64,000 nucleotides of DNA from Streptomyces sp. RFCAC02 (GTDB lineage: Bacteria; Actinomycetota; Actinomycetes; Streptomycetales; Streptomycetaceae), in NCBI RefSeq assembly GCF_004193175.1, contig NZ_SAUH01000001.1, forward strand, positions 372,001-436,000, written 5' to 3'. Below are positions 1 through 64,000 of this stretch, one piece after another (position 1 is the first letter of the stretch; each line of letters starts with the position of its first letter). Both the position numbers and the translations under genes were made by a program. The notes beneath the pieces were generated by a model that was not told the origin of the DNA, did not search any database, and was given only the letters and a program-made list of their open reading frames with translations.

Positions 1-13
1 CTCGTGCCGGTCG

Positions 14-619
14 TCAGTCCGGTGGTGACGCGGCGGGGAGGTGCGGCGCGGCGGGGAGGTGCGGCGCGGCGTCGACGACGGCGTGCACGACTCCGGCGAC
101 GAGGGCGCGGTCCAGGGGTGCCGCGTCGAAGCGGCCGTGCATGGGCCAGCCCTCGACCAGGGCGTCGAGGGCGCGGGCGACCCCGGGGGTGAAGTGGAGT
201 GCCAGACTTTCCCGGCTGCGCGCGGTCCAGGAGCGCGTGATGTCCCGTACCGCCGGGTGGTGGTTGGCGTAGGCGTACATCTCGAAGATGAGCGTCAGGT
301 CGCGGTCGGTGGCGTAGTCCGGCCCGCAGATCAGCTCGACGACGGCCGCCTCGGCCTCGGCGGTCGAACGGGCGCGCCGCACCGTGCGCCGGTAGAGGTG
401 CGACATCGTGTCGGCGAGGCGGGCGAACGCCTGCGTCAGCAGGTCGTCCATGCCCTCGAAGTAGTACGTCAGCGAACCGAGCGGGACGCCGGCCCGGGCG
501 GCGATCCTGCGGTGGGTCGCCCCGGCGACGCCGCCCTCGGCGACGACGTCGAGGGCGGCGTCGAGGATGCGGTCCCTGCGGCCCGGATCGTTCGGGATCT
601 CACGCCGTGTTCCGGTCAC
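14..619 (-). CDS. TetR family transcriptional regulator
   Basis: 201-aa predicted DNA-binding repressor. The N-terminal HTH is clear: a helix starting DAALDVVAEGG, then HRRIAARAGVPLGSLTYYFEG (the recognition-helix signature 'LxYYF' of TetR proteins) at about residues 15-50. The rest is the helical ligand-binding region. I chose the GTG at 619 because the TetR domain begins a few residues later; the open frame runs further upstream but into the promoter of the divergent MFS gene. The C-terminus carries a six-residue duplication (APHLPA twice) from an 18-bp tandem repeat at 32-67. It is divergent from the exporter at 702, with a 14-bp inverted repeat between them, so it most likely represses itself and the exporter. 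Ligand unknown. Confidence 0.9.
   Translation of the reverse strand: MTGTRREIPNDPGRRDRILDAALDVVAEGGVAGATHRRIAARAGVPLGSLTYYFEGMDDLLTQAFARLADTMSHLYRRTVRRARSTAEAEAAVVELICGPDYATDRDLTLIFEMYAYANHHPAVRDITRSWTARSRESLALHFTPGVARALDALVEGWPMHGRFDAAPLDRALVAGVVHAVVDAAPHLPAAPHLPAASPPD
32..67. repeat. 18-bp tandem duplication in the TetR 3' end
   Basis: The 18 bases at 32-49 are repeated exactly at 50-67. They lie in frame inside the TetR gene and add one extra copy of a six-residue Pro/Ala segment near its C-terminus. It looks like a recent slippage duplication in a non-essential tail. Confidence 0.8.
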
Positions 620-655
620 GGCCCCAATGTGACACAGGCTCCGAGCCCATGAGTG

Positions 656-669
656 TGTACGCTTGTACA
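656..669. promoter_or_regulatory. Inverted-repeat operator between TetR and MFS genes
   Basis: TGTAC-GCTT-GTACA is a perfect inverted repeat with a 4-nt centre, 33 bases upstream of the MFS GTG and 37 bases upstream of the TetR GTG. A second, wider repeat overlaps it (CAGAC at 668-672 with GTCTG at 684-688). Its place in the only shared promoter region makes it the probable site of the divergent TetR protein. Confidence 0.6.
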
Positions 670-701
670 GACTCTTTGGTACCGTCTGGAGGCACCCGCC
701 T

Positions 702-1943
702 GTGACTGCCGACCCCGGCACGCGCCGCACCGCCGCGTTCGCCCTGTTCTTCCTGCCCGGGCTGGCGATGGCGTCCTGGGTGACCCGGACACCCGATGTG
801 CGCGATCTGCTCGGCGCCTCGACCGGCCGCATGGGGCTCGTCCTCTTCGGCCTGTCGGTCGGGTCCATGGCGGGCATCCTGTGCTCCGGTCCGCTCGTGG
901 CGCGCTGGGGCGCCCGGTACGTCATCGCGGCCGGGACGCTGGCGACCGCGACGGGCTGCGGCGTCATAGGACTCGGCGCGGCGGCGGGGACGGACCCGGC
1001 CGTCGCCGCCGGACTCGCGCTGATCGGCGTGGGGATGGGCGGCGGCGAGGTGGCCCTCAACATCGAGGGGGCCGAGGTGGAGCGGCTGCTCGGCCGTTCC
1101 ACCCTGCCGGCGATGCACGGCTGCTACAGCCTCGGCACGGTGGTCGGGGCGGTCGGCGGCATGCTCCTGACCGCCGTCTCCTTCTCCGTCCTGTGGCACC
1201 TCGTCATCGTGACCGCCGTGGTCCTGGCCGTGCTGCTCTCCGTGATCCGCCACGTGCCCACCGAGGTGGGGCGCAGGACGGGCGCCGGCGCGCCGGGCCG
1301 TGACACCGCGCGCCCCGGGGTGTGGCGGGAACCGCGGCTGCTGCTCATCGGCGGCATCATCCTGGCGCTCGCCATGGCGGAGGGCACGGCGAACGACTGG
1401 CTGCCGCTGATCATGGTCGACGGCCACGGCTTCGACGCCGCGCTCGGCTCGGCCGTGTACGCGGTGTTCGCGGCGTCGATGACCGCGGGCCGGTTCGCCG
1501 GCGGCCGGTTCGTCGACCGGTACGGGCGCGCCACCGCCCTGGGCGCGAGCGCCGTGGTCGGCGCCGCCGGCATCGCGCTGGTGATCCTCGTCGACAACCA
1601 GGCCGTCGCCGCGGCCGCCGCGGTCCTGTGGGGCATCGGCGCGTCGCTGGGCTTCCCGGTCGCGCTCTCGGCGGCCGGCGACTCGGGCGACAACTCCGCC
1701 GCCCGGGTCACCCTCGCCGCCACCATCGGCTACATCGCCTTCCTCGTGGGGCCGCCGTCGCTCGGCCGGCTCGGCGAGCAGTTCGGGCTCCGCAACGCCC
1801 TGTTCCTCGTCCTGGGGCTGGTGGTGGCCGCGACCTTCGCCACCCCCGCGGCCCGCACCGCGCGGCCCGTCACCGAAGCCGCGCCGGCGGACCGCGAGGG
1901 GTCCGGCGCCGGTCAGCCCCGTGTGGGCGGTGCGGCGAAGTAG
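702..1943 (+). CDS. MFS transporter, YbjJ-like
   Basis: 413-aa integral membrane protein of the major facilitator superfamily with about 12 hydrophobic segments. The N-terminus (FFLPGLAMASWVTRTPDVRD, near residue 12) resembles the YbjJ/YfcJ-type exporters. The cytoplasmic 2-3 loop motif appears as GPLVARWGARYVI, and a second copy as GGRFVDRYGRATAL after the central loop. Start: GTG at 702 with GGAGG at 688-692; a TTG at 663 would also be in frame but would put the operator inside the gene. Efflux of a small toxic compound under control of the divergent TetR protein is the simplest reading; the substrate is unknown. The 3' end overlaps the convergent SDR gene by 31 bases. Confidence 0.88.
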   Translation: MTADPGTRRTAAFALFFLPGLAMASWVTRTPDVRDLLGASTGRMGLVLFGLSVGSMAGILCSGPLVARWGARYVIAAGTLATATGCGVIGLGAAAGTDPAVAAGLALIGVGMGGGEVALNIEGAEVERLLGRSTLPAMHGCYSLGTVVGAVGGMLLTAVSFSVLWHLVIVTAVVLAVLLSVIRHVPTEVGRRTGAGAPGRDTARPGVWREPRLLLIGGIILALAMAEGTANDWLPLIMVDGHGFDAALGSAVYAVFAASMTAGRFAGGRFVDRYGRATALGASAVVGAAGIALVILVDNQAVAAAAAVLWGIGASLGFPVALSAAGDSGDNSAARVTLAATIGYIAFLVGPPSLGRLGEQFGLRNALFLVLGLVVAATFATPAARTARPVTEAAPADREGSGAGQPRVGGAAK

Positions 1944-2836
1944 TGCCCCTCGTCCAGGTCGGCGATGAGACCGGGACGGGTCGGCTCCCAGCCCAGCAGG
2001 TCACGGGTCAGGGCGCTCGACGCCGGGGCGTCGATGCCGGCGAAGGCGCCCAGCCAGCCGAAGTGCCCGGCGACCTCCTCCGGCGCCACGGACGTCACGG
2101 GCACACCGAGGTGGCGCCCGATGGTCCCGGCGATGTCGCGCAGCGCGATCCCCTCCTCGGCGACACCGTGCAGGACGGAGCCGGCGGGCGCCTTCTCGAC
2201 CGCCAGGCGGAACAGCCGCGCGGCGTCGAGGCGGTGGACGGCGGGCCAGCGGTTGGCGCCGTCGCCCGGGTATCCGGAGACGCCCCTGTCGCGGGCCGTG
2301 GCGACCAGGGCGGCCATGAAGCCCTGGTCGCCCTCGCCGTGGCAGGTCGGGGAGAGCCGCACCACGGACGAGCGCACACCGCGCCCGGCGAGGTCGAGCG
2401 CGGCGAGCGAGGTGGCCGACCGGACGGAGGTCGGCGAGCCGTCGACCGCGGGCATGTCCCGCTCGGTGAGCAGCCGGCCCGGGGCGAGCCCGGCCACTCC
2501 GCCGGCCAGGACGAACGGGCGGTCGGTGCCGGCGAGCGCGTCGCCGAAGACGTCGACGGCGCGGCGGTCGGCCTCCGCGGCGCCCCGGAAGTCGCCGCCG
2601 AAGGCGACGTCGTGCTTGAAGGCGAGGTGGATCACCCCGTCCGCGCCGGCCGCCGCGTCCCGCAGGACGTCGAGGTCGTCGACGGTGCCGCGGACGACGT
2701 CGGCCCCGGCGGCGGTCAGGGCGGCGGCGGAGGCGTCGGAGCGGGCGAGGCCGACGACCTCGTGCCCGGCGCCGATGAGCTCGGGGACGACGGCGGAGCC
2801 GATCCAGCCGGACGCGCCGGTGACGAGGACACGCAT
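1913..2836 (-). CDS. NAD(P)-dependent SDR / epimerase family oxidoreductase
   Basis: 307-aa extended short-chain dehydrogenase-like protein. Residues 1-13 hold the dinucleotide-binding GxxGxxG (VTGASGWIG), followed by the acidic/adenine-binding strands (GADVVRGTVDDLDVL) and GVIHLAFKHD. This is the profile of NAD-dependent epimerase/dehydratase proteins of unknown substrate that are often adjacent to a TetR gene. ATG at 2836, preceded by GGAGGT. Divergent from the TetR gene at 2917, with a bipartite inverted repeat between. It probably reduces or detoxifies a small molecule sensed by that regulator, which is inference. Confidence 0.87.
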   Translation of the reverse strand: MRVLVTGASGWIGSAVVPELIGAGHEVVGLARSDASAAALTAAGADVVRGTVDDLDVLRDAAAGADGVIHLAFKHDVAFGGDFRGAAEADRRAVDVFGDALAGTDRPFVLAGGVAGLAPGRLLTERDMPAVDGSPTSVRSATSLAALDLAGRGVRSSVVRLSPTCHGEGDQGFMAALVATARDRGVSGYPGDGANRWPAVHRLDAARLFRLAVEKAPAGSVLHGVAEEGIALRDIAGTIGRHLGVPVTSVAPEEVAGHFGWLGAFAGIDAPASSALTRDLLGWEPTRPGLIADLDEGHYFAAPPTRG

Positions 2837-2847
2837 GGGAACCTCCA

Positions 2848-2902
2848 GTGATGACATTGACTGACGTCGACCGTAGCACTCCATGTCAGCGACTGTCATC
2901 AC
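2848..2902. promoter_or_regulatory. Bipartite inverted-repeat operator, SDR/TetR intergenic region
   Basis: GTGATGACA (2848-2856) is exactly mirrored by TGTCATCAC (2894-2902). Inside these arms the half-sites continue as an imperfect repeat: TGACA followed five or six bases later by CTGAC, present on both sides. The pair covers most of the 80-bp divergent promoter region, as expected for two cooperating TetR dimers. TAGGAT at 2905-2910 lies 7 bases before the TetR ATG, so the TetR transcript may be leaderless. Confidence 0.65.
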
Positions 2903-2916
2903 GATAGGATTCCCAC

Positions 2917-3483
2917 ATGAGCAGATGGGAGCCGGACGCGCGGGGGCGCTTGACGCGGGCAGCGCTGCGGCTCTACGGGGAGCGGGGGTTCGAGCAGACG
3001 ACCGTCGCGGAGATCGCGAAGTGCGCCGGCGTCACCGAGCGGACGTTCTTCCGCCACTTCGCCGACAAGCGCGAGGTGCTGTTCGGCGGCTCGGAGACGC
3101 TGGAGGAGCGGTTCGCGGGGGCGGTCGCCGACGCGCCGCCGGCGGCGGCGCCGATGGACGCGCTGGCCGCGGGCCTCGACGCGGTCGCCGGGCTGTTCGC
3201 CGACCGCCGTGCGTTCGCACGCGAACGGCAGACCGTGATCATGGCGAACGCGGAGCTGCGGGAGCGGGAGCTGACGAAGCTCGCCTCGCTGTCGGCCGCG
3301 CTCGCCGGCGCCCTGCGCACACGCGGCGTCGCGGAACCGGCCGCGAGCCTGGCCGCCGAGGCGGGCGTCGCCGTGTTCAAGGTCGGCTTCGAACGCTGGC
3401 TCACGACCGCGGACGAGGACGCGATGGCGCCGGTGCTGCGGGAGACACTGACCGCGCTCAGGGCGGCGACGGCCGGCTCCTGA
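2917..3483 (+). CDS. TetR family transcriptional regulator
   Basis: 188-aa regulator. HTH at about residues 10-55: RGRLTRAALRLYGERGFEQ, then TVAEIAKCAGVTERTFFRHF. The 'TFFRHF' form of the recognition helix is typical of this TetR branch. The C-terminal half is Ala-rich and helical and probably forms the dimer and ligand pocket. ATG at 2917; no Shine-Dalgarno is visible, but TAGGAT 7 bases upstream would fit leaderless translation. Divergent from the SDR gene; both promoters are covered by the repeat at 2848-2902, so autorepression plus control of the SDR gene is likely. Confidence 0.9.
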   Translation: MSRWEPDARGRLTRAALRLYGERGFEQTTVAEIAKCAGVTERTFFRHFADKREVLFGGSETLEERFAGAVADAPPAAAPMDALAAGLDAVAGLFADRRAFARERQTVIMANAELRERELTKLASLSAALAGALRTRGVAEPAASLAAEAGVAVFKVGFERWLTTADEDAMAPVLRETLTALRAATAGS

Positions 3484-3485
3484 CC

Positions 3486-3501
3486 GGCCGGACTCCCGGC
3501 C
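3486..3501 (+). terminator. Terminator-like hairpin after TetR gene
   Basis: GGCCGG and CCGGCC pair across a 4-nt loop immediately after the TetR stop codon. Flanking GAC/GTC extend the stem with a 1-nt bulge. No U-tract follows, which is usual for Streptomyces. Confidence 0.5.
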
Positions 3502-3525
3502 GTCAGCCGTCAGCCGTCAGCCGTC
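3501..3525. repeat. Heptamer tandem repeat
   Basis: CGTCAGC occurs three times in a row, followed by CGTC. It sits directly between the TetR terminator and the 3' end of the antitoxin remnant, so it creates that remnant's stop codon context. Confidence 0.75.
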
Positions 3526-3771
3526 GGCGGTGCCGGGCGGGAGCAGGCTCGTCGATCGCCCGTCACGCGGCAGTGAACCGTCGGCGCGGCGGGGTCCGGT
3601 GCTCGCGACGATCTCGCCGAAGTCCAGCTCGCCGGCGTCCCTGGCGTCGAAGAACTCCTGCCGCAGCCGGCGCTTGACGGCCGCCTCGGCGGCGAACCGC
3701 ACGGCCTCCGTCTCCGTGCTCGGCCCCCGGTACCCGTACGTGGCCCTCGAACGCCGCTGGACCGCGATGTC
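3517..3771 (-). pseudogene. Possible remnant of a VapB-type antitoxin gene
   Basis: The minus strand carries an open frame whose middle reads STETEAVRFAAEAAVKRRL followed by RQEFFDARDAGELDFGEIV. This resembles the 'TKTEAV..AL..AV.RR.R..F' C-terminal half of VapB-type ribbon-helix-helix antitoxins. The part that should hold the DNA-binding strand (positions about 3703-3771) is poorly conserved and has no good start codon; the only in-frame GTG (3702) falls inside the helix. No PIN-domain toxin gene is adjacent. I read it as a decayed antitoxin, from family resemblance only; it could instead be a chance frame. Confidence 0.38.
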
Positions 3772-3856
3772 CGGGTGTCGCCCGTACGGCAGTGGTCCCG
3801 GCGCCGGGCCGCGCGGGGCGTTGACGGGTGGTTCCCACGGGACTACAACTCGGGGT

Positions 3857-3870
3857 TGAGAGCGCTCTCA
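3857..3870. promoter_or_regulatory. LacI-family (CebR-like) palindromic operator
   Basis: TGAGAGCGCTCTCA is a perfect 14-bp palindrome 61 bases before the glucanase start codon. It keeps the GAGCGCTC core of the TGGGAGCGCTCCCA box bound by CebR-type LacI-family regulators upstream of Streptomyces polysaccharide-utilisation genes. Repression relieved by a glucan oligosaccharide is the likely mode. No LacI-family gene is in this window, so the regulator acts in trans. Confidence 0.75.
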
Positions 3871-3931
3871 TCACCCCGGTCGGCGCGCCCGGCCGGCGTC
3901 GCACCCCCACCGACAGGAAGGCGCTCACCCC

Positions 3932-5395
3932 ATGCCTCATGCCGTCAGCGGCCATGTCGCCGCGCGGAGAACCACCACGCTCACCGCGGCGCTCGCCGCC
4001 GTCCTCGCGCTGGCCGGGATGCTGGCCGCGCTGCTCATGGCACCACCGGCCAGCGGCACGGTGCCGCCGACCCCGGCCGGCTGGACGCTCCAGTGGAGCG
4101 ACGACTTCAACGGCTCGGCGGGCTCTCTCCCCTCGAACGCGAACTGGCGGATCGACACGGGCCGCTCGTACCCGGGAGGCCCCGACGCCTGGGGCACCGG
4201 CGAGATCCAGACCTACACCGACTCGCCGTCGAACCTCGGTCTCGACGGCAGCGGCAACCTGCGCATCACACCGCTGCGCGACTCCGCCGGCAACTGGACG
4301 TCCGCCCGGATCGAGACGCAGCGGGCCGACTTCAAGGCACCGGCCGACGGCGTGCTGCGCATCGAGAGCCGCATCCAGATGCCGAACGTCACCGGTGACG
4401 CCGCGCTCGGCTACTGGCCCGCGTTCTGGGCGCTGGGCTCCCCCTACCGGGGCAACTACTGGAACTGGCCGGCCATCGGCGAGTTCGACATCATGGAGAA
4501 CGTCAACGGCATCAACTCCGTGTGGGCCGTGCTGCACTGCGGCGTCAACCCCGGCGGCCCCTGCAACGAGACGAACGGCCTGGGCGCCAGCCGCGCCTGC
4601 CCGGGGGCGAGCTGCCAGTCGGCGTTCCACACCTACCGGTTCGAGTGGGACCGCTCGACGAGCACGGAGCAGCTCCGCTGGTACGTGGACGACCAGTTGT
4701 TCCACACGGTGAACGAGAGCCAGATGAGCGCGGCCCACTGGGCCTCCATGACGGAGCACGCGGGCTACTTCATCCTCCTCAACGTCGCGATGGGCGGCGG
4801 CTTCCCGAACGGTGTCGCCGGGTTCACCACGCCCACGGCGTCGACGGTCCCCGGCCGGTCGATGCTCGTGGACTACGTCGCCGTCTGGACGCGCGGTGGC
4901 GGCGGCACGACCGAGCCGCCCGTCGACGGCCCCACCCTGTACCTGCGGGACGGCGGCACGCTGAGCACGGCCACCGGTTCCGCGGCCACCACGTCCCTCA
5001 CCTCGGCGGGCGGTACCAACCACGACGGAACGCCGTACCAGCAGCGGACGTTTACGGCGACGGGTGTCAACGGGCAGTACAACGGCGGCAGCACGGCGTT
5101 CGATGCGTTCGTGGATGCCGGGACCACGGTCGCGAACGGCCAGCAGGTACGGGTCTCCTACGACCGCACCGGTGACGGCAGTTGGGACCGTGTGGAGACC
5201 TACGCGTACTTCGCCACCGACCCGGTGCCCGGCTACGAGCACTACACGCAGGCCAGAGGGCTGAAATCGGCCACCGGCAGCCACGGCGATCTCGTGAACG
5301 GGCGGGTCCGCGTGGAGGTGTGGAACGCGATCGGCGCCGGCGCGAGCACCGTCGGCATCGGCAACCAGTCGTTCGTGCGCATCCCCTTCGGCTGA
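3932..5395 (+). CDS. Secreted GH16 endo-beta-1,3-glucanase-type hydrolase
   Basis: 487-aa secreted glycoside hydrolase. Residues 1-42 form a signal peptide (basic AARR, hydrophobic core, probable cleavage near ASG-T). A GH16 beta-jelly-roll domain covers about 50-320, with the catalytic motif E184-F-D-I-M-E189 (nucleophile and acid/base Glu with the bridging Asp) in the GEFDIMEN form of laminarinase-type enzymes, and conserved YWPAFWALG and GGGFPNGV. A Gly-rich linker (321-334) joins a C-terminal module (about 335-487, from TLYLRDGG) that is probably a beta-sandwich glucan-binding domain. ATG at 3932 with AGGAAG upstream. It is predicted to cut beta-1,3(1,4)-glucans outside the cell, induced through the palindrome at 3857-3870. 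Monocistronic, ended by a strong hairpin. Confidence 0.92.
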   Translation: MPHAVSGHVAARRTTTLTAALAAVLALAGMLAALLMAPPASGTVPPTPAGWTLQWSDDFNGSAGSLPSNANWRIDTGRSYPGGPDAWGTGEIQTYTDSPSNLGLDGSGNLRITPLRDSAGNWTSARIETQRADFKAPADGVLRIESRIQMPNVTGDAALGYWPAFWALGSPYRGNYWNWPAIGEFDIMENVNGINSVWAVLHCGVNPGGPCNETNGLGASRACPGASCQSAFHTYRFEWDRSTSTEQLRWYVDDQLFHTVNESQMSAAHWASMTEHAGYFILLNVAMGGGFPNGVAGFTTPTASTVPGRSMLVDYVAVWTRGGGGTTEPPVDGPTLYLRDGGTLSTATGSAATTSLTSAGGTNHDGTPYQQRTFTATGVNGQYNGGSTAFDAFVDAGTTVANGQQVRVSYDRTGDGSWDRVETYAYFATDPVPGYEHYTQARGLKSATGSHGDLVNGRVRVEVWNAIGAGASTVGIGNQSFVRIPFG

Positions 5396-5410
5396 CCCGG
5401 GCGGGCGTTT

Positions 5411-5448
5411 CCGGGCGTACGGGCGGGCACCTACGCCCGTACGCCCGG
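5411..5448 (+). terminator. Strong terminator after GH16 gene
   Basis: Perfect 15-bp stem (5411-5425 with 5434-5448) and an 8-nt loop, 15 bases after the glucanase stop. The stem core is GGGCGTACGGGCG. It could work in both directions. Confidence 0.85.
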
Positions 5449-5662
5449 TGCCGGGTCAGGAGCCGGCAGGTAGATCACCACGTTGACGCCCGGGTGGTCG
5501 GCCGGTCGAGGGCACCACCGGGTACGTGCCGCGTGCCCGGGAGCGGGCGGTCTCGCCCGCGCTGCGCGTCTACGCGGCCTTCGCCCGGTCCGCGGACAGG
5601 GGAGCCGTGCGCGACGTGGACGCCGGCCACCGGAGCGCGGCAGGGACGACGGGCGGCGCCGC

Positions 5663-7000
5663 TCAGTCGTAGCGCCGGTCGGACGCCGTCGCGGCCGGCC
5701 GGACGGCTGCCGCGACGGCGTCGGCGAGCGGCGCGATGTCCCGCTCGCCCAGCGGGGAGACCGTGAGCCGCATGCCGGGGCCGCTGCGCAGGCGGAAGCG
5801 GGTGCCGGGGGCGGCGGCCCAGCCACTGTGGAGCAGCGCGGCGACGGCCGCCGTCTCGTCCGGGACGGGCACCCACACGTTCATGCCGCTGCGGCCGTGG
5901 GCGGTGACGCCGCGTCCGGCGAGCGCGGTGCGCAGCGCGTCGCGGCGCGCGCCGTAGGAGCGGGCGACGGCGCCGGGGTCGACGGCGTCGGTGCGCCACA
6001 GCTCCGTGACGGCGTGCTGCAGGAGGTGGCTCACCCAGCCGGGGCCGAGGCGCTGCCGGCCGCGGACGCGGTCGACGGTGACGGGGTCGCCCGTCCACAC
6101 CGCGAGCCGCAGGTCCGGGCCGTACGCCTTGGCGGTGGATCGGACCAGCGCCCAGCGCGGGCCGTGTCCGGCGAGGGGGTGCAGGGGCAGGTCGACGATG
6201 CCGTGCCCGTGGTCGTCCTCCAGGAGGAGGGTGTCCGGGTGCGCGGCGAGCACGGCCCTGAGCGCTTCGGCGCGGCGGGCGCCGATGGCCGCGCCGGTGG
6301 GGTTCTGCGCGCGGGCGGTGACGACGAGGGCGCGCGCGCCGCCGGCGAGGGCGCGGGCGGCCTGGTCGGGCAGCGGCCCCTCGTCGTCCACGGGTACGGG
6401 CACGGGCCGCATGCCGAGGGCGGGGACGAGGTCGAGCAGGGCGCCCCAGCCGGGGTCCTCGACGGCCACGGCGTCGCCGGGGCGCAGCCAGGCGGTCAGG
6501 ACGCGTTCGATGCAGTCGAGGGAGCCGGAGGTGACGGCGACGGGGCCGTCGGGTACGCCGTCGCGGTCGAACGCGGCGCGGGCGGCGCGGGCGAGACCCG
6601 GGTCGATGGAGGGGCCGCCGTACAGCATCGGGGAGCGGTCGGCCCGCGCGGCGGCCGCGGCCAGGGCCGGGCCGAGACGGGGCAGCAGGGCCGGGTCGGG
6701 GTTGCCGCCGGAGAGGTCGCGGGCGCCGGCCGGCACGGTGAGGCGCGTGTCCCTGGGGGCGCTCGCGGGCCGGGCGCGGACGCGGCTGCCGCGGCGGCCC
6801 GCCGTCTCGATGACGCCGCGGTCGCGGAGGGCGCGGTAGGCGGCGGCGACGGTGTTGGCGTTGACGCCGAGGCGTTCGGCCAGGTCGCGGAGGGGCGGGA
6901 GGGACGCTCCCGGGGCGAGACGGCCGTCGGCGACGGCCTGTTCGACGCTGGCGGAGATCTCGGCGGCGCCCCGCCCGTGGATCGGATATTCTCCTAGCAC
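5663..7000 (-). CDS. MocR-type regulator (GntR HTH fused to class I aminotransferase fold)
   Basis: 445-aa PLP-dependent regulator. A winged-helix GntR domain occupies residues 1-80 (LPPLRDLAERLGVNANTVAAAYRAL...RGVIETAGRRGSRV). A fold-type I aminotransferase-like domain follows, with the PLP-binding region PGWGALLDL, the Asn-Pro-Thr-Gly motif (ARAQNPTGA) and the Schiff-base Lys in STAKAYGPDLRLA. GTG at 7000; stop at 5663. MocR proteins use PLP or amino-acid external aldimines as effectors and usually control a divergent gene. Here that gene is a PPOX-family flavoprotein at 7051, with an inverted repeat overlapping this start codon, so autoregulation is expected. Physiological effector not known. 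Confidence 0.9.
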   Translation of the reverse strand: MLGEYPIHGRGAAEISASVEQAVADGRLAPGASLPPLRDLAERLGVNANTVAAAYRALRDRGVIETAGRRGSRVRARPASAPRDTRLTVPAGARDLSGGNPDPALLPRLGPALAAAAARADRSPMLYGGPSIDPGLARAARAAFDRDGVPDGPVAVTSGSLDCIERVLTAWLRPGDAVAVEDPGWGALLDLVPALGMRPVPVPVDDEGPLPDQAARALAGGARALVVTARAQNPTGAAIGARRAEALRAVLAAHPDTLLLEDDHGHGIVDLPLHPLAGHGPRWALVRSTAKAYGPDLRLAVWTGDPVTVDRVRGRQRLGPGWVSHLLQHAVTELWRTDAVDPGAVARSYGARRDALRTALAGRGVTAHGRSGMNVWVPVPDETAAVAALLHSGWAAAPGTRFRLRSGPGMRLTVSPLGERDIAPLADAVAAAVRPAATASDRRYD

Positions 7001-7019
7001 AAAGCAGAGTTTGCACTAG
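6994..7019. promoter_or_regulatory. Inverted-repeat operator, MocR/PPOX intergenic region
   Basis: CTAGCACAAA (6994-7003) faces TTTGCACTAG (7010-7019) across 6 nt; 8 of 10 positions are symmetric. It covers the MocR start codon and lies 31 bases before the favoured PPOX start, the right place for a MocR dimer to control both genes. Confidence 0.6.
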
Positions 7020-7050
7020 TTCAATCATGGACGCAACTCCGGAGAGCCCG

Positions 7051-7725
7051 ATGAGCCAGACCGACACCGACCGCTACCTCCCCACCCCCCGGACGACACC
7101 CACCCGCGCCCGGCACCGCGTGGCCTACGACCGGGACCTCGTGCACGCCATCCTCGACGAGGGCTGGCTCTGCCACCTGGCGTTCGTCCGCGACGGTCTG
7201 CCCGCCGTCCTGCCCACCCTCTACGCGCGCGTCGGCGAGCGCCTCTACCTCCACGGCTCCACCGGCGCGCGCCCGGTGCGGGAGGCCGCGGCCGCGCCGG
7301 GCGGGATGCCCGTGTGCCTGACGGTCACCCATGTCGACGGGCTGGTGCTGGCGCGTTCGGCCTTCCACCACTCCGTCAACTACCGCTCCGTCGTGGTCCA
7401 CGGCACGGCCCGGCCGGTCACCGACGCCGCCGAGCGCGCCAGGGCGTTCGACGCCGTCGTGGACCAGGTGGTGCCGGGCAGGTCCGCCGACTGCCGCCCG
7501 GGCGACGTGAAGGAGCTGGCCGCGACGGCGCTGCTCGCCGTCGATCTGGCCGAGGTCTCCGCGAAGGTCCGCGCCGGCGGTCCGATCGAGGAACCGGACG
7601 ACCTGGACCTGCCGCACTGGAGCGGCGTCCTCCCCGTCCGGACGCAGTACGGGGCACCGGTGGCGGCCGACGAGGGCCGGCGGGTACCGCTGCCCGCGTA
7701 CCTCGCGGCGTACGCCGGGCGCTGA
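7051..7725 (+). CDS. Pyridoxamine 5'-phosphate oxidase family (FMN split-barrel) protein
   Basis: 224-aa protein of the FMN-binding split-barrel fold, the NimA/PPOX-like branch: VAYDRDLVHAILDEGWLCHLAFVRDGLPAVLPTLYARVGERLYLHGS, then the mid-domain VHGTARPV and the C-terminal PHWSGVLPVRTQYGAP. It most likely binds flavin and reduces or oxidises a small cofactor-like substrate; true PNPOx activity is unproven for this branch. I chose ATG 7051 because GGAG at 7041-7044 is well spaced; an upstream in-frame ATG (7027) lacks a ribosome-binding site and would overlap the operator's edge. Divergent from and probably controlled by the MocR protein. Confidence 0.87.
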   Translation: MSQTDTDRYLPTPRTTPTRARHRVAYDRDLVHAILDEGWLCHLAFVRDGLPAVLPTLYARVGERLYLHGSTGARPVREAAAAPGGMPVCLTVTHVDGLVLARSAFHHSVNYRSVVVHGTARPVTDAAERARAFDAVVDQVVPGRSADCRPGDVKELAATALLAVDLAEVSAKVRAGGPIEEPDDLDLPHWSGVLPVRTQYGAPVAADEGRRVPLPAYLAAYAGR

Positions 7726-7730
7726 GCCGG

Positions 7731-7752
7731 GGCGCCGCACCACCGCGGCGCC
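7731..7752 (+). terminator. Terminator after PPOX-family gene
   Basis: GGCGCCGC pairs perfectly with GCGGCGCC over a 6-nt loop, 5 bases after the stop codon; outer CCGG bases can extend it. Confidence 0.65.
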
Positions 7753-7972
7753 ACCCGGCGGACGAATCCGGAGGGCGATCGCCGGGCAGCAGAACACCAT
7801 GCTCCCGGCGCCGTGCTCCCCCGCGGCGGAGCGCGGTCCGCCCCCGCTCCGCCGCACGTCGGCGCCGGTGCGCGCGCCCGGCCGGGGAACCGGCCCCGCC
7901 GGCACCGCGTCTGACGGAGCAGCACAGGAGAAAGATCAGCCGCCCGGCCGGCTCCCCCCACAGAAGGACATC

Positions 7973-8698
7973 ATGGCTCTTCAGCACCGCCTCCAGCACC
8001 GTCGCGCTCTCGCGCTGACCACCCTGACCGCGCTCGCCGTCCTCGCCGCCGGCGGCTGCGGCGAACAGACGGACGACTCGTCCGCCGCCGACAGCCCGTC
8101 CGCGCCCGCCGGGGAGGAGAGCGAGTCGCCGGGCAAGGAGCACACACCGGGCGACTCCGGCGGCACGGACTCCGGCGACGCGGCGGGCGGATCGGAGTCC
8201 GGCTCCGGGGACGACGCGCAGAACGGCGCGGAGGACGGCGGGGAGGAGGAGGGCACCACACCGTCCGACTGGTGCACCGGTGACCGCGTCAGCGCCGAGG
8301 TGACCGTCCTCGACTCCGGGGCCGGCCAGCGGCACGGCGCCCTGGTGCTCACCAACAGCTCCGACGCCGCCTGCCGCACCCAGGGCTGGCCCGGCCTCGA
8401 ACTGACCGGTGCCGACGGCAGCGCCCTGCCCACCACGACCGTCCGCGACGAATCCCAGGAGTCCGAGCCGCTCACCCTCCAGCCGGGCGAGAGCGCCTGG
8501 TCGCAACTGCACTGGACCATCGTCGCGGGCGAGGACGACCCGGCCGACGGCACCTGCGGCCCCGAACCGGCCGGCCTCAGCGTGATCCCGCCGGACGCCT
8601 ACGACGCCACCGTGGCCGAATGGGACCTGGGGCCGGTCTGCGGCCAGGGCACGATCGAGGCCCTTCCGCTCGCGCCGGGCACGGGCCCCGGCGCCTGA
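7973..8698 (+). CDS. DUF4232 lipoprotein
   Basis: 241-aa predicted exported protein. The N-terminus has a basic stretch, a hydrophobic core (ALALTTLTALAVLAAGG) and a Cys in a loose lipobox (AAGGC), then about 60 residues of Ser/Gly/Asp/Glu-rich linker, then a DUF4232-type beta domain (DWCTGDRVSAEV to the C-terminus) with conserved Cys residues and the typical LVLTNSSDAACRTQGWPGLEL. Such proteins sit on the outer face of the membrane in actinomycetes; function unknown. ATG at 7973 with AGAAGGA at 7962-7968. A longer open frame upstream lacks signal-peptide character and was not used. Confidence 0.85.
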   Translation: MALQHRLQHRRALALTTLTALAVLAAGGCGEQTDDSSAADSPSAPAGEESESPGKEHTPGDSGGTDSGDAAGGSESGSGDDAQNGAEDGGEEEGTTPSDWCTGDRVSAEVTVLDSGAGQRHGALVLTNSSDAACRTQGWPGLELTGADGSALPTTTVRDESQESEPLTLQPGESAWSQLHWTIVAGEDDPADGTCGPEPAGLSVIPPDAYDATVAEWDLGPVCGQGTIEALPLAPGTGPGA

Positions 8699-8709
8699 TC
8701 CCGGCCGGG

Positions 8710-8744
8710 GCCGGGCGGGACGGCACGGCGCCGTCCCGCCCGGC
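8710..8744. terminator. Bidirectional terminator, lipoprotein/CPBP genes
   Basis: A perfect 15-bp stem (8710-8724 with 8730-8744) and a 5-nt loop fill the space between two convergent genes, ending directly at the CPBP stop codon. Confidence 0.85.
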
Positions 8745-9590
8745 TCAGGCCGTCGGCAGCCAGTCCACGCGGCCCGCCAGCAGGCCGTACCCCACGAAGG
8801 CGACGATGTCGATCAGCGCGTGCGCCACGACCAGCGGCATGACGCGCCCCCACCGCCGGTAGAGCCACACGAAGACGACGCCCATCGCGACGTTCCCGAA
8901 GAAGCCGCCGAGCCCCTGGTAGAGGTGGTACGAGCCGCGCAGCACCGCGCTGGCGGCCAGCACCGCGACCGGTGTCCAGCCCAGCCGGTCGAGGCGGTGC
9001 AGCAGGTAGCCGACGACGATGACCTCCTCCACGACCGCGTTCTGCACGGCCGAGGCGATGAGCACGGGGTACTTCCACCACACGTCGGGCAGCGACTCCG
9101 GGACCACCGTGAGGGAAGCGCCCGCCGCGTGCGCCCCGAGGTAGAACAGCAGCCCGGTGCCGCCGATCACGGCGGCGACGAGCGCGCCCCGCCCCAGGTC
9201 GGGACCCGGCCGCCCGGTGTCGAACCCGATGCCGCGCAGCCCCGGTCCGCTGTAGCCGCCGCCCCGCTCGCGCAGCAGGAGGTGGGCGACCAGCACGACG
9301 GGCACGAGGGCGGTGGCGATCCCGAAGAGCTGCCACGCCAGGTCGAGCCAGGGGCGGTCGGGTGCGCGGGAGCCGTTCAGGCCGGCGGTGGCGTCGCCGA
9401 GGCCGCCGGGCCGGGTGAGGACGCCGGTGAACGAGATGATCGAGCTGATGGCGCTCGCGCCCAGCGACAGCGCGAGGACCAGCAGCAGCTCGTGCCCCAT
9501 GACGCGGCGGGGGACCGTACGGCCCGCCCCGTCCGGCGGTGCCGCGTCCGTGCGATGGCCACCGCGGCCGGTGTCCGGTGTCAGGTCCAC
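8745..9590 (-). CDS. CPBP family intramembrane metalloprotease
   Basis: 281-aa polytopic membrane protein with about 7-8 hydrophobic segments. The CPBP/Abi signature is present: EEVIVVGYLLHRLDRLGW (Glu-Glu pair, with the usual Arg shifted), a second motif with His (GSYHLYQG), and FFGNVAMGVVFVW followed by VVAHALIDIVAFVG (His and Asp). These are the predicted zinc ligands of the CAAX-protease/bacteriocin-processing family. GTG at 9590 with GGGAGG 6-7 bases upstream. Substrate unknown; some relatives act in signalling-protein processing or bacteriocin self-immunity. Confidence 0.85.
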   Translation of the reverse strand: MDLTPDTGRGGHRTDAAPPDGAGRTVPRRVMGHELLLVLALSLGASAISSIISFTGVLTRPGGLGDATAGLNGSRAPDRPWLDLAWQLFGIATALVPVVLVAHLLLRERGGGYSGPGLRGIGFDTGRPGPDLGRGALVAAVIGGTGLLFYLGAHAAGASLTVVPESLPDVWWKYPVLIASAVQNAVVEEVIVVGYLLHRLDRLGWTPVAVLAASAVLRGSYHLYQGLGGFFGNVAMGVVFVWLYRRWGRVMPLVVAHALIDIVAFVGYGLLAGRVDWLPTA

Positions 9591-9645
9591 TCCGCCTCCC
9601 GTCCGGCGCGGCGGCGCCCGGCCGCCGGCGCGCCGGACGGCGGGG

Positions 9646-11124
9646 TCACGCGCCGGTCGGCCAGCTGTGCACGGGGGCGTCCGTCCGCGACAGTTCGCAG
9701 TACCGGCGTACCAGCTCCGCGAGGGCGCTGTTACGGTCCGCTCCGTTCTCCACCATCCGGTGGTACACGGCAGTCTGCCAGCCCGCTCCGGTGACGCGGC
9801 GGCGGCACCGCTCCTCGATGACCGACAGGTACGCGGCGCGGTCGGGGGCCGCCACGCCCCAGGCGGCCAGGCCCCGCTCGGCGAGCGGCAGGAGGCGGTC
9901 GAGGACCAGTTCGTGCGCGGGGCGCGTGCCCTCGCCCGGCCAGGTCAGGCGGGCCTCGATGCCGTCCCGGCAGGCGGCCTCGAAGTTGCGCTCGGCGTCG
10001 GCGAACGCCAGCTTCTCCCACACCGGCCGCTCCTCGTCGGCCAGCGCGCGGACCAGCCCGTAGAAGAACGCGGCGTTGGCGACGGTGTCGGTGACGGTGG
10101 GGCCGGTCGACAGGACGCGGTTCTCCACGCGCAGGTGCGGGACGCCGCCGGCGACGTCGTAGACCGGCCGGTTCCAGCGGTACACGGTGCCGTTGTGGAG
10201 GGCGAGTTCGGACAGCCGGGGGATGCCGCCGGCGTCGAGGACGGCCATGGGGTCCTCGTCCGAGCAGACCGGGAGCAGCGCGGTGAAGTAGCGCACGTTC
10301 TCCTCGAACAGGTCGGTCACCGAGTCGATCCAGCGCTCGCCGAACCAGGTGCGGGGCCGCACGCCCTGGGCCGCCACCTCGGGCGGCCGGCTGTCGGTCG
10401 CCTGGAGGAAGAGCCGCGGCCGGGTCTCGTGCCACAGTTCGCGTCCGAAGACGAACGGGGCGTTGGCGCCGACGGCGATCTGCGCCGCCGCGGTGGCCTG
10501 GGCGGCGTTCCACACGGCGGGGAAGCGGTCCGGCGTCACCTGGAGGTGGAACTGCACGGAGGTGCAGGCCGCCTCGCAGGCGATGGAGTCGAAGGTCCGG
10601 TCGAGCGTCTCCTTGCCGGAGATGGTGAGGCTGATGGGCTCGCCGCGCGCCGCGAGGATCTGCTCGTTGAGCAGGGTGTAGCGGTCGTCGGACGAGAGCG
10701 CGCCGGGCCTCACCTGCTCCGGGGTGATCGTGGGCAGGACACCGATGAGCACGAGCCGGGCGTCGAATTCGGCGGCCATGCGGTCGGCGTATCCGACGGC
10801 GACGCGCAACTCCTCCGCCACGTCCGCGAACACATGCCCGTCGAGGGCACGCGGCAGCATATTGAGTTCGAGTGTGAATTTCCCGAGTTCGCTCTGGAAA
10901 TCACGCGTGGCCATGCGCTTCAGCACATTGTCATTCACCATGCGCGGAGTGCCGCGCGAATCGGCGAGGCACAACTCGACCTCGACACCCATCAGGTCCC
11001 TTGGGCCGTCGAAGCGCTCCTCGCGCAGCATCCGCTGCAGCGCGTCGAGCCCGGTGCGGACCCGGGCGCGGAACCGCTGCCGCGCGGACAGGTCGAACCG
11101 GTCGGCCACGACTTCTGCCCCCAT
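9646..11124 (-). CDS. Glutamate-cysteine ligase family 2 (GCS2/YbdK-like) carboxylate-amine ligase
   Basis: 492-aa ATP-dependent ligase. N-terminal GVEVELCLADSRGTPRMVN matches the GCS2 substrate-binding start; ACTSVQFHLQV, the WF.ERWIDS region and VPHLRVENRVLSTGPTVTD are also GCS2 landmarks. The family joins an amino acid to a carboxylate; in actinomycetes, which use mycothiol rather than glutathione, the product is usually unassigned. ATG at 11124 with AGGAGG (an in-frame GTG at 11130 overlaps the ribosome-binding site). It is about 120 residues longer than E. coli YbdK. The last gene of its strand run; divergent from the gene at 11402. Confidence 0.88.
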   Translation of the reverse strand: MGAEVVADRFDLSARQRFRARVRTGLDALQRMLREERFDGPRDLMGVEVELCLADSRGTPRMVNDNVLKRMATRDFQSELGKFTLELNMLPRALDGHVFADVAEELRVAVGYADRMAAEFDARLVLIGVLPTITPEQVRPGALSSDDRYTLLNEQILAARGEPISLTISGKETLDRTFDSIACEAACTSVQFHLQVTPDRFPAVWNAAQATAAAQIAVGANAPFVFGRELWHETRPRLFLQATDSRPPEVAAQGVRPRTWFGERWIDSVTDLFEENVRYFTALLPVCSDEDPMAVLDAGGIPRLSELALHNGTVYRWNRPVYDVAGGVPHLRVENRVLSTGPTVTDTVANAAFFYGLVRALADEERPVWEKLAFADAERNFEAACRDGIEARLTWPGEGTRPAHELVLDRLLPLAERGLAAWGVAAPDRAAYLSVIEERCRRRVTGAGWQTAVYHRMVENGADRNSALAELVRRYCELSRTDAPVHSWPTGA

Positions 11125-11170
11125 GGGCACCTCCTGGGTCGCATCGGCGTCGAACGGTGTTCCGATCCTG

Positions 11171-11184
11171 CCCCCGTACGGGGG
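11171..11184. promoter_or_regulatory. 14-bp palindrome upstream of GCS2-type gene
   Basis: CCCCCGTACGGGGG is a perfect palindrome 46 bases upstream of the ligase ATG in a 277-bp divergent region. It could be an operator; no regulator gene is adjacent. The rest of the region (to 11401) is unusually AT-rich for this window, as expected of two divergent promoters, but I could not fix -10/-35 boxes with confidence. Confidence 0.4.
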
Positions 11185-11401
11185 GACCTAACACGACGGA
11201 TGCGGGCCCGGCGGCCCGGCCGGGCATATTCCAAAGGCACTTGTCGCCCCACGGCGCCCGGTCCGGCGTCCTGATTTCTTCTTGTCGAAACATTACGGGT
11301 CGGCTACGTGAAACATGAGGAGAACTCCGTTCGGATAACCTTTCTCCACGGCGTGTCTCCTGTGAAGAGGCGACCTACTCCAAAGCGAGAGGCGACCCAT
11401 C

Positions 11402-11971
11402 ATGCCCTTGAACATTCACCCCGCGCCCCCCGGCGCGGAGCTCAGCGTCCGTGACGCACTTCTCGGTTCGGGCGCCAGGCTGCCCATTCCCCTGCAGCAC
11501 CACCGCGCGGCGCTCAGGCCCGTGATGCCGCTGCCCGTCCACCAGTTGTCCCCGGTGTCCGGCCTGACCGTGCCGCCCAGGTCCCGGCTCGTCGGCTGGC
11601 GGTTCCTGCTGGAGCACGACGGCATCGCCGTGGGCGGTGCCCAGACCGACCTGACCGCGGGCGGCTGGGAGTTCTCCCACTTCACGGCGGGACCGTTCAT
11701 CGCCTCGACCGTGCGGGCCGTGCGGCTGGCCGAGACCACGGCGGCCCTGTATCAGCCGAGACTGCTGTCCGTCCCGGAGCTGTACATGATGACCCTGTGG
11801 CTGCACGCCGAGCCGCGGGCCGATCCGGCGTCCGGCAGCCCCGAGCCGCAGGACCTGCTGGTGCCGCTGGCGCCGGCGCCGCCCGGCATCACCGCCGAGC
11901 GGCCCGCCAGGACGGACGCGCTGCTGCCGCTGCTGACCAGCAGGGGCGCGCCGCTCGGCCTGGCGAGCTAG
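11402..11971 (+). CDS. Conserved actinomycete hypothetical protein
   Basis: 189-aa soluble protein that I do not recognise. No signal peptide or membrane segment is visible. The central part (SRLVGWRFLLEHDGIAVGGAQTDL, then GGWEFSHFTAGPFIASTVRAV) looks like a compact alpha/beta domain, and the C-terminal 50 residues are Pro/Ala-rich and probably disordered. ATG at 11402 with GAGAGG about 10 bases upstream. Codon use and frame bias match real Streptomyces genes. It is convergent with gcvP, 32 bases away. No function can be inferred. Confidence 0.75.
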   Translation: MPLNIHPAPPGAELSVRDALLGSGARLPIPLQHHRAALRPVMPLPVHQLSPVSGLTVPPRSRLVGWRFLLEHDGIAVGGAQTDLTAGGWEFSHFTAGPFIASTVRAVRLAETTAALYQPRLLSVPELYMMTLWLHAEPRADPASGSPEPQDLLVPLAPAPPGITAERPARTDALLPLLTSRGAPLGLAS

Positions 11972-12003
11972 CCGGGGTCCGCGGGGGCGGCGCGGGTCCT
12001 CCG

Positions 12004-14955
12004 TCAGCCCGCGTAGTCCTCGACCGGGGGGCACGAGCACTGGAGGTTGCGGTCGCCGAAGGCGCCGTCGATCCGGCGCACCGGCGGCCAGTACTTGTCG
12101 TGCCCGCCGAGGCCGTCCGCCCCGCCGGCAGTGCCCGTGCCGGCGGGGAGGACGGCCTCCCGCCTGCTGTAGGGATGGGGCCAGTCGCCGGTGAGCTGCT
12201 CGGCGGTGTGGGGGGCGTTGCGCAGCGGGTTGTCGTCGCGCGGCCACTCCCCCGACGCCACCTTGTCGATCTCGCCGCGGATGGCGATCATCGCGTCGCA
12301 GAACCGGTCGAGTTCGGCGAGGTCCTCGCTCTCGGTCGGCTCGATCATCAGCGTCCCGGCGACGGGGAACGACATGGTCGGCGCGTGGAAGCCGTGGTCG
12401 ATCAGCCGCTTCGCCACGTCGTCGATGGTGACGCCGGTGGCCTTGGTGAGCGGCCTGATGTCGATGACGCACTCGTGGGCGACGAGCCCGCCCGGCCCGG
12501 TGAACAGGACGGGGTAGTACGGTTCGAGCCGTTTGGCGATGTAGTTGGCGGCGAGCACGGCCGTCTGCGTGGCCTCGCGCAGCCCCTCGGCGCCCATCAG
12601 CCGGATGTACGCCCAGGAGATCGGCAGGATGCCGGCGGATCCGAAGGGCGCGGCCGACACCGGTCCGACACCGCCGGCGGCGTCCTTCTCGCCGTCCCGC
12701 GTCGGGTCGAGCGGGTGGCCCGGCAGGTACGGCGCGAGGTGCGCGCGCACCGCGACCGGGCCGACGCCGGGGCCGCCGCCGCCGTGCGGGATGCAGAACG
12801 TCTTGTGCAGGTTCAGGTGGGAGACGTCCGCTCCGAAGCGGCCCGGGCGGGCGAGCCCGACGAGCGCGTTGAGGTTGGCGCCGTCCACGTAGACCTGGCC
12901 GCCGGCGTCGTGCACGGCGGCGCAGATCGCGGTGATGTCCTCCTCGAACACGCCGTGCGTCGACGGGTAGGTGACCATCAGGACGGCCAGTTCGTCGCGG
13001 TGCCGGTCGATCTTCTCGCGCAGGTCGGCGAGGTCGACGTCGCCCCCCTCGCCGGTCGCGACGACCACGACGCGCATGCCCGCCATGACGGCGCTCGCCG
13101 CGTTGGTGCCGTGCGCCGACGACGGGATGAGGCAGACGGTGCGCTGCGGCTGCCCGTTCGCGCGGTGGTGGGCGCGGACCGCGAGGAGGCCGGCGAGTTC
13201 GCCCTGCGAACCGGCGTTCGGCTGGAGGGAGACCGCGTCGTACCCGGTGATCTCGGCGAGGGCGGCCTCGAGTTCGCGGATCAGGGTCAGGTGCCCCCCG
13301 GCCTGCTCGGCCGGCGCGAACGGGTGGATGTCGGCGAAGCCCGGCCAGGTGATGGGCTGCATCTCGGCGGCCGCGTTCAGCTTCATCGTGCAGGAGCCGA
13401 GCGGGATCATGCCGCGGTCGAGCGCGTAGTCGCGGTCGGCGAGCCGCCGCAGGTAGCGCAGCATGGCGGTCTCGGAGCGGTGGCGGTGGAAGACCGGGTG
13501 CGTGAGGTACGCGCCGGTGCGCGCGAGCGCCGCCGGGATGGCGTCGGGCGTACGGGCGTCCAGCGCGTCGAGGTCGACCGGGCCGCCGTCCCGGCCGGCG
13601 GCGCCGAACGCGGCGAGGACGGCCGAGAGCTGCTCGCGGCCCGTCGTCTCGTCGCACGAGACGCCCACGTGGTCGGCGTCCGTGAGGCGGAGGTTGACGC
13701 CCGCGGCGCGCGCCGCGGCCACGACGGCGCCGGCGCGGCCGGGCACACGGGCCGTCACCGTGTCGAAGAACGCGCCGTGCACCACCTCGACGCCGCCCTC
13801 CCGCAGCGCGGCGGCGAGCAGCGCGGCGTACCGGTGCGTGCGGCGGGCGATGCGGGCCAGCCCGTCCGGGCCGTGGTGGACGGCGTACAGCGCGGCCATG
13901 ACGGCCAGCAGCACCTGGGCGGTGCAGATGTTGCTCGTGGCCTTCTCGCGCCGGATGTGCTGCTCACGGGTCTGGAGGGCGAGCCGGTACGCGGGGCGGC
14001 CGGCGGCGTCGCGGGAGACGCCGACGAGACGGCCCGGCAGGTTGCGGGCGTACGTGTCGCGGACCGCCATGTAGCCGGCGTGCGGGCCGCCGAAGCCCAT
14101 CGGGACGCCGAAGCGCTGGGTCGTGCCGACCGCGATGTCGGCGCCGAGCTCCCCGGGCGGCGTCAGGAGGGTGAGGGCCAGCAGGTCGGCCGCGACGGCG
14201 ACGACGGCGCCCATGCCGTGCGCCGCCTCGATCAGCGGCCGCAGGTCGCGCACGGCGCCCGACGCGCCCGGGTACTGCGCGAGGACGCCGAACACCCCGC
14301 GCTCGGCGGCGTCGGCCGGGATGCCGTCGGCCAGCGGCGCGACGACGACCGCCACCCCCGCCGCCTCGGCGCGGGTCCGCACCACGGCGATCGTCTGCGG
14401 GAGGCAGTCCGCGTCCACGAGGAACACGCCGTCCCGCACCTTCCCGACCCGGCGGGCCAGCGCCATGGCCTCGGCGGCCGCGGTGCCCTCGTCCAGCAGG
14501 GAGGCGCCGGCGGTCGGCAGCCCGGTGAGGTCGGCGACGACCGTCTGGAAGGTGAGGAGGACTTCGAGCCGGCCCTGCGAGATCTCCGGCTGGTAGGGCG
14601 TGTACGCGGTGTACCAGGCCGGGTTCTCCAGGACGTTGCGCTGGATGACGGGCGGCGTGAACGTGCCGTGGTACCCGAGGCCGATCATGGAGTGGGCGAC
14701 GGTGTTCCGGCCGGCGAGGTCCCGCAGTTCGGCGAGGACGGCGGCCTCGTCACGGGCGGCCGGCAGCCGCAGCCCCCCGGTCGCGCGGACACTCTCGGGG
14801 ACGGCGGCCGCGGTCAGGTCGTCGAGCGAGGCGAACCCCACCCGGGCGAGCATCTTGGCGCGGTCCCCGGCGTCGGGACCGATGTGCCGGGCGGCGAACG
14901 GCGCTCCCGCCTCCAGGTCGGCGAGCGGGGGACGGCTGACGGGGCTGGCGGTCAT
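12004..14955 (-). CDS. gcvP: Glycine dehydrogenase (P-protein of the glycine cleavage system)
   Basis: 983-aa full-length, fused alpha/beta-type P-protein. It decarboxylates glycine with PLP and passes the aminomethyl group to the lipoyl arm of GcvH. Visible landmarks: N-terminal [84 protein letters not shown], and the PLP Lys in [19 protein letters not shown] at 14955 with GAGGAG at 14964-14969. It stands alone (gcvT and gcvH are not in the window) and is governed by the tandem glycine riboswitch in its leader. Confidence 0.98.
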
Positions 14956-15011
14956 CGGGGAGGCTCCTCACGGTCGCATGACCTCGGGCGCCGGGCGGCA
15001 CCGCCCGGCCT

Positions 15012-15238
15012 GCCTCCCCCTCTGTCATCCGGCGCGCCGCCGGACCTGAGAGCTTCGCCCGGCGGTCGCCCGCCCGGCTTGCACCGTCGGTGAGGACGGT
15101 CCGCCCGCCGTGCGCCGGGGGCCGTCCTGCTTTCCAGAGTGGTCTGACTCGCGCGGTACTGGGGCCTGAGAGATTCCGGGGAGGATTTGCTCCTTCGGCG
15201 CCCGCCGTCCGTCCGACGCCGGGACTCTCCCGCACGAG
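15012..15238 (-). ncRNA. Tandem glycine riboswitch in the gcvP leader
   Basis: Read on the minus strand, two glycine aptamers follow each other. The first (about 15238 to 15125) starts GCGGGAGAG and includes GCCGAAGGAGCAA, AATCTCTCAGGCCCC and ACTCTGGAAAGC. The second (about 15115 to 15012) includes GACGGTGCAAGCC, GAAGCTCTCAGGTCC and GATGACAGAGGGGG. These are the conserved core blocks of the glycine riboswitch. The ligand directly signals substrate of the downstream enzyme, so it should switch gcvP on when glycine is high. In Gram-positives the on-switch usually acts through a terminator, but here the short 40-base stretch to the ribosome-binding site leaves transcriptional or translational control open. 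Confidence 0.95.
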
Positions 15239-15255
15239 GTCGACAACCGGTTTCG

Positions 15256-15261
15256 AGCCTA
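15256..15261 (-). promoter_or_regulatory. Candidate -10 element of gcvP
   Basis: TAGGCT on the minus strand lies about 18 bases before the first aptamer, which would put transcription start just upstream of the riboswitch. No convincing -35 box is seen. The 463-bp gap 14956-15418 therefore holds riboswitch, gcvP promoter, and the divergent promoter of the PRC-barrel gene. Confidence 0.35.
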
Positions 15262-15418
15262 CCAGCGGCTCCCCGGGCGGGTCCCGGGGGAACCACTCGA
15301 CTGGCCAGCGGGCGGAATGTGCCCTTCTCTAGGTGGTAGGAGCCCTTCGGTACGACGGGCCGCCGGCGTCCGGCGGCCGCCGGACCGTGCGCGGCCGGCG
15401 TGACCAGTTGGAGGAAGC

Positions 15419-15802
15419 GTGCAGACCGACATCGACCCCCGCAGTCTGATCGGGCGCAAGGCCCTCGACCGTGACGGCGCCAAGATCGGCACGGTGGACG
15501 AGGTGTACCTCGACGACGCGACCGGGGCGCCCGAATGGGCGGCGGTCCGGACCGGGTTCTTCACCCGCGACGCGTTCGTCCCCCTGGAGCCGAGCGAGCT
15601 GGTCGACGACCACCTGCGGGTGCCGTTCGAGCGGGCGCTGATCCGCCGGGCGCCGGACCTCGGCGTCGGCCGCCACCTCTCGCCCGAGCAGGAGCTGCAG
15701 CTGTACCACCACTACGGGCTTGACGTGCCGGGGATCGCGCCGCCGCCCGACGCGGACTTCGGGCGGCTGGCCGCGCCCGACGGCGGCGTCGACGACCGCT
15801 GA
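15419..15802 (+). CDS. PRC-barrel domain protein
   Basis: 127-aa soluble protein. An N-terminal PRC-barrel covers about residues 8-80: LIGRKALDRDGAKIGTVDEVYLD, then WAAVRTGFFTRDAFVPL and DHLRVPFERALI. The C-terminal third includes a helical HLSPEQELQLYHHYGL. PRC-barrels are small protein- or RNA-interaction modules (RimM, photosynthetic H subunit); the stand-alone Streptomyces versions have no assigned role. GTG at 15419 with GGAGGA upstream. Its 3' end overlaps the convergent dinB gene by 91 bases. Confidence 0.85.
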   Translation: MQTDIDPRSLIGRKALDRDGAKIGTVDEVYLDDATGAPEWAAVRTGFFTRDAFVPLEPSELVDDHLRVPFERALIRRAPDLGVGRHLSPEQELQLYHHYGLDVPGIAPPPDADFGRLAAPDGGVDDR

Positions 15803-17145
15803 TCCGCCACCAGCGGCAGCGGCTCGGAGCGGGTCAGCTCCGGGTCGTCCACGCGGAACGTGAGGGCGCGGCCCGGCGGGCCGCCCGGGCGCTCGAACCG
15901 CACGGTCACGCGCCCGACGCCGCTGCCCTGGACCCAGCCCGGTCCATGACGCGCGTGCGTCACATCGATGCCCGGCAGCCACACCCGTTCGGGCGCGTGA
16001 GGTTCCGCCGGCGGGTCCGCCGCGGCCGGCTCCCCGCCCACGGGCACGGGCTCCGCCTCCCCCGTGCTCCGCACGGCCGCCTGCGCGAACAGGTCCTCCT
16101 GCGTGAAACCGGCCAGCCCGCTCACCCCGACGCCGAGGAGCCGCACGCCGTCCGTCGTGTCCACGCCGTCCAGGAGACGGGCGGCGGCCTCCCGCACGAC
16201 CGCCGGGTCGTCGGTGGGTCCGCGCAGCGTCTCGGAGCGCGTCAGGGTCGTGAAGTCGTATCGGCGGACCTTCAGCACCACGGTGCGCCCCGAGCGGCCC
16301 GCGGCCCGCAGCCTGGCCGTGCAGCGGTCGGCGAGCCGGGCGACCTCCAGCCGTACCCGGGCGCGGTCGGTGACATCGGTGTCGAAGGTGTCCTCGACCG
16401 AGACGGACTTGGTGTCGCGCTCGGCGACGACCGGGCGGTCGTCCCGGCCCATGGCCATCGCGTGGACGGCCTGCCCGTGCGCCCTGCCCAGCAGCCGCAC
16501 CAGCTCGTCGGCGCCCGCGTCGGCCAGCTCGCCCACCGTGTGCAGACCGGCGCGGCGCAGCGCCTCGGCGGTGGCGGGGCCGATGCCGGGGAGCGTGCGC
16601 ACGGGCAGGGGGGCGAGCAGGTCCCGTTCGGTGCCGGGCTCGATCAGCACGAGCCCGTCCGGCTTGGCCAGCTCGGAGGCGATCTTCGCGAGCATCTTGG
16701 AGCCCGCGAGCCCGACGGAGCCCGTCACCCCCGTGCCGACCGCGATGCGCCCGCGCAGCTCCTCCCCCACCGCACGGGCCTCCGCGGCGGTGCCGGCGGC
16801 GCCGCCGGCCGCGAGGTCGACGAACGCCTCGTCCAGGCTCAGCGGCTCCACCAGCGGCGACAGGGCCGCCAGCAGGGCCATCACGCGCTCGCTGATCTCC
16901 CGGTAGACCGTGAAGCGCGGCACGAGGAAGGCGGCGTGCGGCGTACGGCGGCGGGCCTGGGCCGTCGGCATGGCCGAGTGCACGCCGAACCTGCGGGCCT
17001 CGTAGGAGGCGGTGGCGACGACGCCGCGCGGCCCGATCCCCCCGACGACGACCGGTTTCCCGCGCAGGCTCGGCTTCGCGGCCTGCTCCACCGAGGCGTA
17101 GAAGGCGTCCATGTCGAGATGGAGGATCGTCGGGCTGCCGCGCAC
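15712..17145 (-). CDS. dinB: DNA polymerase IV (Y-family)
   Basis: 477-aa error-prone translesion polymerase. The palm motif is LHLDMDAFYASVEQ (D11, D13) near the N-terminus, followed by KPVVVGGIGPRGVVATASYEARRFGVHSAMP and the second catalytic motif SLDEAFVDL. HhH thumb elements (LPGIGPATAEALRRAGLHTVGEL) and the little-finger domain (KSVSVEDTFDTDV) are intact. GTG at 17145 (weak GAAGG just upstream) matches where family members begin. The C-terminus runs about 30 residues past the conserved end into the convergent PRC-barrel gene. SOS control cannot be judged: no LexA box was seen in the short upstream gap. Confidence 0.95.
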   Translation of the reverse strand: MRGSPTILHLDMDAFYASVEQAAKPSLRGKPVVVGGIGPRGVVATASYEARRFGVHSAMPTAQARRRTPHAAFLVPRFTVYREISERVMALLAALSPLVEPLSLDEAFVDLAAGGAAGTAAEARAVGEELRGRIAVGTGVTGSVGLAGSKMLAKIASELAKPDGLVLIEPGTERDLLAPLPVRTLPGIGPATAEALRRAGLHTVGELADAGADELVRLLGRAHGQAVHAMAMGRDDRPVVAERDTKSVSVEDTFDTDVTDRARVRLEVARLADRCTARLRAAGRSGRTVVLKVRRYDFTTLTRSETLRGPTDDPAVVREAAARLLDGVDTTDGVRLLGVGVSGLAGFTQEDLFAQAAVRSTGEAEPVPVGGEPAAADPPAEPHAPERVWLPGIDVTHARHGPGWVQGSGVGRVTVRFERPGGPPGRALTFRVDDPELTRSEPLPLVADQRSSTPPSGAASRPKSASGGGAIPGTSSP

Positions 17146-17200
17146 GCCTTCGATGGTGCCGCAGGGGTGTGACAATCGCGCGGCGCCCGGCGGGCGCGGC

Positions 17201-17800
17201 TCACAGGGCGCGGTTGCGGCGGCGCGCCAGTTCGTCGGCCGGGTGGTCGGCGGGCACGGCGTCGCCCGTCTCGACGTGCTCGGCCTGGAGCTGGGCCAGC
17301 GCGCTCTCCACGTCGTTCCAGACGGCCCCGACGGCGATACCGAAGACACCGCGGCCGTCCTGGAGGAGCTGGGCGAGGTCGTCGGGCGACGAGCAGCGGT
17401 GCACGGCCGCCCCGTCGCTCATCAGGGTCATGCCGGCCAGCTCCGCGAGGTCCGCCGCGCGCAGGGCCGTGACGGCCGCCCTGATGCTCTGGAGGGACAC
17501 CCCCGCGTCCAGCAGGCGCTTGACGATCTTCAGCACCAGCACGTCGTGGAAGCTGTACAGGCGCTGGGTGCCCGAGCCGTGGGCCGGACGGATGCTGGGC
17601 TGCACGAGCCCGGTGCGCGCCCAGTAGTCGAGCTGGCGGTACGTGATGCCCGCCGCGGCACAGGCGCTCGGTCCCCGGTAGCCGAGCCGCTCGTGGGCCT
17701 CGCCGCCCCGGGGCCGGGCCGACGGCAGCAGCCCGCCGCGCGGCGAGCCGGGAAGGGCGGTCATCCCTCCGACCGCTCTGCTGTCGCCGTTACCTGTCAC
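17201..17800 (-). CDS. MerR family transcriptional regulator
   Basis: 199-aa regulator with a MerR-type HTH displaced to about residues 40-110: GYRGPSACAAAGITYRQLDYWARTGLVQPSIRPAHGSGTQRLYSFHDVLVLKIVKRLLDAG. The C-terminal part has no Cys-rich metal site, so it is not a metal sensor. Together with the DUF151 and FHA genes upstream it matches the actinobacterial cluster garA - MerR - DUF151 - MerR (Rv1827-Rv1830 in M. tuberculosis), where this would be the last MerR gene. GTG at 17800 with GGAGG 5 bases before it. The 30-residue N-terminal extension is low complexity. Confidence 0.9.
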   Translation of the reverse strand: MTGNGDSRAVGGMTALPGSPRGGLLPSARPRGGEAHERLGYRGPSACAAAGITYRQLDYWARTGLVQPSIRPAHGSGTQRLYSFHDVLVLKIVKRLLDAGVSLQSIRAAVTALRAADLAELAGMTLMSDGAAVHRCSSPDDLAQLLQDGRGVFGIAVGAVWNDVESALAQLQAEHVETGDAVPADHPADELARRRNRAL

Positions 17801-17945
17801 GCCGGCCTCCGTTCCGCATGTCCTTCTCCGCGCCGTCGCCGCTCACCGGCCGTCACGACGGGCACGCTCACCGCGTCCCTCACAAGACATGCCCCACGGA
17901 CGCCGGGCATCCACCTGCGACGCGTCACCGATCGCCCGCGAGGGG

Positions 17946-18419
17946 CTACTGGCTGTTCCTGCCGAAGTCCTCGGGCGAGATCTGGTCGAGGAATTCGCGG
18001 AACCGTTCCACCTCGTCCTCCTGCTCGTCCGGGATGATGATCCCCGCGTCGTCCAGCACCGCGTCACTGCCGTAGATGGGGGTGCCGGCGCGCAGCGCGA
18101 TCGCTATGGCGTCGGAGGGGCGGGCGCTGACCTCGACACCACTGGCGAACACCAGCTCGGCGTAGAACACGCCCTCGCGCAGATCGGTGATGCGGACGGC
18201 ACTCAGCTCCTGCCCCACCGCTTCCAGCACGTTCTTGAACAGGTCGTGCGTGAGCGGCCGGGCAGGGGTCATCCCCTGCTGGGCGAACGCGATGGCGGTC
18301 GCCTCCCCCGGTCCGATCCAGATCGGGAGATAGCGATCACCGCCGACTTCACGGAGGAGCACGATGGGCTGATTGTTGGGCATTTCCACCCGCACGCCCA
18401 CGACGTCGAGCTGATTCAC
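17946..18419 (-). CDS. DUF151 bifunctional-nuclease family protein
   Basis: 157-aa conserved protein: MNQLDVVGVRVEMPNNQPIV, then LPIWIGPGEATAIAFAQQG, and SARPSDAIAIALRAGTPIYGSDAVLDDAGI. These are the hallmark blocks of the DUF151 (BFN) domain; plant relatives have RNase/DNase activity, while bacterial members are uncharacterised. It is nearly universal beside a MerR gene and a GarA-type FHA gene in actinobacteria. GTG at 18419 with a loose AGGG upstream. Acidic C-terminal tail (DEQEDEVERFREFLDQI). Confidence 0.92.
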   Translation of the reverse strand: MNQLDVVGVRVEMPNNQPIVLLREVGGDRYLPIWIGPGEATAIAFAQQGMTPARPLTHDLFKNVLEAVGQELSAVRITDLREGVFYAELVFASGVEVSARPSDAIAIALRAGTPIYGSDAVLDDAGIIIPDEQEDEVERFREFLDQISPEDFGRNSQ

Positions 18420-18499
18420 ACAGCAACCCTAGGCGGTGCCCGGGTCTTTTGGATAGTCGAGCACCGCCGGGCGGCACCGGCGCGCCCCGGTGGGGGCGG

Positions 18500-19207
18500 T
18501 CAGAATCCGTGCCTGCTGGCGAAGAACACCAGCCGGTACTTGCCGATCTGGACCTCGTCGCCGTTGGCCAGGACCACCGAGTCGATCGGCTCCCGGTTGA
18601 CGTAGGTGCCGTTGAGGCTGCCCACGTCGCTGGCGCTGAAGGAGCCGTCCGGCTCGCGCCGGAACTCCACGTGACGGCGGGAGACCGTCACGTCGTCCAG
18701 GAAGATGTCGCACTGCGGGTGACGGCCGGCCGTGGTCTGCTCGCTGTCCAGGAGGAAGCGGCTGCCGGAGTTCGGGCCGCGGCGGACGATCAGCAGCGCG
18801 GAGCCGGGCGGCAGCGCGTCCACGGCGGCCTGGGCCTCGGCGGACAGCGCGGGGGCGGGGTGCTGCCCGGTGATCTCGGCCTCGTACGCCTCGAGGCCGC
18901 TGATGGAGATCGTGGAGGTGGTCTCCGACGAGCCCTCGGCGCCGGGGCGCAGCGGGTTGCCGCAGTTGGAGCAGAAACGGCTGGTCCCCGCGATGCGGTG
19001 ACCGCAGCGGGAGCAGGTCAGCGTGCCGTCGGCGGAGCCCTGGGAGCCTATCCCGCCGGGCGCCCCGACCTCGTCGCGGAACAACGGCCGTCCCTGCTCG
19101 GCGCCGGACGCCGTCGCTGGCGTGTCGCCATGCTGGCGGGCTCGGGGCCGCGCGGCACTGTGCATGCCGCTCTGACGCCTACCGAACAACCGAGCGAAAA
19201 AACTCAC
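18500..19207 (-). CDS. FHA-domain protein, GarA/OdhI-like, with zinc ribbon
   Basis: 235-aa signalling adaptor. A zinc ribbon (CSRCGHRIAGTSRFCSNCGNPL) at about 65-90 precedes an ETTST motif near residue 100, the counterpart of the threonine pair in GarA/OdhI phosphorylated by PknA/B/G-type kinases. The FHA domain follows (AGRHPQCDIFLDDVTVSRRHVEFRR, then SDVGSLNGTYVNREPI). In relatives the phosphorylated ETT motif folds back on the FHA domain and releases 2-oxoglutarate dehydrogenase, so a link to glutamate/TCA control is likely; the zinc ribbon is an addition relative to mycobacterial GarA. GTG at 19207 with GAGGGG 8 bases upstream; longer in-frame starts precede it but lack a good ribosome-binding site. 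Confidence 0.92.
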   Translation of the reverse strand: MSFFARLFGRRQSGMHSAARPRARQHGDTPATASGAEQGRPLFRDEVGAPGGIGSQGSADGTLTCSRCGHRIAGTSRFCSNCGNPLRPGAEGSSETTSTISISGLEAYEAEITGQHPAPALSAEAQAAVDALPPGSALLIVRRGPNSGSRFLLDSEQTTAGRHPQCDIFLDDVTVSRRHVEFRREPDGSFSASDVGSLNGTYVNREPIDSVVLANGDEVQIGKYRLVFFASRHGF

Positions 19208-19363
19208 CAGCGATCCCCTCGCACCTAGCCCGTCCCGCCCGCGGCGGGATGGTCCATTCTCTCTCACCGGCCACCGCGGTCACTTCCGACAACGTCCGCG
19301 GCCCCCGTTCAGTTTCCCTCACCCAGCGCCACCGGGGCCGGGCAGCCCCCGCGTCGCGGGCGA

Positions 19364-20224
19364 TCACGGTGACGACTGAGCGTAGTCAGGCTGCTCCGGC
19401 GACCGCAAGGCGTCCACCGTGATCGTCTCCGACCGCTCAACGCTCACGGACGCCTGATCGTTCTCCAGCGACTGGACCACTCCGCCCGGGATGTTCAGCG
19501 CCGGTTCCAGGTCCTGGGGCCGGCCGATGGCCCGGACGAGGTAGGGCGCGGAGACCGGGCGGCCGTCCAGCCGGATGCCGCCGTTGTCGTCCGTGAAGGC
19601 GGTCTCCGCGACGATCCTGACCTCGTTGATCTGGATGGCCTCGGCGCCCGCCGCGCGCAGTTCCTGCACCGCGTCCAGCAGCATATCCGCCTCGACCGTG
19701 CCGAGCGGATCGGCGATGCGCAGCGTGATGCCCGGCCCCCTGGCGGCCTCGGTGCCGGCGAGGACGCCGAGGCGGCCGGCACGCTCCTCGTTCTGCCGGC
19801 GGGCCTCCTCGGCCTGGTCCGAGCTGTTCTCCAGTTCGGTGCGCTGCCGCTCCAGGTCGGCGCGCTCGGCCTCAAGGCGCGCGGCGCGGTCGTCGAGGTC
19901 GCTGAGGATGCGCACCAGGTCCTCGGTACGGGCGCCGGCCAGGGCCGTGTCCTCGCTGTTCGCGGCGCGGACCTGGATCGCCAGGCCGAGGCCGAGGACG
20001 AACAGCAGCCCGGCGGCGACGAACTGGCTGCCGGTCGCGCGCGGCGGCCACAGGGCCGCCAGCAGGAGCCGCGCGCCCGCGGGCCGGGACGCGGCCGGCC
20101 CGCCGTCGTCGCCGTCCCCCGCCGCTCCGGTGGCGGTGTCCTGGGACGGCGGGGTGTCCGCGTCCGTTCCGCGGATACCGTCCGCTGCTCCGTCCGGGTG
20201 CTCCCGGGGCGGTGTGCCGGTCAC
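19364..20224 (-). CDS. DUF881 family membrane-anchored protein
   Basis: 286-aa protein with a disordered cytoplasmic N-terminus, one membrane segment (FVAAGLLFVLGLGLAIQV), a coiled coil (LEAERADLERQRTELENSSDQAEEARRQ) and a DUF881 domain (GPGITLRIADPL...ILLDAVQELRAAGAEAIQINEVRIV...). Third gene of the DUF881-Sbp-DUF881 operon; GTG at 20224 lies 4 bases after the sbp stop, so translation is coupled. These operons occur near cell-envelope or division functions in actinobacteria and Gram-positives; their role is not known in detail. Confidence 0.9.
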   Translation of the reverse strand: MTGTPPREHPDGAADGIRGTDADTPPSQDTATGAAGDGDDGGPAASRPAGARLLLAALWPPRATGSQFVAAGLLFVLGLGLAIQVRAANSEDTALAGARTEDLVRILSDLDDRAARLEAERADLERQRTELENSSDQAEEARRQNEERAGRLGVLAGTEAARGPGITLRIADPLGTVEADMLLDAVQELRAAGAEAIQINEVRIVAETAFTDDNGGIRLDGRPVSAPYLVRAIGRPQDLEPALNIPGGVVQSLENDQASVSVERSETITVDALRSPEQPDYAQSSP

Positions 20225-20228
20225 CGGC

Positions 20229-20561
20229 TCACGCTCCGAGGACGTGCCGGCGGATGGCCGCGGCGTTCGAGAAGATCCGGACACCGAGGACGACCACGAC
20301 GCCCGTGGAGAGCTGCGAGCCGACACCCAGCTCGTCGCCGAGGAAGACGATCAGCGCGGCCACCGTGACGTTCGACAGGAAGGAGACGACGAAGACCTTG
20401 TCGTCGAAGACCCGGTCCAGCATGGCGCGCAGGCCGCCGAAGACCGCGTCGAGCGCGGCGACCACGGCGATCGGCAGGTAGGGCTCCACCCCCGCGGGCA
20501 CGACCGGCCGGGTGAGGACACCCGCGACGACTCCGGCCACCAGGCCGAGAACGGCGATCAC
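20229..20561 (-). CDS. sbp: Small basic protein (Sbp/DUF1290), membrane protein
   Basis: 110-aa protein with three hydrophobic segments (VLGLVAGVVAGVL, PIAVVAALDAVFGGLRAML, NVTVAALIVFLGDELGVG), the standard Sbp/DUF1290 layout; in Bacillus the homologue lies upstream of ftsA. GTG at 20561 overlaps the preceding DUF881 stop codon in a GTGA, so the two are translationally coupled. The last residues (FSNAAAIRRHVLGA) match family ends. Confidence 0.92.
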   Translation of the reverse strand: MIAVLGLVAGVVAGVLTRPVVPAGVEPYLPIAVVAALDAVFGGLRAMLDRVFDDKVFVVSFLSNVTVAALIVFLGDELGVGSQLSTGVVVVLGVRIFSNAAAIRRHVLGA

Positions 20562-21460
20562 TGCTGGTTCCCCTCTCCCGCCGCGCCGCCGGCGGCCGCC
20601 GGGACGGCGACACGGGTGGCGAGGCTCGTGGCGGCGGGCAGCGCGAGGTCGTCACGGACCCCGCTGTTCACCCGGATGCCGTACTCGTCGTGGAGCGCGC
20701 GCAGGTACTCCCCCGCGAGTCCGCCGTCGAGACCGGCCGCCAGAGCTTCCGGGTCACCGACCGCGAGGACGGTGTACGGCGGGACCAGCGGCCGGTTGTC
20801 GACGAGGACGGCGTCGCCCGCGGCGCGGATGGCGGTCAGGGCGGTGAGCCGGTGACCGTTGATGGATATCGCCTCGGCGCGCGCCTGCCACAGGCCGTTG
20901 ACGACCCGCTGGAGGTCGCGGTCGCGGACGCGCCCGGTGTCGGTGAAGCCGTCGACGCGCGAGTCGCCGGGCCGGGCGGCGTCCGGGGCGTCGTCGAGGG
21001 TCACCTCGACGCCGGGGCCGGTCACCGGCGTCTCGCCGGCGAGCAGCGCGACGACATCGTCCTCGCCCGGCCCGTCGTCGTCCAGGGCCTCGTCGCGCAG
21101 CGCGGCGACCTCGTCCCGCAGGGCGTCGATGTCGGCGTCGAGGGCGTCGAGGCGGGCACCGTCCGCCTCGACGCGCTCCAGCAGCTCGGCACGCTCCCGC
21201 GCGACCGCGGGGGCGTCCTCGCGGGCCTGGGCGGCCCCCAGGGTGACCACGGCCGCCGCGAGCAGCAGGCCGCCCGCCAGCCACAGCCGCGCCCGGAGCG
21301 TACGGGGCAGCGGTGCGCTCCCCGACGCCCGCCGGCCGGCCGCCGCGGCCGCGTACCCCTCGTCGAGGGTGTGGCTCATGACGGTGGTCAGCAAGGACAT
21401 GGAGGCGTCGGGGCGCGCGGGGCGGCGCGGGCCGGGCTCCTGCTGTGGCATGGCGGGCAT
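20558..21460 (-). CDS. DUF881 family membrane-anchored protein
   Basis: 300-aa first gene of the three-gene operon. One membrane segment (LWLAGGLLLAAAVVTLGAA) near residue 65, then an acidic coiled coil (ELLERVEADGARLDALDADIDALRDEVAAL) and a DUF881 domain (GPGVEVTLDDAP...LQRVVNGLWQARAEAISINGHRL...). Only the C-terminal two thirds is well conserved with its paralogue at 19364. ATG at 21460 has no strong ribosome-binding site; an internal ATG 9 bases later is possible. A 6-bp inverted repeat sits just upstream. Confidence 0.9.
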   Translation of the reverse strand: MPAMPQQEPGPRRPARPDASMSLLTTVMSHTLDEGYAAAAAGRRASGSAPLPRTLRARLWLAGGLLLAAAVVTLGAAQAREDAPAVARERAELLERVEADGARLDALDADIDALRDEVAALRDEALDDDGPGEDDVVALLAGETPVTGPGVEVTLDDAPDAARPGDSRVDGFTDTGRVRDRDLQRVVNGLWQARAEAISINGHRLTALTAIRAAGDAVLVDNRPLVPPYTVLAVGDPEALAAGLDGGLAGEYLRALHDEYGIRVNSGVRDDLALPAATSLATRVAVPAAAGGAAGEGNQQ

Positions 21461-21463
21461 GAT

Positions 21464-21481
21464 TGCACGCCATGCCGTGCA
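21464..21481. promoter_or_regulatory. Inverted repeat before the DUF881-Sbp operon
   Basis: TGCACG and CGTGCA face each other over 6 nt, 4 bases upstream of the first start codon of the operon. Position suggests a regulatory site or a small leader hairpin. Confidence 0.35.
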
Positions 21482-21490
21482 GGGGCGAAA

Positions 21491-21510
21491 CGGGCCGGTG
21501 GCCAGGCCCG
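21491..21510 (-). terminator. Hairpin after nucleotidyltransferase gene
   Basis: CGGGCC pairs with GGCCCG across 8 nt, 17 bases past the stop codon of the gene at 21527. Short stem, so a weak call. Confidence 0.35.
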
Positions 21511-21526
21511 TTGACGCGGCGTCGGG

Positions 21527-24022
21527 TCAGTGCTCCGCGCTGTCGACGACCCCCGCCCAGCTGTCGAGGAGTTCCTGCGCGGCCGCGTCGTCGGGGCCCT
21601 CGGCCCACAGGTGGGTGACGGCCTCGGCCGGGTCGGGCAGGACGAGGATCCACCGGCCGTCGGACTCGACGACGCGCACGCCGTCCGTCGTGTCCACCGA
21701 CCGGTCGCCCGCCGCCTCCACGACGCGCCGCATGACCAGGCCCTTGATGGCCCAGGGGGTGGCGATGTCGCGGTGCAGCACGTGCGCCCTGGGGATGCGC
21801 GCCTCGATCTGGCTGAGCGAGAGCTGGGTGCGGGCGACGAGGCCGACGAGCCGGGCGAACGCGGCGGTGGCGTCGAAGACGGAGCTGAACTCGGGGACGA
21901 TGAAGCCGCCCTGGCCGTCGCCGCCGAAGACGGAGCCCTCCTTGTGGGCGACACGGGTGAGGTCGTCGGGCGATGTGGTGGTCCACTCGACCTCGGTGCC
22001 GTGGTAGGCGGCGACCTGCTCGGCGATGCGGGTCGTCGTCACCGGGAGGGCGACGCGGCCGCTGCGGCGCTCGGCGGCCACCAGGTCGAGCATGACGAGC
22101 AGGGCGCGCTGGTCCTCGATGATGCGGCCGCGCTCGTCCACGAGGGCGAACCGTTCGCCGACCGGGTCGAAGCGGACACCGAACGCGGCGCGGGACGAGG
22201 CCACGATCTCGCCGAGCCGCACCAGACCGGCGCGGCGTGCCTCGGCGGTCTCGGTGGGGCGGCTCTCGTCGAGGCCGGGGTTGATGGTGAGGGCGTCCAC
22301 GCCGAGCCGCCCGAGGAGGCTCGGCAGGACGAGTCCGGCGCTGCCGTTGGCGGCGTCCACGACGATCTTCAGGCCGGAGTCGGCGACGCCCGTGGTGTCC
22401 ACGGCGCGCAGGACGGACCCGGTGTAGGCGTCGAAGACGCTGGCGGGGAACGCCAGGTCGCCGATCTCGCCGGGGAACGCGCGGCGGTACTCCTGGCGGG
22501 CGTACACGCGGTCCAGCTTGCGCTGGCGGGCCTGGGAGAGGTCCGCGCCGCGCTCGTCGAAGAACATGATGTCGACGGAGTCCGGCACGCCCGGCGTGGT
22601 GCGGATCATGACGCCGCCGGCGCTGCCGCGGGCGGTCTGCTGGCGGGCGACGGGCAGCGGCACGTTCTCCAGGTCGCGGACGTCGATGGCGCTGGCCTGC
22701 AGCGCGGAGATCACGGCCCGCTTGAGGGCGCGCGCGCCGCGGGAGTGGTCCCGGGCGGTGGTGACGGTCGAGCCCTTCTTGAGGGTGGTGGCGTAGGCAC
22801 TGGCGAGGCGGACCGCCAGCTCGGGAGTGATCTCAACGTTGAGGATGCCGGAGACGCCGCGGGCGCCGAAGAGGTTGGCCTGGCCCCGGGACTCCCAGAT
22901 GACGGAGGTGTTGACGAACGCGCCGGCCTCGATCGTCTTGAACGGGTAGACGCGCACATTGCCCTGGACGATGGATTCCTCGCCGATCAGGCACTCGTCG
23001 CCGATGACGGCGCCGTCCTCGATGCGGGCGGCGCGCATGACGTCGGTGTTCTTGCCGATGACGCAGCCGCGCAGGTTCGTCTGGGGGCCGATGTAGACGT
23101 TGTCGTGGACGACGGCGCGGTGCAGGAAGGCGTCCGACTTGACGACGACGTTGGAGCCGACGACGGTGTGCTCGCGCAGCTCGGCGCCGGCCTCGATCTT
23201 CGCGTAGTCGCCGATGTAGAGGGGGCCGCGGAGCTTCGCGTCGGGGTGGACCTCGGCGCCCTCGGCGACCCAGACGCCGGGCGAGATCTCGAAGCCGTCG
23301 ATCTCGACGTCGACCTTGCCCTCCAGCACGTCGGCCTGGGCCTTCACATAGCTCTCGTGGGTGCCGACGTCCTCCCAGTAGCCCTCGGCGACATAGCCGT
23401 AGATGGGCTTGCCCTCCTTCATCAGGCGGGGGAAGACGTCGCCGGACCAGTCGACGGAGGCGTCGGCCTCGACGTAGTCGAAGACCTCGGGCTCCATGAC
23501 GTAGATACCGGTGTTGACGGTGTCGGAGAAGACCTGGCCCCAGGTCGGCTTCTCCAGGAAACGCTCGACCCGGCCGTTCTCGTCGACGATGGTGATGCCG
23601 AATTCGAGGGGGTTCGGGACGCGGGTGAGGCAGACCGTGACGAGGGCGCCGCGTTCCTTGTGGTAGCGGATCAGATCGGTGAGGTCGAAGTCGGTGAGGG
23701 CGTCACCGGAAATCACGAGGAACGAGTCGTCCTTCAGCGCGTCCTCGGCGTTCTTCACGCTGCCGGCGGTACCGAGGGGCTTTTCCTCATGGGCGTAGGT
23801 GAGGTCCATTCCCAGTTCCTCGCCGTCGCCGAAATAGTTCTTGACGAGGGAGGCGAGGAATTGCACGGTGACCACGGTCTCGGTCAGGCCGTGGCGCTTC
23901 AGGAGCCGCAGGACGTGCTCCATGATCGGACGGTTCGCCACGGGCAGCAGCGGTTTCGGCATGCTCGCGGTCATCGGGCGAAGCCGGGTGCCTTCGCCAC
24001 CAGCCATTACTACGGCCTTCAT
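21527..24022 (-). CDS. Sugar-1-phosphate nucleotidyltransferase fused to a degenerate phosphomannomutase domain
   Basis: 831-aa three-part protein. (1) Residues 1-235: nucleotidyltransferase with the signature [37 protein letters not shown] and EGYWEDVGT. (2) About 250-370: left-handed beta-helix hexapeptide repeats ([24 protein letters not shown]...). (3) About 375-831: phosphohexomutase-like domain. The nucleotidyltransferase looks active, and such Streptomyces proteins are annotated as mannose-1-phosphate guanylyltransferases. In part 3 the serine loop reads TARDHSRGA rather than TASHNP, and the metal loop DGDxDR is replaced by FDPVGER, so mutase activity is doubtful. ATG at 24022. A role in GDP-mannose supply for glycans or phosphatidylinositol mannosides is plausible, given the transferase gene upstream. 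Confidence 0.92.
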
Positions 24023-24157
24023 ATCGGAAGTGTCCTCCTTGAGGATTCGTCAGTCACTCCGACCGCGCCCGTCTGGAGGGGCCCAGGCCCGGGGTGGCTC
24101 CCCGGAATAGTGCGGCACATGCGGGCGCCAGGCCCCTGCGACACTGCCAGGGCGAGC

Positions 24158-24769
24158 TCAGTCGGCGGTGGGATGATCCGCCTTCAGCAGACGACGGACC
24201 TGGACCACGTAGAGAATCCCTGCCCACCAGTACAGCCCTGTACCCCAGCCTGCGAACGCCCATCCGAAAATAGCAGCGAGTGACGCCACCCAGCCACTTC
24301 CGTCACTGAGGAGAAGCAGCGGGAAGGCGTACATGAGGTTGAATGTGGCGGCCTTGCCGAGGAAGTTCACCTGGGGCGGGGCATAGCCGTGCCGGTCGAG
24401 GCGCCAGACCATGACGAGGAGCGTCAGCTCCCTCGCGAGGAGCAGCCCGGTGAGCCACAGCGGCAGGATGTCCCGCCAGGTGAGGCCGACGAGGGTGGAC
24501 AGGATGTAGAGGCGGTCCGCCGCGGGGTCGAGGACGCGGCCGAGGGCGCTGATCTGGTTCCAGCGGCGGGCCAGTTTGCCGTCGAGGTAGTCGCTGACGC
24601 CGCTCGCCGCGAGGACGAGGAGCGCCCAGCCGTCGAGGTCGGGGCCGTCGAAGACCGGGGAGAGGACGAGCCAGAGGAACACCGGTACGCCGACGAGCCG
24701 GGCCATGCTGAGGATGTTCGGAATGGTGAGGACGCGATCCGTCTGAATGCGTGTCTCCTGGACCTCCAC
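24158..24769 (-). CDS. CDP-alcohol phosphatidyltransferase family protein
   Basis: 203-aa integral membrane enzyme of phospholipid headgroup synthesis. The diagnostic motif is complete: D60-x2-D63-G-x2-A-R-x8-G-x3-D81-x3-D85 (SDYLDGKLARRWNQISALGR then VLDPAADRL), i.e. the metal-binding active site shared by PgsA, PgsA1 (PIS) and cardiolipin synthases of this class. About six membrane helices. Which alcohol (glycerol-phosphate, inositol-phosphate or PG) it uses cannot be told from this sequence. GTG at 24769 with AGGAGG 8 bases upstream. It may share a transcript with the downstream nucleotidyltransferase gene (135-base gap). Confidence 0.9.
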   Translation of the reverse strand: MEVQETRIQTDRVLTIPNILSMARLVGVPVFLWLVLSPVFDGPDLDGWALLVLAASGVSDYLDGKLARRWNQISALGRVLDPAADRLYILSTLVGLTWRDILPLWLTGLLLARELTLLVMVWRLDRHGYAPPQVNFLGKAATFNLMYAFPLLLLSDGSGWVASLAAIFGWAFAGWGTGLYWWAGILYVVQVRRLLKADHPTAD

Positions 24770-24943
24770 CCGGAAGCCTCCTGTTGTCCCCGTGCCGGTG
24801 TCCCGGTTGTCGTCGTGCCCCAGAACTCTACCGACCCCGGCCGGCGGCGCGGCCGGAGGGGCCGATCGCCGTGACTTAGGCTTTTATGTGGTTTGCGGCC
24901 CGGAACCGTGGCCGTCGGTCATCGGACGCGCAAGGCGGGTGTG

Positions 24944-26611
24944 ATGGAGACCAGGCTTCGGGGCGTCGGCGTCAGTCACGGTGTGGCGATCGGCGAGGTA
25001 CGGCATCTGGGGACGGCGGTGCTCGATCTGCCGGACCGCCAGGTCCCGCCGGCGGAGGTGCCGCGCGAGGTGGCCAGGGCGCGGCGCGCCGCCGAGGCGG
25101 TGGCGGCCGACCTGCGCGCGCGGGGGAACCTCGCGGGCGGTGAGGCGCAGGAGGTGCTGGAGGCCCAGGCGCTGATGGCCATCGACCCCGAGCTGCTCGC
25201 GGACGTGGAGCGGCGTGTCGGGGTGGGTGCCACGGCCGAACGGGCGGTGTCCGACGCGCTGGCGTCGTACCGCGCGCTGCTGGCCGGCGCGGGCGGCTAC
25301 CTGGCCGGGCGGGTCGCCGATCTGGAGGACGTGCGCAACCGGATCGTGGCGCGGCTGCTGGGCGTGCCGATCCCCGGTGTCCCGGACAGCGAGGAGCCGT
25401 ACGTGCTGATCGCGCGGGACCTCGCGCCGGCCGACACGGCGCTGCTGGACACGCGCCTGGTGCTCGGGTTCGTCACCGAGGAAGGCGGGCCGACCAGCCA
25501 CAGCGCGATCCTGGCGCGTGCGCTCGGGGTGCCGGCGGTGGTCGCGCTGCCGGGGGCGCGCGAGGTCGCCGAGGGCACGGTCGTCGCGGTGGACGGCAGC
25601 ACGGGCGAGGTGGTCGTCGCGCCGGGGCCGAAGCGGCGGGCCGAGCTGGCGGAGGAGGCGGCGGCGCGGCGGGCGGCGCTGTCCCGGGTGACGGGTCCCG
25701 GCGTCACGTCGGACGGGCACACGGTGCCGCTGCTCGCCAACATCGGCCGTCCGGGTGATGTCGCGGCGGCGCTCGACGCCGGCGCGGAGGGGGTCGGGCT
25801 GTTCCGGACGGAGTTCCTGTTCCTGGAGAGCGGCCGTGCGCCGTCGCGCGAGGAGCAGGCCGGGGTGTACCGGGAGGTGCTGAGCGCGTTCCCGGAGGGG
25901 CGGGTCGTGGCGCGGGTGCTGGACGCCGGGGCGGACAAGCCGCTGCCGTTCCTGACACCGGGGGACGAGCCGAACCCGGCGCTGGGCGTGCGGGGCCTGC
26001 GGGCGCTGCTGGACCATCCGGAGGTGCTGGCGGCGCAGCTCGGTGCCCTCGCCGACGCGGCGGAGGGGCTGCCGGTGCACCTGGAGGTGATGGCGCCGAT
26101 GGTGGCGGACCGGGCGGACGCGCGGGCGTTCGCCGAGGCGTGCCGCGCCGCGGGGCTGCACGCGAAGGCCGGGGTGATGGTCGAGGTGCCGGCCGCGGCG
26201 CTGCGGGCGCGGGCGCTGCTGCAGGAGGTGGAGTTCCTGTCGCTCGGGACGAACGACCTCGCGCAGTACACGTTCGCTGCGGACCGCCAGGTGGGCGGCG
26301 TGGCGCGGTGGCAGGACCCGTGGCAGCCGGCGCTGCTCGACCTGGTGGCGATGGCGGCGGATGCCGCGGCGGCGGAGGGCAGGAGCTGCGGCGTGTGCGG
26401 GGAGGCGGCGGCCGATCCGCTGCTGGCGTGCGTGCTCGCGGGGCTCGGGGTGACGAGCCTGTCGATGAGCCCGGGGGCGATCGCGCCGGTGCGTGCGGCG
26501 CTGCGGAAGCACACGCTGGCGCAGTGCGAGCGGGCCGCCGCGGCGGCGCGCGCGGCGGACGGCGCGCCGGAGGCGCGGACTGCGGCGCACGCGGTGTTGT
26601 CCGGGGAGTGA
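24944..26611 (+). CDS. ptsI: PTS enzyme I (phosphoenolpyruvate-protein phosphotransferase)
   Basis: 555-aa general PTS kinase that moves phosphate from PEP to HPr. N-terminal GVGVSHGVAIGEV, the phospho-acceptor His186 in GGPTSHSAILARALGVPAVV, the PEP-binding GLFRTEFLFLESG, RVLDAGADKPLPFL, and the C-terminal FLSLGTNDLAQYTFAADR and CGVCGEAAADP (active-site Cys) are all present. ATG at 24944 with AAGG upstream (a GTG 3 bases earlier is equivalent; a longer frame from 24893 lacks support). In other Streptomyces crr (EIIA-Glc-like) lies directly upstream; here there is no such gene between 24770 and 24943. No DasR-type box was recognised in the short leader. Confidence 0.97.
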   Translation: METRLRGVGVSHGVAIGEVRHLGTAVLDLPDRQVPPAEVPREVARARRAAEAVAADLRARGNLAGGEAQEVLEAQALMAIDPELLADVERRVGVGATAERAVSDALASYRALLAGAGGYLAGRVADLEDVRNRIVARLLGVPIPGVPDSEEPYVLIARDLAPADTALLDTRLVLGFVTEEGGPTSHSAILARALGVPAVVALPGAREVAEGTVVAVDGSTGEVVVAPGPKRRAELAEEAAARRAALSRVTGPGVTSDGHTVPLLANIGRPGDVAAALDAGAEGVGLFRTEFLFLESGRAPSREEQAGVYREVLSAFPEGRVVARVLDAGADKPLPFLTPGDEPNPALGVRGLRALLDHPEVLAAQLGALADAAEGLPVHLEVMAPMVADRADARAFAEACRAAGLHAKAGVMVEVPAAALRARALLQEVEFLSLGTNDLAQYTFAADRQVGGVARWQDPWQPALLDLVAMAADAAAAEGRSCGVCGEAAADPLLACVLAGLGVTSLSMSPGAIAPVRAALRKHTLAQCERAAAAARAADGAPEARTAAHAVLSGE

Positions 26612-26638
26612 CGGGCGCGGCGGCCGACCGGGGCGCGC

Positions 26639-26684
26639 GGCGGCGGGCGGGTGACGGCCCGCGCGGCGCGGGCGCCCCGCCGCC
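26639..26684 (+). terminator. Terminator-like structure after ptsI
   Basis: GGCGGCGGG (26639-26647) pairs with CCCGCCGCC (26676-26684); inside, GCCCGC and GCGGGC form a second stem. It lies 28 bases after the ptsI stop. The remaining gap to 26979 (368 bases in all) holds no gene I can support; it includes the promoter of the following oxidoreductase gene. Confidence 0.6.
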
Positions 26685-26979
26685 GTACGCCGGGGCGCAC
26701 CGGCACACCGCGGTCCCGTCGTCCGCGCCGTGGCACCGCCGGCGGCGGTCCGCCGGCCGCCGGGGCGGGATTGGCCGGGCACGCGCCGGGGCACCCGGTC
26801 GGCCGGGCGCGCGCCGGCCGTCGTGGACATGCAGCCAGCAAGAACGTCCCGGCAGCCGTCGCGACGCGGTGGCCGGCCGATGCCGGTGCCCCCGCATCCC
26901 GTGGAACGCCCCTTCGCCGGCCGGCGCACCGCGGCGGGTGCGCACGAGTTCGGTGAGTGTGTGAGGAGATGCGGAGGCG

Positions 26980-28062
26980 ATGGGCGTGTCCGGGACCATG
27001 CGCGCGGTGCGGATCACGAGGCACGGAGGGCCGGAGGTCCTCGAAGCGGCGGAGGTGCCCGTGCCGGCGCCGGGACCGGGTGAGGTCCTGGTCAGGGTGG
27101 GCGCGGTGGCCCTGAACAACACCGACCTGTGGACCAGGGAGGGCGCCTACGGCCGCCCGGGGGACCCGGACGCGCTGTCGGGCTGGCGCGGCCCGCTCGA
27201 TTTCCCGCGCATCCAGGGCGCGGATGTCGCCGGCCGGGTCGTGGCGGCCGGCGACGGAGCGGACGGGCGCCTGGTCGGCCGGCGGGTGGTCGTCGATCCT
27301 GCGATCTACGACGCGGAAGGCCGGGACGCGAACCCGGTCGGCCTGATGGGGAGCGAGCGTGACGGCGGGTACGCCGGGTATGTGACGGCGCCGGCCGGGC
27401 AGGTGCACGACGTGACCGGGTCCCCGCTGACGGACGACCAGCTCGCCGCGCTGCCGACCGCCTACGGCACGGCGCTCGGCATGATCGAACGCAGCCGGCT
27501 GCTGCCCGGGGAGACCGTCCTGGTCTCCGGGGCGTCCGGCGGTGTGGGGCTCGCGGCGGTGCAGATCGCCCGTGCCCGGGGTGCGCGGGTGCTCGCCGTG
27601 AGCAGTGGACGCAAGATCGACGCGGTGCGCGACGCGGGAGCGCACGATGTCATCGACCGGGCGCGGGACATCGGCGAGCAGGTCCGCGCCGCCGCGCCCG
27701 AGGGCGTCGACGTGGCACTCGACGTCGTCGCCGGGGACCTGGTGAGCACGGGGCTTCCGCTGCTGCGCGAGGGCGGCCGGTGGGTCGTCGCCGGTGCGCT
27801 CGGCGGGCACACGGTGACCTTCGACGTGCGCCGTCTCTACCTGCACAACGCGCAGCTCATCGGCTCGGCGATGCACACGCCGGCGCACTTCGGGCTCCTC
27901 ATGGACCTGGCACGCCGGGGCGGGATCCGGCCCGTCATCGCCGCCGTGCATCCCCTGGAGCAGGCAGCCCGTGCCCAGGAGGAACTCGCCCGCAGGACGC
28001 ACGTGGGGAAGATCGTGCTGCGTCCCTGGGATCTCCCCGCCACCGCGCCCGACGCGGCGTAG
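26980..28062 (+). CDS. Zinc-independent alcohol dehydrogenase/quinone oxidoreductase family protein (MDR)
   Basis: 360-aa medium-chain dehydrogenase/reductase. N-terminal GroES-like domain (MRAVRITRHGGPEVLEAAEVPVP, GEVLVRVGAVALNNTDLW, FPRIQGADVAGRVVAAG); NAD(P)H-binding Rossmann fold with VLVSGASGGVGLAAVQIARARGA near residue 185. The structural-zinc Cys cluster of classical ADHs is missing, so it belongs with quinone-oxidoreductase/enoyl-reductase-type enzymes. ATG 26980 has GGAGG only 2 bases away; the ATG at 26998 (MRAVRIT) is an alternative and is where many relatives start. Substrate unknown. Confidence 0.9.
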   Translation: MGVSGTMRAVRITRHGGPEVLEAAEVPVPAPGPGEVLVRVGAVALNNTDLWTREGAYGRPGDPDALSGWRGPLDFPRIQGADVAGRVVAAGDGADGRLVGRRVVVDPAIYDAEGRDANPVGLMGSERDGGYAGYVTAPAGQVHDVTGSPLTDDQLAALPTAYGTALGMIERSRLLPGETVLVSGASGGVGLAAVQIARARGARVLAVSSGRKIDAVRDAGAHDVIDRARDIGEQVRAAAPEGVDVALDVVAGDLVSTGLPLLREGGRWVVAGALGGHTVTFDVRRLYLHNAQLIGSAMHTPAHFGLLMDLARRGGIRPVIAAVHPLEQAARAQEELARRTHVGKIVLRPWDLPATAPDAA

Positions 28063-28359
28063 ACCGCACGGCCACCGCGCCGCAGCGGCGGGCGCCGGCA
28101 CCCGGGACCGGAAGCCGCGCGAGCCACCCGTACGGCAGACGGGCCGGGCGGAGCAGCGCGGCAACCGCCCCGGCCGCCCCGGCCACGAGGACTTCGCGGC
28201 GGCACTGACGGAGACAGCGGAACCGGCGTCGTCCGAGTGACTCCCGGCCGCAAGGTGCGCCGGAACACCGCGGCAGCCGCCCCGGCGAGGGACCGGGACG
28301 CCCCTGTGGACCGTGTCCGGTGAAAACCCGCCGCCGGGCCGTCACCCCTGCGGCGGCTG

Positions 28360-28790
28360 CCCGACACGGAGACGAGAGCCCCGGGACCACACGCCGGGCG
28401 GAGACTCAGCGCCCCACGCCCGCCAGGCGGTCCGCGCGGGAGGGCGACACCGGGACCTCCGCCCCTCCGGCACGTCGCCGCCTCCCCCTCCGGAACCCCG
28501 CGCCGGGCAACGCCCCCACCGAGGTCCGGACCCCCCGACCGCAGAGCCCGGCAGGAGCAACCGCCCACGCGCGCCCAGGAGTCCGGGCGGCGGGTGACAC
28601 CGGGACCTCCGTCCCTCCGACGCACCCCCGCCTCCGCCAGGGCCGGCGGCCCGGGACCCCGCACCACACCGGAGGGCCGGCCCCCGGCCGCAGAGCCCCG
28701 TGCCGGGCGGACTCCCACCGTCCACCGCCCGCCAGGCGGTCCGCGCGGGAGGGCGGCACCGGAGTCGTCCCCGCCGCCGGCGGCACGCGC
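28360..28790. repeat. Degenerate direct repeats, period about 150-159 bp
   Basis: Three units are visible. A 16-base block (GACACCGGGACCTCCG) is exact at 28446-28461 and 28596-28611, 150 bases apart; the third copy at 28755 is diverged. A 30-base block at 28417-28446 recurs exactly at 28726-28755, 309 bases later (key core GCCAGGCGGTCCGCGCGGGA). A third block related to CCGCAGAGCCC precedes each unit. Minus-strand translation repeats an 'RTAWRA..GG.SPPG' pattern, but no start or product makes sense. Confidence 0.75.
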
Positions 28791-29085
28791 CCGGAACTCG
28801 CGCAGGACGAGGACTCGCCACCCGTACAGCCCGGCTGTCCGGACCATTCCTCACGGCCGCCGGGGGAATGACCGGTGGATCCCGGAGCGCGCGCTGCACA
28901 GTGACGCACCGCCGGGCCGTTCCCGACCGCCGGCCGTGCCACCGGACCGGACGGGCGCGACGACACGGCGTCCTCCGGGCCGTTCCCGCGGCCGCACGGG
29001 TCCGACGTGCCGGGAACCCGCGCCGGGCAGTGACACACCGCCGCCCCCAACGCACAGGCCGGGCCGGAACCGTCCGGTCGTTCCC

Positions 29086-29125
29086 GACCGCCGGTGGTGA
29101 CGCCGGGGCGTCACCACCGGCGGTC
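29086..29125 (-). terminator. Very strong hairpin, probable terminator of the 29270 gene
   Basis: A 19-base arm (29086-29104) is perfectly mirrored by 29107-29125, leaving only GG at the centre; in practice 17-18 bp with a 4-6 nt loop. It lies about 145 bases past the stop of the minus-strand gene ending at 29270, at the edge of the repeat region, and would block transcription from both sides. Confidence 0.65.
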
Positions 29126-29269
29126 ACCGGAATCCCGTGGCGGGCGCCCCGGCACGGGGCCGGGATACCCCCGGAGTCCCGCGCCGGGCGCGGCCTCACC
29201 GCCGGCACCCGTCCGGCGGTGCCGGTCGCCGGCCCCTTCGCCGTTCCGCCGCCGGGGCGTGCGGCTCCG

Positions 29270-30115
29270 TCAGGGCCGGTCCCGCGTTCCGGGCGGGCAG
29301 GGTGGCACGGGGATCGTCGGAGCCGTCCCGTAGGTCACGCCGGGTTCGGGCGGTACCGGCTCCCCCGTTCTCGCGTCGGTGCAGTAGGCGGCGAACACCT
29401 CCGCCTCCGTGAGCGCCCGCAGCCGGCCGTCGCGCAGGCTCCAGCCCCGCACGTGCTCGCGGCCCGGTGTGGCGGAGGGCACCGACCGCAGGACCAGGCC
29501 GCCCGGGTCGCCGGTGGCGAGGCCGGCCGCCAGCACCGTGCACATGACCAGCGCGTCGTGCTCGGGCACCCGCACGGCCCCGTCCGCCGCGACCAGCGCG
29601 TCGAGCACGGCCGTGAGCGGCCCCGGGCCGGTCATGAGGCTCGCGACGAGATGGTGCGTGCCGGGCGCCGCACGGCCGACGGCCGTGGTGAGCAGCGACG
29701 CGGCCCGCTCGAAGGCGCAGCGCGCGAGGGGTGCCGCGCACCCGGCGCAGTCCCCCGCGGCGGCGAGCAGGTCGGTGCCCAGCTCCCAGCTCTCCTGGCG
29801 CAGGTGCGCGGCGAGGAGGTCGGGCACGAGCCGTTCGATGGGCTGGCCCTCGTAGGGGACGGTGGCGCCGCGGGCCGCGACCTCGGCCGTGTAGCGGGCG
29901 CGGCTGGCCGGACTGTCCTGGTCGAGCCCGGCACGGGCGCAGTAGTCGGCGAAACCGGACGGGTCGAACAGGGCGACGCTGGTGTGCCCGTGGCTGCCGG
30001 CGAGGGACCGCAGCAGGTCCTCCGCCCACCGGAGGTACCCGGCGTGGTCGGTGTGGGTGAAGGTCGGGTAGCGGCGCATGCGGGCGAAGCCGGCCTCGTC
30101 CGCGACGATCGCCAC
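29270..30115 (-). CDS. Hypothetical protein, probably 5'-frameshifted
   Basis: 281-aa open frame that I do not recognise. It is soluble, contains YPTFTHTDHAGYLRWAEDLLRSL, a Cys pair (AGDCAGCAAPLARCAF) and a C-terminal part with LRDGRLRALTEAEVFAAYC. The only start in frame is the GTG at 30115, with no good ribosome-binding site and 132 bases after the upstream gene. A much better start, ATG at 30213, preceded by GGGGGAAACC and 34 bases after the acetoacetyl-CoA synthetase stop, opens MPFTTRRTRRLSRARRD in another frame that runs into this gene near 30120. One indel near 30115-30140 would join them. Either a real frameshift or a sequence error; if neither, the gene starts at 30115. Confidence 0.65.
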   Translation of the reverse strand: MAIVADEAGFARMRRYPTFTHTDHAGYLRWAEDLLRSLAGSHGHTSVALFDPSGFADYCARAGLDQDSPASRARYTAEVAARGATVPYEGQPIERLVPDLLAAHLRQESWELGTDLLAAAGDCAGCAAPLARCAFERAASLLTTAVGRAAPGTHHLVASLMTGPGPLTAVLDALVAADGAVRVPEHDALVMCTVLAAGLATGDPGGLVLRSVPSATPGREHVRGWSLRDGRLRALTEAEVFAAYCTDARTGEPVPPEPGVTYGTAPTIPVPPCPPGTRDRP

Positions 30116-30247
30116 CGTGCCGGCGCTCTCGCGCCGGCGGGCGGCGCGGCCCGGTCCCCGCGGTCCCGGCGGGCACGGCTGAGGCGGCGGGTGCGCCTGG
30201 TGGTGAACGGCATGGTTTCCCCCAGTTGTCGGTGGATCGACGTTCGG

Positions 30248-32293
30248 TCACCCACCGTAATCGGAGGGTCTGACAACGGACCGCTCGCGCGCGAGGCGCT
30301 CGAAGAAGCCGAGGAGCGCCGGGTCGTCGACCGAGCCGGGGTTCACCGCCGCGGTGAGGGCCGTGCCCTGGAGGACGCGCTTCACGGGGACTTCGAGCCG
30401 CTTGCCCGTCAGGGTGTGCGGGAGCCCGGGAACCTCGATGATCTCGTCGGGCACATGGCGGGGCGAGAGTTCGCCGCGCAGGGCGGCGGTGACACGGCCG
30501 CGCAGTCCGTCGTCCAGGACGGCGCCGGGCGCGAGCCGGACGAACAGCGGCATCCAGTACGCGCCGCCCGGTTCCTCGACGCCCACGACCAGGGCCTCGG
30601 CGATCTCCGGCAGGCGCTCCACCGTCTCGTAGATGTCGGCCGACCCCATGCGCACCCCCTGCCGGTTCAGCGTGGAGTCGGACCTGCCGTGGATCACGAC
30701 CGTGCCGCGGGAGGTGAGGGTCGTCCAGTCGCCGTGCCGCCACACCCCGGGGAAGACGGTGAAGTAGCTGTCCCGGTAACGGTCGCCGCCCGGGTCGTTC
30801 CAGAAACCGACGGGCATCGACGGCATCGGGGCGGTGACGACGAGTTCGCCGACCTCGTCGGTCAGCGGCACACCGTCGTCGCTCCAGGCGCCGAGCGCCG
30901 TGCCGAGGCCGGGCGCCTGCAGCTCGCCCGGCCACACCGGCAGGGTCGGCACGGCGCCGGCGAAGCAGCTGCACACGTCCGTGCCGCCGCTGACGGAGGC
31001 GATCCACAGGCCGGCGCCCGCCTCCTCGTGGAGCCACCTGAAACCGTCCGGCGGCAGCGGCGAACCGGTCGTCGCGACGCAGCGGGTGGCGGACAGGTCG
31101 AGGTCGCGGCCCGGGCGGACGCCGGCCTTGGCGCAGGCCATGACGTAGGAGGCGGAGGTGCCGAGGACGGTGGCGCGCGTGCGCTCGGCGACGCGCCACT
31201 GGGCGTCCGTGGCCGGGTGGACGGGGCTGCCGTCGTGCAGGACGGCGGTCGTGCCGGTGAGGAGGGCGGAGACGAGGAAGTTCCACATCATCCAGCCGGT
31301 GGACGTGTACCAGTAGAACCGGTCGCCCGGCCCCAGGTCGCAGTGCAGGCCGATCTGCTTCAGGTGTTCGAGGAGGATGCCGCCCTGGGAGTGGACGATC
31401 GCCTTCGGCAGCCCGGTCGTGCCGGACGAGTACAGCACCCACAGGGGGTGGTCGAACGGCACCGCCTCGAAGACGGGCGGCTCCCCGCCGGCCGTCAGCT
31501 CCGCCCAGTCGAGGGCGCCCTCCGGCGCCGGTGACCCGAGCAGCGGCACGTGGACGGTCGCCCGCAGCCCCGGCAGGCCCCGGCGCAGCGCGGCGACGGT
31601 GTCGGCGCGGTCGTGGACCCGGCCGCCGTGGCGGTAGCCGTCGACGGCGAACAGCACGACCGGCTCGACCTGCCGGAAGCGGTCGAGGACGGCCCGCACC
31701 CCGAAGTCCGGTGCGCAGGAGGTCCACACGGCGCCGACCGCCGCCGTGGCGAGCAGGGCGATCACGGCCTCGGGGATGTTGGGCAGGTAGCCGCTGACCC
31801 GGTCCCCGGGGCGCACGCCGAGGCCGCGCAGCGCTGCGGCGAGCGCGCCCACCCGGTCCCGCAGTTCCGCCCAGGTGACGGGCTCGGGCTCCAGGCGTTC
31901 GTCCACGCGCAGGAGGGCGGGCCGGTCGGCGTTCAGCGGGTCGTCGGCCGCGCGCAGGGCGTGCTCCGCGTAGTTGAGGGTGGCGCCGGGGAACCAGCGG
32001 GCGCCCGGCATCGCACGGTCGGCCAGGGCGCGGTCGTACGGCGTGCGGAAGCGCACGTCGAACCAGTCGGCGACCGAGCGCCAGAAGGCGTCGAGGTCGG
32101 TGACGGACCAGTGGTGCAGCGCCGCGTAGTCCGCGCCCGGATCGCCCGCCCCCGGCGCGGGGGCGCCGTACCGTGTCGCGGCCCAGGCGTGGAACGCGGT
32201 GAGCCGGGCGCCGGCCACCCGTTCGGGCGCGGGGCGCCACAGCGGTGCGGGACCGGGGGCTGAGGCGGCGGTTCCTGACGTCTCGACGGTCAT
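30248..32293 (-). CDS. Acetoacetate-CoA ligase (acetoacetyl-CoA synthetase)
   Basis: 681-aa ANL-superfamily adenylate-forming enzyme; it activates acetoacetate with ATP and CoA. Landmarks: N-terminal ACAS-type region (LTAFHAWAATRYG, YAALHHWSVTDLDAFWRSVADWF), the P-loop YSSGTTGLPKAIVHSQGG near residue 285, SGGTDVCSCF, HGDWTTLTSRGTVVIHGRSDSTLNRQGVRMGSADIYE and the C-terminal catalytic Lys in HTLTGKRLEVPVKRVLQG. Length and the HSQGG/GGTDV blocks favour acetoacetyl- over acetyl-CoA synthetase. ATG at 32293 with GGGAG 6 bases upstream. It feeds acetoacetyl-CoA into polyketide, terpenoid or PHB pools. Likely operon with the downstream gene. Confidence 0.93.
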   Translation of the reverse strand: MTVETSGTAASAPGPAPLWRPAPERVAGARLTAFHAWAATRYGAPAPGAGDPGADYAALHHWSVTDLDAFWRSVADWFDVRFRTPYDRALADRAMPGARWFPGATLNYAEHALRAADDPLNADRPALLRVDERLEPEPVTWAELRDRVGALAAALRGLGVRPGDRVSGYLPNIPEAVIALLATAAVGAVWTSCAPDFGVRAVLDRFRQVEPVVLFAVDGYRHGGRVHDRADTVAALRRGLPGLRATVHVPLLGSPAPEGALDWAELTAGGEPPVFEAVPFDHPLWVLYSSGTTGLPKAIVHSQGGILLEHLKQIGLHCDLGPGDRFYWYTSTGWMMWNFLVSALLTGTTAVLHDGSPVHPATDAQWRVAERTRATVLGTSASYVMACAKAGVRPGRDLDLSATRCVATTGSPLPPDGFRWLHEEAGAGLWIASVSGGTDVCSCFAGAVPTLPVWPGELQAPGLGTALGAWSDDGVPLTDEVGELVVTAPMPSMPVGFWNDPGGDRYRDSYFTVFPGVWRHGDWTTLTSRGTVVIHGRSDSTLNRQGVRMGSADIYETVERLPEIAEALVVGVEEPGGAYWMPLFVRLAPGAVLDDGLRGRVTAALRGELSPRHVPDEIIEVPGLPHTLTGKRLEVPVKRVLQGTALTAAVNPGSVDDPALLGFFERLARERSVVRPSDYGG

Positions 32294-32451
32294 GGCGGCT
32301 CCCTGCGCGCTCGGCGGACGCCGGTCGTCCCGGCTGCTCACCAGGACGATGCCAGGTGCCCCGGCCGCTTTTCCAGGGCCGCGCCACCCGGACGCCGCGC
32401 GCCGGGCCGTCCCGGCTGTCGGGGCACGGCCGGCGCTGGTAGGTGTGGGGC

Positions 32452-33192
32452 GTGCGCCGTCGAACCACCGCAGCCGCGGGTCTCGCCGCAGCCGCCGCGT
32501 TCGCCGGCGTGCTCCTGACCGGTCCCGTCGGTGCCGGGGCGCCGGACGGCGGTGACGGCGGGCGGGAGCGGGCGCCGGCGGAGTTCACGGCGCTGCGGGA
32601 CGTCGCGCCGTCCATCGGCCAGGACATCCGGTACGCCGGCGACCACAACTTCACCGGCGAGCCCGTCGACGGCTACCGCGAGGCCGAATGCCTCCTCACG
32701 CAGGACGCCGCGCGCGCCCTGCGCCGCGTGCAGCGCGCCGTGCGCAGACGCGGGTACGCGCTGCTGGTGTACGACTGCTACCGGCCGCAGCGGGCCGTCG
32801 ACCGGTTCCTCCGCTGGGCGGACGACACGGACGACACGCGCACGAAGGACGAGTTCTACCCCCGGGTGCGGAAGGACCGGCTGTTCGACGAGGGCTACCT
32901 GGCCGAGCGGTCCGGGCACAGCAGGGGCAGCACCGTGGACCTGACGCTGCGGCGTGACGGCGAACCGGTGGACATGGGGACCGGGTTCGACTTCTTCGAC
33001 CCGAAGTCCCACCCGGACGCCGATGGGTTGAGCGAGGATCAGCGCTCCGCGCGGGCCGTGCTCAGGGAGGCGATGACCGCGCAGGGCTTCGTCCCGGTGG
33101 AGACGGAGTGGTGGCACTTCACCTACGGCGCCGAGCCCTTCCCCGACACGTACTTCGACTTCCCGGTGGAGCGCGGCGTGCTGCGCGACTGA
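32452..33192 (+). CDS. Secreted D-Ala-D-Ala dipeptidase (VanX/peptidase M15 family)
   Basis: 246-aa protein with an Arg-rich start and a 20-residue hydrophobic signal segment, then a VanX-type zinc peptidase. Zinc ligands H156 and D163 in SGHSRGSTVDL, catalytic E219 and third ligand H222 in ETEWWHF, and the substrate-binding VYDCYRPQ are intact. VanX cuts D-Ala-D-Ala; the exported actinobacterial relatives probably trim peptidoglycan-derived dipeptides or act in wall remodelling, not vancomycin resistance (no vanHAS-type genes are present). GTG at 32452 with GTAGG 8 bases upstream; GTG 32443 is an in-frame alternative. Confidence 0.9.
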   Translation: MRRRTTAAAGLAAAAAFAGVLLTGPVGAGAPDGGDGGRERAPAEFTALRDVAPSIGQDIRYAGDHNFTGEPVDGYREAECLLTQDAARALRRVQRAVRRRGYALLVYDCYRPQRAVDRFLRWADDTDDTRTKDEFYPRVRKDRLFDEGYLAERSGHSRGSTVDLTLRRDGEPVDMGTGFDFFDPKSHPDADGLSEDQRSARAVLREAMTAQGFVPVETEWWHFTYGAEPFPDTYFDFPVERGVLRD

Positions 33193-33211
33193 GCCGGAGC
33201 GACGACGCGGC

Positions 33212-33240
33212 GCCCGGAACCACCCCCGTCGGTCCCGGGC
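33212..33240 (+). terminator. Terminator after VanX-type gene
   Basis: GCCCGGAACC pairs with GGTCCCGGGC (one A-C mismatch) over a 9-nt loop, 19 bases after the stop. The convergent roadblock gene ends at 33382. Confidence 0.6.
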
Positions 33241-33381
33241 CACCGCGCTCGGTGCCTTCCACGCGGTACGGGCACGGGACGGTTCGCCGGACCCCGGCGT
33301 TGTCACCGTTTCGCGACCTGGGCGACGCCGGACGGAGATCTCCGCCGGACGGCGGGCGCCGTGGCCGCGCCGGCCGTGTGC

Positions 33382-33798
33382 TCAGGCGGGGCCGTACGGG
33401 TCGTCGCCGGGCGGGGCCGACGGCAGCGGGGCGGCCCGTTTCACCAGCAGCGCCATCTCGTAGGCGACCTGTCCCAAGTCGGCGTCGGGCTCGGCCATCA
33501 CCGCGAGCGCGGCGCCCTGCCCGGCGGCCGTGACGAGGACGAACGCGCCGTCGAGTTCCACGAGGGTCTGCCGCACCGCGCCGGTCCCGAAGTGCCGCCC
33601 GACGCCCCGCGCGAGGCTGTGGAAACCCGAGGCCACGGCGGCGAGCTGCTCACCCGCGCTCTGGCCGAGGCCGCGCGACGCGCCGCGGGGCAGGCCGACC
33701 GCCGCCAGCAGCAGGGCGTGCCTGACCCCCGGGACCCGGTCGGCCAGTTCGTCCAGCAGGCCGCCGATCCCTCCGGGGCCGTTGGGAAGTTCACTCAT
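33382..33798 (-). CDS. Roadblock/LC7 domain protein (conservon CvnB-type)
   Basis: 138-aa roadblock-fold protein: LLDELADRVPGVRHALLLAAVGLPRGASRGL, then GEQLAAVASGFHSLARGVGRHFG, VELDGAFVLVTAAGQGAALAVMAEPDADLG and a C-terminal helix. This is the Streptomyces conservon second subunit, which binds and modulates a Ras-like GTPase (CvnD). It begins 9 bases after the kinase-like gene stop. The usual third and fourth genes (DUF742 and GTPase) do not follow: 33193-33381 is the intergenic space before a convergent gene. Confidence 0.92.
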   Translation of the reverse strand: MSELPNGPGGIGGLLDELADRVPGVRHALLLAAVGLPRGASRGLGQSAGEQLAAVASGFHSLARGVGRHFGTGAVRQTLVELDGAFVLVTAAGQGAALAVMAEPDADLGQVAYEMALLVKRAAPLPSAPPGDDPYGPA

Positions 33799-33807
33799 GG
33801 TCCTGCC

Positions 33808-36234
33808 TCACGGTTCGGGGCTTGCGGGGGTTCCGTCGGACGGGGGGCCGCCGGTCTGCTGCCGGCCGCGCCGCCAGCCGCGCTGGAGGGCCGCCACGCG
33901 GGCGCGCACCGCTTCGGCGTCCAGCTCGGGCGGGTCGTCGCCGGACGGGACGCCGCGGACGCCGGCACCCTCGGCGTCCGGGCCGTCCGGGCCGTCCGGG
34001 CCGTCCTTGGTGTCAGGGCCGCCGCGGGCGGCCGGGCCGCGGACCCGCCGGGGCAGACCGACGGGCGTGGCGGCCGGATGCCCCGGCGGATCGTCGTCGG
34101 GCGGCGGGGCGACGGGGCGGCCGTGGTCGGCCACCAGCACCGGCGCCCGGTGCCGGCGCGGCAGCCCCGGACGCCCGGGCGGGGCGCCGCCGGGCTCGCC
34201 CTCGCCGGGGGCGCCGTCGCGGACATCGCCGTCCCCGCCGCCCGGCTCGGTGCCGGCCGGTCCGACCGGGGCGTCCAGCTCCACCGGCCCGTCGACCGGC
34301 CCGCCGCGCAGCGCCGGTCGGCCGGGCACGTGCGACAGGCGGCGGGGCGGCTCGTCACGGGCCTCGGTGAGGAGCTCGCCCGGGACGAGGGTGACGGCCG
34401 TGGTGCCGCCGTACGGGGAGTCGCGCAGCGACACGCGGATGCCGTGCCGCTCCGCGAGACGCGAGACGACGAACAGGCCCACCCGGTCCGTGTCGGACGG
34501 CTCGAACTCCGGCGCGTCGGCCAGACGCGCGTTCGCCTCCCGCAGGGCGTCGGCCGTCATGCCGAGACCGCGGTCGTGGATCTCCAGGGTGAAACCGTGC
34601 GGCACCCGCTCACCGGTGACCTGGACGGCCGTGTGGGGCGGCGAGAAGACGGTCGCGTTCTCCAGGAGTTCGGCGACGAGGTGCACCAGGTCGGCGACCG
34701 CACCGCCCGCGACGGTCAGCGGCGGCAGGAGCCGCACCTCGACCCGTTCGAAGTCCTCGACCTCGGCGACGGCCGCCCGCACCACGTCCATCAGGGTCTC
34801 CGGGCGGCGCCACTGGCGGGCCGGCGCCGCGCCCGAGAGGATGACGAGCCCCTCCGCGTGCCGGCGCATCCGGGAGGCCAGATGGACGGCGCGCACGAGG
34901 TCACCCGCGTCGTCGGACGTGCCGGCGCGGCGTTCGACGGTCTCCAGGAGGGTGAGCTGACGGTGCAGCAGGACCTGGCTGCGGCGCGCGAGGTTCACGA
35001 AGACCTCGGCCATGCCGCGCCGGGTGCGGGCGCGGTCGACGGTGGCGCCGACCGCCTCGCGCCGGAGGGTGTTGACGGCCCGTCCGATCCGGCCCAGCTC
35101 GTCGTCGCCGTAGTCGAGGACCGGGGCCTCCGTCTCCACGTCCACGTGCTCGCCGGCGGCGAGACGGCGGACCACGCCCGGCAGCCGCGTCTCCGCCGCG
35201 TCCCTGGCCTCGCGGGACAGCGACCGCAGGTCGCGCACCAGGTCGCGGCCCACGCGCGCGGCCACCCACACCGACAGCGCGAGGGCGAGCGCGCCCGTCA
35301 CGAGCAGCAGCAGCGCCCGCGACCGCTGCCCCGAACTCTCCGGCGCGACCCCGGCCTCGTACCGGGCGCGGGCGTCGTCGCCCAGCTCGGCGAGGGCGTC
35401 GAGCGCCGTGGTGGCGGCCTCCTGCCAGTGGTCGGGGCGGACGGTGCCGGTGCGGCCGGCCAGCAGGTTCTGCTCGGCGTCGGCGAGGATGCGGGCGGTG
35501 CCGCCGCCGCTGAACGCCTCGTACGCCTCCCGGTCCTGGATCGGGAGGTCGGGGACGGCGGTCCGCTCGGCGAGGTCGCGCTGCGCCAGGAGGTCGGCGA
35601 GGGCGCGGAGTTCGCCGTCGGTGGTGCGGCCGAAGGCCAGCGCCCCGGAGACGAGCGCGTCCTCCTGCGACAGGAGGTCGCGCGCCCGCGCGAGGCCGAC
35701 GAGGGCGTGCCCCTGCGCGGCGAGCCCGGGGTCGTCCGTGGGGCGGAGCGTGTCGAGGAGGCGCAGGGCGGGGGTGACCAGGCCGGTGTAGGCGGCCAGG
35801 GCGTCGGGGCGGGAGATGGTGTTGCTGTCGACCTGTTCGCGCAGGGTGGCCAGGCCGTCGACGGCGTCGGTGAGGCCGGCGAGCCGGTCGCGGGCCGCGC
35901 CGGGCAGGTCCCCGGCGGCCGACCGGCCGAGGGAGTCGACCCGCTCGGCGGCCCCGGTGGCGCGTTCCCTGATGTCGCGCAGCGCGCTGAGTCCGTCGGC
36001 GCGGCGGGGGTCACCGAGCTGGACGAGGGTCTGGCGGCGCTCCTGCTGCACGGCGTCGACCAGGTCGAGCACCGGCCCGGTGAGCTTCTGCGCGGCGTCG
36101 CCCGCCGCGCCCGCGCCCCGGGCGTCCGGCACCGTGACGGCGACGGCGAGCGCCCAGACGGTCAGGAGCGACAGCAGCGGCACCAGGACCAGCGCCGTCA
36201 CCTTCCGCCGGATCGACTTGCCGCGAAAGCGCAT
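33808..36234 (-). CDS. Conservon CvnA-type nitrate/nitrite-sensing-like sensor histidine kinase
   Basis: 808-aa membrane sensor. N-terminal membrane segment (VTALVLVPLLSLLTVWALAVAV), a large extracytoplasmic NIT-like helical domain (about 40-315), a second membrane segment (ALLLLVTGALALALSVWVAARV), HAMP-like region, a dimerisation helix (RRSQVLLHRQLTLLETVERRA, lacking an obvious phospho-His H-box), and an ATPase domain with N-box HLVAELLENATVFSPP and G-box HDRGLGM. The C-terminal 190 residues are Pro/Gly/Asp-rich and disordered. Absence of a receiver gene and of a clear phospho-acceptor His is typical of conservon CvnA proteins. ATG at 36234 with GGGAGGG. Confidence 0.9.
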   Translation of the reverse strand: MRFRGKSIRRKVTALVLVPLLSLLTVWALAVAVTVPDARGAGAAGDAAQKLTGPVLDLVDAVQQERRQTLVQLGDPRRADGLSALRDIRERATGAAERVDSLGRSAAGDLPGAARDRLAGLTDAVDGLATLREQVDSNTISRPDALAAYTGLVTPALRLLDTLRPTDDPGLAAQGHALVGLARARDLLSQEDALVSGALAFGRTTDGELRALADLLAQRDLAERTAVPDLPIQDREAYEAFSGGGTARILADAEQNLLAGRTGTVRPDHWQEAATTALDALAELGDDARARYEAGVAPESSGQRSRALLLLVTGALALALSVWVAARVGRDLVRDLRSLSREARDAAETRLPGVVRRLAAGEHVDVETEAPVLDYGDDELGRIGRAVNTLRREAVGATVDRARTRRGMAEVFVNLARRSQVLLHRQLTLLETVERRAGTSDDAGDLVRAVHLASRMRRHAEGLVILSGAAPARQWRRPETLMDVVRAAVAEVEDFERVEVRLLPPLTVAGGAVADLVHLVAELLENATVFSPPHTAVQVTGERVPHGFTLEIHDRGLGMTADALREANARLADAPEFEPSDTDRVGLFVVSRLAERHGIRVSLRDSPYGGTTAVTLVPGELLTEARDEPPRRLSHVPGRPALRGGPVDGPVELDAPVGPAGTEPGGGDGDVRDGAPGEGEPGGAPPGRPGLPRRHRAPVLVADHGRPVAPPPDDDPPGHPAATPVGLPRRVRGPAARGGPDTKDGPDGPDGPDAEGAGVRGVPSGDDPPELDAEAVRARVAALQRGWRRGRQQTGGPPSDGTPASPEP

Positions 36235-36473
36235 GCCCTCCCCTTGGGTGAATCGGTCTCCCGGCCCCGTGAGTCCGTACCGTCCGCCAGCGCGAGCCTA
36301 CTACCGGTGCGGGGACGAGGGGCGGGTATCGGCCCGGCGGCCGGGGGCGGTCGGCGGCCGAGTGCCTCATCCTCGTCCGTACCCCGGGGGCGCGCAAGGC
36401 GTTCTACCATGGGTGGCGCGGGCATTTCCGCGCACTTCCCACCGCTCGACACCGTGCAGGGAGCGAAGGCGGC

Positions 36474-36779
36474 GTGTACGCGAGACCCCGTATGCCGGAC
36501 CCGGTCAGGGCGGCGTGTGTGCGGGCCGGGATCATCGTGGCCCTGACACTGACTCAGCTCGTCATCGTGCTGCTGTGCACCCTGGCGGGCTCGTGGCTGG
36601 TCCTCCCGATGCTCGTGTGCACGCTCGCCAGCTCCGTCGTGGCCACCTGGTCGGTGCTCGACATCTGGATCACGCGGCAGCAGTGGCGGCAGCGGCACGG
36701 CGTGGTGTCCGTGCCGAGCAGCGTGGCGCGGCCCCGTCCCTGGCGGCGGGGGGACGAGGTCGGGCCGCCCTTCACCTGA
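36474..36779 (+). CDS. Small two-helix membrane protein
   Basis: 101-aa protein with two membrane segments (AGIIVALTLTQLVIVLLCTLA and LPMLVCTLASSVVATWSVLDIWI) and a basic, probably cytoplasmic tail (RQQWRQRHG...ARPRPWRRG). No family recognised. GTG at 36474 preceded by GAAGG; ATG at 36492 is an alternative. Divergent from the conservon kinase and convergent, 18 bases away, with the SMC-like ATPase gene. Confidence 0.7.
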   Translation: MYARPRMPDPVRAACVRAGIIVALTLTQLVIVLLCTLAGSWLVLPMLVCTLASSVVATWSVLDIWITRQQWRQRHGVVSVPSSVARPRPWRRGDEVGPPFT

Positions 36780-36797
36780 CGGCCGGCCGGCGCGCGC

Positions 36798-39700
36798 TCA
36801 GCCCTGGGCACCGTCCGGGGGCGGGCGGCGGAACACCCGCGTGGCGGTGATCTCCCCGTGCACGGTGGCTTCCCCGTCGGCGGCGGGCCGCGGCAGGCCG
36901 GGGCGCAGGTGCTCCTCCACGCTGATGTACTTCAGGCCGGCGCGGAGGTCCGCGTCGTTCCGCAGCCGGATGACGAGGGGGAACTCGGCCAGCGCCGTCG
37001 TGTCGAACAGGCCGGTGGTGTAGAGCAGTTGCACACCGAGGGCGTCGGCGACGGCGCGTTGCAGCTCCAGCAGGTAGGTGGCGTTGGCGCGGCCGATGGG
37101 ATTGTCGAGGAACAGGGTGCCGGCGTGCCGGTGCCGGTCGTGGCCGCGGTCGTTGCTGCGGAGGGCGGCCATCGTGCAGTACAGGGCGATCGCCGCGGTG
37201 AGGAGCTGGCCGCCGGAGAAGACGTCCCCCATCTGGCCGACCGGGACCCGCTCGGCGCGCAGCACGGCGTCCGGCTTGAGGATCTCGACCCGCACCCCGC
37301 GGGGCTGGAGCGCGGCGTGCACACCGCGCAGCAGGAGGGACATGCCGTCGCGGCGCAGGTCGGAGTTCTTCCGGACGGCGGCGCGCGTGGTCTCGTCCAC
37401 GACCTCGCCGAGGCGTTCGGTCAGGGTGGCCTGATCCGGGTCGTCGAACCGGATGCGCAGGAACTCCTGCCCCGACCACTCCCCCAGCCCCTCCGGCAGC
37501 CGGGACAGGCGCTGCGCGGCGCGGAGGGTGGCGAGCGAGGACTCGACGAGGCCGCGCAGGCGGTCCACGATGCTGCCGCGGTTGCGTTCGAGCTGGGCGA
37601 GTTCGTCGGTGAGCACGCGGAGCCTGGGCGCGAACGCCTCGGCCCAGGCCGCGGCGTGGGCCGGCAGGGCGGCGGCCGGAAGCTCGCGGATCTGCTGCCG
37701 GGCGGGGGTGCGGACCTGCTCGTAGCGGGTGGAGTTGGCGTGCCGGACGAGGCGGTCGGCCGCCTCCCGCACGGCCGCCTCCGCCGCCGCGAGGCCGGCG
37801 GCGCACGCCCGCAGCGCGCGGCGGGCGTCGGTCGCCGACTGCCTGGCCTCGGCCAGGGTGCCGGGCCAGGCGTCGGTGTCCTCGGCGGGCGCGGTGTCGC
37901 CGGTGCCGTCGGGCTCGGCGGACGGCTGGCCGGGGGCCGGGTCGCGCAGCAGGTCGCGCAGGAGGGCGGCCGTCTCGTCGAAGCCGCCCACGGCGTCCCT
38001 GGCCGCCGCGAGGTCGTGGAGCAGGCCGTCGTGGGCCTCGCGGGCGGCGGCGAGCGCGTCCTCGCGCTCGGCGAGGCCGGCGGTGGCGGCCTTCAGCAGC
38101 TCACGGGCGCGGTCCGCGTCCTCGGGGACGTCGTCGGGGGCGAGGTCGACGTGGCTCGCACCGTCGGCGGGGGCGAGCCGCTCGGCCTCGCCGCGCAGCC
38201 GGCCGAGCCGCTCGCTCGCGGCGGAGGCGCGGGACTCCAGGAGCTGCACCAGCCCCTCGGCGCGCGCCGCGGCGGCCTGGCGGGAGGGTCCGTCCGCGCC
38301 CTCGGTGCCCTCGAGGAGGGCCGCGGCGCGGGTGCGGACGCGGTTGCTGAGCCGGTCGAGGGCCGCGCGGGCCGCGCTCTCGTCGCTCTCGGCGCGGGCC
38401 TGTTCGGCGCGCAGGTCGGCGCCGACCCCGACCTTCTCGTAGAGCTGGGACGCGGAGCGGTACGCCTCCCGCAGGTCGGGCAGCGCGGCCCGGCCGGCGG
38501 TGCCGCCGGGAGTCCCGTCGTCGGAGACCTCGTCGTCGGGGGCGCCGGACACCTCCGCCCGTTCGGCGCGCAGGGCGCGGGCGGTGCGGCGGGCGTCGTC
38601 GGCGGCGCGCTGCACGCTCCTGCGGTCCTCGTCGGCCGCGCGGGCGCGCTCCAGGAACGCGGCGGCGCGGGCCTCCGACTCGGCGGCCTCGGCGGCCAGT
38701 TCGCGCAGCCTCGCCTGCCGGCGCGGCCGGTCGCGCAGCCGAAAGGCGAGGCCCGCGATGGCGTCGGCGGAACGGCGGGCGCGCTGCGCCGCCTCCTGCC
38801 GGGCGTCGCGGGCGGCGGCCGCCTCGGCCGCGGCCTCCTCCGCCTCGGCGCGGGTGGCGCCGGCCGCGGCCAGCCGCTCGCGCGCGGCGTCCGCCTCGGT
38901 GCGGGCGCGCCGTGCGGCGTCGGCCAGTTCGGCGAGACGGCCGGCCGGGCAGCCGGCCCGCCAGGACGCGATGCGCGCCGCGAGCCCCCGGTCCCCCGCG
39001 GTCCTGGCGGCGAGGGCGCGGATGTCCGCGTCCCGCTCGGCGGCGCGCCCGCGCAGGGCGCGGCGCTCGCCGTCGGCGGCGTGCTCGTCGTGCATGGCCG
39101 GGTTGGGCGGGACGAGGAACACGCCGCTGTCGGGCGCCGCCGACGGCGGTGTGGGGGCCAGGAGGGCGGCGGCCGTGCCGACGGCGACGGCGGAACGCGG
39201 CAGGAGCGCGGCCGACGCCAGGGCCTCGCGGGCGCGGGCGTGCCCGGCCGGGTCGGTGACGATGACGCCGTCGACCAGTTCGGGGCGGGCCGCGAGGACG
39301 GCCGCGTGGTCGGCGGGGTCGACGGCCTGGGCGAGGTAGCGCCAGCCGGGGAGGGCGGGGATGCCGTGCTCGCCGAGGTACTCGACGGTGGCGAGGACGT
39401 CGGGACCCGGCGGCAGGAGGCCGCCGTCGCCGAGGGCGGCGAGGATGCGGGCGTCGTCGGCGGCCGCCGTGCGCAGCTCGAACAGCCTGCGCTCGTCGGC
39501 CGCGGTGCGCTCGTCCAGGAGGCGTGCGAGGTCGTCCGCGGTGCGGTCCAGCTCCTCGGCGGTGAGCGCGGGGCCGGCCTCAGCGCCGGGTGCCGGGTCG
39601 CCCGCGGGGTCCTGCGGGAGCCCGAGGAGTTCGGACAGGCGTGGCTCGGCGGCCAGGGCGGCCGCGGTGCGGTGCTCCGCGCGCCAGGCCGCGCCGGCCG

Positions 39701-41444
39701 CCTCGGCCGCGTCCGCGGCGCGGGCGGCGGCCAGTTCGGCGCGGCCGTGGGCCGCGGTGGCCTGCCGGGCGTGCTCCGCCGCCCGGCCGGCGGCCTCCCG
39801 GGCGCTCTCCAGCGCGGCGGCGGCGGTCTGCGCGGCGTCGTCGGCCGCCAGCGCCGCGCGGGCCGGGTCGGCGCCCTCCAGCCAGCCGGCGCGGACCGCC
39901 TGTTCGGTCTCCTGGTCCATCTCGGCGAGGCTCTGCCGCAGGTGGTCGCCCTCGCTGCGCGCGCGCTGCGCCTCGGTGGCCGCGGTGGTGGCGTCGCGGT
40001 GGGCCGTCTCGGCGGCGGCCAGGAGGGTCGCCGACCGCTCCTCGTGCTCGGCGGCCACGCGTTCGCTGTCGGCGGCGGCGGTGCGCAGCGCGCGGACCAG
40101 GGCGGCGGCGGCCCGGCCGCGGGCGGCGAGGGCCGGGGCCGCGTCCCGTTCGGCCTCGCGGATGGCGGCGGCCACGCGGGCGGAGCGGTCGGCGGCGGCC
40201 CGGTGCCGCAGGACCGTCTCGGCGGCCTGCCACGCGGCCTGGAGGGTGCGGGCCTCGGTCAGCTCGCGGCGTTGCGCCGCCGCGGCCTTCTCGGCGGCGG
40301 TGAGGGCGAGGGACGCGTGGCGGTAGGCCAGTTCGGCGGCGGTGCGGGCGGCGAGGCCGCGGGCGCGCTCGGCCTCGGTGACGGTCAGGGCGGCGGCTGC
40401 CGCGCGCTCCTCCAGCGCGGTGGTGCGGTCCCGCTCCGCCCGGCCGCGGGCGGCCAGGCGCCGGGCGAGGCCCCGGACGCGCTGTTCGGCTGCGGTGTGG
40501 ACGCCGCGGGCTGCGTCCCGTTCGGCGGCGGCCTCGGTGATGCGGGTGAGGAGGTCGACGGAGCCGGCCGTGAAGTCACGCTCGGCGGTCAGCTCGGCGC
40601 GGCGGCCGAGCTTGTGGGCGAAGCCGTGCACCAGGTCGGCGAGGCCGTCGGTGTCGCGGGTGTCGGTGACCGCGCGCAGCAGCAGGTCGGTGAAGTCGGC
40701 GTCGTGCCGGACGGCGAAGAGGCCGGCGGCCTCGCCCTCGTCGGCGTTCATCTCGCGCTGGTAGCGGAAGAGTTCGGGGTCGAGACCGAGGCCGCCGAGG
40801 TGGTCGATCCAGCGTTCGTGGATCTCCTCCCAGACGACGTCCAGGTTCGGGTAGGTCCTCCCGGTCTCGGTGAGGACGTCGCGGAAGCCCTTCATCGTGC
40901 GGCGGCGTCCGCGGGCGCCGGAGGCGCCGTCGGCGCGCGGGCGCAGGGCGGTGGACTCGGCCACGGGCAGGGAGTCCAGGCTCATGCCGGGCCCCGGCCG
41001 GAACGAGTACCACGCCTCGGCGAACCGCCGCGGGTCGCTGGAGACCTGGTGGCCGCGCCACTCGCTGACCTTGCCGACGACGACCGTCTCGCCGGTGCGG
41101 GTGTGCTGCCACTCCAGGGCCACGTGGCCGCAGTCGTCGGCGAGGAGGAACTTGCGCAGCACGCCGGAGCTGGCGCCGCCCAGGGTGTTGCGGTGGCCGG
41201 GCAGCATGACGGAGAAGATCAGCTTGAGCAGCACCGACTTGCCGCCGCCGTTCTCCAGGAACAGGACGCCGGCCGGCGCGGGCCTGCGCGGCGGCCCCTG
41301 CGGCTCGTCCTCGAAGAAGTCGGCCTGGGCGGGCGCCGGTTCGGGGACGGGCGCGCCCACGCCGCGCAGGTCGAGGAGGGTGTCCGCGTACCGGGCGCCC
41401 GCCGGGCCGATGGAGTACAGACGGATGCGGGCCAGCTCGTACAT
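36798..41444 (-). CDS. SMC/MukB-like coiled-coil ATPase (subunit C of a three-gene cassette)
   Basis: 1548-aa protein built like an SMC/MukB/SbcC ATPase. The N-terminal head has a P-loop ENGGGKS (Walker A, residues 64-70; K69) in GVLFLENGGGKSVLLKLIF. About residues 300-1330 are long Ala/Arg/Glu-rich heptads, i.e. coiled-coil arms, with a less helical patch near the middle that could be a hinge. The C-terminal head has the ABC signature FSGGQ (1409-1413) and Walker B LFLDN (D1447, N1448), then a D-loop-like PIGRANATYLLEL and an H-switch region QLLYTTG. The catalytic Glu expected after the Walker B Asp is Asn. Last gene of the cassette, 33 bases after the KITE-like gene, so a stable complex with the two smaller proteins is expected. 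It is not the TIGR02680/Wadjet type II JetC, as its N-terminus differs. Chromosome condensation or foreign-DNA restriction are the options. Confidence 0.88.
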   Translation of the reverse strand: MYELARIRLYSIGPAGARYADTLLDLRGVGAPVPEPAPAQADFFEDEPQGPPRRPAPAGVLFLENGGGKSVLLKLIFSVMLPGHRNTLGGASSGVLRKFLLADDCGHVALEWQHTRTGETVVVGKVSEWRGHQVSSDPRRFAEAWYSFRPGPGMSLDSLPVAESTALRPRADGASGARGRRRTMKGFRDVLTETGRTYPNLDVVWEEIHERWIDHLGGLGLDPELFRYQREMNADEGEAAGLFAVRHDADFTDLLLRAVTDTRDTDGLADLVHGFAHKLGRRAELTAERDFTAGSVDLLTRITEAAAERDAARGVHTAAEQRVRGLARRLAARGRAERDRTTALEERAAAAALTVTEAERARGLAARTAAELAYRHASLALTAAEKAAAAQRRELTEARTLQAAWQAAETVLRHRAAADRSARVAAAIREAERDAAPALAARGRAAAALVRALRTAAADSERVAAEHEERSATLLAAAETAHRDATTAATEAQRARSEGDHLRQSLAEMDQETEQAVRAGWLEGADPARAALAADDAAQTAAAALESAREAAGRAAEHARQATAAHGRAELAAARAADAAEAAGAAWRAEHRTAAALAAEPRLSELLGLPQDPAGDPAPGAEAGPALTAEELDRTADDLARLLDERTAADERRLFELRTAAADDARILAALGDGGLLPPGPDVLATVEYLGEHGIPALPGWRYLAQAVDPADHAAVLAARPELVDGVIVTDPAGHARAREALASAALLPRSAVAVGTAAALLAPTPPSAAPDSGVFLVPPNPAMHDEHAADGERRALRGRAAERDADIRALAARTAGDRGLAARIASWRAGCPAGRLAELADAARRARTEADAARERLAAAGATRAEAEEAAAEAAAARDARQEAAQRARRSADAIAGLAFRLRDRPRRQARLRELAAEAAESEARAAAFLERARAADEDRRSVQRAADDARRTARALRAERAEVSGAPDDEVSDDGTPGGTAGRAALPDLREAYRSASQLYEKVGVGADLRAEQARAESDESAARAALDRLSNRVRTRAAALLEGTEGADGPSRQAAAARAEGLVQLLESRASAASERLGRLRGEAERLAPADGASHVDLAPDDVPEDADRARELLKAATAGLAEREDALAAAREAHDGLLHDLAAARDAVGGFDETAALLRDLLRDPAPGQPSAEPDGTGDTAPAEDTDAWPGTLAEARQSATDARRALRACAAGLAAAEAAVREAADRLVRHANSTRYEQVRTPARQQIRELPAAALPAHAAAWAEAFAPRLRVLTDELAQLERNRGSIVDRLRGLVESSLATLRAAQRLSRLPEGLGEWSGQEFLRIRFDDPDQATLTERLGEVVDETTRAAVRKNSDLRRDGMSLLLRGVHAALQPRGVRVEILKPDAVLRAERVPVGQMGDVFSGGQLLTAAIALYCTMAALRSNDRGHDRHRHAGTLFLDNPIGRANATYLLELQRAVADALGVQLLYTTGLFDTTALAEFPLVIRLRNDADLRAGLKYISVEEHLRPGLPRPAADGEATVHGEITATRVFRRPPPDGAQG

Positions 41445-41477
41445 CGTGGAGGTCCTTACGCGAACGGGGGCACGGCC

Positions 41478-42329
41478 TCAGCCGTGGAACGGGAGGCCGG
41501 CGTCGGGCACGAGCCCCAGTGCGTCCTCGTCGGTGGGGGGCAGGAGGGTCCCGCTGCCGTCGGCGACGGGGACGATGCCGAGGGCGAGGAGCTCGCCCAT
41601 GGCGGCGGTGGCGGCCAGTTCGCGGACCTGGAGGCGGTAGCGGGCGGTGGTGCGGAAGGTGCCGCCCGCCTCGTCCCCGGTGCGCTGGAGGAAACCGGAG
41701 TCGGCGAGGAAGGCGACGGCCTTGCCGACGATGCCGGTGGTGGAGCCGGCGAGGCGGCGGGCGTCCTTCGTCGCGCCGGTCGCGGTGCGGCGGGCGTAGA
41801 CGCGCCAGGCGGCCTCGAGGCCGGGGCTGTCGGTGGCGGGGTCGGTGTTCTCGCCGTGCTCGGCGGCCTGTTCGGCGAGGCGGCGGCACGCCTGGCGGAC
41901 GAACGCCTCGACGCCGCCCACGGTGACGCGCCCGATGTACCCGTCGTCGGCGAGGTCGGCCGGGCGGGGGAACGCCAGGGCCGCGACCGCGAGATGGGCC
42001 AGGCCGTGGAGGAAGCGGTCGGCGGTGTCGGTGGCGGCGCGGCGGGCGTACTCGCTCATGCGGACGGCGAACACCGAGTCCTCCGCGGCGGCGACGGCCA
42101 TCCCCGCGCCGGGGGACACCTCCAGGACGACGAGGCCGAGGCCGGCGGCGACGGCGTCGGCGAGGCGGGCGAACGGCGGCTCCTCCTGGTAGCGGCGCAG
42201 CAGGGTGCCGTATTCGGCGTCCCGGGCGGGTGAGACCTTCGGCTGGAGGCCGAAGGAGACGAGCCGGGCGGCGTCGGCGGCGTCGCCGGGGGTGAGGGGG
42301 GCGGCGACGGGCCGCTCGGTGTCGGTCAT
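41478..42329 (-). CDS. MukE/KITE-like accessory protein (subunit B)
   Basis: 283-aa protein of no family I can name. It is alpha/beta with predicted winged-helix character: helix-rich DRFLHGLAHLAVAALAFPRP, then GYIGRVTVGGVEAFVRQACRRLAEQAAEHG, and a C-terminal part VGKAVAFLADSGFLQRTGDEAGGTFRTTARYRLQVREL that reads like a wHTH. Size and position between a kleisin-like and an SMC-like gene match MukE/JetB/KITE subunits. ATG at 42329 overlaps the stop of the preceding gene in an ATGA, so translation is coupled. No JetB/DUF4194-type motif is recognisable, so the assignment rests on context and fold impression. Confidence 0.8.
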   Translation of the reverse strand: MTDTERPVAAPLTPGDAADAARLVSFGLQPKVSPARDAEYGTLLRRYQEEPPFARLADAVAAGLGLVVLEVSPGAGMAVAAAEDSVFAVRMSEYARRAATDTADRFLHGLAHLAVAALAFPRPADLADDGYIGRVTVGGVEAFVRQACRRLAEQAAEHGENTDPATDSPGLEAAWRVYARRTATGATKDARRLAGSTTGIVGKAVAFLADSGFLQRTGDEAGGTFRTTARYRLQVRELAATAAMGELLALGIVPVADGSGTLLPPTDEDALGLVPDAGLPFHG

Positions 42330-43858
42330 GCGGTGCCTTCCGTCCGCTCCTGGGCCATGCCGGCCGCGTCCAGCAGGGCGGTGCCGACGATGAGGTCGGC
42401 GCCGCCGATGTCGGGGTCGGTGAGCTCGGTGCCGTCGTCCACGGCGAACAGCAGGCGCGGTTCGCCCTGGCGGTAGGCCGTGCCGACGGGCGGGCTGGCC
42501 GCGTGGACGGCGAGCAGGGCGACGAGGTGCGGCAGGTCGGGGTCGGCGCGGCGGGCGTCGGCGAGGAGGCCGGACAGGCGGCGCGGGGCGTCGTCGGGCA
42601 GCCGCAGCAGGTCGAGGGCGGTGGCGAGCTGCTCCTCGGTGAACCGGCTGTCGTCGGGTGTGGCGACGAGGTCGGGCTCGGGCAGCTCGGCGCCGAGGTG
42701 GTCGCGCGGCGCGGGCGGGGTGAGGAGCTGTTCGGTGAGGTCGGCGAGGCGGACGGCGCCCGGCGGGCGTGGTGCCGTGCCGCGGGCGAAGAACGCGTCG
42801 GTGACGCGGGTGGCGCGCTCCAGCGGCTCGGTCAGCAGGGGGGCGAGGAGCTGCCCGTACAGGTCGGTGCCGGCGCGGGCGGCGGGCGCGGCGAACGCCT
42901 GCCGGTCCTGCTCGGCGCGGAAGAGCGGGCCCGCCTCCAGCAGGCGGGACTGGAGCTGGGTGTGGCGGCGGATGCAGTCCTTGACGATGTCGACCAGCTC
43001 GGCGGCGCGCAGCCGGTGGCCCGGCGCCGTGGCCTCGTCGCGGGCGCGGCGGATGTTGGTGAGGATCGCGTTCTCGTGGCGGTAGCGGTCGGCGATGTGG
43101 TCCAGGGCCTCGGCGATCATGTCGGGGACGGCCCTGAGCCAGTCGACGGAGCGGACGTCGCGGCGGGTGCTCTCCAGGGTGCGGCGCAGGGCCTCGGCGT
43201 ACTGGACGGTGCGGTAGCGGGCCTGTTCGGCGGCGAGCTGGGCGTCGGCGAGGCGGCCCCGGCTGATGAGGACCTCCAGTTTGACCTCGGCGGCGATCTG
43301 GGCGCTGGTGACGTCGGTGTCGAGGGCGCCGACGAGGACGTTGACGGCCTCGTCGGTGGTGCGCAGCCACACGCCGCCGCCGGGGCCCGGGACCTCCTCG
43401 ATGAGCTTGAAGTCGTAGTCGCGGCGGACGTAGGAGCCGTCGGGGTCGAAGGTGCCGTAGACGGCGCGGAAGCCGCGGTTGACGCTGCCGACGTTGATCA
43501 GGTTGTCGAGGACCCAGCGGGCGACGCGCTCGTGCTCGGCGGCGGGGCGGGCCGGCGCCTGGGCGGCGACGCGCGGCAGCAGGCGGGCGACGATCAGCTC
43601 GTGGTCGGCGCCGGCGTCGAAGTCCATGGCGAGGGTGACGAGGTCGATGGCGGCGAGCGCCACCTCGGCCATGCTGTAGGTGCTGTACTCGCCGGCCAGG
43701 TTGGCCTTGCGCGCGTCGAGGTCGTGGAGGGGGGCGGTGCAGGCGAGGGCGCGCAGGCGGCGGGCCAGTCCCTCGTCCGCGGCCGGCCCGGGAGCCGGCC
43801 TGGTGGGGAGCTGACCCGCACCGGTCGGCGCGTGTGTCGACGAGGCGGGTGCGGTCAC
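42326..43858 (-). CDS. MukF/kleisin-like protein (subunit A)
   Basis: 510-aa helical protein, first gene of the cassette. N-terminal block: LHDLDARKANLAGEYSTYSM then AEVALAAIDLVTLAMDF, followed by RWVLDNLINVGSVNRGFRAVYG and a beta-strand stretch (GSYVRRDYDFKLIEE), together like a winged helix. The middle is long helices (TAAEVKLEVLIS, RYRTVQYAEALRRTLESTRRDVRSVDWLRAVPDMIAEALDHIADRYRHENAILTNIRRARDEA), as in the MukF/JetA middle region, then a more disordered C-terminus. I infer a MukF-type role: dimerising wHTH plus helical linker that bridges the ATPase heads. Start GTG 43858 is chosen for the conserved block 30 residues later; the ribosome-binding site (AGGG, -12) is weak. A 101-base gap separates it from the phosphatase gene upstream. 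Confidence 0.78.
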   Translation of the reverse strand: MTAPASSTHAPTGAGQLPTRPAPGPAADEGLARRLRALACTAPLHDLDARKANLAGEYSTYSMAEVALAAIDLVTLAMDFDAGADHELIVARLLPRVAAQAPARPAAEHERVARWVLDNLINVGSVNRGFRAVYGTFDPDGSYVRRDYDFKLIEEVPGPGGGVWLRTTDEAVNVLVGALDTDVTSAQIAAEVKLEVLISRGRLADAQLAAEQARYRTVQYAEALRRTLESTRRDVRSVDWLRAVPDMIAEALDHIADRYRHENAILTNIRRARDEATAPGHRLRAAELVDIVKDCIRRHTQLQSRLLEAGPLFRAEQDRQAFAAPAARAGTDLYGQLLAPLLTEPLERATRVTDAFFARGTAPRPPGAVRLADLTEQLLTPPAPRDHLGAELPEPDLVATPDDSRFTEEQLATALDLLRLPDDAPRRLSGLLADARRADPDLPHLVALLAVHAASPPVGTAYRQGEPRLLFAVDDGTELTDPDIGGADLIVGTALLDAAGMAQERTEGTA

Positions 43859-43959
43859 GAGGCACACCCTAGGCGGTGGGACTGACAACGAGCGATTCCG
43901 CACGGATGCGGACGCTTCGGCCGGCCCGCGGGCCACCGGTGCCCGGTCGCCGGCCGGCG

Positions 43960-46077
43960 TCAGTAGGGGGTGTGGTTGCGGGCCAGGAGCAGGGCCACGT
44001 CGTCGGCGGGCGTGGCGCGGCGGCGGCCGGCGAGGACGCGGTCGCACGTCTCCTCCAGCGGGGCCGGGGGGCCTTCGAGGAGGGCGCGGAGGGCTTCGAG
44101 TCCCTCGTCGATGGGGGCGTCGCGCTCCTCGACGAGGCCGTCGGTGAACAGGGCGATGGTCGCCCCGTCCGGCAGCGGTCTGCGGTCCTCGGTGAACGGG
44201 ACCCCGCCGACGCCGAGGGGGACGGCGTTGGGCAGCCGCAGCAGGTCGGCGGTGCCGTCGGGCTGGACCAGGACGGGCGGCAGGTGCCCGGCGCTGGCGA
44301 TGGTGCACCGGCCCGCTGCCGGGTCGCACACGGCGTACACGCAGGTGGCGATCGTCGTGCCGAGGGAGCGGACCACCTCGTCGAGGTGGCCGAGGAGTTC
44401 GGCGGGCGGCAGGTCGAGGCGGGCCAGGGCGCGGATGGTCGAGCGCAACTGGCCCATGATGGCGGCGGCGTGGACGCCCTTGCCCATGACATCGCCGACG
44501 ACGAGTCCGAAGCGGCCGTCCGACAGCCGCAGGACGTCGGCCCAGTCGCCGCCGGCCTCGCTGACGGCGGGCAGGTAGCGCAGGGCGACGTCGAGGTCGC
44601 GGCCCTCGGGGAGCTGGGGGCGCAGGCTGCGCTGGAGGATGAGCGCGATGTCGCGCTGGCGGCCGTAGAGGCGCGCGTTGTCCACGCTGATGGCGGCGCG
44701 GGCGGCGAGTTCGCCGGCGAGGGCGAGGTCCTCGGTGTCGAACGGGCGGCGCTCGCGCGTACGGCTCAGGGTGAGCGTGCCGAGGACGTCGCCGCGGGCG
44801 ATGAGCGGGACGACGAGCGCCGAGTGGACGCCGGCCCGTGCCAGCGCCGCGGCGGCGTCCTCGTCGCGGGCGATGCCGGGCAGTTGCTCGGACCCCAGCC
44901 GGGTGAGCAGCCGCGGCCTCGCCTCCCGTGCGACATCCGTGACCACGTCGGGCGCGGCGTGGCCGGCGCCGTCGCTCAGCGGGTGGGCGGCGCGGCCCTC
45001 GCGGGCGGCGGCGCGTGCGACGGCGGCCAGGGTGCGGACGAGGGCGGGGCCGTCCCGGAGGGATGGGGTGCCGGCCTCGTTGTCGAGGACGGCGTCGAGG
45101 ATGTCGACGGCGGCGAGGTCGGCGAGCCGGGGCACGGTGACGGCGGCGAGTTCGCGGGCGGTCGTGGCCAGGTCGAGGGTGGTGCCGATGCGGGCGCCGG
45201 CGTCGGCGATGACGGCGAGGCGCTCGCGGGCTGCGCTGACCTCGGCGACGGCCTGCTCCCGTTCCGTCACGTCCAGGGCGGCCGCCGCGACGCCGTAGGT
45301 GCGGCCGCCGGGGACGGCGACGCGGTAGTAGGAGACGGACCAGATGTGCTCGTGGCCGGGGTCGGCGAGGGTGCGGGCCGTCGTGTGCTGGCCGAGGAGG
45401 GGCTCGCCGGTGGCGAGGACGCGGCGCAGGGCCGCCTCGACCCCGGTCAGGTCCGCGCCCCGCCATGTCTCGCCGAAGCGGCGGCCGGTGAGCCGGTCGG
45501 CGGGCAGGCCGGTCAGTTCCTCCATCGCCGGGTTGGCGCGGATCCAGCGGAGTTTGGCGTCGAGGAGGGCGATGGACAGCGGCGACTGGTCGACGATGCC
45601 GGCGGACAGCGCGAGGTCGGTCTCCAGGCGGCGGACGGTGCCGGTGCCGGCGGCGATGACGAGGGCGCGCGGCTCGCCGTGCGGTCCTGCCGTCCACTGG
45701 GCGCGGAACTCGGCCCGGCGCAGCAGGCCGTCGGCGAACCGCACGGGCAGGCCGCCCGACCAGTCGGGGCCGCCGGGCCTGCGCAGCCAGTCGGCGGTGA
45801 GGCGGCGGGGGCGCCCGGGGCCGAGCAGGTCGACGACGGAGCGGCCGGTGACGGCGTCGGCGCGGTGGCCGAAGAGGCGTTCGGCGCCGGGTCCCCACAG
45901 CAGGACGCGCCCGGCGCCGTCGAGGACGATCTCCGCGATGGCGAGCGTGTCGAGGAGGCCGCCGGGCGGCGTGACGGCGTCGTGGACGGTGCCGGGTCCC
46001 CGCGGCGCGACGGGGTCCGACGCCGTGCCGGTCTCCTGCTCGGGGTCGCGGGGGCCGTCGCCCGGTGGTCGGTTCAT
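43960..46077 (-). CDS. PAS-PAS-GAF-PP2C (SpoIIE-type) phosphatase
   Basis: 705-aa cytosolic signalling phosphatase. Two PAS domains (about 40-150 and 165-290, e.g. ILDAKLRWIRANPAMEELTGLPADRLTGRRF), a GAF domain (about 300-470), then a SpoIIE/RsbU-type PP2C. The metal-ligand motifs are present: AGGDWADV, GDVMGKGVHAAAIMGQLRS, LFTDGLVEERD and PADDVALLLAR. It probably dephosphorylates an anti-anti-sigma protein, in a partner-switching pathway. Start ATG at 46077; it lies 8 bases after the stop of the phosphatase-like gene upstream, so they form an operon. Confidence 0.92.
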   Translation of the reverse strand: MNRPPGDGPRDPEQETGTASDPVAPRGPGTVHDAVTPPGGLLDTLAIAEIVLDGAGRVLLWGPGAERLFGHRADAVTGRSVVDLLGPGRPRRLTADWLRRPGGPDWSGGLPVRFADGLLRRAEFRAQWTAGPHGEPRALVIAAGTGTVRRLETDLALSAGIVDQSPLSIALLDAKLRWIRANPAMEELTGLPADRLTGRRFGETWRGADLTGVEAALRRVLATGEPLLGQHTTARTLADPGHEHIWSVSYYRVAVPGGRTYGVAAAALDVTEREQAVAEVSAARERLAVIADAGARIGTTLDLATTARELAAVTVPRLADLAAVDILDAVLDNEAGTPSLRDGPALVRTLAAVARAAAREGRAAHPLSDGAGHAAPDVVTDVAREARPRLLTRLGSEQLPGIARDEDAAAALARAGVHSALVVPLIARGDVLGTLTLSRTRERRPFDTEDLALAGELAARAAISVDNARLYGRQRDIALILQRSLRPQLPEGRDLDVALRYLPAVSEAGGDWADVLRLSDGRFGLVVGDVMGKGVHAAAIMGQLRSTIRALARLDLPPAELLGHLDEVVRSLGTTIATCVYAVCDPAAGRCTIASAGHLPPVLVQPDGTADLLRLPNAVPLGVGGVPFTEDRRPLPDGATIALFTDGLVEERDAPIDEGLEALRALLEGPPAPLEETCDRVLAGRRRATPADDVALLLARNHTPY

Positions 46078-46085
46078 GGCTGCTC

Positions 46086-48577
46086 TCAGCCCCGCTCCAG
46101 CGACTGCTCGGTCCAGATGGTCTTGCCCGCGCCGGTGTACCTGCTGCCCCAGCGGCGGGCGAGCTGGGCGACGAGGAACAGGCCGCGTCCGCCCTCGTCG
46201 GTGGGGCGTGCCCGGCGCAGGTGCGGCTGGGTCTCGCTGGGGTCGGAGACCTCGCACACGAGGGTGTCGTTCAGGATGAGCCGCAGGCCGATGGGGCCGC
46301 CCGCGTAGCGGATGGCGTTGGTGACCAGTTCGCTGACGATGAGTTCGGTGGGGAAGGCGTTGCCGGTGAGGTCCCAGTCCTTCAGCTGGTCGATGACGGC
46401 GTCGCGGGCGCGGCCGACGACCTCGGCGTCGGCGGGGAACTCCCAGTCGGCGGTGGCGCCGGGCGGCAGCGGCTGCACGCGGGCGACGAGGAGGGCCACG
46501 TCGTTCGACGGGGCGCGGTCCGGCAGCAGGGCGTCCAGCAGGGATTCCCCGATGTCGGCCGGGGAGCGTTCGCCGGCCGCCTCCTCGGTGACGCGGGCAC
46601 GCAGCAGGTCGCGGCGGCGCTCCGCGGGTGGTCGCGCCGGCCCGGGGGCGACGAGTTCCCCGCTGTGGAGGACGAGGAGGCTGTCCGGTTCGACGCCGAT
46701 GCGGACCGACTCGAACGGGACGCCGCCGACGCCGAGGGGCGGTCCCGCCTTGAGGGCGATCTCCTCGGCGGGACGTCCGGGCGCGGCGACGAGGGGGGCG
46801 ATGCGGCCGGCGGCGGCCAGGACGCACTGGCTGGTGACGGGGTCGTAGACGCAGTACAGGCAGCTCGTGCCGACGGCGCCGCCGGCAGCGGCGCCGCTGC
46901 CGTCCGGCCGCCCGCCGTCCTCGCCGGCCGCGGCGGGGGGCGCGGTGTCGGCCAGCCGGGTCGCGAGGTCGTCGAGCCGCGTGAGGAGTTCGTCCGGCGC
47001 CAGGTCCATGTCGGCGAGGGTCTGCACGGCGGTCCGCAGCCGTCCCATGGTGGCCGTCGCGCCCAGGCCGTGCCCGGCGACCGTGCCGATGACGAACGCG
47101 ACGCGCGCCGACGACAGCGGGATGACGTCGTACCAGCTCCCGCCGATGCCCGCCGCCGTCACGGCGGGCAGGTAGCTGCCCGCGCTGTGCGCCCCGGGCA
47201 GTTCGATCACGGGCTGGGGCAGCAGGCTGCGCTGGAGGCTCTCCAGGGTGCGGTGCTCGCGGGTGTAGCGGCGGGCGTTGTCGAGGCTGAGGGCGGCGCG
47301 GGAGCCGATCTCCTCGATCAGGTCGGCGTCCTGGCGGGTGAAGCGGGGCCGCGCGGGCGACCGCCACAGCGCGAGGACGCCCAGCTGCTGCCCCCGGGCG
47401 CGCAGCGGGACGAGGAGCCCGGAGCCGGGTTCACCGGACAGCACGCCCCTGCCGTCGCCGGGGCCGGCCGCCTCGTCCTGCGCCGTCGGCCCGAGCGGGG
47501 TGACGCGCAGGTTGTCCCAGTGCGGTTCCAGGACGACGCCGGTGCCGCCCGGCAGATCCGGCAGGGCGTCCACGCGGAACAGCGCCCCGGTCCTGCGCAG
47601 GCCGGCCGGCCAGTGGCCGTCCGCCGACACGGCGGCGACGCGGCGCACGGGCGGGCCGAGGAGCGAGGGTCCCGGCTCGTCGCCGGCGAGGACGGCCGCC
47701 CCGAGGTCCACGGTGGCGAGGTCGGCGAAGCCGGGGACGAGGACGGCGGCCAGCTCGTGGGCGTTGCGCTGCACGTCGAGGGACGGGCCGATGCGTTCGC
47801 TGGCCCGGTGCAGGATCGCCATGCGGCGGCGCGCCTGGTGCTGCTCCGTGATGTCGGTGAACAGGCTGACGATGCCGAGGACGTGCTGGTCGGCGTCCTT
47901 CAGCCGGAGGGCCGTGACGGCGAGGACCCGCTCGCGGTCGGGCGCCGACACGAGGCGGGCGGGGTGCTCGGAGTAGATGAGCGGCTCACCGGTGCGCGCC
48001 ACGTGGTCGAGGCGTTCCTGAAGCGGACCGGCGTCCTCGGGGACGACGAGGGCGCCGAGCGGCTGGGGCAGCGGCAGGGCGCGCAGGGGGCCTGTGGCGT
48101 CGGGGTGGCGGCCCGGCGGCAGGTTCATGCGCGTGATGGCCAGGGTCTCGTCGTGGATGGCGATGCCGACCTGGTTCTGCGCGAACAGGGCGCGCAGCAG
48201 GGCCTGGTCCTCCTGCCGGCGCCGCGCGGCGGGCCCGGGGGTGAGGACGACGAGGTACCGCGACAGGGCGTCGTCGGGGACGTCCAGGGGGAAGAGGTCG
48301 AGCCGCGCCTCCGTCACGGCGCCGCCCGGGTGCCGCAGCGGTACGGCCCGGTGGACGCTGCCGTCGGCGCGGGTCATGCCGGCCCAGGAGTCCGGGTCGG
48401 CCAGCAGCCCGGGCATCGTGGCGTGCGCGAGGTCGTCGAACGTGCGGCCGGTCAGCTCGACGGCCAGCGCGCCGGTGCCGCCTGCGCGGGCGCGGACCGT
48501 GCCGTCGGCGGCGACGATCAGGAGGAGGGACGCCCCGCCGGGCAGGGCGCCGGCGGGGGCTGCGGGACGGCGCTCAC
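46086..48577 (-). CDS. PAS-GAF-PP2C-like-HATPase signalling protein, degenerate PP2C, uncertain 5' end
   Basis: About 820-aa multidomain protein: PAS domains (SLLLIVAADGTVRARAGG..., ALFAQNQVGIAIHDETLAIT...), a GAF domain (ILHRASERIGPSLDVQRNAHEL...), a SpoIIE-type PP2C-like domain, and a C-terminal RsbW-like ATPase (FPTELIVSELVTNAIRYAGG; DEGGRGLFLVAQLARRWG). The PP2C metal ligands are missing: GGSWYDV for GGDWYD and GTVAGHG for GDVxGHG. 5' end: no ATG/GTG/TTG is available in the domain frame. The best start, GTG at 48577 with GAGGGAGG, is in another frame that stops after about 20 codons near 48518, so the coordinates cross a probable frameshift (length not a multiple of 3). An internal ATG at HATMPGLL would lose part of the first PAS. 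May also be a sequencing error. Confidence 0.78.
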
Positions 48578-48764
48578 GTTCCTCCCTCGGCCTTCGTCCG
48601 GCGGTGGGCCTCCCCCGGGTCCCACTGTGGTCCCGGGCGCGCCGCCCGGCGAGCCGGGGGCGTCCGTCCGGGGGCGGCGCGGGATGCGGGCGCGGTGCGG
48701 CGGAGGTCCAATGGAGGGGCGGGTACCGGCAGGCACGGGGGTGGCGGACGGGAGGAGGCCCACG

Positions 48765-49232
48765 ATGACCGCACCGCGACGGCTCCTGCGCGCGCTGCCC
48801 CCGGACCACCGGGACCGGCTGATGGCGCTGGCCCGCGAGGTCACCTTCGACCAGGGCGACCGCCTCTTCGAGGAGCGGGGGCGGGCCGACCGGTTCTGGA
48901 TCATCCGGTCGGGCACGGTCCGGCTCGACCTGCGCCTCGGCGGGCGGCGGCCGGTGGCGGTGTCGTCGCTCGACACCGGCGACATGCTGGGCTGGTCCTG
49001 GCTGTTCCCGCCGCACGAGTGGGACTTCGGCGCGGAGGCGCTGAGTCCGGTGCGGGCGTACGAGTTCGGCGGGGCCGCCGTCCAGGAGCTGTGCGACGAG
49101 GACCCGGCGTTCGGCTACACCCTGCTGCGCGTGGTCGCGGAGATCCTGGCGTCCCGGGTGCGGACGGAACGCACGCGGCTGCTCGACCTGTTCGCGCCGC
49201 ACGCGGGCGGCGGGCCGCGGCCCGCCCCCTGA
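48765..49232 (+). CDS. Cyclic nucleotide-binding (Crp-like) domain protein without HTH
   Basis: 155-aa single-domain protein: ALPPDHRDRLMALAREVTFDQGDRLFEERGRADRFWIIRSGTVRL, with the phosphate-binding cassette region LDTGDMLGWSWLFPPHEWDFGAEALSPVRAYEF, and a C-terminal helix (YTLLRVVAEILASRVRTERTRLLDLF). Crp/Fnr proteins would continue into a DNA-binding winged helix; this one stops, so it is a sensor or adaptor rather than a classical regulator. ATG at 48765 with GGAGGAGG at 48751-48758. Divergent from the PP2C-like gene and convergent with the HEAT-repeat gene (11 bases apart). Confidence 0.9.
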   Translation: MTAPRRLLRALPPDHRDRLMALAREVTFDQGDRLFEERGRADRFWIIRSGTVRLDLRLGGRRPVAVSSLDTGDMLGWSWLFPPHEWDFGAEALSPVRAYEFGGAAVQELCDEDPAFGYTLLRVVAEILASRVRTERTRLLDLFAPHAGGGPRPAP

Positions 49233-49243
49233 GCCGCCGCGCC

Positions 49244-50737
49244 TCACGCCCCCCGGTCGGAGGGCGCGCGGGTGCCGCCGGGCCGCCCGCCGAGCCGGCC
49301 GCGCACGGCCGTCTGCACGTCCGCCTGCTCGGCGGGATCGGCGGCGAGGCGGCGCAGGCGCTCCACGACACGGGCGTCCACGGTGGTGGCGTGCCGCGCG
49401 CCGGTCGCGCGGGTGTCCTCCTCGCAGTCCCAGAGGCACTCGACGGCGAACCCGGCGGCGAACGACGGGTCCGTCACGGCGAGCGCGCCGGCCGCCTCCC
49501 CGCGCAGCCGTGAGGAGGCCGTCTCCCGGTACACACGGCGCAGGACGGGCACGGCGCCCCGGATCCCGAGCCGGCCCGCGCCCTCGATCAGGGGCCGCAG
49601 CTCCTCGGCCTGCGCTCCGTGCCGCCGCAGGGCGCGGCGCAGGGCGTCCAGCACGGCGGGCGCGTCGCCCGGGTCGCCGCGGCGGGCCAGGACGGTGGCG
49701 GCCGTGGTGCCGAGCGCGTCGTCGCGGCGCGCCCACCGCCTGGCGTGGGCCAGCGCGTCGGGGCCGCACATGCGGGTGAAGGCGGTCAGCGCGGCGCGTG
49801 CGACGTCCGCGTCGGGCGCGGTGGCGGCCGCCTCGATGAGGGGGCAGACGTCCGGGTCGTCGCGCTCGGCGAGGTGGCGGAGCGCGGCGGCGCGGGCGGC
49901 GGGGGCGCCGTCCGCCGCCGCGGCCAGCAGCTCCGGGCGGTCGCCCGGACCCGCGACCGCGCCGAGGCAGCGGGCGGCGGGGGCCTCGCGCCACTGGCGC
50001 GGCACGCTGTCCCAGCCGTCCTGCGCCCAGGCGAGGACGGCGCCGACGCTCCATCCGGGGCGCGGCCCCGGCGGGCGGAGCTGCCGCTGCCAGCGGTCGA
50101 AGGACCCGGCCTCCAGGGCGCGGGCGAGGCGGGCGCGCTGGGCCGGCCGGGCCGGGTCCCGCGCCCACAGGTGCCAGGGGCGGGGCTCGAACGCGTCGCG
50201 GACGGCGGCGGCGAGCGCCGCGTCCCCCTCCTCACCGGCCGGGAAGCGGGCCAGGACGGCCGGGCCGATCGCGGCGAGGCCCGCGTCGTCGTCGTGGACG
50301 GCGAGTTCGTCGAGCGCCCACCGCCAGTTCGCGCCGTGGACGGCGTACTGGCGCAGGAGGGCGAGGGCGCTGGTGTTGAGGCGCGCGGCGGTGGACCCGG
50401 AGCTGTGGGTGAGGCCGGTGAGGTGGCCGAGGACGGACAGGGCGAGGCCGGTGCGTTCCTCGTCGGGCAGGAGCAGGTCGTCCGGGTCGGCGAGGTGGGC
50501 GGCGATGGCGTCGAGGCCGGCGTCCAGCTCGGCGTAGAGACGGGCGTAGTAGAGCGAGCGGTGTTCGAGCTGCCAGTCGTGGCGGGGGTCGTGCAGCACG
50601 CAGTGGTCGACGGCGGCCACCGCCTCCGCCCGGGGGGCGGCCAGCGCGTGCAGCCAGCCGTCGCCGCGCCCTCGCTGGAGGAGCCCGAGAAGGCTTCCGC
50701 CGGGCGCTATGTCGGTTTCGGTGGGACTGGCGAACAT
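49244..50737 (-). CDS. HEAT-repeat protein
   Basis: 497-aa helical solenoid. N-terminal block IAPGGSLLGLLQRGRGDGWLHALA is shared by a Streptomyces group of HEAT-repeat proteins. The C-terminal half shows repeated HEAT/PBS-lyase-like units (ARAAALRHLAERDDPDVCPLIEAAAT; VARAALTAFTRMCGPDALAHARRW; GTTAATVLARRGDPGDAPAVLDALR; RPLIEGAGRLGIRGAVPVLRRVYRE). No catalytic residues are evident; a scaffold or protein-interaction role is likely. ATG at 50737 chosen; ATG at 50749 is possible. Divergent from the PP2C-like gene at 51006. Confidence 0.85.
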   Translation of the reverse strand: MFASPTETDIAPGGSLLGLLQRGRGDGWLHALAAPRAEAVAAVDHCVLHDPRHDWQLEHRSLYYARLYAELDAGLDAIAAHLADPDDLLLPDEERTGLALSVLGHLTGLTHSSGSTAARLNTSALALLRQYAVHGANWRWALDELAVHDDDAGLAAIGPAVLARFPAGEEGDAALAAAVRDAFEPRPWHLWARDPARPAQRARLARALEAGSFDRWQRQLRPPGPRPGWSVGAVLAWAQDGWDSVPRQWREAPAARCLGAVAGPGDRPELLAAAADGAPAARAAALRHLAERDDPDVCPLIEAAATAPDADVARAALTAFTRMCGPDALAHARRWARRDDALGTTAATVLARRGDPGDAPAVLDALRRALRRHGAQAEELRPLIEGAGRLGIRGAVPVLRRVYRETASSRLRGEAAGALAVTDPSFAAGFAVECLWDCEEDTRATGARHATTVDARVVERLRRLAADPAEQADVQTAVRGRLGGRPGGTRAPSDRGA

Positions 50738-51005
50738 ATGAGTCAGCATCCGGTGCGGTTGTGCCGGTGGCAACGGGATTTCCGTCCTGGCGGCTCCCAA
50801 CCGGTGCGGAGCCCGGCTCCACCATGCCATCCCGGCCGCCCGGCGCCCAAGGAACGGGCCGCGGCGCGAGCGGCTGATTATGGCGTGGCGCGGGTAGGTC
50901 TGTGTCAGAGTCGGACCCGTCCGGCGCCCGGTGCACCGGCCGCGGACGGCGGGAGCGCGCACGGGCAGGGCCACGCGGGGTTGCCGCGGCGGGTGGGAGG
51001 CGGAG

Positions 51006-52190
51006 ATGGAACGGCTCGATGCAACGGGCGGCGGTCTGGAGCGCCAGGGCGCCGAGCCGGAGGCCGAGGCGGGCCGCGCCGAGTGGAACCTGCTGACCGA
51101 CGCGGTCCAGTGGTCGCCCGGCCTGTTCACCCTCTTCGGCCGGACGCCCGGCGAGGGTCCCCTGACGCTCGACGAGTTGCCGTCGTGGCTGCCCGCCGAG
51201 GACCAGCCGACGCTGACGGCGGCCGTCACACAGTGCCTGGTGGACGGGCGGCCGATGGACTGCGTCTTCCGCGTGCACCGGTCGGACGGCTCGTTCCGCA
51301 CGGTGCGGATGGCGGGCGAACCGGTGCTGGACGAGGGCGGCGACACGGTGGCCCTGTGGGCGCTCATCGGGCACGCGGCCGGTGACGCCGGCGCGGCGGA
51401 GGCGGGCGAGCGGATCGATCTCGCGGTGGACGACGCCGCGTTGACGGCGTGGCCGGGAGGTGCGTCGGCCGGCGGGCGCGCGGCCCGCGGCCCGGGGACG
51501 CTCGAGCTGGCCGCGCGCCGCCTGCCGGCCGACGGTGCACCCGGCCTGGCGCCCGGCCCCGGCGGCAAGTGGCTCGACGCGCTCGACCTGCCGGACGGCG
51601 GCCTGCTGCTGACCGTGGGCGACCTGTCCGGCCGCGGCGCGACGGCGGAGGCCGACATGGCGACGGCGCTCGGCGGCATCCGGGGCATCGCGCTGACCGG
51701 CGCGGGCCCGGCCGCCCTGCTCGGCCACCTGAACCACCTGCTCGACGGGGGCGCGCGGCCGGTTCTGGCGAGCGCCCTGTGCTGCCGCTACGAGCCGGGC
51801 GCGCGGCTGCTCACGTGGGCGCAGGCGGGCCACCCCGCGCCGCTGCTGTACCGGTCGGGGCGCGGCAGGGCACTGCCGCGGCCGCGGGGCACGCTGCTGG
51901 GCGCGATGCCGGACACCACGTACGCCGAACGTGTGGACGACCTGGAGCCCGGTGACGTACTGGTCCTCCATACGGACGGTCTGTTTTCGGACATCGCCGG
52001 GGACGTGGCGGACGGCGCCCTCGACAGCGGTCCCGGGCACCGGGCGGACCCGCGGCTGCTCGGCCTCGCGGCGCGGCTGACCGAGGCGACGACCGCCGCG
52101 GAGGCCCTGGACGTGATCACCGAGGCACGGAACGCGGCCGGTGACGGGGCCGAGGAGGCATGCGTCCTGGTGGCACGCGTCCGGCGGTAG
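51006..52190 (+). CDS. PAS-PP2C (SpoIIE-type) signalling protein, incomplete active site
   Basis: 394-aa cytosolic protein. A PAS-like domain (about 25-130: QWSPGLFTLFGRTPGEGPLTL...CVFRVHRSDGSFRTVRMAGEPV) and a SpoIIE/PP2C domain (about 170-390). The second metal motif GDLSGRG is present, as is the LHTDGLF core, but the first (GGKWLD instead of GGDWYD) and the C-terminal Asp-Asp (EEACVLVARV) are changed. Activity is therefore doubtful; a regulatory pseudophosphatase is possible. ATG at 51006 with GGGAGG 7 bases upstream. The pairing with a divergent HEAT-repeat gene is seen in other Streptomyces, to my recollection. Confidence 0.85.
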   Translation: MERLDATGGGLERQGAEPEAEAGRAEWNLLTDAVQWSPGLFTLFGRTPGEGPLTLDELPSWLPAEDQPTLTAAVTQCLVDGRPMDCVFRVHRSDGSFRTVRMAGEPVLDEGGDTVALWALIGHAAGDAGAAEAGERIDLAVDDAALTAWPGGASAGGRAARGPGTLELAARRLPADGAPGLAPGPGGKWLDALDLPDGGLLLTVGDLSGRGATAEADMATALGGIRGIALTGAGPAALLGHLNHLLDGGARPVLASALCCRYEPGARLLTWAQAGHPAPLLYRSGRGRALPRPRGTLLGAMPDTTYAERVDDLEPGDVLVLHTDGLFSDIAGDVADGALDSGPGHRADPRLLGLAARLTEATTAAEALDVITEARNAAGDGAEEACVLVARVRR

Positions 52191-52614
52191 CCGGATCCCG
52201 CACCGGCCGGCCGGCATGTCGCGCCCGCTCCGGGCGGGCGGCGCCGGTCCGGCTGGGACGACCACCCCGCCGTGCGGCGCGCATCGCGCGAAGACGACGG
52301 GCATGAGCCGCGATCCGGTGCCCTTCGACGCACCACGTCCGACGCCGCAGGCAGCGCGGACGTGACCCGCGCGATCGGCCGGACGCCAAGGACACCGCCG
52401 ACAGAACGAGCCGCCACGCCGGCGGGCGCCGGACCGCCTGCGTGGAGCCGGCACGGCCACCCCGCACCCCGAAACCCCCGGCCCCGCGTCGCACCCGGAC
52501 ACGGGAAGCACGGCCGGCGGCACGAACCGGCGCGTGCCCCGTGCCCGGCCGGAGCGCGGGCGGGCTCCCCGGCGGGTGCTGCGGGCGAGCCGCCCGGCCG
52601 GGGAACCCGTGTCG
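52191..52614. other. 424-bp gap, no gene, possible terminator
   Basis: Convergent tail-to-tail region. No coding frame stands out. A hairpin at 52558-52595 (GGGCGGGCTC with GAGCCGCCC, one-base bulge, about 20-nt loop) lies 20 bases past the stop of the Nsd-type gene and may terminate it. Confidence 0.45.
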
Positions 52615-54084
52615 TCACACGAGGCGGCCGTCCGCCGACGCGAGGCCAGCGCGCAGGCGTTCCGGGAAGTGCTCCGCCATCTCCTCCCGCAGCGCGGCGA
52701 TCCCCTCGTGACCGCCGTAGCGGCCCGTCAGGCGGTACATCTCCCGCAGCCGGTCCCATGTGCGGTGCGACGAGTTCTCGCCCATCCCGGCCAGGGCCAG
52801 GCGGGCCGTCCGGTCGGCCTCCTCCGGGTTGTCCCCCAGCAGGCACGCGGACGCCAGGGAGATCTGGTCGAAGAGCCGGGAGCGGGCCTTGCCGCCGTCC
52901 CGCAGGGCCAGCGCCCGCCGGGCGTACCGCTCCGCGACGGGCGCGGCGGACGGGTCGTGCTCGGCGAGGGTCCGGTACGCGAGGGCCTCCATGCCGTACA
53001 GGTCCGCCTCGTCGAACATCTGCATCCAGCTCGGCGGCGGCACGTTCCCGTCGTGGGAGACGAACAGTTCCTCGGCCTCGCCGAGGGTGCGGCGCATCTC
53101 CCGGCCCCGGCCCATCGAGGCGTGCGCCCACGCCTCGATGGTGGCGAGCATGGCGCGGGTGCGGGGCAGCGCCTCGTCGCCCATCCCGGCCCTGGCCAGC
53201 TCCATCAGGTCGAGTGCCTCGTCGGGCCGGCCGAGGTGCACCTTCTGCCGGGCCGCGCGGGACATGGCCTCGCCGGCGCGCGGCCGGTCGCCGCCCTCGC
53301 GGGCCGCGTGCGCGGCGATGACGAAGTACTTCTGCGCGGTGGGTTCGAGGCCGACGTCGTGCGACATCCAGCCGGCGAGGACGGCCAGGTTGGCCGCGAC
53401 GCCCCACAGTCTGCGCTGGAGCGCGGGCGGGTTGCGGTAGGCGAGCATGCCGCCCACCTCGTTCAGCTGGCCGACGACCGCCTTGCGCTGCAGCCCGCCG
53501 CCGCGCGCGGCGTCCCACGCGCGGAAGATCTCGACGGACTGTTCCAGCGCCTCGACCTCCTCCACGCCGGCGGGCGCCGCCTCGTAACGGTCGAAGCCGG
53601 CGCCGTCGTCGAAGCGGTCCGCCGCGGGCGAGCCGCCCGGGACGGCCCGCAGCCAGTCGTACATGGCGTCGCTGAGTGCGGATCCCGCGGCGAGCGCTGC
53701 GCCCGCGCCCACCATGCCGCGTCGGTTGAGCATGAGGTCCATTCCCGTGAATTCGGTGAGGACCGCGGCCGTCCGCCTCGCTGGCCAGGGCACCCCGCGC
53801 AGGGACAGCTCGTCCCCCGCGCGTCCTGGCCGGCGTAACCCGAGGTCCTCGATGGTCACGACACGGCCGAGCCGTTCCGTGAACAGCGTCGCCAGCAGCT
53901 CCGGCACCGGATCGCGGGGGATCTCCCCCATGTCGATCCAGCGGCGCACCCGCGAGGTGTCCGTGGCCAGTTGGGGGCAGCCCGAGGCCGCCGCCCGCCG
54001 GTTCACGAGCCTGGCGAGCTCACCCTTGGACCAGCCGGCGAGCCGGAAGAGGTCCGCGAGACGGGTGTTGGTTCTGCTGCTCAC
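52615..54084 (-). CDS. Nsd-type TPR regulator (NsdA/NsdB-like)
   Basis: 489-aa protein with an N-terminal DNA-binding-like domain (LADLFRLAGWSKGELARLVNRRAAASGCPQLATDTSRVRRWIDMGEIPRDPVPELLATLFTERLGRVVTIEDLGL) and about 330 residues of TPR-like helices (KAVVGQLNEVGGMLAYRN, EGGDRPRAGEAMSRAARQKVHLGRPDEALDLMELARAG, EADRTARLALAGMG...). This is the architecture of the Streptomyces Nsd proteins, which act negatively on sporulation and antibiotic production; which paralogue this is cannot be told. GTG at 54084 with GGGGG 6 bases upstream. The first 24 residues of longer open frames are not conserved and were excluded. Confidence 0.85.
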   Translation of the reverse strand: MSSRTNTRLADLFRLAGWSKGELARLVNRRAAASGCPQLATDTSRVRRWIDMGEIPRDPVPELLATLFTERLGRVVTIEDLGLRRPGRAGDELSLRGVPWPARRTAAVLTEFTGMDLMLNRRGMVGAGAALAAGSALSDAMYDWLRAVPGGSPAADRFDDGAGFDRYEAAPAGVEEVEALEQSVEIFRAWDAARGGGLQRKAVVGQLNEVGGMLAYRNPPALQRRLWGVAANLAVLAGWMSHDVGLEPTAQKYFVIAAHAAREGGDRPRAGEAMSRAARQKVHLGRPDEALDLMELARAGMGDEALPRTRAMLATIEAWAHASMGRGREMRRTLGEAEELFVSHDGNVPPPSWMQMFDEADLYGMEALAYRTLAEHDPSAAPVAERYARRALALRDGGKARSRLFDQISLASACLLGDNPEEADRTARLALAGMGENSSHRTWDRLREMYRLTGRYGGHEGIAALREEMAEHFPERLRAGLASADGRLV

Positions 54085-54314
54085 GTCAAGCCCCCAGGAT
54101 CTCGGCTGAGTTGACAGTAACCAACGCGCAACGCACCGAAGCTGATTCGCCATGCTTCGCCAGGGTCCGCCACATGGTGTGCCACCCGTCGGACAGGGTG
54201 ATGTAGACACCGCGTCACTCCGGTCGGTGGCGGCGCGGCACATCCCCCAGGGTGCCCGTACCGCCGGCCGGGGAACGCGTGAACCCGTCGCACCCGAAGG
54301 GACGATGCCCCCTC

Positions 54315-55406
54315 ATGTATCCGTCACCCCCTCCCGTCGCCACCCGGCCCCGGCCGCGTCCCCGCGTCCCGTCGGTCGGCCGGACCGCCGCGGGACTCGA
54401 CGACCGCGCCCACGGACCGCGCCGGGCGGCGCCGGCCGGCGGACGGCTGGACTTCTCGGGAGCCCGGGGGGAGCGGCTCCGCGCGGCGCTGGCCGCCGTA
54501 TCCGAGATCTGCCCCGACTTCTCCGCGGCCCGGGTCCTGGCCGACGACGGGACGATGCTGGTGCTGGCCGGCATGACCGGGCGGCGCGCGGTCGTCGCGA
54601 AGTGCCTCGCCGGGCCGAACGGCGCGCGGGCCGAGCGGTTCCGCCTGGAGATAGGGGCGTACCGGACGTTCGTCCGGCTGCGGCCCCCCGTGCGGGTCCC
54701 CCGCCTGATCGCCGACGATCCGCACCGCTGCACGCTGGTGACGGAGTTCGTGCCCGGCCGGACGGCCGTGCCGCGCCGCCACCCGTCGGCGCCGCCCGCG
54801 ACCACCGACCAGCGCGCCACGCTGCAGGCGCTCGGCCGGGTCAATTCCTGGCAGCCGCCGGAGGGCGCGTTCCCCGACGCCGTGAACTATCCGGCGCAGC
54901 TCGCCCGTTACAACGCGCTCGGGCTGCTTGCCGACCGGGACATGAGCGACCTGCACACGCTGCTGTGCGGCCTGGCACGGCGCGGCAGGCAGGAGCTGCC
55001 GCGGGAGTTCTGCCACGGCGCGGCACGCCTGGAGAACGTCGTGCTGTCGCCGGCCGGGCCGGTGCTGCTGGGCTGGGAGTCCGCCGGCTGGTACCTGCCG
55101 GGCTACGACCTGGCGACGCTGTGGACGGACCTGGGCGACGTGCCGGTGACGCGGCGCCGCATCAGCCAGCTCGCGCACGCGTCGGGACCCGGGGGCAGGG
55201 ACGCGTTCCTCGTGAACCTGACGCTGGTGCTGACGCGCGAGATCCGCCGCTGCGAGGAGAACGTCCAGCGCGCCATGCGCAACACCGTGACCGCGCCCAC
55301 GGGCGGTCTCTCGTACGGCGAGGAGCAGCGGCTGCGGCTGCGGCGGCTGCACGACGACTGGGCGCTCGCGCGCCGCGCGGTGCGCGCCGCCGTCGGCACC
55401 CGCTGA
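54315..55406 (+). CDS. APH-fold protein with missing catalytic Asp (pseudokinase-like)
   Basis: 363-aa protein of the aminoglycoside-phosphotransferase/choline-kinase fold. Lys96 in VVAKCLAG (ATP), LVTEFVPGR (hinge) and the C-terminal lobe are recognisable. The catalytic loop, normally H-G-D-x4-N, reads H234-G-A236-ARLE-N241, and the metal-binding 'IDWE' is [20 protein letters not shown]. Without the two Asp residues, kinase chemistry is unlikely. ATG at 54315 (AAGGGA 11 bases upstream); GTG 54279 with GGGGAA is an in-frame alternative adding 12 residues. Its role may be binding or regulation; the flanking genes are unrelated. Confidence 0.8.
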
Positions 55407-55412
55407 CCCCGT

Positions 55413-55438
55413 CCGCGGCCGCCGCCGCGCGGCCGCGG
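55413..55438. terminator. Bidirectional terminator between APH-fold and 55447 genes
   Basis: CCGCGGCCGC pairs perfectly with GCGGCCGCGG over a 6-nt loop, between two convergent genes and within 10 bases of both stops. Confidence 0.75.
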
Positions 55439-55446
55439 GAGGTCGC

Positions 55447-55944
55447 TCAGCGCTGGAACATCTCCGCGGGCAGCGGCTTCAGGAGCTGGTAGAGGTCGTC
55501 GGTGATGGGCCGGTCCCAGCTCGCGATGGTGACGAGCACGCCGTCGCTGCGGTCGAACTGCACGCAGGAGATCCGCGTCTCGGAGCACTGGATGCGGCGG
55601 ACGATCAGCAGGTTGTCCTCATGCATGACGGGTACCTCCTCGGTGCCCGTCACCTCGACGTCCTCGTCCATCTCCAGCGCGGCGAGCAACTGGTGGACCT
55701 CGAACGGCGGCTCGCCGTCCTCCGTCTCGCGGGCGGGCGAGCCCTCCGGCAGGTTCCCGATCACCATGGCCGGTCCGCGCCCGCCGAACAGGTCGTAGCG
55801 CAGCACGACGCCCTGGCAGCTCCCGTCGGGCGCCGGGAGCAGGCCGGCGCCGAGCACGCCGGGCCAGTCCCCGGGGTCCATGGCGAGCACGTCGAAGTCG
55901 GGGCCTGCGGGCGAAGCGGCGTTGCGGCGGCGGAGAAAGGACAT
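55447..55944 (-). CDS. Conserved Streptomyces hypothetical protein
   Basis: 165-aa soluble, acidic protein with no domain I recognise: MDPGDWPGVLGAGLLPAPDGSCQGVVLRYDLFGGRGPAMVIGNLPEG, then FEVHQLLAALEMDEDVEVTGTEE and CSETRISCVQFDRSDGVLVTIASWDRPITDDLYQLLKPLP. It looks like a compact alpha/beta domain. ATG at 55944. It lies 24 bases downstream of the Ser/Thr kinase gene on the same strand, so co-transcription is likely and it could be a partner or substrate of the kinase (inference). Confidence 0.75.
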   Translation of the reverse strand: MSFLRRRNAASPAGPDFDVLAMDPGDWPGVLGAGLLPAPDGSCQGVVLRYDLFGGRGPAMVIGNLPEGSPARETEDGEPPFEVHQLLAALEMDEDVEVTGTEEVPVMHEDNLLIVRRIQCSETRISCVQFDRSDGVLVTIASWDRPITDDLYQLLKPLPAEMFQR

Positions 55945-55968
55945 GCCGCAATGGTACGTCGGGGGGCG

Positions 55969-57789
55969 TCAGCGCCCCGGGGTGCGACGGTCGCCGGGGA
56001 TCACGGACGAGCGGTGCAGCGCGGCGGCCTCGGCGTCCCTGCCGAGCCGCAGGAGGCAGTCGGCCTCCTCGCTGCGGCTCGCGACCGAGTCCGGGTGGCC
56101 GTGGCCGAGGACCCGCTCCCGTGCGCGGCGTACCTCCCGGTGGTCGGCGAGCGCCTCCTCCCAGCGGCCGAGCCAGCTCTGCGCCAGCGCCACCTCGCGG
56201 TGGCTGACCAGGGTGTCGGGGTGTTCCGGGCCGAGCGTGCCGGCGCGCAGCGCCCGGACCTGGCGGGCCTCGGCGAGCGCCTCCTCCCAGCGGCCGAGGC
56301 GGCCGAGGCTGATGCCGACGCCGTGGCGGGCGCGCAGGGTCTGGAAGTGCGCCGGGTCGGTGACGCGCGCCCACGCCGCGGCGAGGTGCTGGTAGAGCCG
56401 CAGCGCCTCGCCGGGGCGGCCGAGCCTGCCGAGGCAGACGGCCGCCTCGTAGCGGGTCTCCAGGACGGCGGGGTCGTCGGGGCCGAGGACGCGGGCGCGG
56501 ACGTCGGCGACGTAGCCGTGGCCGGCGAGCGCCTCCTCCCAGCGGCCGAGGCGGCCGAGGGCGTAGGAGACGAAGTACTGGCTCTCCAGGGTGGCGGGGT
56601 GGTCGCGGCCGAGGGTGCGCTCCCGCTCGGCGGCCACGAGGCGGTGCACGTCGTACGCCTCGCTCCAGCGGCCGAGGCGGCCGAGGCCGAGGGCGGCGCG
56701 GTGGCGGCTGTCGAGGACGGCGAGGTACTCCGGCGCGGGGCTGCGCCGGCCGGCCGGTGTCTGGACGAGGGTCGCGACGGCGCCGGTCCACTGGCCGGTG
56801 AGGCCGCCGGTGCGGTCGGCCGGCGGGAGCCGGGTGGACCAGGCGCCGGAGGCACGCCAGCCGGGCCGCATGCCGTGGGTCCAGGCGGGCATGCGCGCGG
56901 TGGCGCGGTGCTGCCGGGGGAAGGGCGCCCCGGTGGCCGGGTGCACCAGGGCGTGCAGGGTGCGCGCGGGCTCGGCCACGTCGTCGGGCCGGTCGTCGGG
57001 GTCCTTCGCGAGGAGGGCGAGGACGAAGTCGTCGAGTTCGCGCGGCAGGTCGGGCCTGCGGACGCTCGGCGGCTCGGGTTCGGTGTCGCGGTGGCCGATG
57101 AGGATGGACCACGGGTCACCGAGGTCGAACGGCGGCGAGCCGGTGGCGAGTTCGTACAGGACGCAGCCGAGCGAGTAGATGTCGCTGCGGTGGTCCACGT
57201 CCGTGCCGGCGATCTGCTCGGGCGACATGTAGTGCGGGGTGCCCATGGCCATGCCGGCGCTGGTGAGCTTGGAGGTGAGGCCGATGCTGTCGGCGAGCCG
57301 GGCGATGCCGAAGTCGCAGATCTTCACGGTGCCGTCGGTGAGGCGCATGATGTTGGCCGGTTTGAGGTCACGGTGCACGATGCCGCGGCCGTGCGTGTAC
57401 GCGAGGGCGGCGGCGACCTGCTCGGCGATGTCGGCGATGTCGGCCACCGGCATGGGGGCACCGCCGCGCGCGGCCAGGAGTTCGCTCAGGTTGTTGCCCT
57501 CCAGCAGTTCCATGACGAGGTAGAGGACGCCCTCGTACTCGCCGAAGTCGTGCACCACGGTGACGCCGCGGTGCTGGAGCGCCGCGGCCACGCGGGCCTC
57601 CCTGCGGAACCGCTCGCGGAGCGTCCGCAGGAACGTCTCGTCCTGCCGGCCGCCCATCGGTTTGAGACACTTGACCGCCACCCGGCGGTCGAGGGACTCG
57701 TCCCGCGCCCGCCAGACCTCCCCCATGCCACCGCGCCCGATCAGCTCCAGCAGGTGGTAGCGGCCATGGATCAGCATGCCCTCGGCCAT
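55969..57789 (-). CDS. Ser/Thr protein kinase with C-terminal TPR repeats
   Basis: 606-aa Hanks-type kinase. Glycine loop GRGGMGEVW, Lys40 in AVK, catalytic loop HRD141LKPANIM, DFG 159-161, activation segment ending GTPHYMSPEQI, and the C-lobe DVYSLGCVLYELATG-like SDIYSLGCVLYELATG are intact. From about residue 380 there are at least five TPR-like repeats with the consensus LGRLGRWEEAL followed by a charged helix and 'LGPDHPxTL', as in bacterial NB-ARC/TPR proteins. No membrane helix or PASTA domain, so it is a soluble sensor kinase. ATG at 57789; ATG 57777 is an alternative. Co-directional with 55447. Confidence 0.92.
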   Translation of the reverse strand: MAEGMLIHGRYHLLELIGRGGMGEVWRARDESLDRRVAVKCLKPMGGRQDETFLRTLRERFRREARVAAALQHRGVTVVHDFGEYEGVLYLVMELLEGNNLSELLAARGGAPMPVADIADIAEQVAAALAYTHGRGIVHRDLKPANIMRLTDGTVKICDFGIARLADSIGLTSKLTSAGMAMGTPHYMSPEQIAGTDVDHRSDIYSLGCVLYELATGSPPFDLGDPWSILIGHRDTEPEPPSVRRPDLPRELDDFVLALLAKDPDDRPDDVAEPARTLHALVHPATGAPFPRQHRATARMPAWTHGMRPGWRASGAWSTRLPPADRTGGLTGQWTGAVATLVQTPAGRRSPAPEYLAVLDSRHRAALGLGRLGRWSEAYDVHRLVAAERERTLGRDHPATLESQYFVSYALGRLGRWEEALAGHGYVADVRARVLGPDDPAVLETRYEAAVCLGRLGRPGEALRLYQHLAAAWARVTDPAHFQTLRARHGVGISLGRLGRWEEALAEARQVRALRAGTLGPEHPDTLVSHREVALAQSWLGRWEEALADHREVRRARERVLGHGHPDSVASRSEEADCLLRLGRDAEAAALHRSSVIPGDRRTPGR

Positions 57790-58050
57790 CGTGCGTCGCT
57801 CGCCCCCCGTCCGTCCTCCGTGCCCGCCCCCTTGTCCTCCAGTATGGTCACCGGGCGCGAGGGTTCCTATGCCGGAGAACGGCAAAGTGACGGCCCGGAA
57901 GCTTTCCGGCGCGTCACGGGAGGACGCGCGCGCCGCGGACGGCACGGGTCGCGCGGGGCCGGCGGCAGCGCGCCGCCGTCGCCCGAACCGGCGACACGGA
58001 CCGCGGCGGCCGTACCCTCCCGCCACTCCCCCAGGTGACGGCGGGGCGGC

Positions 58051-58614
58051 TCAGCCGAACAGGCCGGTGCTGCCGGAGTCGGCGAGGCGGACCGCCATGT
58101 TGCGTTCCATCATGCGCAGCGCCGCGTCGGCGAGGTCGGGGTGGATGCAGGCGACGGCGTCCGTCGGGACGGTGACCCGGAGGTGCCGGATGTGGGCGTC
58201 GAGCGCGGAGTACAGGACGCACTGCTCGGTGACCTGGCCGCACAGCACCACGTGCCCGATGCCGTACTCGGCGAGCAGGTATTCGAGCGGTGTCTCGTAG
58301 AAGATCGAGTGCCGGGCCTTGACGACGAACAGGGAGTCCCCGTCGGGCCGGACCGGTGCCACGAGGTCGGCGTGCGGTCCGCGCAGGGCGCCGGCGAGGA
58401 GTTCGTCGTGGTGGGAGCGCCAGCGGCCGAAGTTGTCGTTGACGTAGATGACGTCCACCTCCTCGTCGCGGGCGCGTCCGATGAGGCGGCGCATGCCGGG
58501 CAGGGCGGCCCTGACGGACGGCAGCAGGAGGTCGGCGTCCGGGTGGTCGTAGGTGTTGATCATGTCGATCACGACGAGCGCCGAGCCGCCCCTCGTGGCG
58601 GGCGGGGCGTTCAC
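58051..58614 (-). CDS. Isochorismatase-like cysteine hydrolase
   Basis: 187-aa hydrolase of the isochorismatase/nicotinamidase fold. The catalytic triad is in place: D17 (VVIDMINTYDHP), K99 (FVVKARHSIFYET) and C132 (LCGQVTEQCVLYSALDAH). GTG at 58614 overlaps the stop of the decarboxylase gene in a GTGA, so the two are translationally coupled and probably act on the same pathway. The family includes amidases of nicotinamide, N-carbamoyl compounds and isochorismate; the partner suggests an amine or amide substrate, which is inference. Confidence 0.9.
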   Translation of the reverse strand: MNAPPATRGGSALVVIDMINTYDHPDADLLLPSVRAALPGMRRLIGRARDEEVDVIYVNDNFGRWRSHHDELLAGALRGPHADLVAPVRPDGDSLFVVKARHSIFYETPLEYLLAEYGIGHVVLCGQVTEQCVLYSALDAHIRHLRVTVPTDAVACIHPDLADAALRMMERNMAVRLADSGSTGLFG

Positions 58615-60077
58615 CGCTCCACCGCCACGCGGAAGCTGTCCAGCGTCCCGTCCGCGGCGTCCGGCACGACCATGCCGGCCGCGACGCCGCTGCGCAGGTA
58701 CCGCACCATGTCGCCGGTGAGCCGCTCCCCGGGGAGCGCGGCGGGGATGCCCGGCGGGTAGGGGGTGAGCATCTCGGCGGCGACGCGTCCGGCCGCCTCC
58801 CGCGCGGGGACCTGCTCGGTCGGGCCGAAGAACGCGTCGCGGGGCAGCATGACCTGCTCCAGGCGCATCCGCCGGGGCGGCGGTACGTCGACGGCCGGCG
58901 CGGGCCGCAGTCCGTCCGCGTGGGCGGCGACCTCGGTCAGGGCCGCGACCAGGGCGTCGGCGCTCTCCTCGTCGTCGGCGTGGGTGAGCTGGGCGCTGAC
59001 GCGGCGGTGGTCGCTGACGTGGGCGTTGAGGGCGTGCCGGGCGCGCAGCCGGTCGGCGACGCGGTAGCCGGTGGTGCCGAGCGCGGACACGTCGATGATG
59101 ATCTGCAGCGGGTCGAGGTCGGCGGCGCGGCCGGGGCCGCAGAAGTCGTCCCGGCCGTGGACGTGGAGTCCGTCGATGTCCGCCAGGCGCGCGCGGACGT
59201 CGTGCGCGAGGGGCAGGGCGCGGTCGTAGAGCTGCCGGCCGGTCTCCACCATCTGGCGCCGCCAGCCGTCGAGGGCGGCGTAGATGAGGACGTTCGGGCT
59301 GGTGGTGCCGAGCAGGTCGGCGCGGGCGGCGAGGACCTCGGGGGCGATGAGGTCGCCCCGCAGGTGGAAGACGGAGCCCTGTTCGAGGCCGGAGCCCATC
59401 TTGTGGACGGAGGTGACGCACACGTCGGCGCCCGCGTCCATGGCCCACGTGGGCAGGTCGGGGTGGAACGGGAGGTGCGCGCCCCACGCCTCGTCGACGA
59501 TGAGCGGCTTGCCCCGTGCGTGGCACACCTCGGCGACGGCAGCCAGGTCGGTGCAGGTGCCGTAGGGGGTCGGGGAGGTGACGAGGGCTCCGGCCGCGTC
59601 CGGGTGCTCGGCGAGGGCCGCGTCGAACGCCTCCGGCGCGGGCGGGTGCGCGAGGCGCAGGTCCGGGTCCCACTGCGGGTCCACCCACACGGGGGTGACG
59701 CCCGACAGGATGAGGCCCGAGACGACGGACTTGTGCGCGTCCCGGCCGACGACGAGCTTCTCGTGCGGTCCGGCCACCGACAGCATGGCGGACTTGACCG
59801 ACAGGGAGCTGCCGCAGGTCGTGAAGAACGTGTGGTCGGCGCCCACGGCGTCGGCCATCAGCCGCTGGGCGTCCGCCAGCACGCCGCCGGACGACGTGCG
59901 GTCGTCGAGCCCGGCGATCGCGAGCACGTCGGAGCGGAACACGGCGTCCCCGAGCACGTCGCGCACGCGCGGGTCGGCGCCGCGGGCCTGCTTGTGGCCG
60001 GGCGGGGTGAACGGCTTCTGGCCGGTCGCGTGGTAGGCGGCCAGCGCTTCCAGTACGGGGGCTCGCGCGTGGTCCAT
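58611..60077 (-). CDS. PLP-dependent Orn/Lys/Arg decarboxylase-family protein
   Basis: 488-aa fold-type I decarboxylase of the SpeA/CadA group. PPGHKQARGADP near residue 26, FFTTCGSSLSVKSAMLSV, GRDAHKSVVSGLILSG, the PLP Asp in VDEAWGAHLPFH (D195) and the Schiff-base Lys226 in VTSVHKMGSGLEQGS are all present, with the C-terminal MLTPYPPGIPA. It decarboxylates a basic amino acid to a diamine (which one is not readable). ATG at 60077 (GGGGCGTC just upstream). First gene of a two-gene unit with the isochorismatase-like hydrolase. Confidence 0.92.
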   Translation of the reverse strand: MDHARAPVLEALAAYHATGQKPFTPPGHKQARGADPRVRDVLGDAVFRSDVLAIAGLDDRTSSGGVLADAQRLMADAVGADHTFFTTCGSSLSVKSAMLSVAGPHEKLVVGRDAHKSVVSGLILSGVTPVWVDPQWDPDLRLAHPPAPEAFDAALAEHPDAAGALVTSPTPYGTCTDLAAVAEVCHARGKPLIVDEAWGAHLPFHPDLPTWAMDAGADVCVTSVHKMGSGLEQGSVFHLRGDLIAPEVLAARADLLGTTSPNVLIYAALDGWRRQMVETGRQLYDRALPLAHDVRARLADIDGLHVHGRDDFCGPGRAADLDPLQIIIDVSALGTTGYRVADRLRARHALNAHVSDHRRVSAQLTHADDEESADALVAALTEVAAHADGLRPAPAVDVPPPRRMRLEQVMLPRDAFFGPTEQVPAREAAGRVAAEMLTPYPPGIPAALPGERLTGDMVRYLRSGVAAGMVVPDAADGTLDSFRVAVER

Positions 60078-60181
60078 GACGCCCCGACTGCCCCGGTACG
60101 TGACCGGGAAACGGCGCCGTCCGGGCGTCGTGCGGCCGCGGCGCGGTGTCCCCGGCTTCTTCCGGGCCGCCGGGAAGGGGA

Positions 60182-60212
60182 ACGGCCCGCAGGGGCGCGA
60201 CCTGCGGGCCGT
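60182..60212 (-). terminator. Terminator after MMPL gene
   Basis: ACGGCCCGCAGG pairs with CCTGCGGGCCGT, a perfect 11-12 bp stem with a 7-nt loop, 20 bases past the stop of the minus-strand MMPL gene and before the decarboxylase gene. Confidence 0.8.
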
Positions 60213-60232
60213 GACTCGGTGGCGGCGTCCGG

Positions 60233-62488
60233 CTACCCCTTGCTTCCGGCGAGCTGCGGGTCGGCGGCGGCCGGGCCGGCCGGCTCCGGGGCCGCCGGGT
60301 CCTCGCTCAGGCCGAAGCGCTCGTGCAGGCGGCGCAGCGGCCCCGGCGCCCACCAGTTGGCGTCACCCGCGAGCCGCATGAACGCGGGCACGAGCACCGT
60401 CCTGATGAGCAGGGCGTCCACCAGGACGGCCAGGGCCATGCCGACGCCCAGCTCCTTCAGGAAGACGACCTGGCCGGTGACGTAGCCGGCGAACGTGAGG
60501 GCGAGGATGCCGGCGGCGGCGGTGATGAGCGGTGCGCTGCGCTGGATGCCCGCGGCGACGGCGGCCGTGTTGTCGCCGGTGCGGTCGTACTCGTCCTTCA
60601 CGCGGGCCATGATGAACACCTCGTAGTCCATCGACAGGCCGTAGGCGATGCAGAACATCAGGATGGGGATGCTCGGTTCCATCCGGCCCGCTGGGGTGAA
60701 GTCGAGCAGGCCGGAGAGGTTGCCGTCCTGGAAGATCCACACGAGCGAGCCGAACATCACGCTGAGGCTGAGGATGTTCGCGACGGTGGCCTTGGCCGGG
60801 ATCAGGACGCTGCCGGTCATCAGGAAGAGGATGACGAAGGTGACGACCAGGATGATGCCGACGACCAGCGGCAGCCTCTCGAAGAGGTCGGCGCGGAAGT
60901 CCGTCATCGCGGCGGGGAAGCCGCCGACGAGCACGTCGAACGGCGCGGGCTCGGCCCGTACCGCCTCGACGAGGTCGGACATGTCGCCGTCGAGCGCGGC
61001 GCGGTCCGCGGTGACGGTCAGCCGCAGCGCGTCGTCGGCGGCGTGCCGTCCGGCCGCCCCGGCGGGGACCTCGGTGAGGGCGCCGTCGCGGTAGGAGCCG
61101 GTGTGGGTGTCGACCTGGTACACGCCGGGCAGGGCGGACAGCGCGGTCGCGTAGCTCTCCGTGTCGGCGGCGTTGTCGGCGGGTGCGCCGACGCCCGTGG
61201 CGACGATCTGGAGGGCGTCGGTCTCCTCGGTGTCGAAGTTCTCGCGGATCTCCTCCTGCGTGACGCGCGCCGAGGCGTCGGCGGGCAGCACGCGTTCGTC
61301 GGGCAGGCCGAACCGGGCGCCGAGGAACGGGGAGCCGAGCGCCAGCAGGACGGCCAGCGCGGGCAGGCCGTAGAGCAGGGGCTTGCGCATCACCCGCAGG
61401 GCGAGGCGGTACCAGCGGCCGGACGCCACGTCGGTGGTGGCGGCGGGCGGCGTACGGCGTTCGACGCGGTGGCCGACGGCGGCGAGCGCGGCCGGCAGCA
61501 GGACGACGGCGCCGAACGCGGCGGTCGCGACGACGGCGATGCCCGCGTAGGCGAACGACTGGAGGAACGGGAAGGGGAACGCGAACAGCGCGGCGAGCGA
61601 CGCGGCCACCGTCACGCCGCTGAACAGCACGGTCCGTCCCGCCGTCTCGACCGTGCGGACGACGGCGGTCTCCCGGTCCCGGCCCGCGGCCCGCTCCTCG
61701 CGGTAGCGGGCGATGACGAACAGGCTGTAGTCGATGCCGAGGCCGAGCCCGAGGACGAGCGCGAGGTTGGCCGCGAAGGTCGACACCTCGGTGAAGGCCG
61801 TCACGCCCCGCAGGAGCGCGAGGGTCCCGAGGACGGAGAAGATGCCGACGCCCAGCGTCAGCCCGGCCGCGGACCAGCGGCGGTAGGCCCACACGAGCAG
61901 CAGGAACACGATCGGGATCAGCACGATCTCGGCCCGCAGGAAGTCCTCCCGCGAGGTGTCGCTGACCTGCCGGAAGATCTCGTCCTGGCCGCCGGCGCGC
62001 ACCGTGACGAGGTCGGTCTCGCGGACCATCTCCTCCGTCGTGTCGGCGAGCTGTTCGCGCACGGCGGTCGCGTCGCCGTCCAGCCAGGCCACGATCAGGG
62101 CCTGGGTGCGGTCGCGGCTCACGAGCGTGGGGCTCATGTCGCGCGACCAGTAGGAGTCGACGGTGGCGACCATGGGGGTGCCGGCCAGTTCGTCGGCGAC
62201 GCGGCGGCCCTCGTCGGCCACGGCGGGGTCGTCCACCGTGCCCTGCCGCGCCTCGACGAGCAGCAGGTAGTTCGGGCTGCCGTCGCCGAACTCCTCGTGC
62301 AGGATCTCCTCGGCGGTGTCGGACTCCGACCCCTCGGCCTCGAACCGGGAGAGCGACAGGACGCTCTGCGCGCCGGCGCCGAGGACCGCGGCGACGAGGA
62401 GGACGACCGCCCCGGCGATCAGGACGGCACGCCGTCGCCGGGCGGCCAGCAGACCCAGCCTGCGCAGCGGTGGCGGTGATGCGGACAT
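60233..62488 (-). CDS. MMPL/RND family transporter
   Basis: 751-aa 12-helix transporter of the MmpL branch of RND permeases. Two related halves, each with one helix, a periplasmic-type domain and five helices. Landmarks: LGLGLGIDYSLFVIARYREERAAGR and AYGLSMDYEVFIMARVKDEYDRTGD carry the paired Asp-Tyr proton-relay residues, and helix blocks GVTVAASLAALFAFPFPFLQSF and ILALTFAGYVTGQVVFLKELGVGMALAVLVDALLIRTVLVPAFM. Such proteins export lipids, lipid-linked siderophores or drugs. ATG at 62488 with GAGGAG 9 bases upstream; a TTG 9 bases earlier is in frame. No regulator gene is adjacent. Confidence 0.94.
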   Translation of the reverse strand: MSASPPPLRRLGLLAARRRRAVLIAGAVVLLVAAVLGAGAQSVLSLSRFEAEGSESDTAEEILHEEFGDGSPNYLLLVEARQGTVDDPAVADEGRRVADELAGTPMVATVDSYWSRDMSPTLVSRDRTQALIVAWLDGDATAVREQLADTTEEMVRETDLVTVRAGGQDEIFRQVSDTSREDFLRAEIVLIPIVFLLLVWAYRRWSAAGLTLGVGIFSVLGTLALLRGVTAFTEVSTFAANLALVLGLGLGIDYSLFVIARYREERAAGRDRETAVVRTVETAGRTVLFSGVTVAASLAALFAFPFPFLQSFAYAGIAVVATAAFGAVVLLPAALAAVGHRVERRTPPAATTDVASGRWYRLALRVMRKPLLYGLPALAVLLALGSPFLGARFGLPDERVLPADASARVTQEEIRENFDTEETDALQIVATGVGAPADNAADTESYATALSALPGVYQVDTHTGSYRDGALTEVPAGAAGRHAADDALRLTVTADRAALDGDMSDLVEAVRAEPAPFDVLVGGFPAAMTDFRADLFERLPLVVGIILVVTFVILFLMTGSVLIPAKATVANILSLSVMFGSLVWIFQDGNLSGLLDFTPAGRMEPSIPILMFCIAYGLSMDYEVFIMARVKDEYDRTGDNTAAVAAGIQRSAPLITAAAGILALTFAGYVTGQVVFLKELGVGMALAVLVDALLIRTVLVPAFMRLAGDANWWAPGPLRRLHERFGLSEDPAAPEPAGPAAADPQLAGSKG

Positions 62489-62604
62489 GGAACGCAACTC
62501 CTCGTTGTGTCGCCCCGGGACGGGGTCAGGTGGTGTGGGGGTGGCGGGTCACGACACGAAGGTGGGCCGGGACGGTGGGGCGCGGGGCGCGCCGGTGGTG
62601 CGGC

Positions 62605-63744
62605 TCAGCCGCTCTGCCGGTCCAGCCAGTCCGCCAGGGTGTCGTGCACGAGCGGTGCCTGCCGGGCGAGGCCCATGTAGTGGCCGGCGCCGGGGATCTC
62701 GATCAGTTCGGTGGACTCGGCGCCGGTGAACAGCGCCTCGTGCTCCGCGCCGCCCTCGACGCGGGCGTCCTTCTCGCCGTACATGAACAGCACGGGCACC
62801 TCGATCGAGGGGATCTGCCGCACGTCCATCAGCACGCCGGCGAGCTGCGACACCATGTCGCCGCACGGGTGCGCGTTCTGGTGGGGGACGGCGAGGGCCA
62901 GGACCTCGGGGTCGGTGTCGTTGAAGTTGCCGGAGGCGAACTCCTCGGATCCGAGGTCGTAGTAGCTGTAGCCCTCGTTCCCGCCCTGGAGGCAGGTCTG
63001 GAGCGAGGTGAAGAAGCGGGCGTTGGCCTGGTCGGTGAGTCCGAGGTCGGTCCAGTCCATGATCACGACGCCGTCCACGTCGCGGAACGAGTACGCCGCG
63101 ATCTGGGCGACCTGGCCGCCGTTGGACTGGCCGGCCAGGAAGATCCGGTCGAACGCCCAGGTCTCGCCGCCCTCGACGGTGTAGGAGCCGTCGCGGAGCT
63201 GCTGGGTGATCTGGTGGGCCATGTCGGCCTGGCCGCCGATGCAGGTGTCGAGGCCGTTGGGCCGGTCGCTGGAGTCGTAGCCGAGGCGGTCGATGGTGAG
63301 GGACGCGTGGCCGCGCAGCGCCATCTCCTCGGCGTGGTGGTAGCCCTCGGCGTCGAGGCGCCAGTACCACTCCCCCGCGGCGATGCCGTGCTCGTACAGG
63401 GTGATCGCGGTCTCCTCGCCGGCCGCCGCCCCCTCCAGCAGCGCGCGCGGCGCGGTGAGGTGGCCGCGGATCTCGTACGTCTCGCCGTCGACGGCGCAGG
63501 CGGCGAGGGTGCGGTTCTGGTTGACGACGGTGAAGGTGACGGGGAGGTCGACGATGTCCTCGTCGGCGAGCCGCTCGGCGGTCGCGGCGGCTGCCGCCGC
63601 GGCGTCGGCCTCGGCGTCGGCGGCGGCCGCGGCGGGGTCGGCCGGGGACGCCGGCCCGGAGCCGGCGGCGACGGCCCAGACGGCGGGGCTGAGGGCGAGG
63701 AGGGTGGCCGCCGCGCCCACGACGGCGGTTCTGATGTTCGGCAT
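62605..63744 (-). CDS. Secreted alpha/beta hydrolase
   Basis: 379-aa exported hydrolase. N-terminal signal peptide (VVGAAATLLALSPAVWAVAAGSG), an Ala/Asp-rich linker (about 35-62), then an alpha/beta-hydrolase fold: nucleophile S207 in FLAGQSNGGQV, Asp in VLFMYGEKDARVEGG and His in IPGAGHYMGLARQAP. Cys residues in the mature part may be disulphide-bonded. Esterase, lipase or peptidase activity cannot be distinguished. ATG at 63744 with GGAGGCCC. It lies 116 bases upstream of the MMPL gene on the same strand and could be co-transcribed, perhaps acting on an exported lipid (inference). Confidence 0.88.
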   Translation of the reverse strand: MPNIRTAVVGAAATLLALSPAVWAVAAGSGPASPADPAAAAADAEADAAAAAAATAERLADEDIVDLPVTFTVVNQNRTLAACAVDGETYEIRGHLTAPRALLEGAAAGEETAITLYEHGIAAGEWYWRLDAEGYHHAEEMALRGHASLTIDRLGYDSSDRPNGLDTCIGGQADMAHQITQQLRDGSYTVEGGETWAFDRIFLAGQSNGGQVAQIAAYSFRDVDGVVIMDWTDLGLTDQANARFFTSLQTCLQGGNEGYSYYDLGSEEFASGNFNDTDPEVLALAVPHQNAHPCGDMVSQLAGVLMDVRQIPSIEVPVLFMYGEKDARVEGGAEHEALFTGAESTELIEIPGAGHYMGLARQAPLVHDTLADWLDRQSG

Positions 63745-63785
63745 GGGTCAGGGCCTCCGGGGGACGGGCGGGTGGTGGCGGGGGG

Positions 63786-64000
63786 TCACGCGGCGCTCCG
63801 GGCGGGGGCGAGGAGGCCGGCGGAGCGGTACCAGGCGGCCTCGTCGGCGAACGTCTCGGCCGGCGGCCGGAAGGTGACGCCCAGTTCGTCGCGGGCGCGG
63901 TCGGAGCTGATGCGGGTGCGGTTGCCGTCGAGGAGGACGCGGACGCCCTCGCGGGTCGCGACCGGCTCGCGGCGGCGGAGTCTCGCCGAGGTCTCCAGCA
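63786..64000 (-). CDS. NAD-dependent epimerase/dehydratase family protein, 3' end only
   Basis: The window edge cuts this minus-strand gene; the last 71 residues are visible: LLDGNRTRISSDRARDELGVTFRPPAETFADEAAWYRSAGLL. This matches the C-terminal helix region of sugar-epimerase/dehydratase SDR proteins (the family 'S.rAr.eLGw.pr' motif). The stop codon is at 63786-63788. Gene upstream of the hydrolase and MMPL transporter, so the three may form one transcription unit. Confidence 0.8.
   Translation of the reverse strand, partial: LETSARLRRREPVATREGVRVLLDGNRTRISSDRARDELGVTFRPPAETFADEAAWYRSAGLLAPARSAA

Follow-up and report, generated by a model that had tools for sequence, protein, structure and literature searches.

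A nuclease-free type III Wadjet core conserved across Streptomycetaceae suggests a second chromosome organiser beside SMC-ScpAB

The window, a stretch of 64,000 nucleotides of Streptomyces sp. RFCAC02 DNA, holds three genes on the minus strand in the order A-B-C (Table 1). A first-pass annotation, made from the sequence, had described three abutting or overlapping genes, and the open reading frames confirmed both their sizes and their junctions: A and B share an ATGA overlap, and 33 bases separate B from C. As had also been noted, no JetD gene follows the cassette; the next gene, 3' of C, is a 101-aa ORF (36474-36779) on the other (plus) strand. Since the cassette is present across a bacterial family, it is more than a set of chance ORFs.

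Table 1. Features of the cassette and of a linked gene, in window coordinates
Feature	Position	Strand	Details
Gene A, JetA3-type (kleisin-like) subunit	42326..43858	-	510 aa, GTG start; match to PADLOC PDLC00567
Gene B, JetB-type (KITE, MukE-like) subunit	41478..42329	-	283 aa, ATG start
Gene C, JetC3-type SMC ATPase	36798..41444	-	1548 aa, ATG start; match to PADLOC PDLC00588
Walker A of C, LFLENGGGKS	41235..41264	-	residues 61-70
ABC signature of C, FSGGQ	37206..37220	-	residues 1409-1413
Walker B of C, LFLDNPIG	37092..37115	-	residues 1444-1451
Hinge-like conserved middle of C	39165..39524	-	residues about 641-760; from the conservation profile, putative hinge by position
C-terminal tail of B, LVPDAGLPFHG	41481..41513	-	A-x-LPF conserved in family JetB
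Linked HEAT-repeat protein gene (conserved part, start codon uncertain)	49244..50827	-	Pfam HEAT_2 1e-13; position-only association

The subunits were identified with PADLOC profiles. A matches JetA3 over residues 25-507 (4e-182), and C matches JetC3 nearly end to end, over residues 1-1544 (E 0, 1362 bits). B is a JetB by homology and by its fold, which is like those of JetB and MukE; profile searches for B gave nothing. Since A and C match JetA3 and JetC3, the cassette is a type III JetABC core, and we conclude that A, B and C are the JetA, JetB and JetC of type III Wadjet. A few relatives of A are annotated as 'DUF3375 domain-containing' in source records. The JetA3 match is also what makes A a putative kleisin, and structure forms no part of that basis: where JetA and MukF have a helical middle flanked by winged helices, the predicted model of A is poor (pTM 0.35), its structure matches are mostly helical bundles, none of the best 50 is named JetA or MukF, and a MukBEF chain at rank 9 (1109 residues, MukB by length) has no value as proof. 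A Pfam scan of the three proteins gave no match, and an NCBIfam scan gave one chance match far below cut-off; TIGR02680 was absent, in agreement with the earlier reading that C is unlike Wadjet type II. In PDB sequence searches, C had no relative and A only a chance ribosomal match (E 0.98). Designed TIM barrels, which profile searches returned as relatives of A, were taken as composition artefacts. The proposal of a JetA-type protein accompanied by a KITE subunit resembling MukE and by an SMC-like ATPase is thus borne out by the fold and homology of B and by PADLOC for A and C. The further statement that no described family could be named for the two small subunits was incomplete, as PADLOC covers A, and also C, as JetA3 and JetC3.

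By residue position, Walker A, FSGGQ and Walker B lie at those ends of C where they are expected, as first described. By pattern match, Walker A is kept in 92/93 family loci and the signature and Walker B in 85/93, the 8 rows that do not match being probably cut contigs or frames. SMC proteins usually have a catalytic glutamate where Walker B of C has an asparagine. Since DNP at Walker B is also found in the JetC of JetD+ type III systems, this variant is a family trait unconnected to JetD loss. Conservation along C peaks in both end parts and rises a second time in the hinge-like middle, a pattern consistent with that expected for a head-arm-hinge-arm-head layout.

Neither Pfam PF09983 nor a JetD3 profile detected JetD in the source genome. 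PF09983 is present in 29/246 Streptomyces genomes; it missed the JetD3 of genome G007 and is therefore too insensitive alone, so that the JetD3 profile was added. Twenty-six genomes were re-searched (22 in which JetA had matched more than once, in part through split or very short hits, and 4 others), and a JetD profile was built from 13 fetched second-copy loci and then run on the loci. In the Streptomycetaceae clade, JetD was found in 0/80 named loci, 66 of which have at least 2 kb after jetC, and in the Frankia clade in 0/19, 12 of them with more than 1.2 kb after jetC. Outside both of these clades lacking JetD (D-less), JetD lies directly after jetC in 29/30 loci, 13 of the 29 being seeds of the JetD profile itself, and the exception is locus L180. 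These 30 loci were fetched via a JetA or JetB match and contain the end of jetC; the JetD+ ones are 17 loci (L151-L167), 9 others (L210-L218) and L185, L192 and L194. Left out of this count were L168 and L193, which are cut by contig ends, and L169 and L170, which are JetD+ and had been fetched for JetD. PADLOC independently names JetD3 in 5/5 tested loci, all profile seeds.

When 36 whole genomes were searched with the JetD3 profile, full-length matches were obtained only in G107, G007 and G151, all with an accessory JetABCD, and short fragments only in G165 and G463; none of the other 33, which lack an accessory copy, had a full-length JetD3. G107 holds both kinds of locus, one D-less (81% identity) and one a JetABCD (39%). 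As for another nuclease as the fourth gene, the genes downstream of jetC in 11 Frankia loci and L180 look unrelated when their sequences are read. No lost JetD interface was visible: with every second family row used, only 4, 1 and 5 residues of A, B and C that JetD+ cousins have in common are changed in the D-less family, and the changes are mostly conservative. The question whether any genome carries a JetD-like fourth gene, raised in the first-pass annotation, thus has a divided answer, in that such a gene is absent from the family clade (0/66 loci with at least 2 kb) and present in accessory JetABCD.

Conservation across Streptomyces, which had likewise been raised, is nearly complete, with a JetA match in 240/246 genomes (237/239 among good assemblies). 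In Streptomycetaceae, a match was found in 17/17 genera and 138/140 genomes, a sample that shares genomes with the first; since the only copy found in G632 is a distant JetABCD, the family count is about 137/140. Genus and family names were assigned from named relatives. In a class-wide sample, JetA was found in 60/394 genomes, namely 40 Streptomyces, 19 of a second family and 1 of a third. The second appears to be Frankiaceae, as one locus matches Frankia and Pseudofrankia proteins, and 19/35 of its genomes have a JetA match. All three genes were matched in 77/77 family loci with long flanks. Genomes usually hold a single close copy. The frames of a few copies (G171, G224, G634, L034) are split, and the jetABC locus of G168 is broken. 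Short second-copy JetA matches were seen in G083 and G128. Among 72,556 plasmid records, 4 carry JetA relatives, all below 60% identity. The median distance from jetA to the nearest contig end is 14% of the contig (24 genomes). A survey of Actinobacteria (PMC10482375) describes Wadjet as enriched toward the ends of Streptomyces chromosomes. The hosts carry ScpA as well, in 10/10 genomes tested.

The JetA tree was built from 74 selected rows, namely the window copy, 24 further family copies and other loci in which enough of JetA was present. The 25 family rows form one clade (support 100/98) and the Frankia copies a separate one (100/100), and JetD presence changes at least three times on this tree. 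Constraining Streptomycetaceae and Frankia together was not rejected (p 0.42); a single D-less clade including L180 was rejected (p 0.008). Most simply, JetD would have been lost at least twice, and since the root is the midpoint we infer the direction of this change. One close copy per genome, as is usual, and shared synteny suggest vertical inheritance. The dN/dS values of A, B and C are 0.14-0.31 (five pairs) and indicate purifying selection.

At the C terminus of the family JetB proteins, a linker of low prediction confidence leads into a motif whose consensus is DDLELVADAGLPFHS. A-x-LPF, of the AGLPFH type, is found at this end in 92/93 family loci, and GLPF lies in the last 40 residues of JetB in 0/19 Frankia and 0/30 JetD+ loci. 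Among frames of at least 150 aa in the loci, GLPF occurs within the last 14 residues of 91/6587, JetB rows included, and the DNA pattern for GLPFH plus stop occurs once in the whole genome, at jetB. The tail may resemble clamp-binding or SSB C-terminal peptides.

In 43/43 genomes with both genes placed, the HEAT-repeat gene is upstream of jetA and shares its strand, with 28 nt to 37 kb separating the ends of the two matches. The closest pairs are those of three other family genera (28-193 nt), whose branches are deep in the JetA tree, and of two Streptomyces (261 and 273 nt). The gene is present in the 4 searched family genomes without a jetA match; searches of 11 Frankia-family genomes, G598 and G632 did not find it. 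The case for an obligate partner is weakened because Frankia lacks the gene and most Streptomyces have it far from jetA; we regard it, associated by position, as a candidate lead and not as a subunit. Two tandem SpoIIE-type phosphatases directly upstream of the cassette, considered as operon partners, are not conserved (matched in 12/77 and 8/77 loci, median identity 41% and 52%).

JetABC and MukBEF cores are thought to extrude loops, with JetD cutting where converging motors meet on a small circle, according to a 2023 review (PMC10586767). In Pseudomonas aeruginosa, MksBEF organises the chromosome (PMC7485682), and the same review considers that it likely arose by JetD loss. The Corynebacterium glutamicum MksBEFG is described as targeting plasmids, with chromosome folding unaffected (PMC7083940). 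Since nuclease-less MksBEF organises the chromosome, MksBEFG does not, and ScpA is present in the hosts, a second nuclease-free condensin is favoured here. We think it probable, with moderate confidence, that the cassette encodes a loop extruder of Wadjet origin that lacks a nuclease and has been retained, in addition to SMC-ScpAB, to organise the chromosome, and in which a tail-bound partner replaces the output of JetD. A, B and C would form a JetABC-type SMC complex: C would dimerise via its hinge and hydrolyse ATP at its heads, A, as the kleisin, would bridge these heads, and B, as the KITE subunit, would bind A. Two JetABC units would probably pair. The type III core may have lost JetD in the ancestry of Streptomycetaceae, either once jointly with Frankia or separately from it, and the D-less core would since have been kept as a chromosomal housekeeping complex. 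Such a complex most likely still extrudes DNA loops and could not cut. Loop extrusion without cutting would therefore make it an organiser of the cell's own DNA, that is, the chromosome and possibly large replicons, beside SMC-ScpAB. In Streptomycetaceae, the new AGLPFH tail of JetB may recruit some partner in place of the JetD output. Taken together, these results suggest that what was once a weapon became a second, undescribed organiser of the chromosome. More tentatively, the type III Wadjet, domesticated by shedding its nuclease and rewiring JetB, may be a permanent condensin whose AGLPFH tail docks a host factor and which shares control of the chromosome with SMC-ScpAB, helping to explain the mildness of smc mutants; this is possible, although we would not call it likely. 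Candidates for this host factor would be a replisome protein and the linked HEAT protein, the latter acting as a HAWK-like subunit.

We consider it improbable that the cassette still serves in defence, with JetABC sensing circular or foreign DNA and recruiting an unrelated nuclease encoded elsewhere, possibly via the JetB tail. A and C do match Wadjet subunits, accessory JetABCD with the nuclease occur in the same genus, and the new tail could recruit another effector. However, JetD is absent from the source genome and, in a search for JetD only, no full-length JetD3 was found in the 33 genomes without an accessory copy, so that the external nuclease proposed in the first-pass annotation has found no support so far. 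In addition, the cassette is near-universal and syntenic whereas accessory JetABCD is patchy, and nine other window proteins had no PADLOC match except for one protein-kinase-like protein. Eukaryotic Smc5/6 silences or limits extrachromosomal DNA through compaction without cutting, and we judge it quite unlikely that the cassette acts in this way. A conserved, nuclease-free motor would suit such a role, and the related Mks complex acts on plasmids (PMC7083940), but in C. glutamicum the loss of MksG is reported to have the same plasmid effect as the loss of MksB or MksF (PMC10123090), so cutting seems to be needed there, and the present data give no link between the cassette and plasmids.

That the cassette is what is left of a decaying Wadjet system, as the earlier phrase 'regulated remnant' would have it, is very hard to credit. 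The nuclease is gone, the G168 locus is broken and frames are split in a few other copies, but the motifs are intact, the dN/dS values are low and the cassette is present in nearly every Streptomyces genome, so that selection and family-wide conservation already contradict decay. Among the options offered by the first-pass annotation, we infer that a chromosome-organising complex fits best.

Streptomyces serves as a main model in the study of linear bacterial chromosomes and of how they fold. If the cassette is indeed a chromosome organiser, the presence of another SMC-type complex in almost all species would alter the reading of Hi-C maps and of the mild smc phenotype; a Hi-C paper on S. venezuelae treats SMC as the working condensin (PMC8410768). 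The cassette would also offer a natural test of whether Wadjet and chromosomal condensins interconvert by losing or gaining a nuclease. Since D-less and JetD+ cousins coexist in the same genomes (e.g. G107), one kind of motor is available for comparison both with a cutter and without one. Titles and abstract openings in the literature, with preprints and most subscription papers outside this scope, described no nuclease-less JetABC in Streptomyces or Frankia, and most work on Wadjet was done on type I, according to the 2023 review (PMC10586767).

Compared with the type III JetABCD, the cassette shares the nearly end-to-end JetA3 and JetC3 matches, the gene order A-B-C, the Walker B variant and a JetB (KITE) subunit. 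It differs in that JetABCD has the JetD Toprim nuclease, is accessory and not near-universal, and has a JetB without the conserved C-terminal tail. HAWK-containing SMC complexes have a HEAT-repeat subunit bound to the kleisin; here the HEAT gene is linked by position. MukBEF of Escherichia coli has no sequence-level match to the cassette, whose hosts also have ScpA. MksBEFG of C. glutamicum is likewise an actinobacterial JetABC-type complex but includes the MksG nuclease, and its action is on plasmids (PMC7083940, PMC10123090). The cassette has the three-subunit, nuclease-free plan of the MukBEF and MksBEF condensins, and with MksBEF of P. aeruginosa it shares a (here putative) kleisin, a KITE and an SMC subunit without a nuclease, beside SMC-ScpAB; since A, B and C have no Pfam match, it represents a lineage other than that MksBEF.

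The 101-aa ORF convergent with jetC was matched in 50 of the 77 family loci with long flanks (see table for coordinates). Matches to the tandem SpoIIE phosphatases upstream of jetA were found in only 12 of these loci for the first and in only eight for the second. At L224, a decayed cassette in genome G168 (contig C1, 782500-802000), the jetC match is limited to the C-terminal half, and the gene for the HEAT-repeat protein is still present.

Genes near the JetABC cassette (window coordinates)
Feature	Coordinates	Strand	Location
NIT-HATPase sensor and Roadblock gene	33382-36234	minus	downstream of cassette
101-aa ORF, convergent with jetC	36474-36779	plus	after jetC
PAS-GAF-SpoIIE phosphatase, first of tandem pair	43960-46077	minus	just upstream of jetA
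PAS-GAF-SpoIIE phosphatase with HATPase domain, second of pair	46086-48575	minus	upstream of jetA
Protein matching PD-T4-6 and other kinase-type defence models	55969-58026	minus	

Outside both D-less clades lies another JetABC lacking JetD (L180, 2434-9277); the genes directly downstream of it, as read by eye from the sequence, appear to be gap, pgk and tpi. Accessory type III JetA copies with identical scores are mirrored near both ends of contig C1 in genomes G151 (59816 and 8045146) and G090 (8876 and 9228843) (loci L163 and L165), as if JetABCD had been duplicated within terminal inverted repeats.

The PD-T4-6-matching protein is probably an ordinary Ser/Thr kinase. Downstream of the cassette, the NIT-kinase had matches in 47 of the 77 loci; this sensor and the Roadblock gene resemble part of a Streptomyces conservon.
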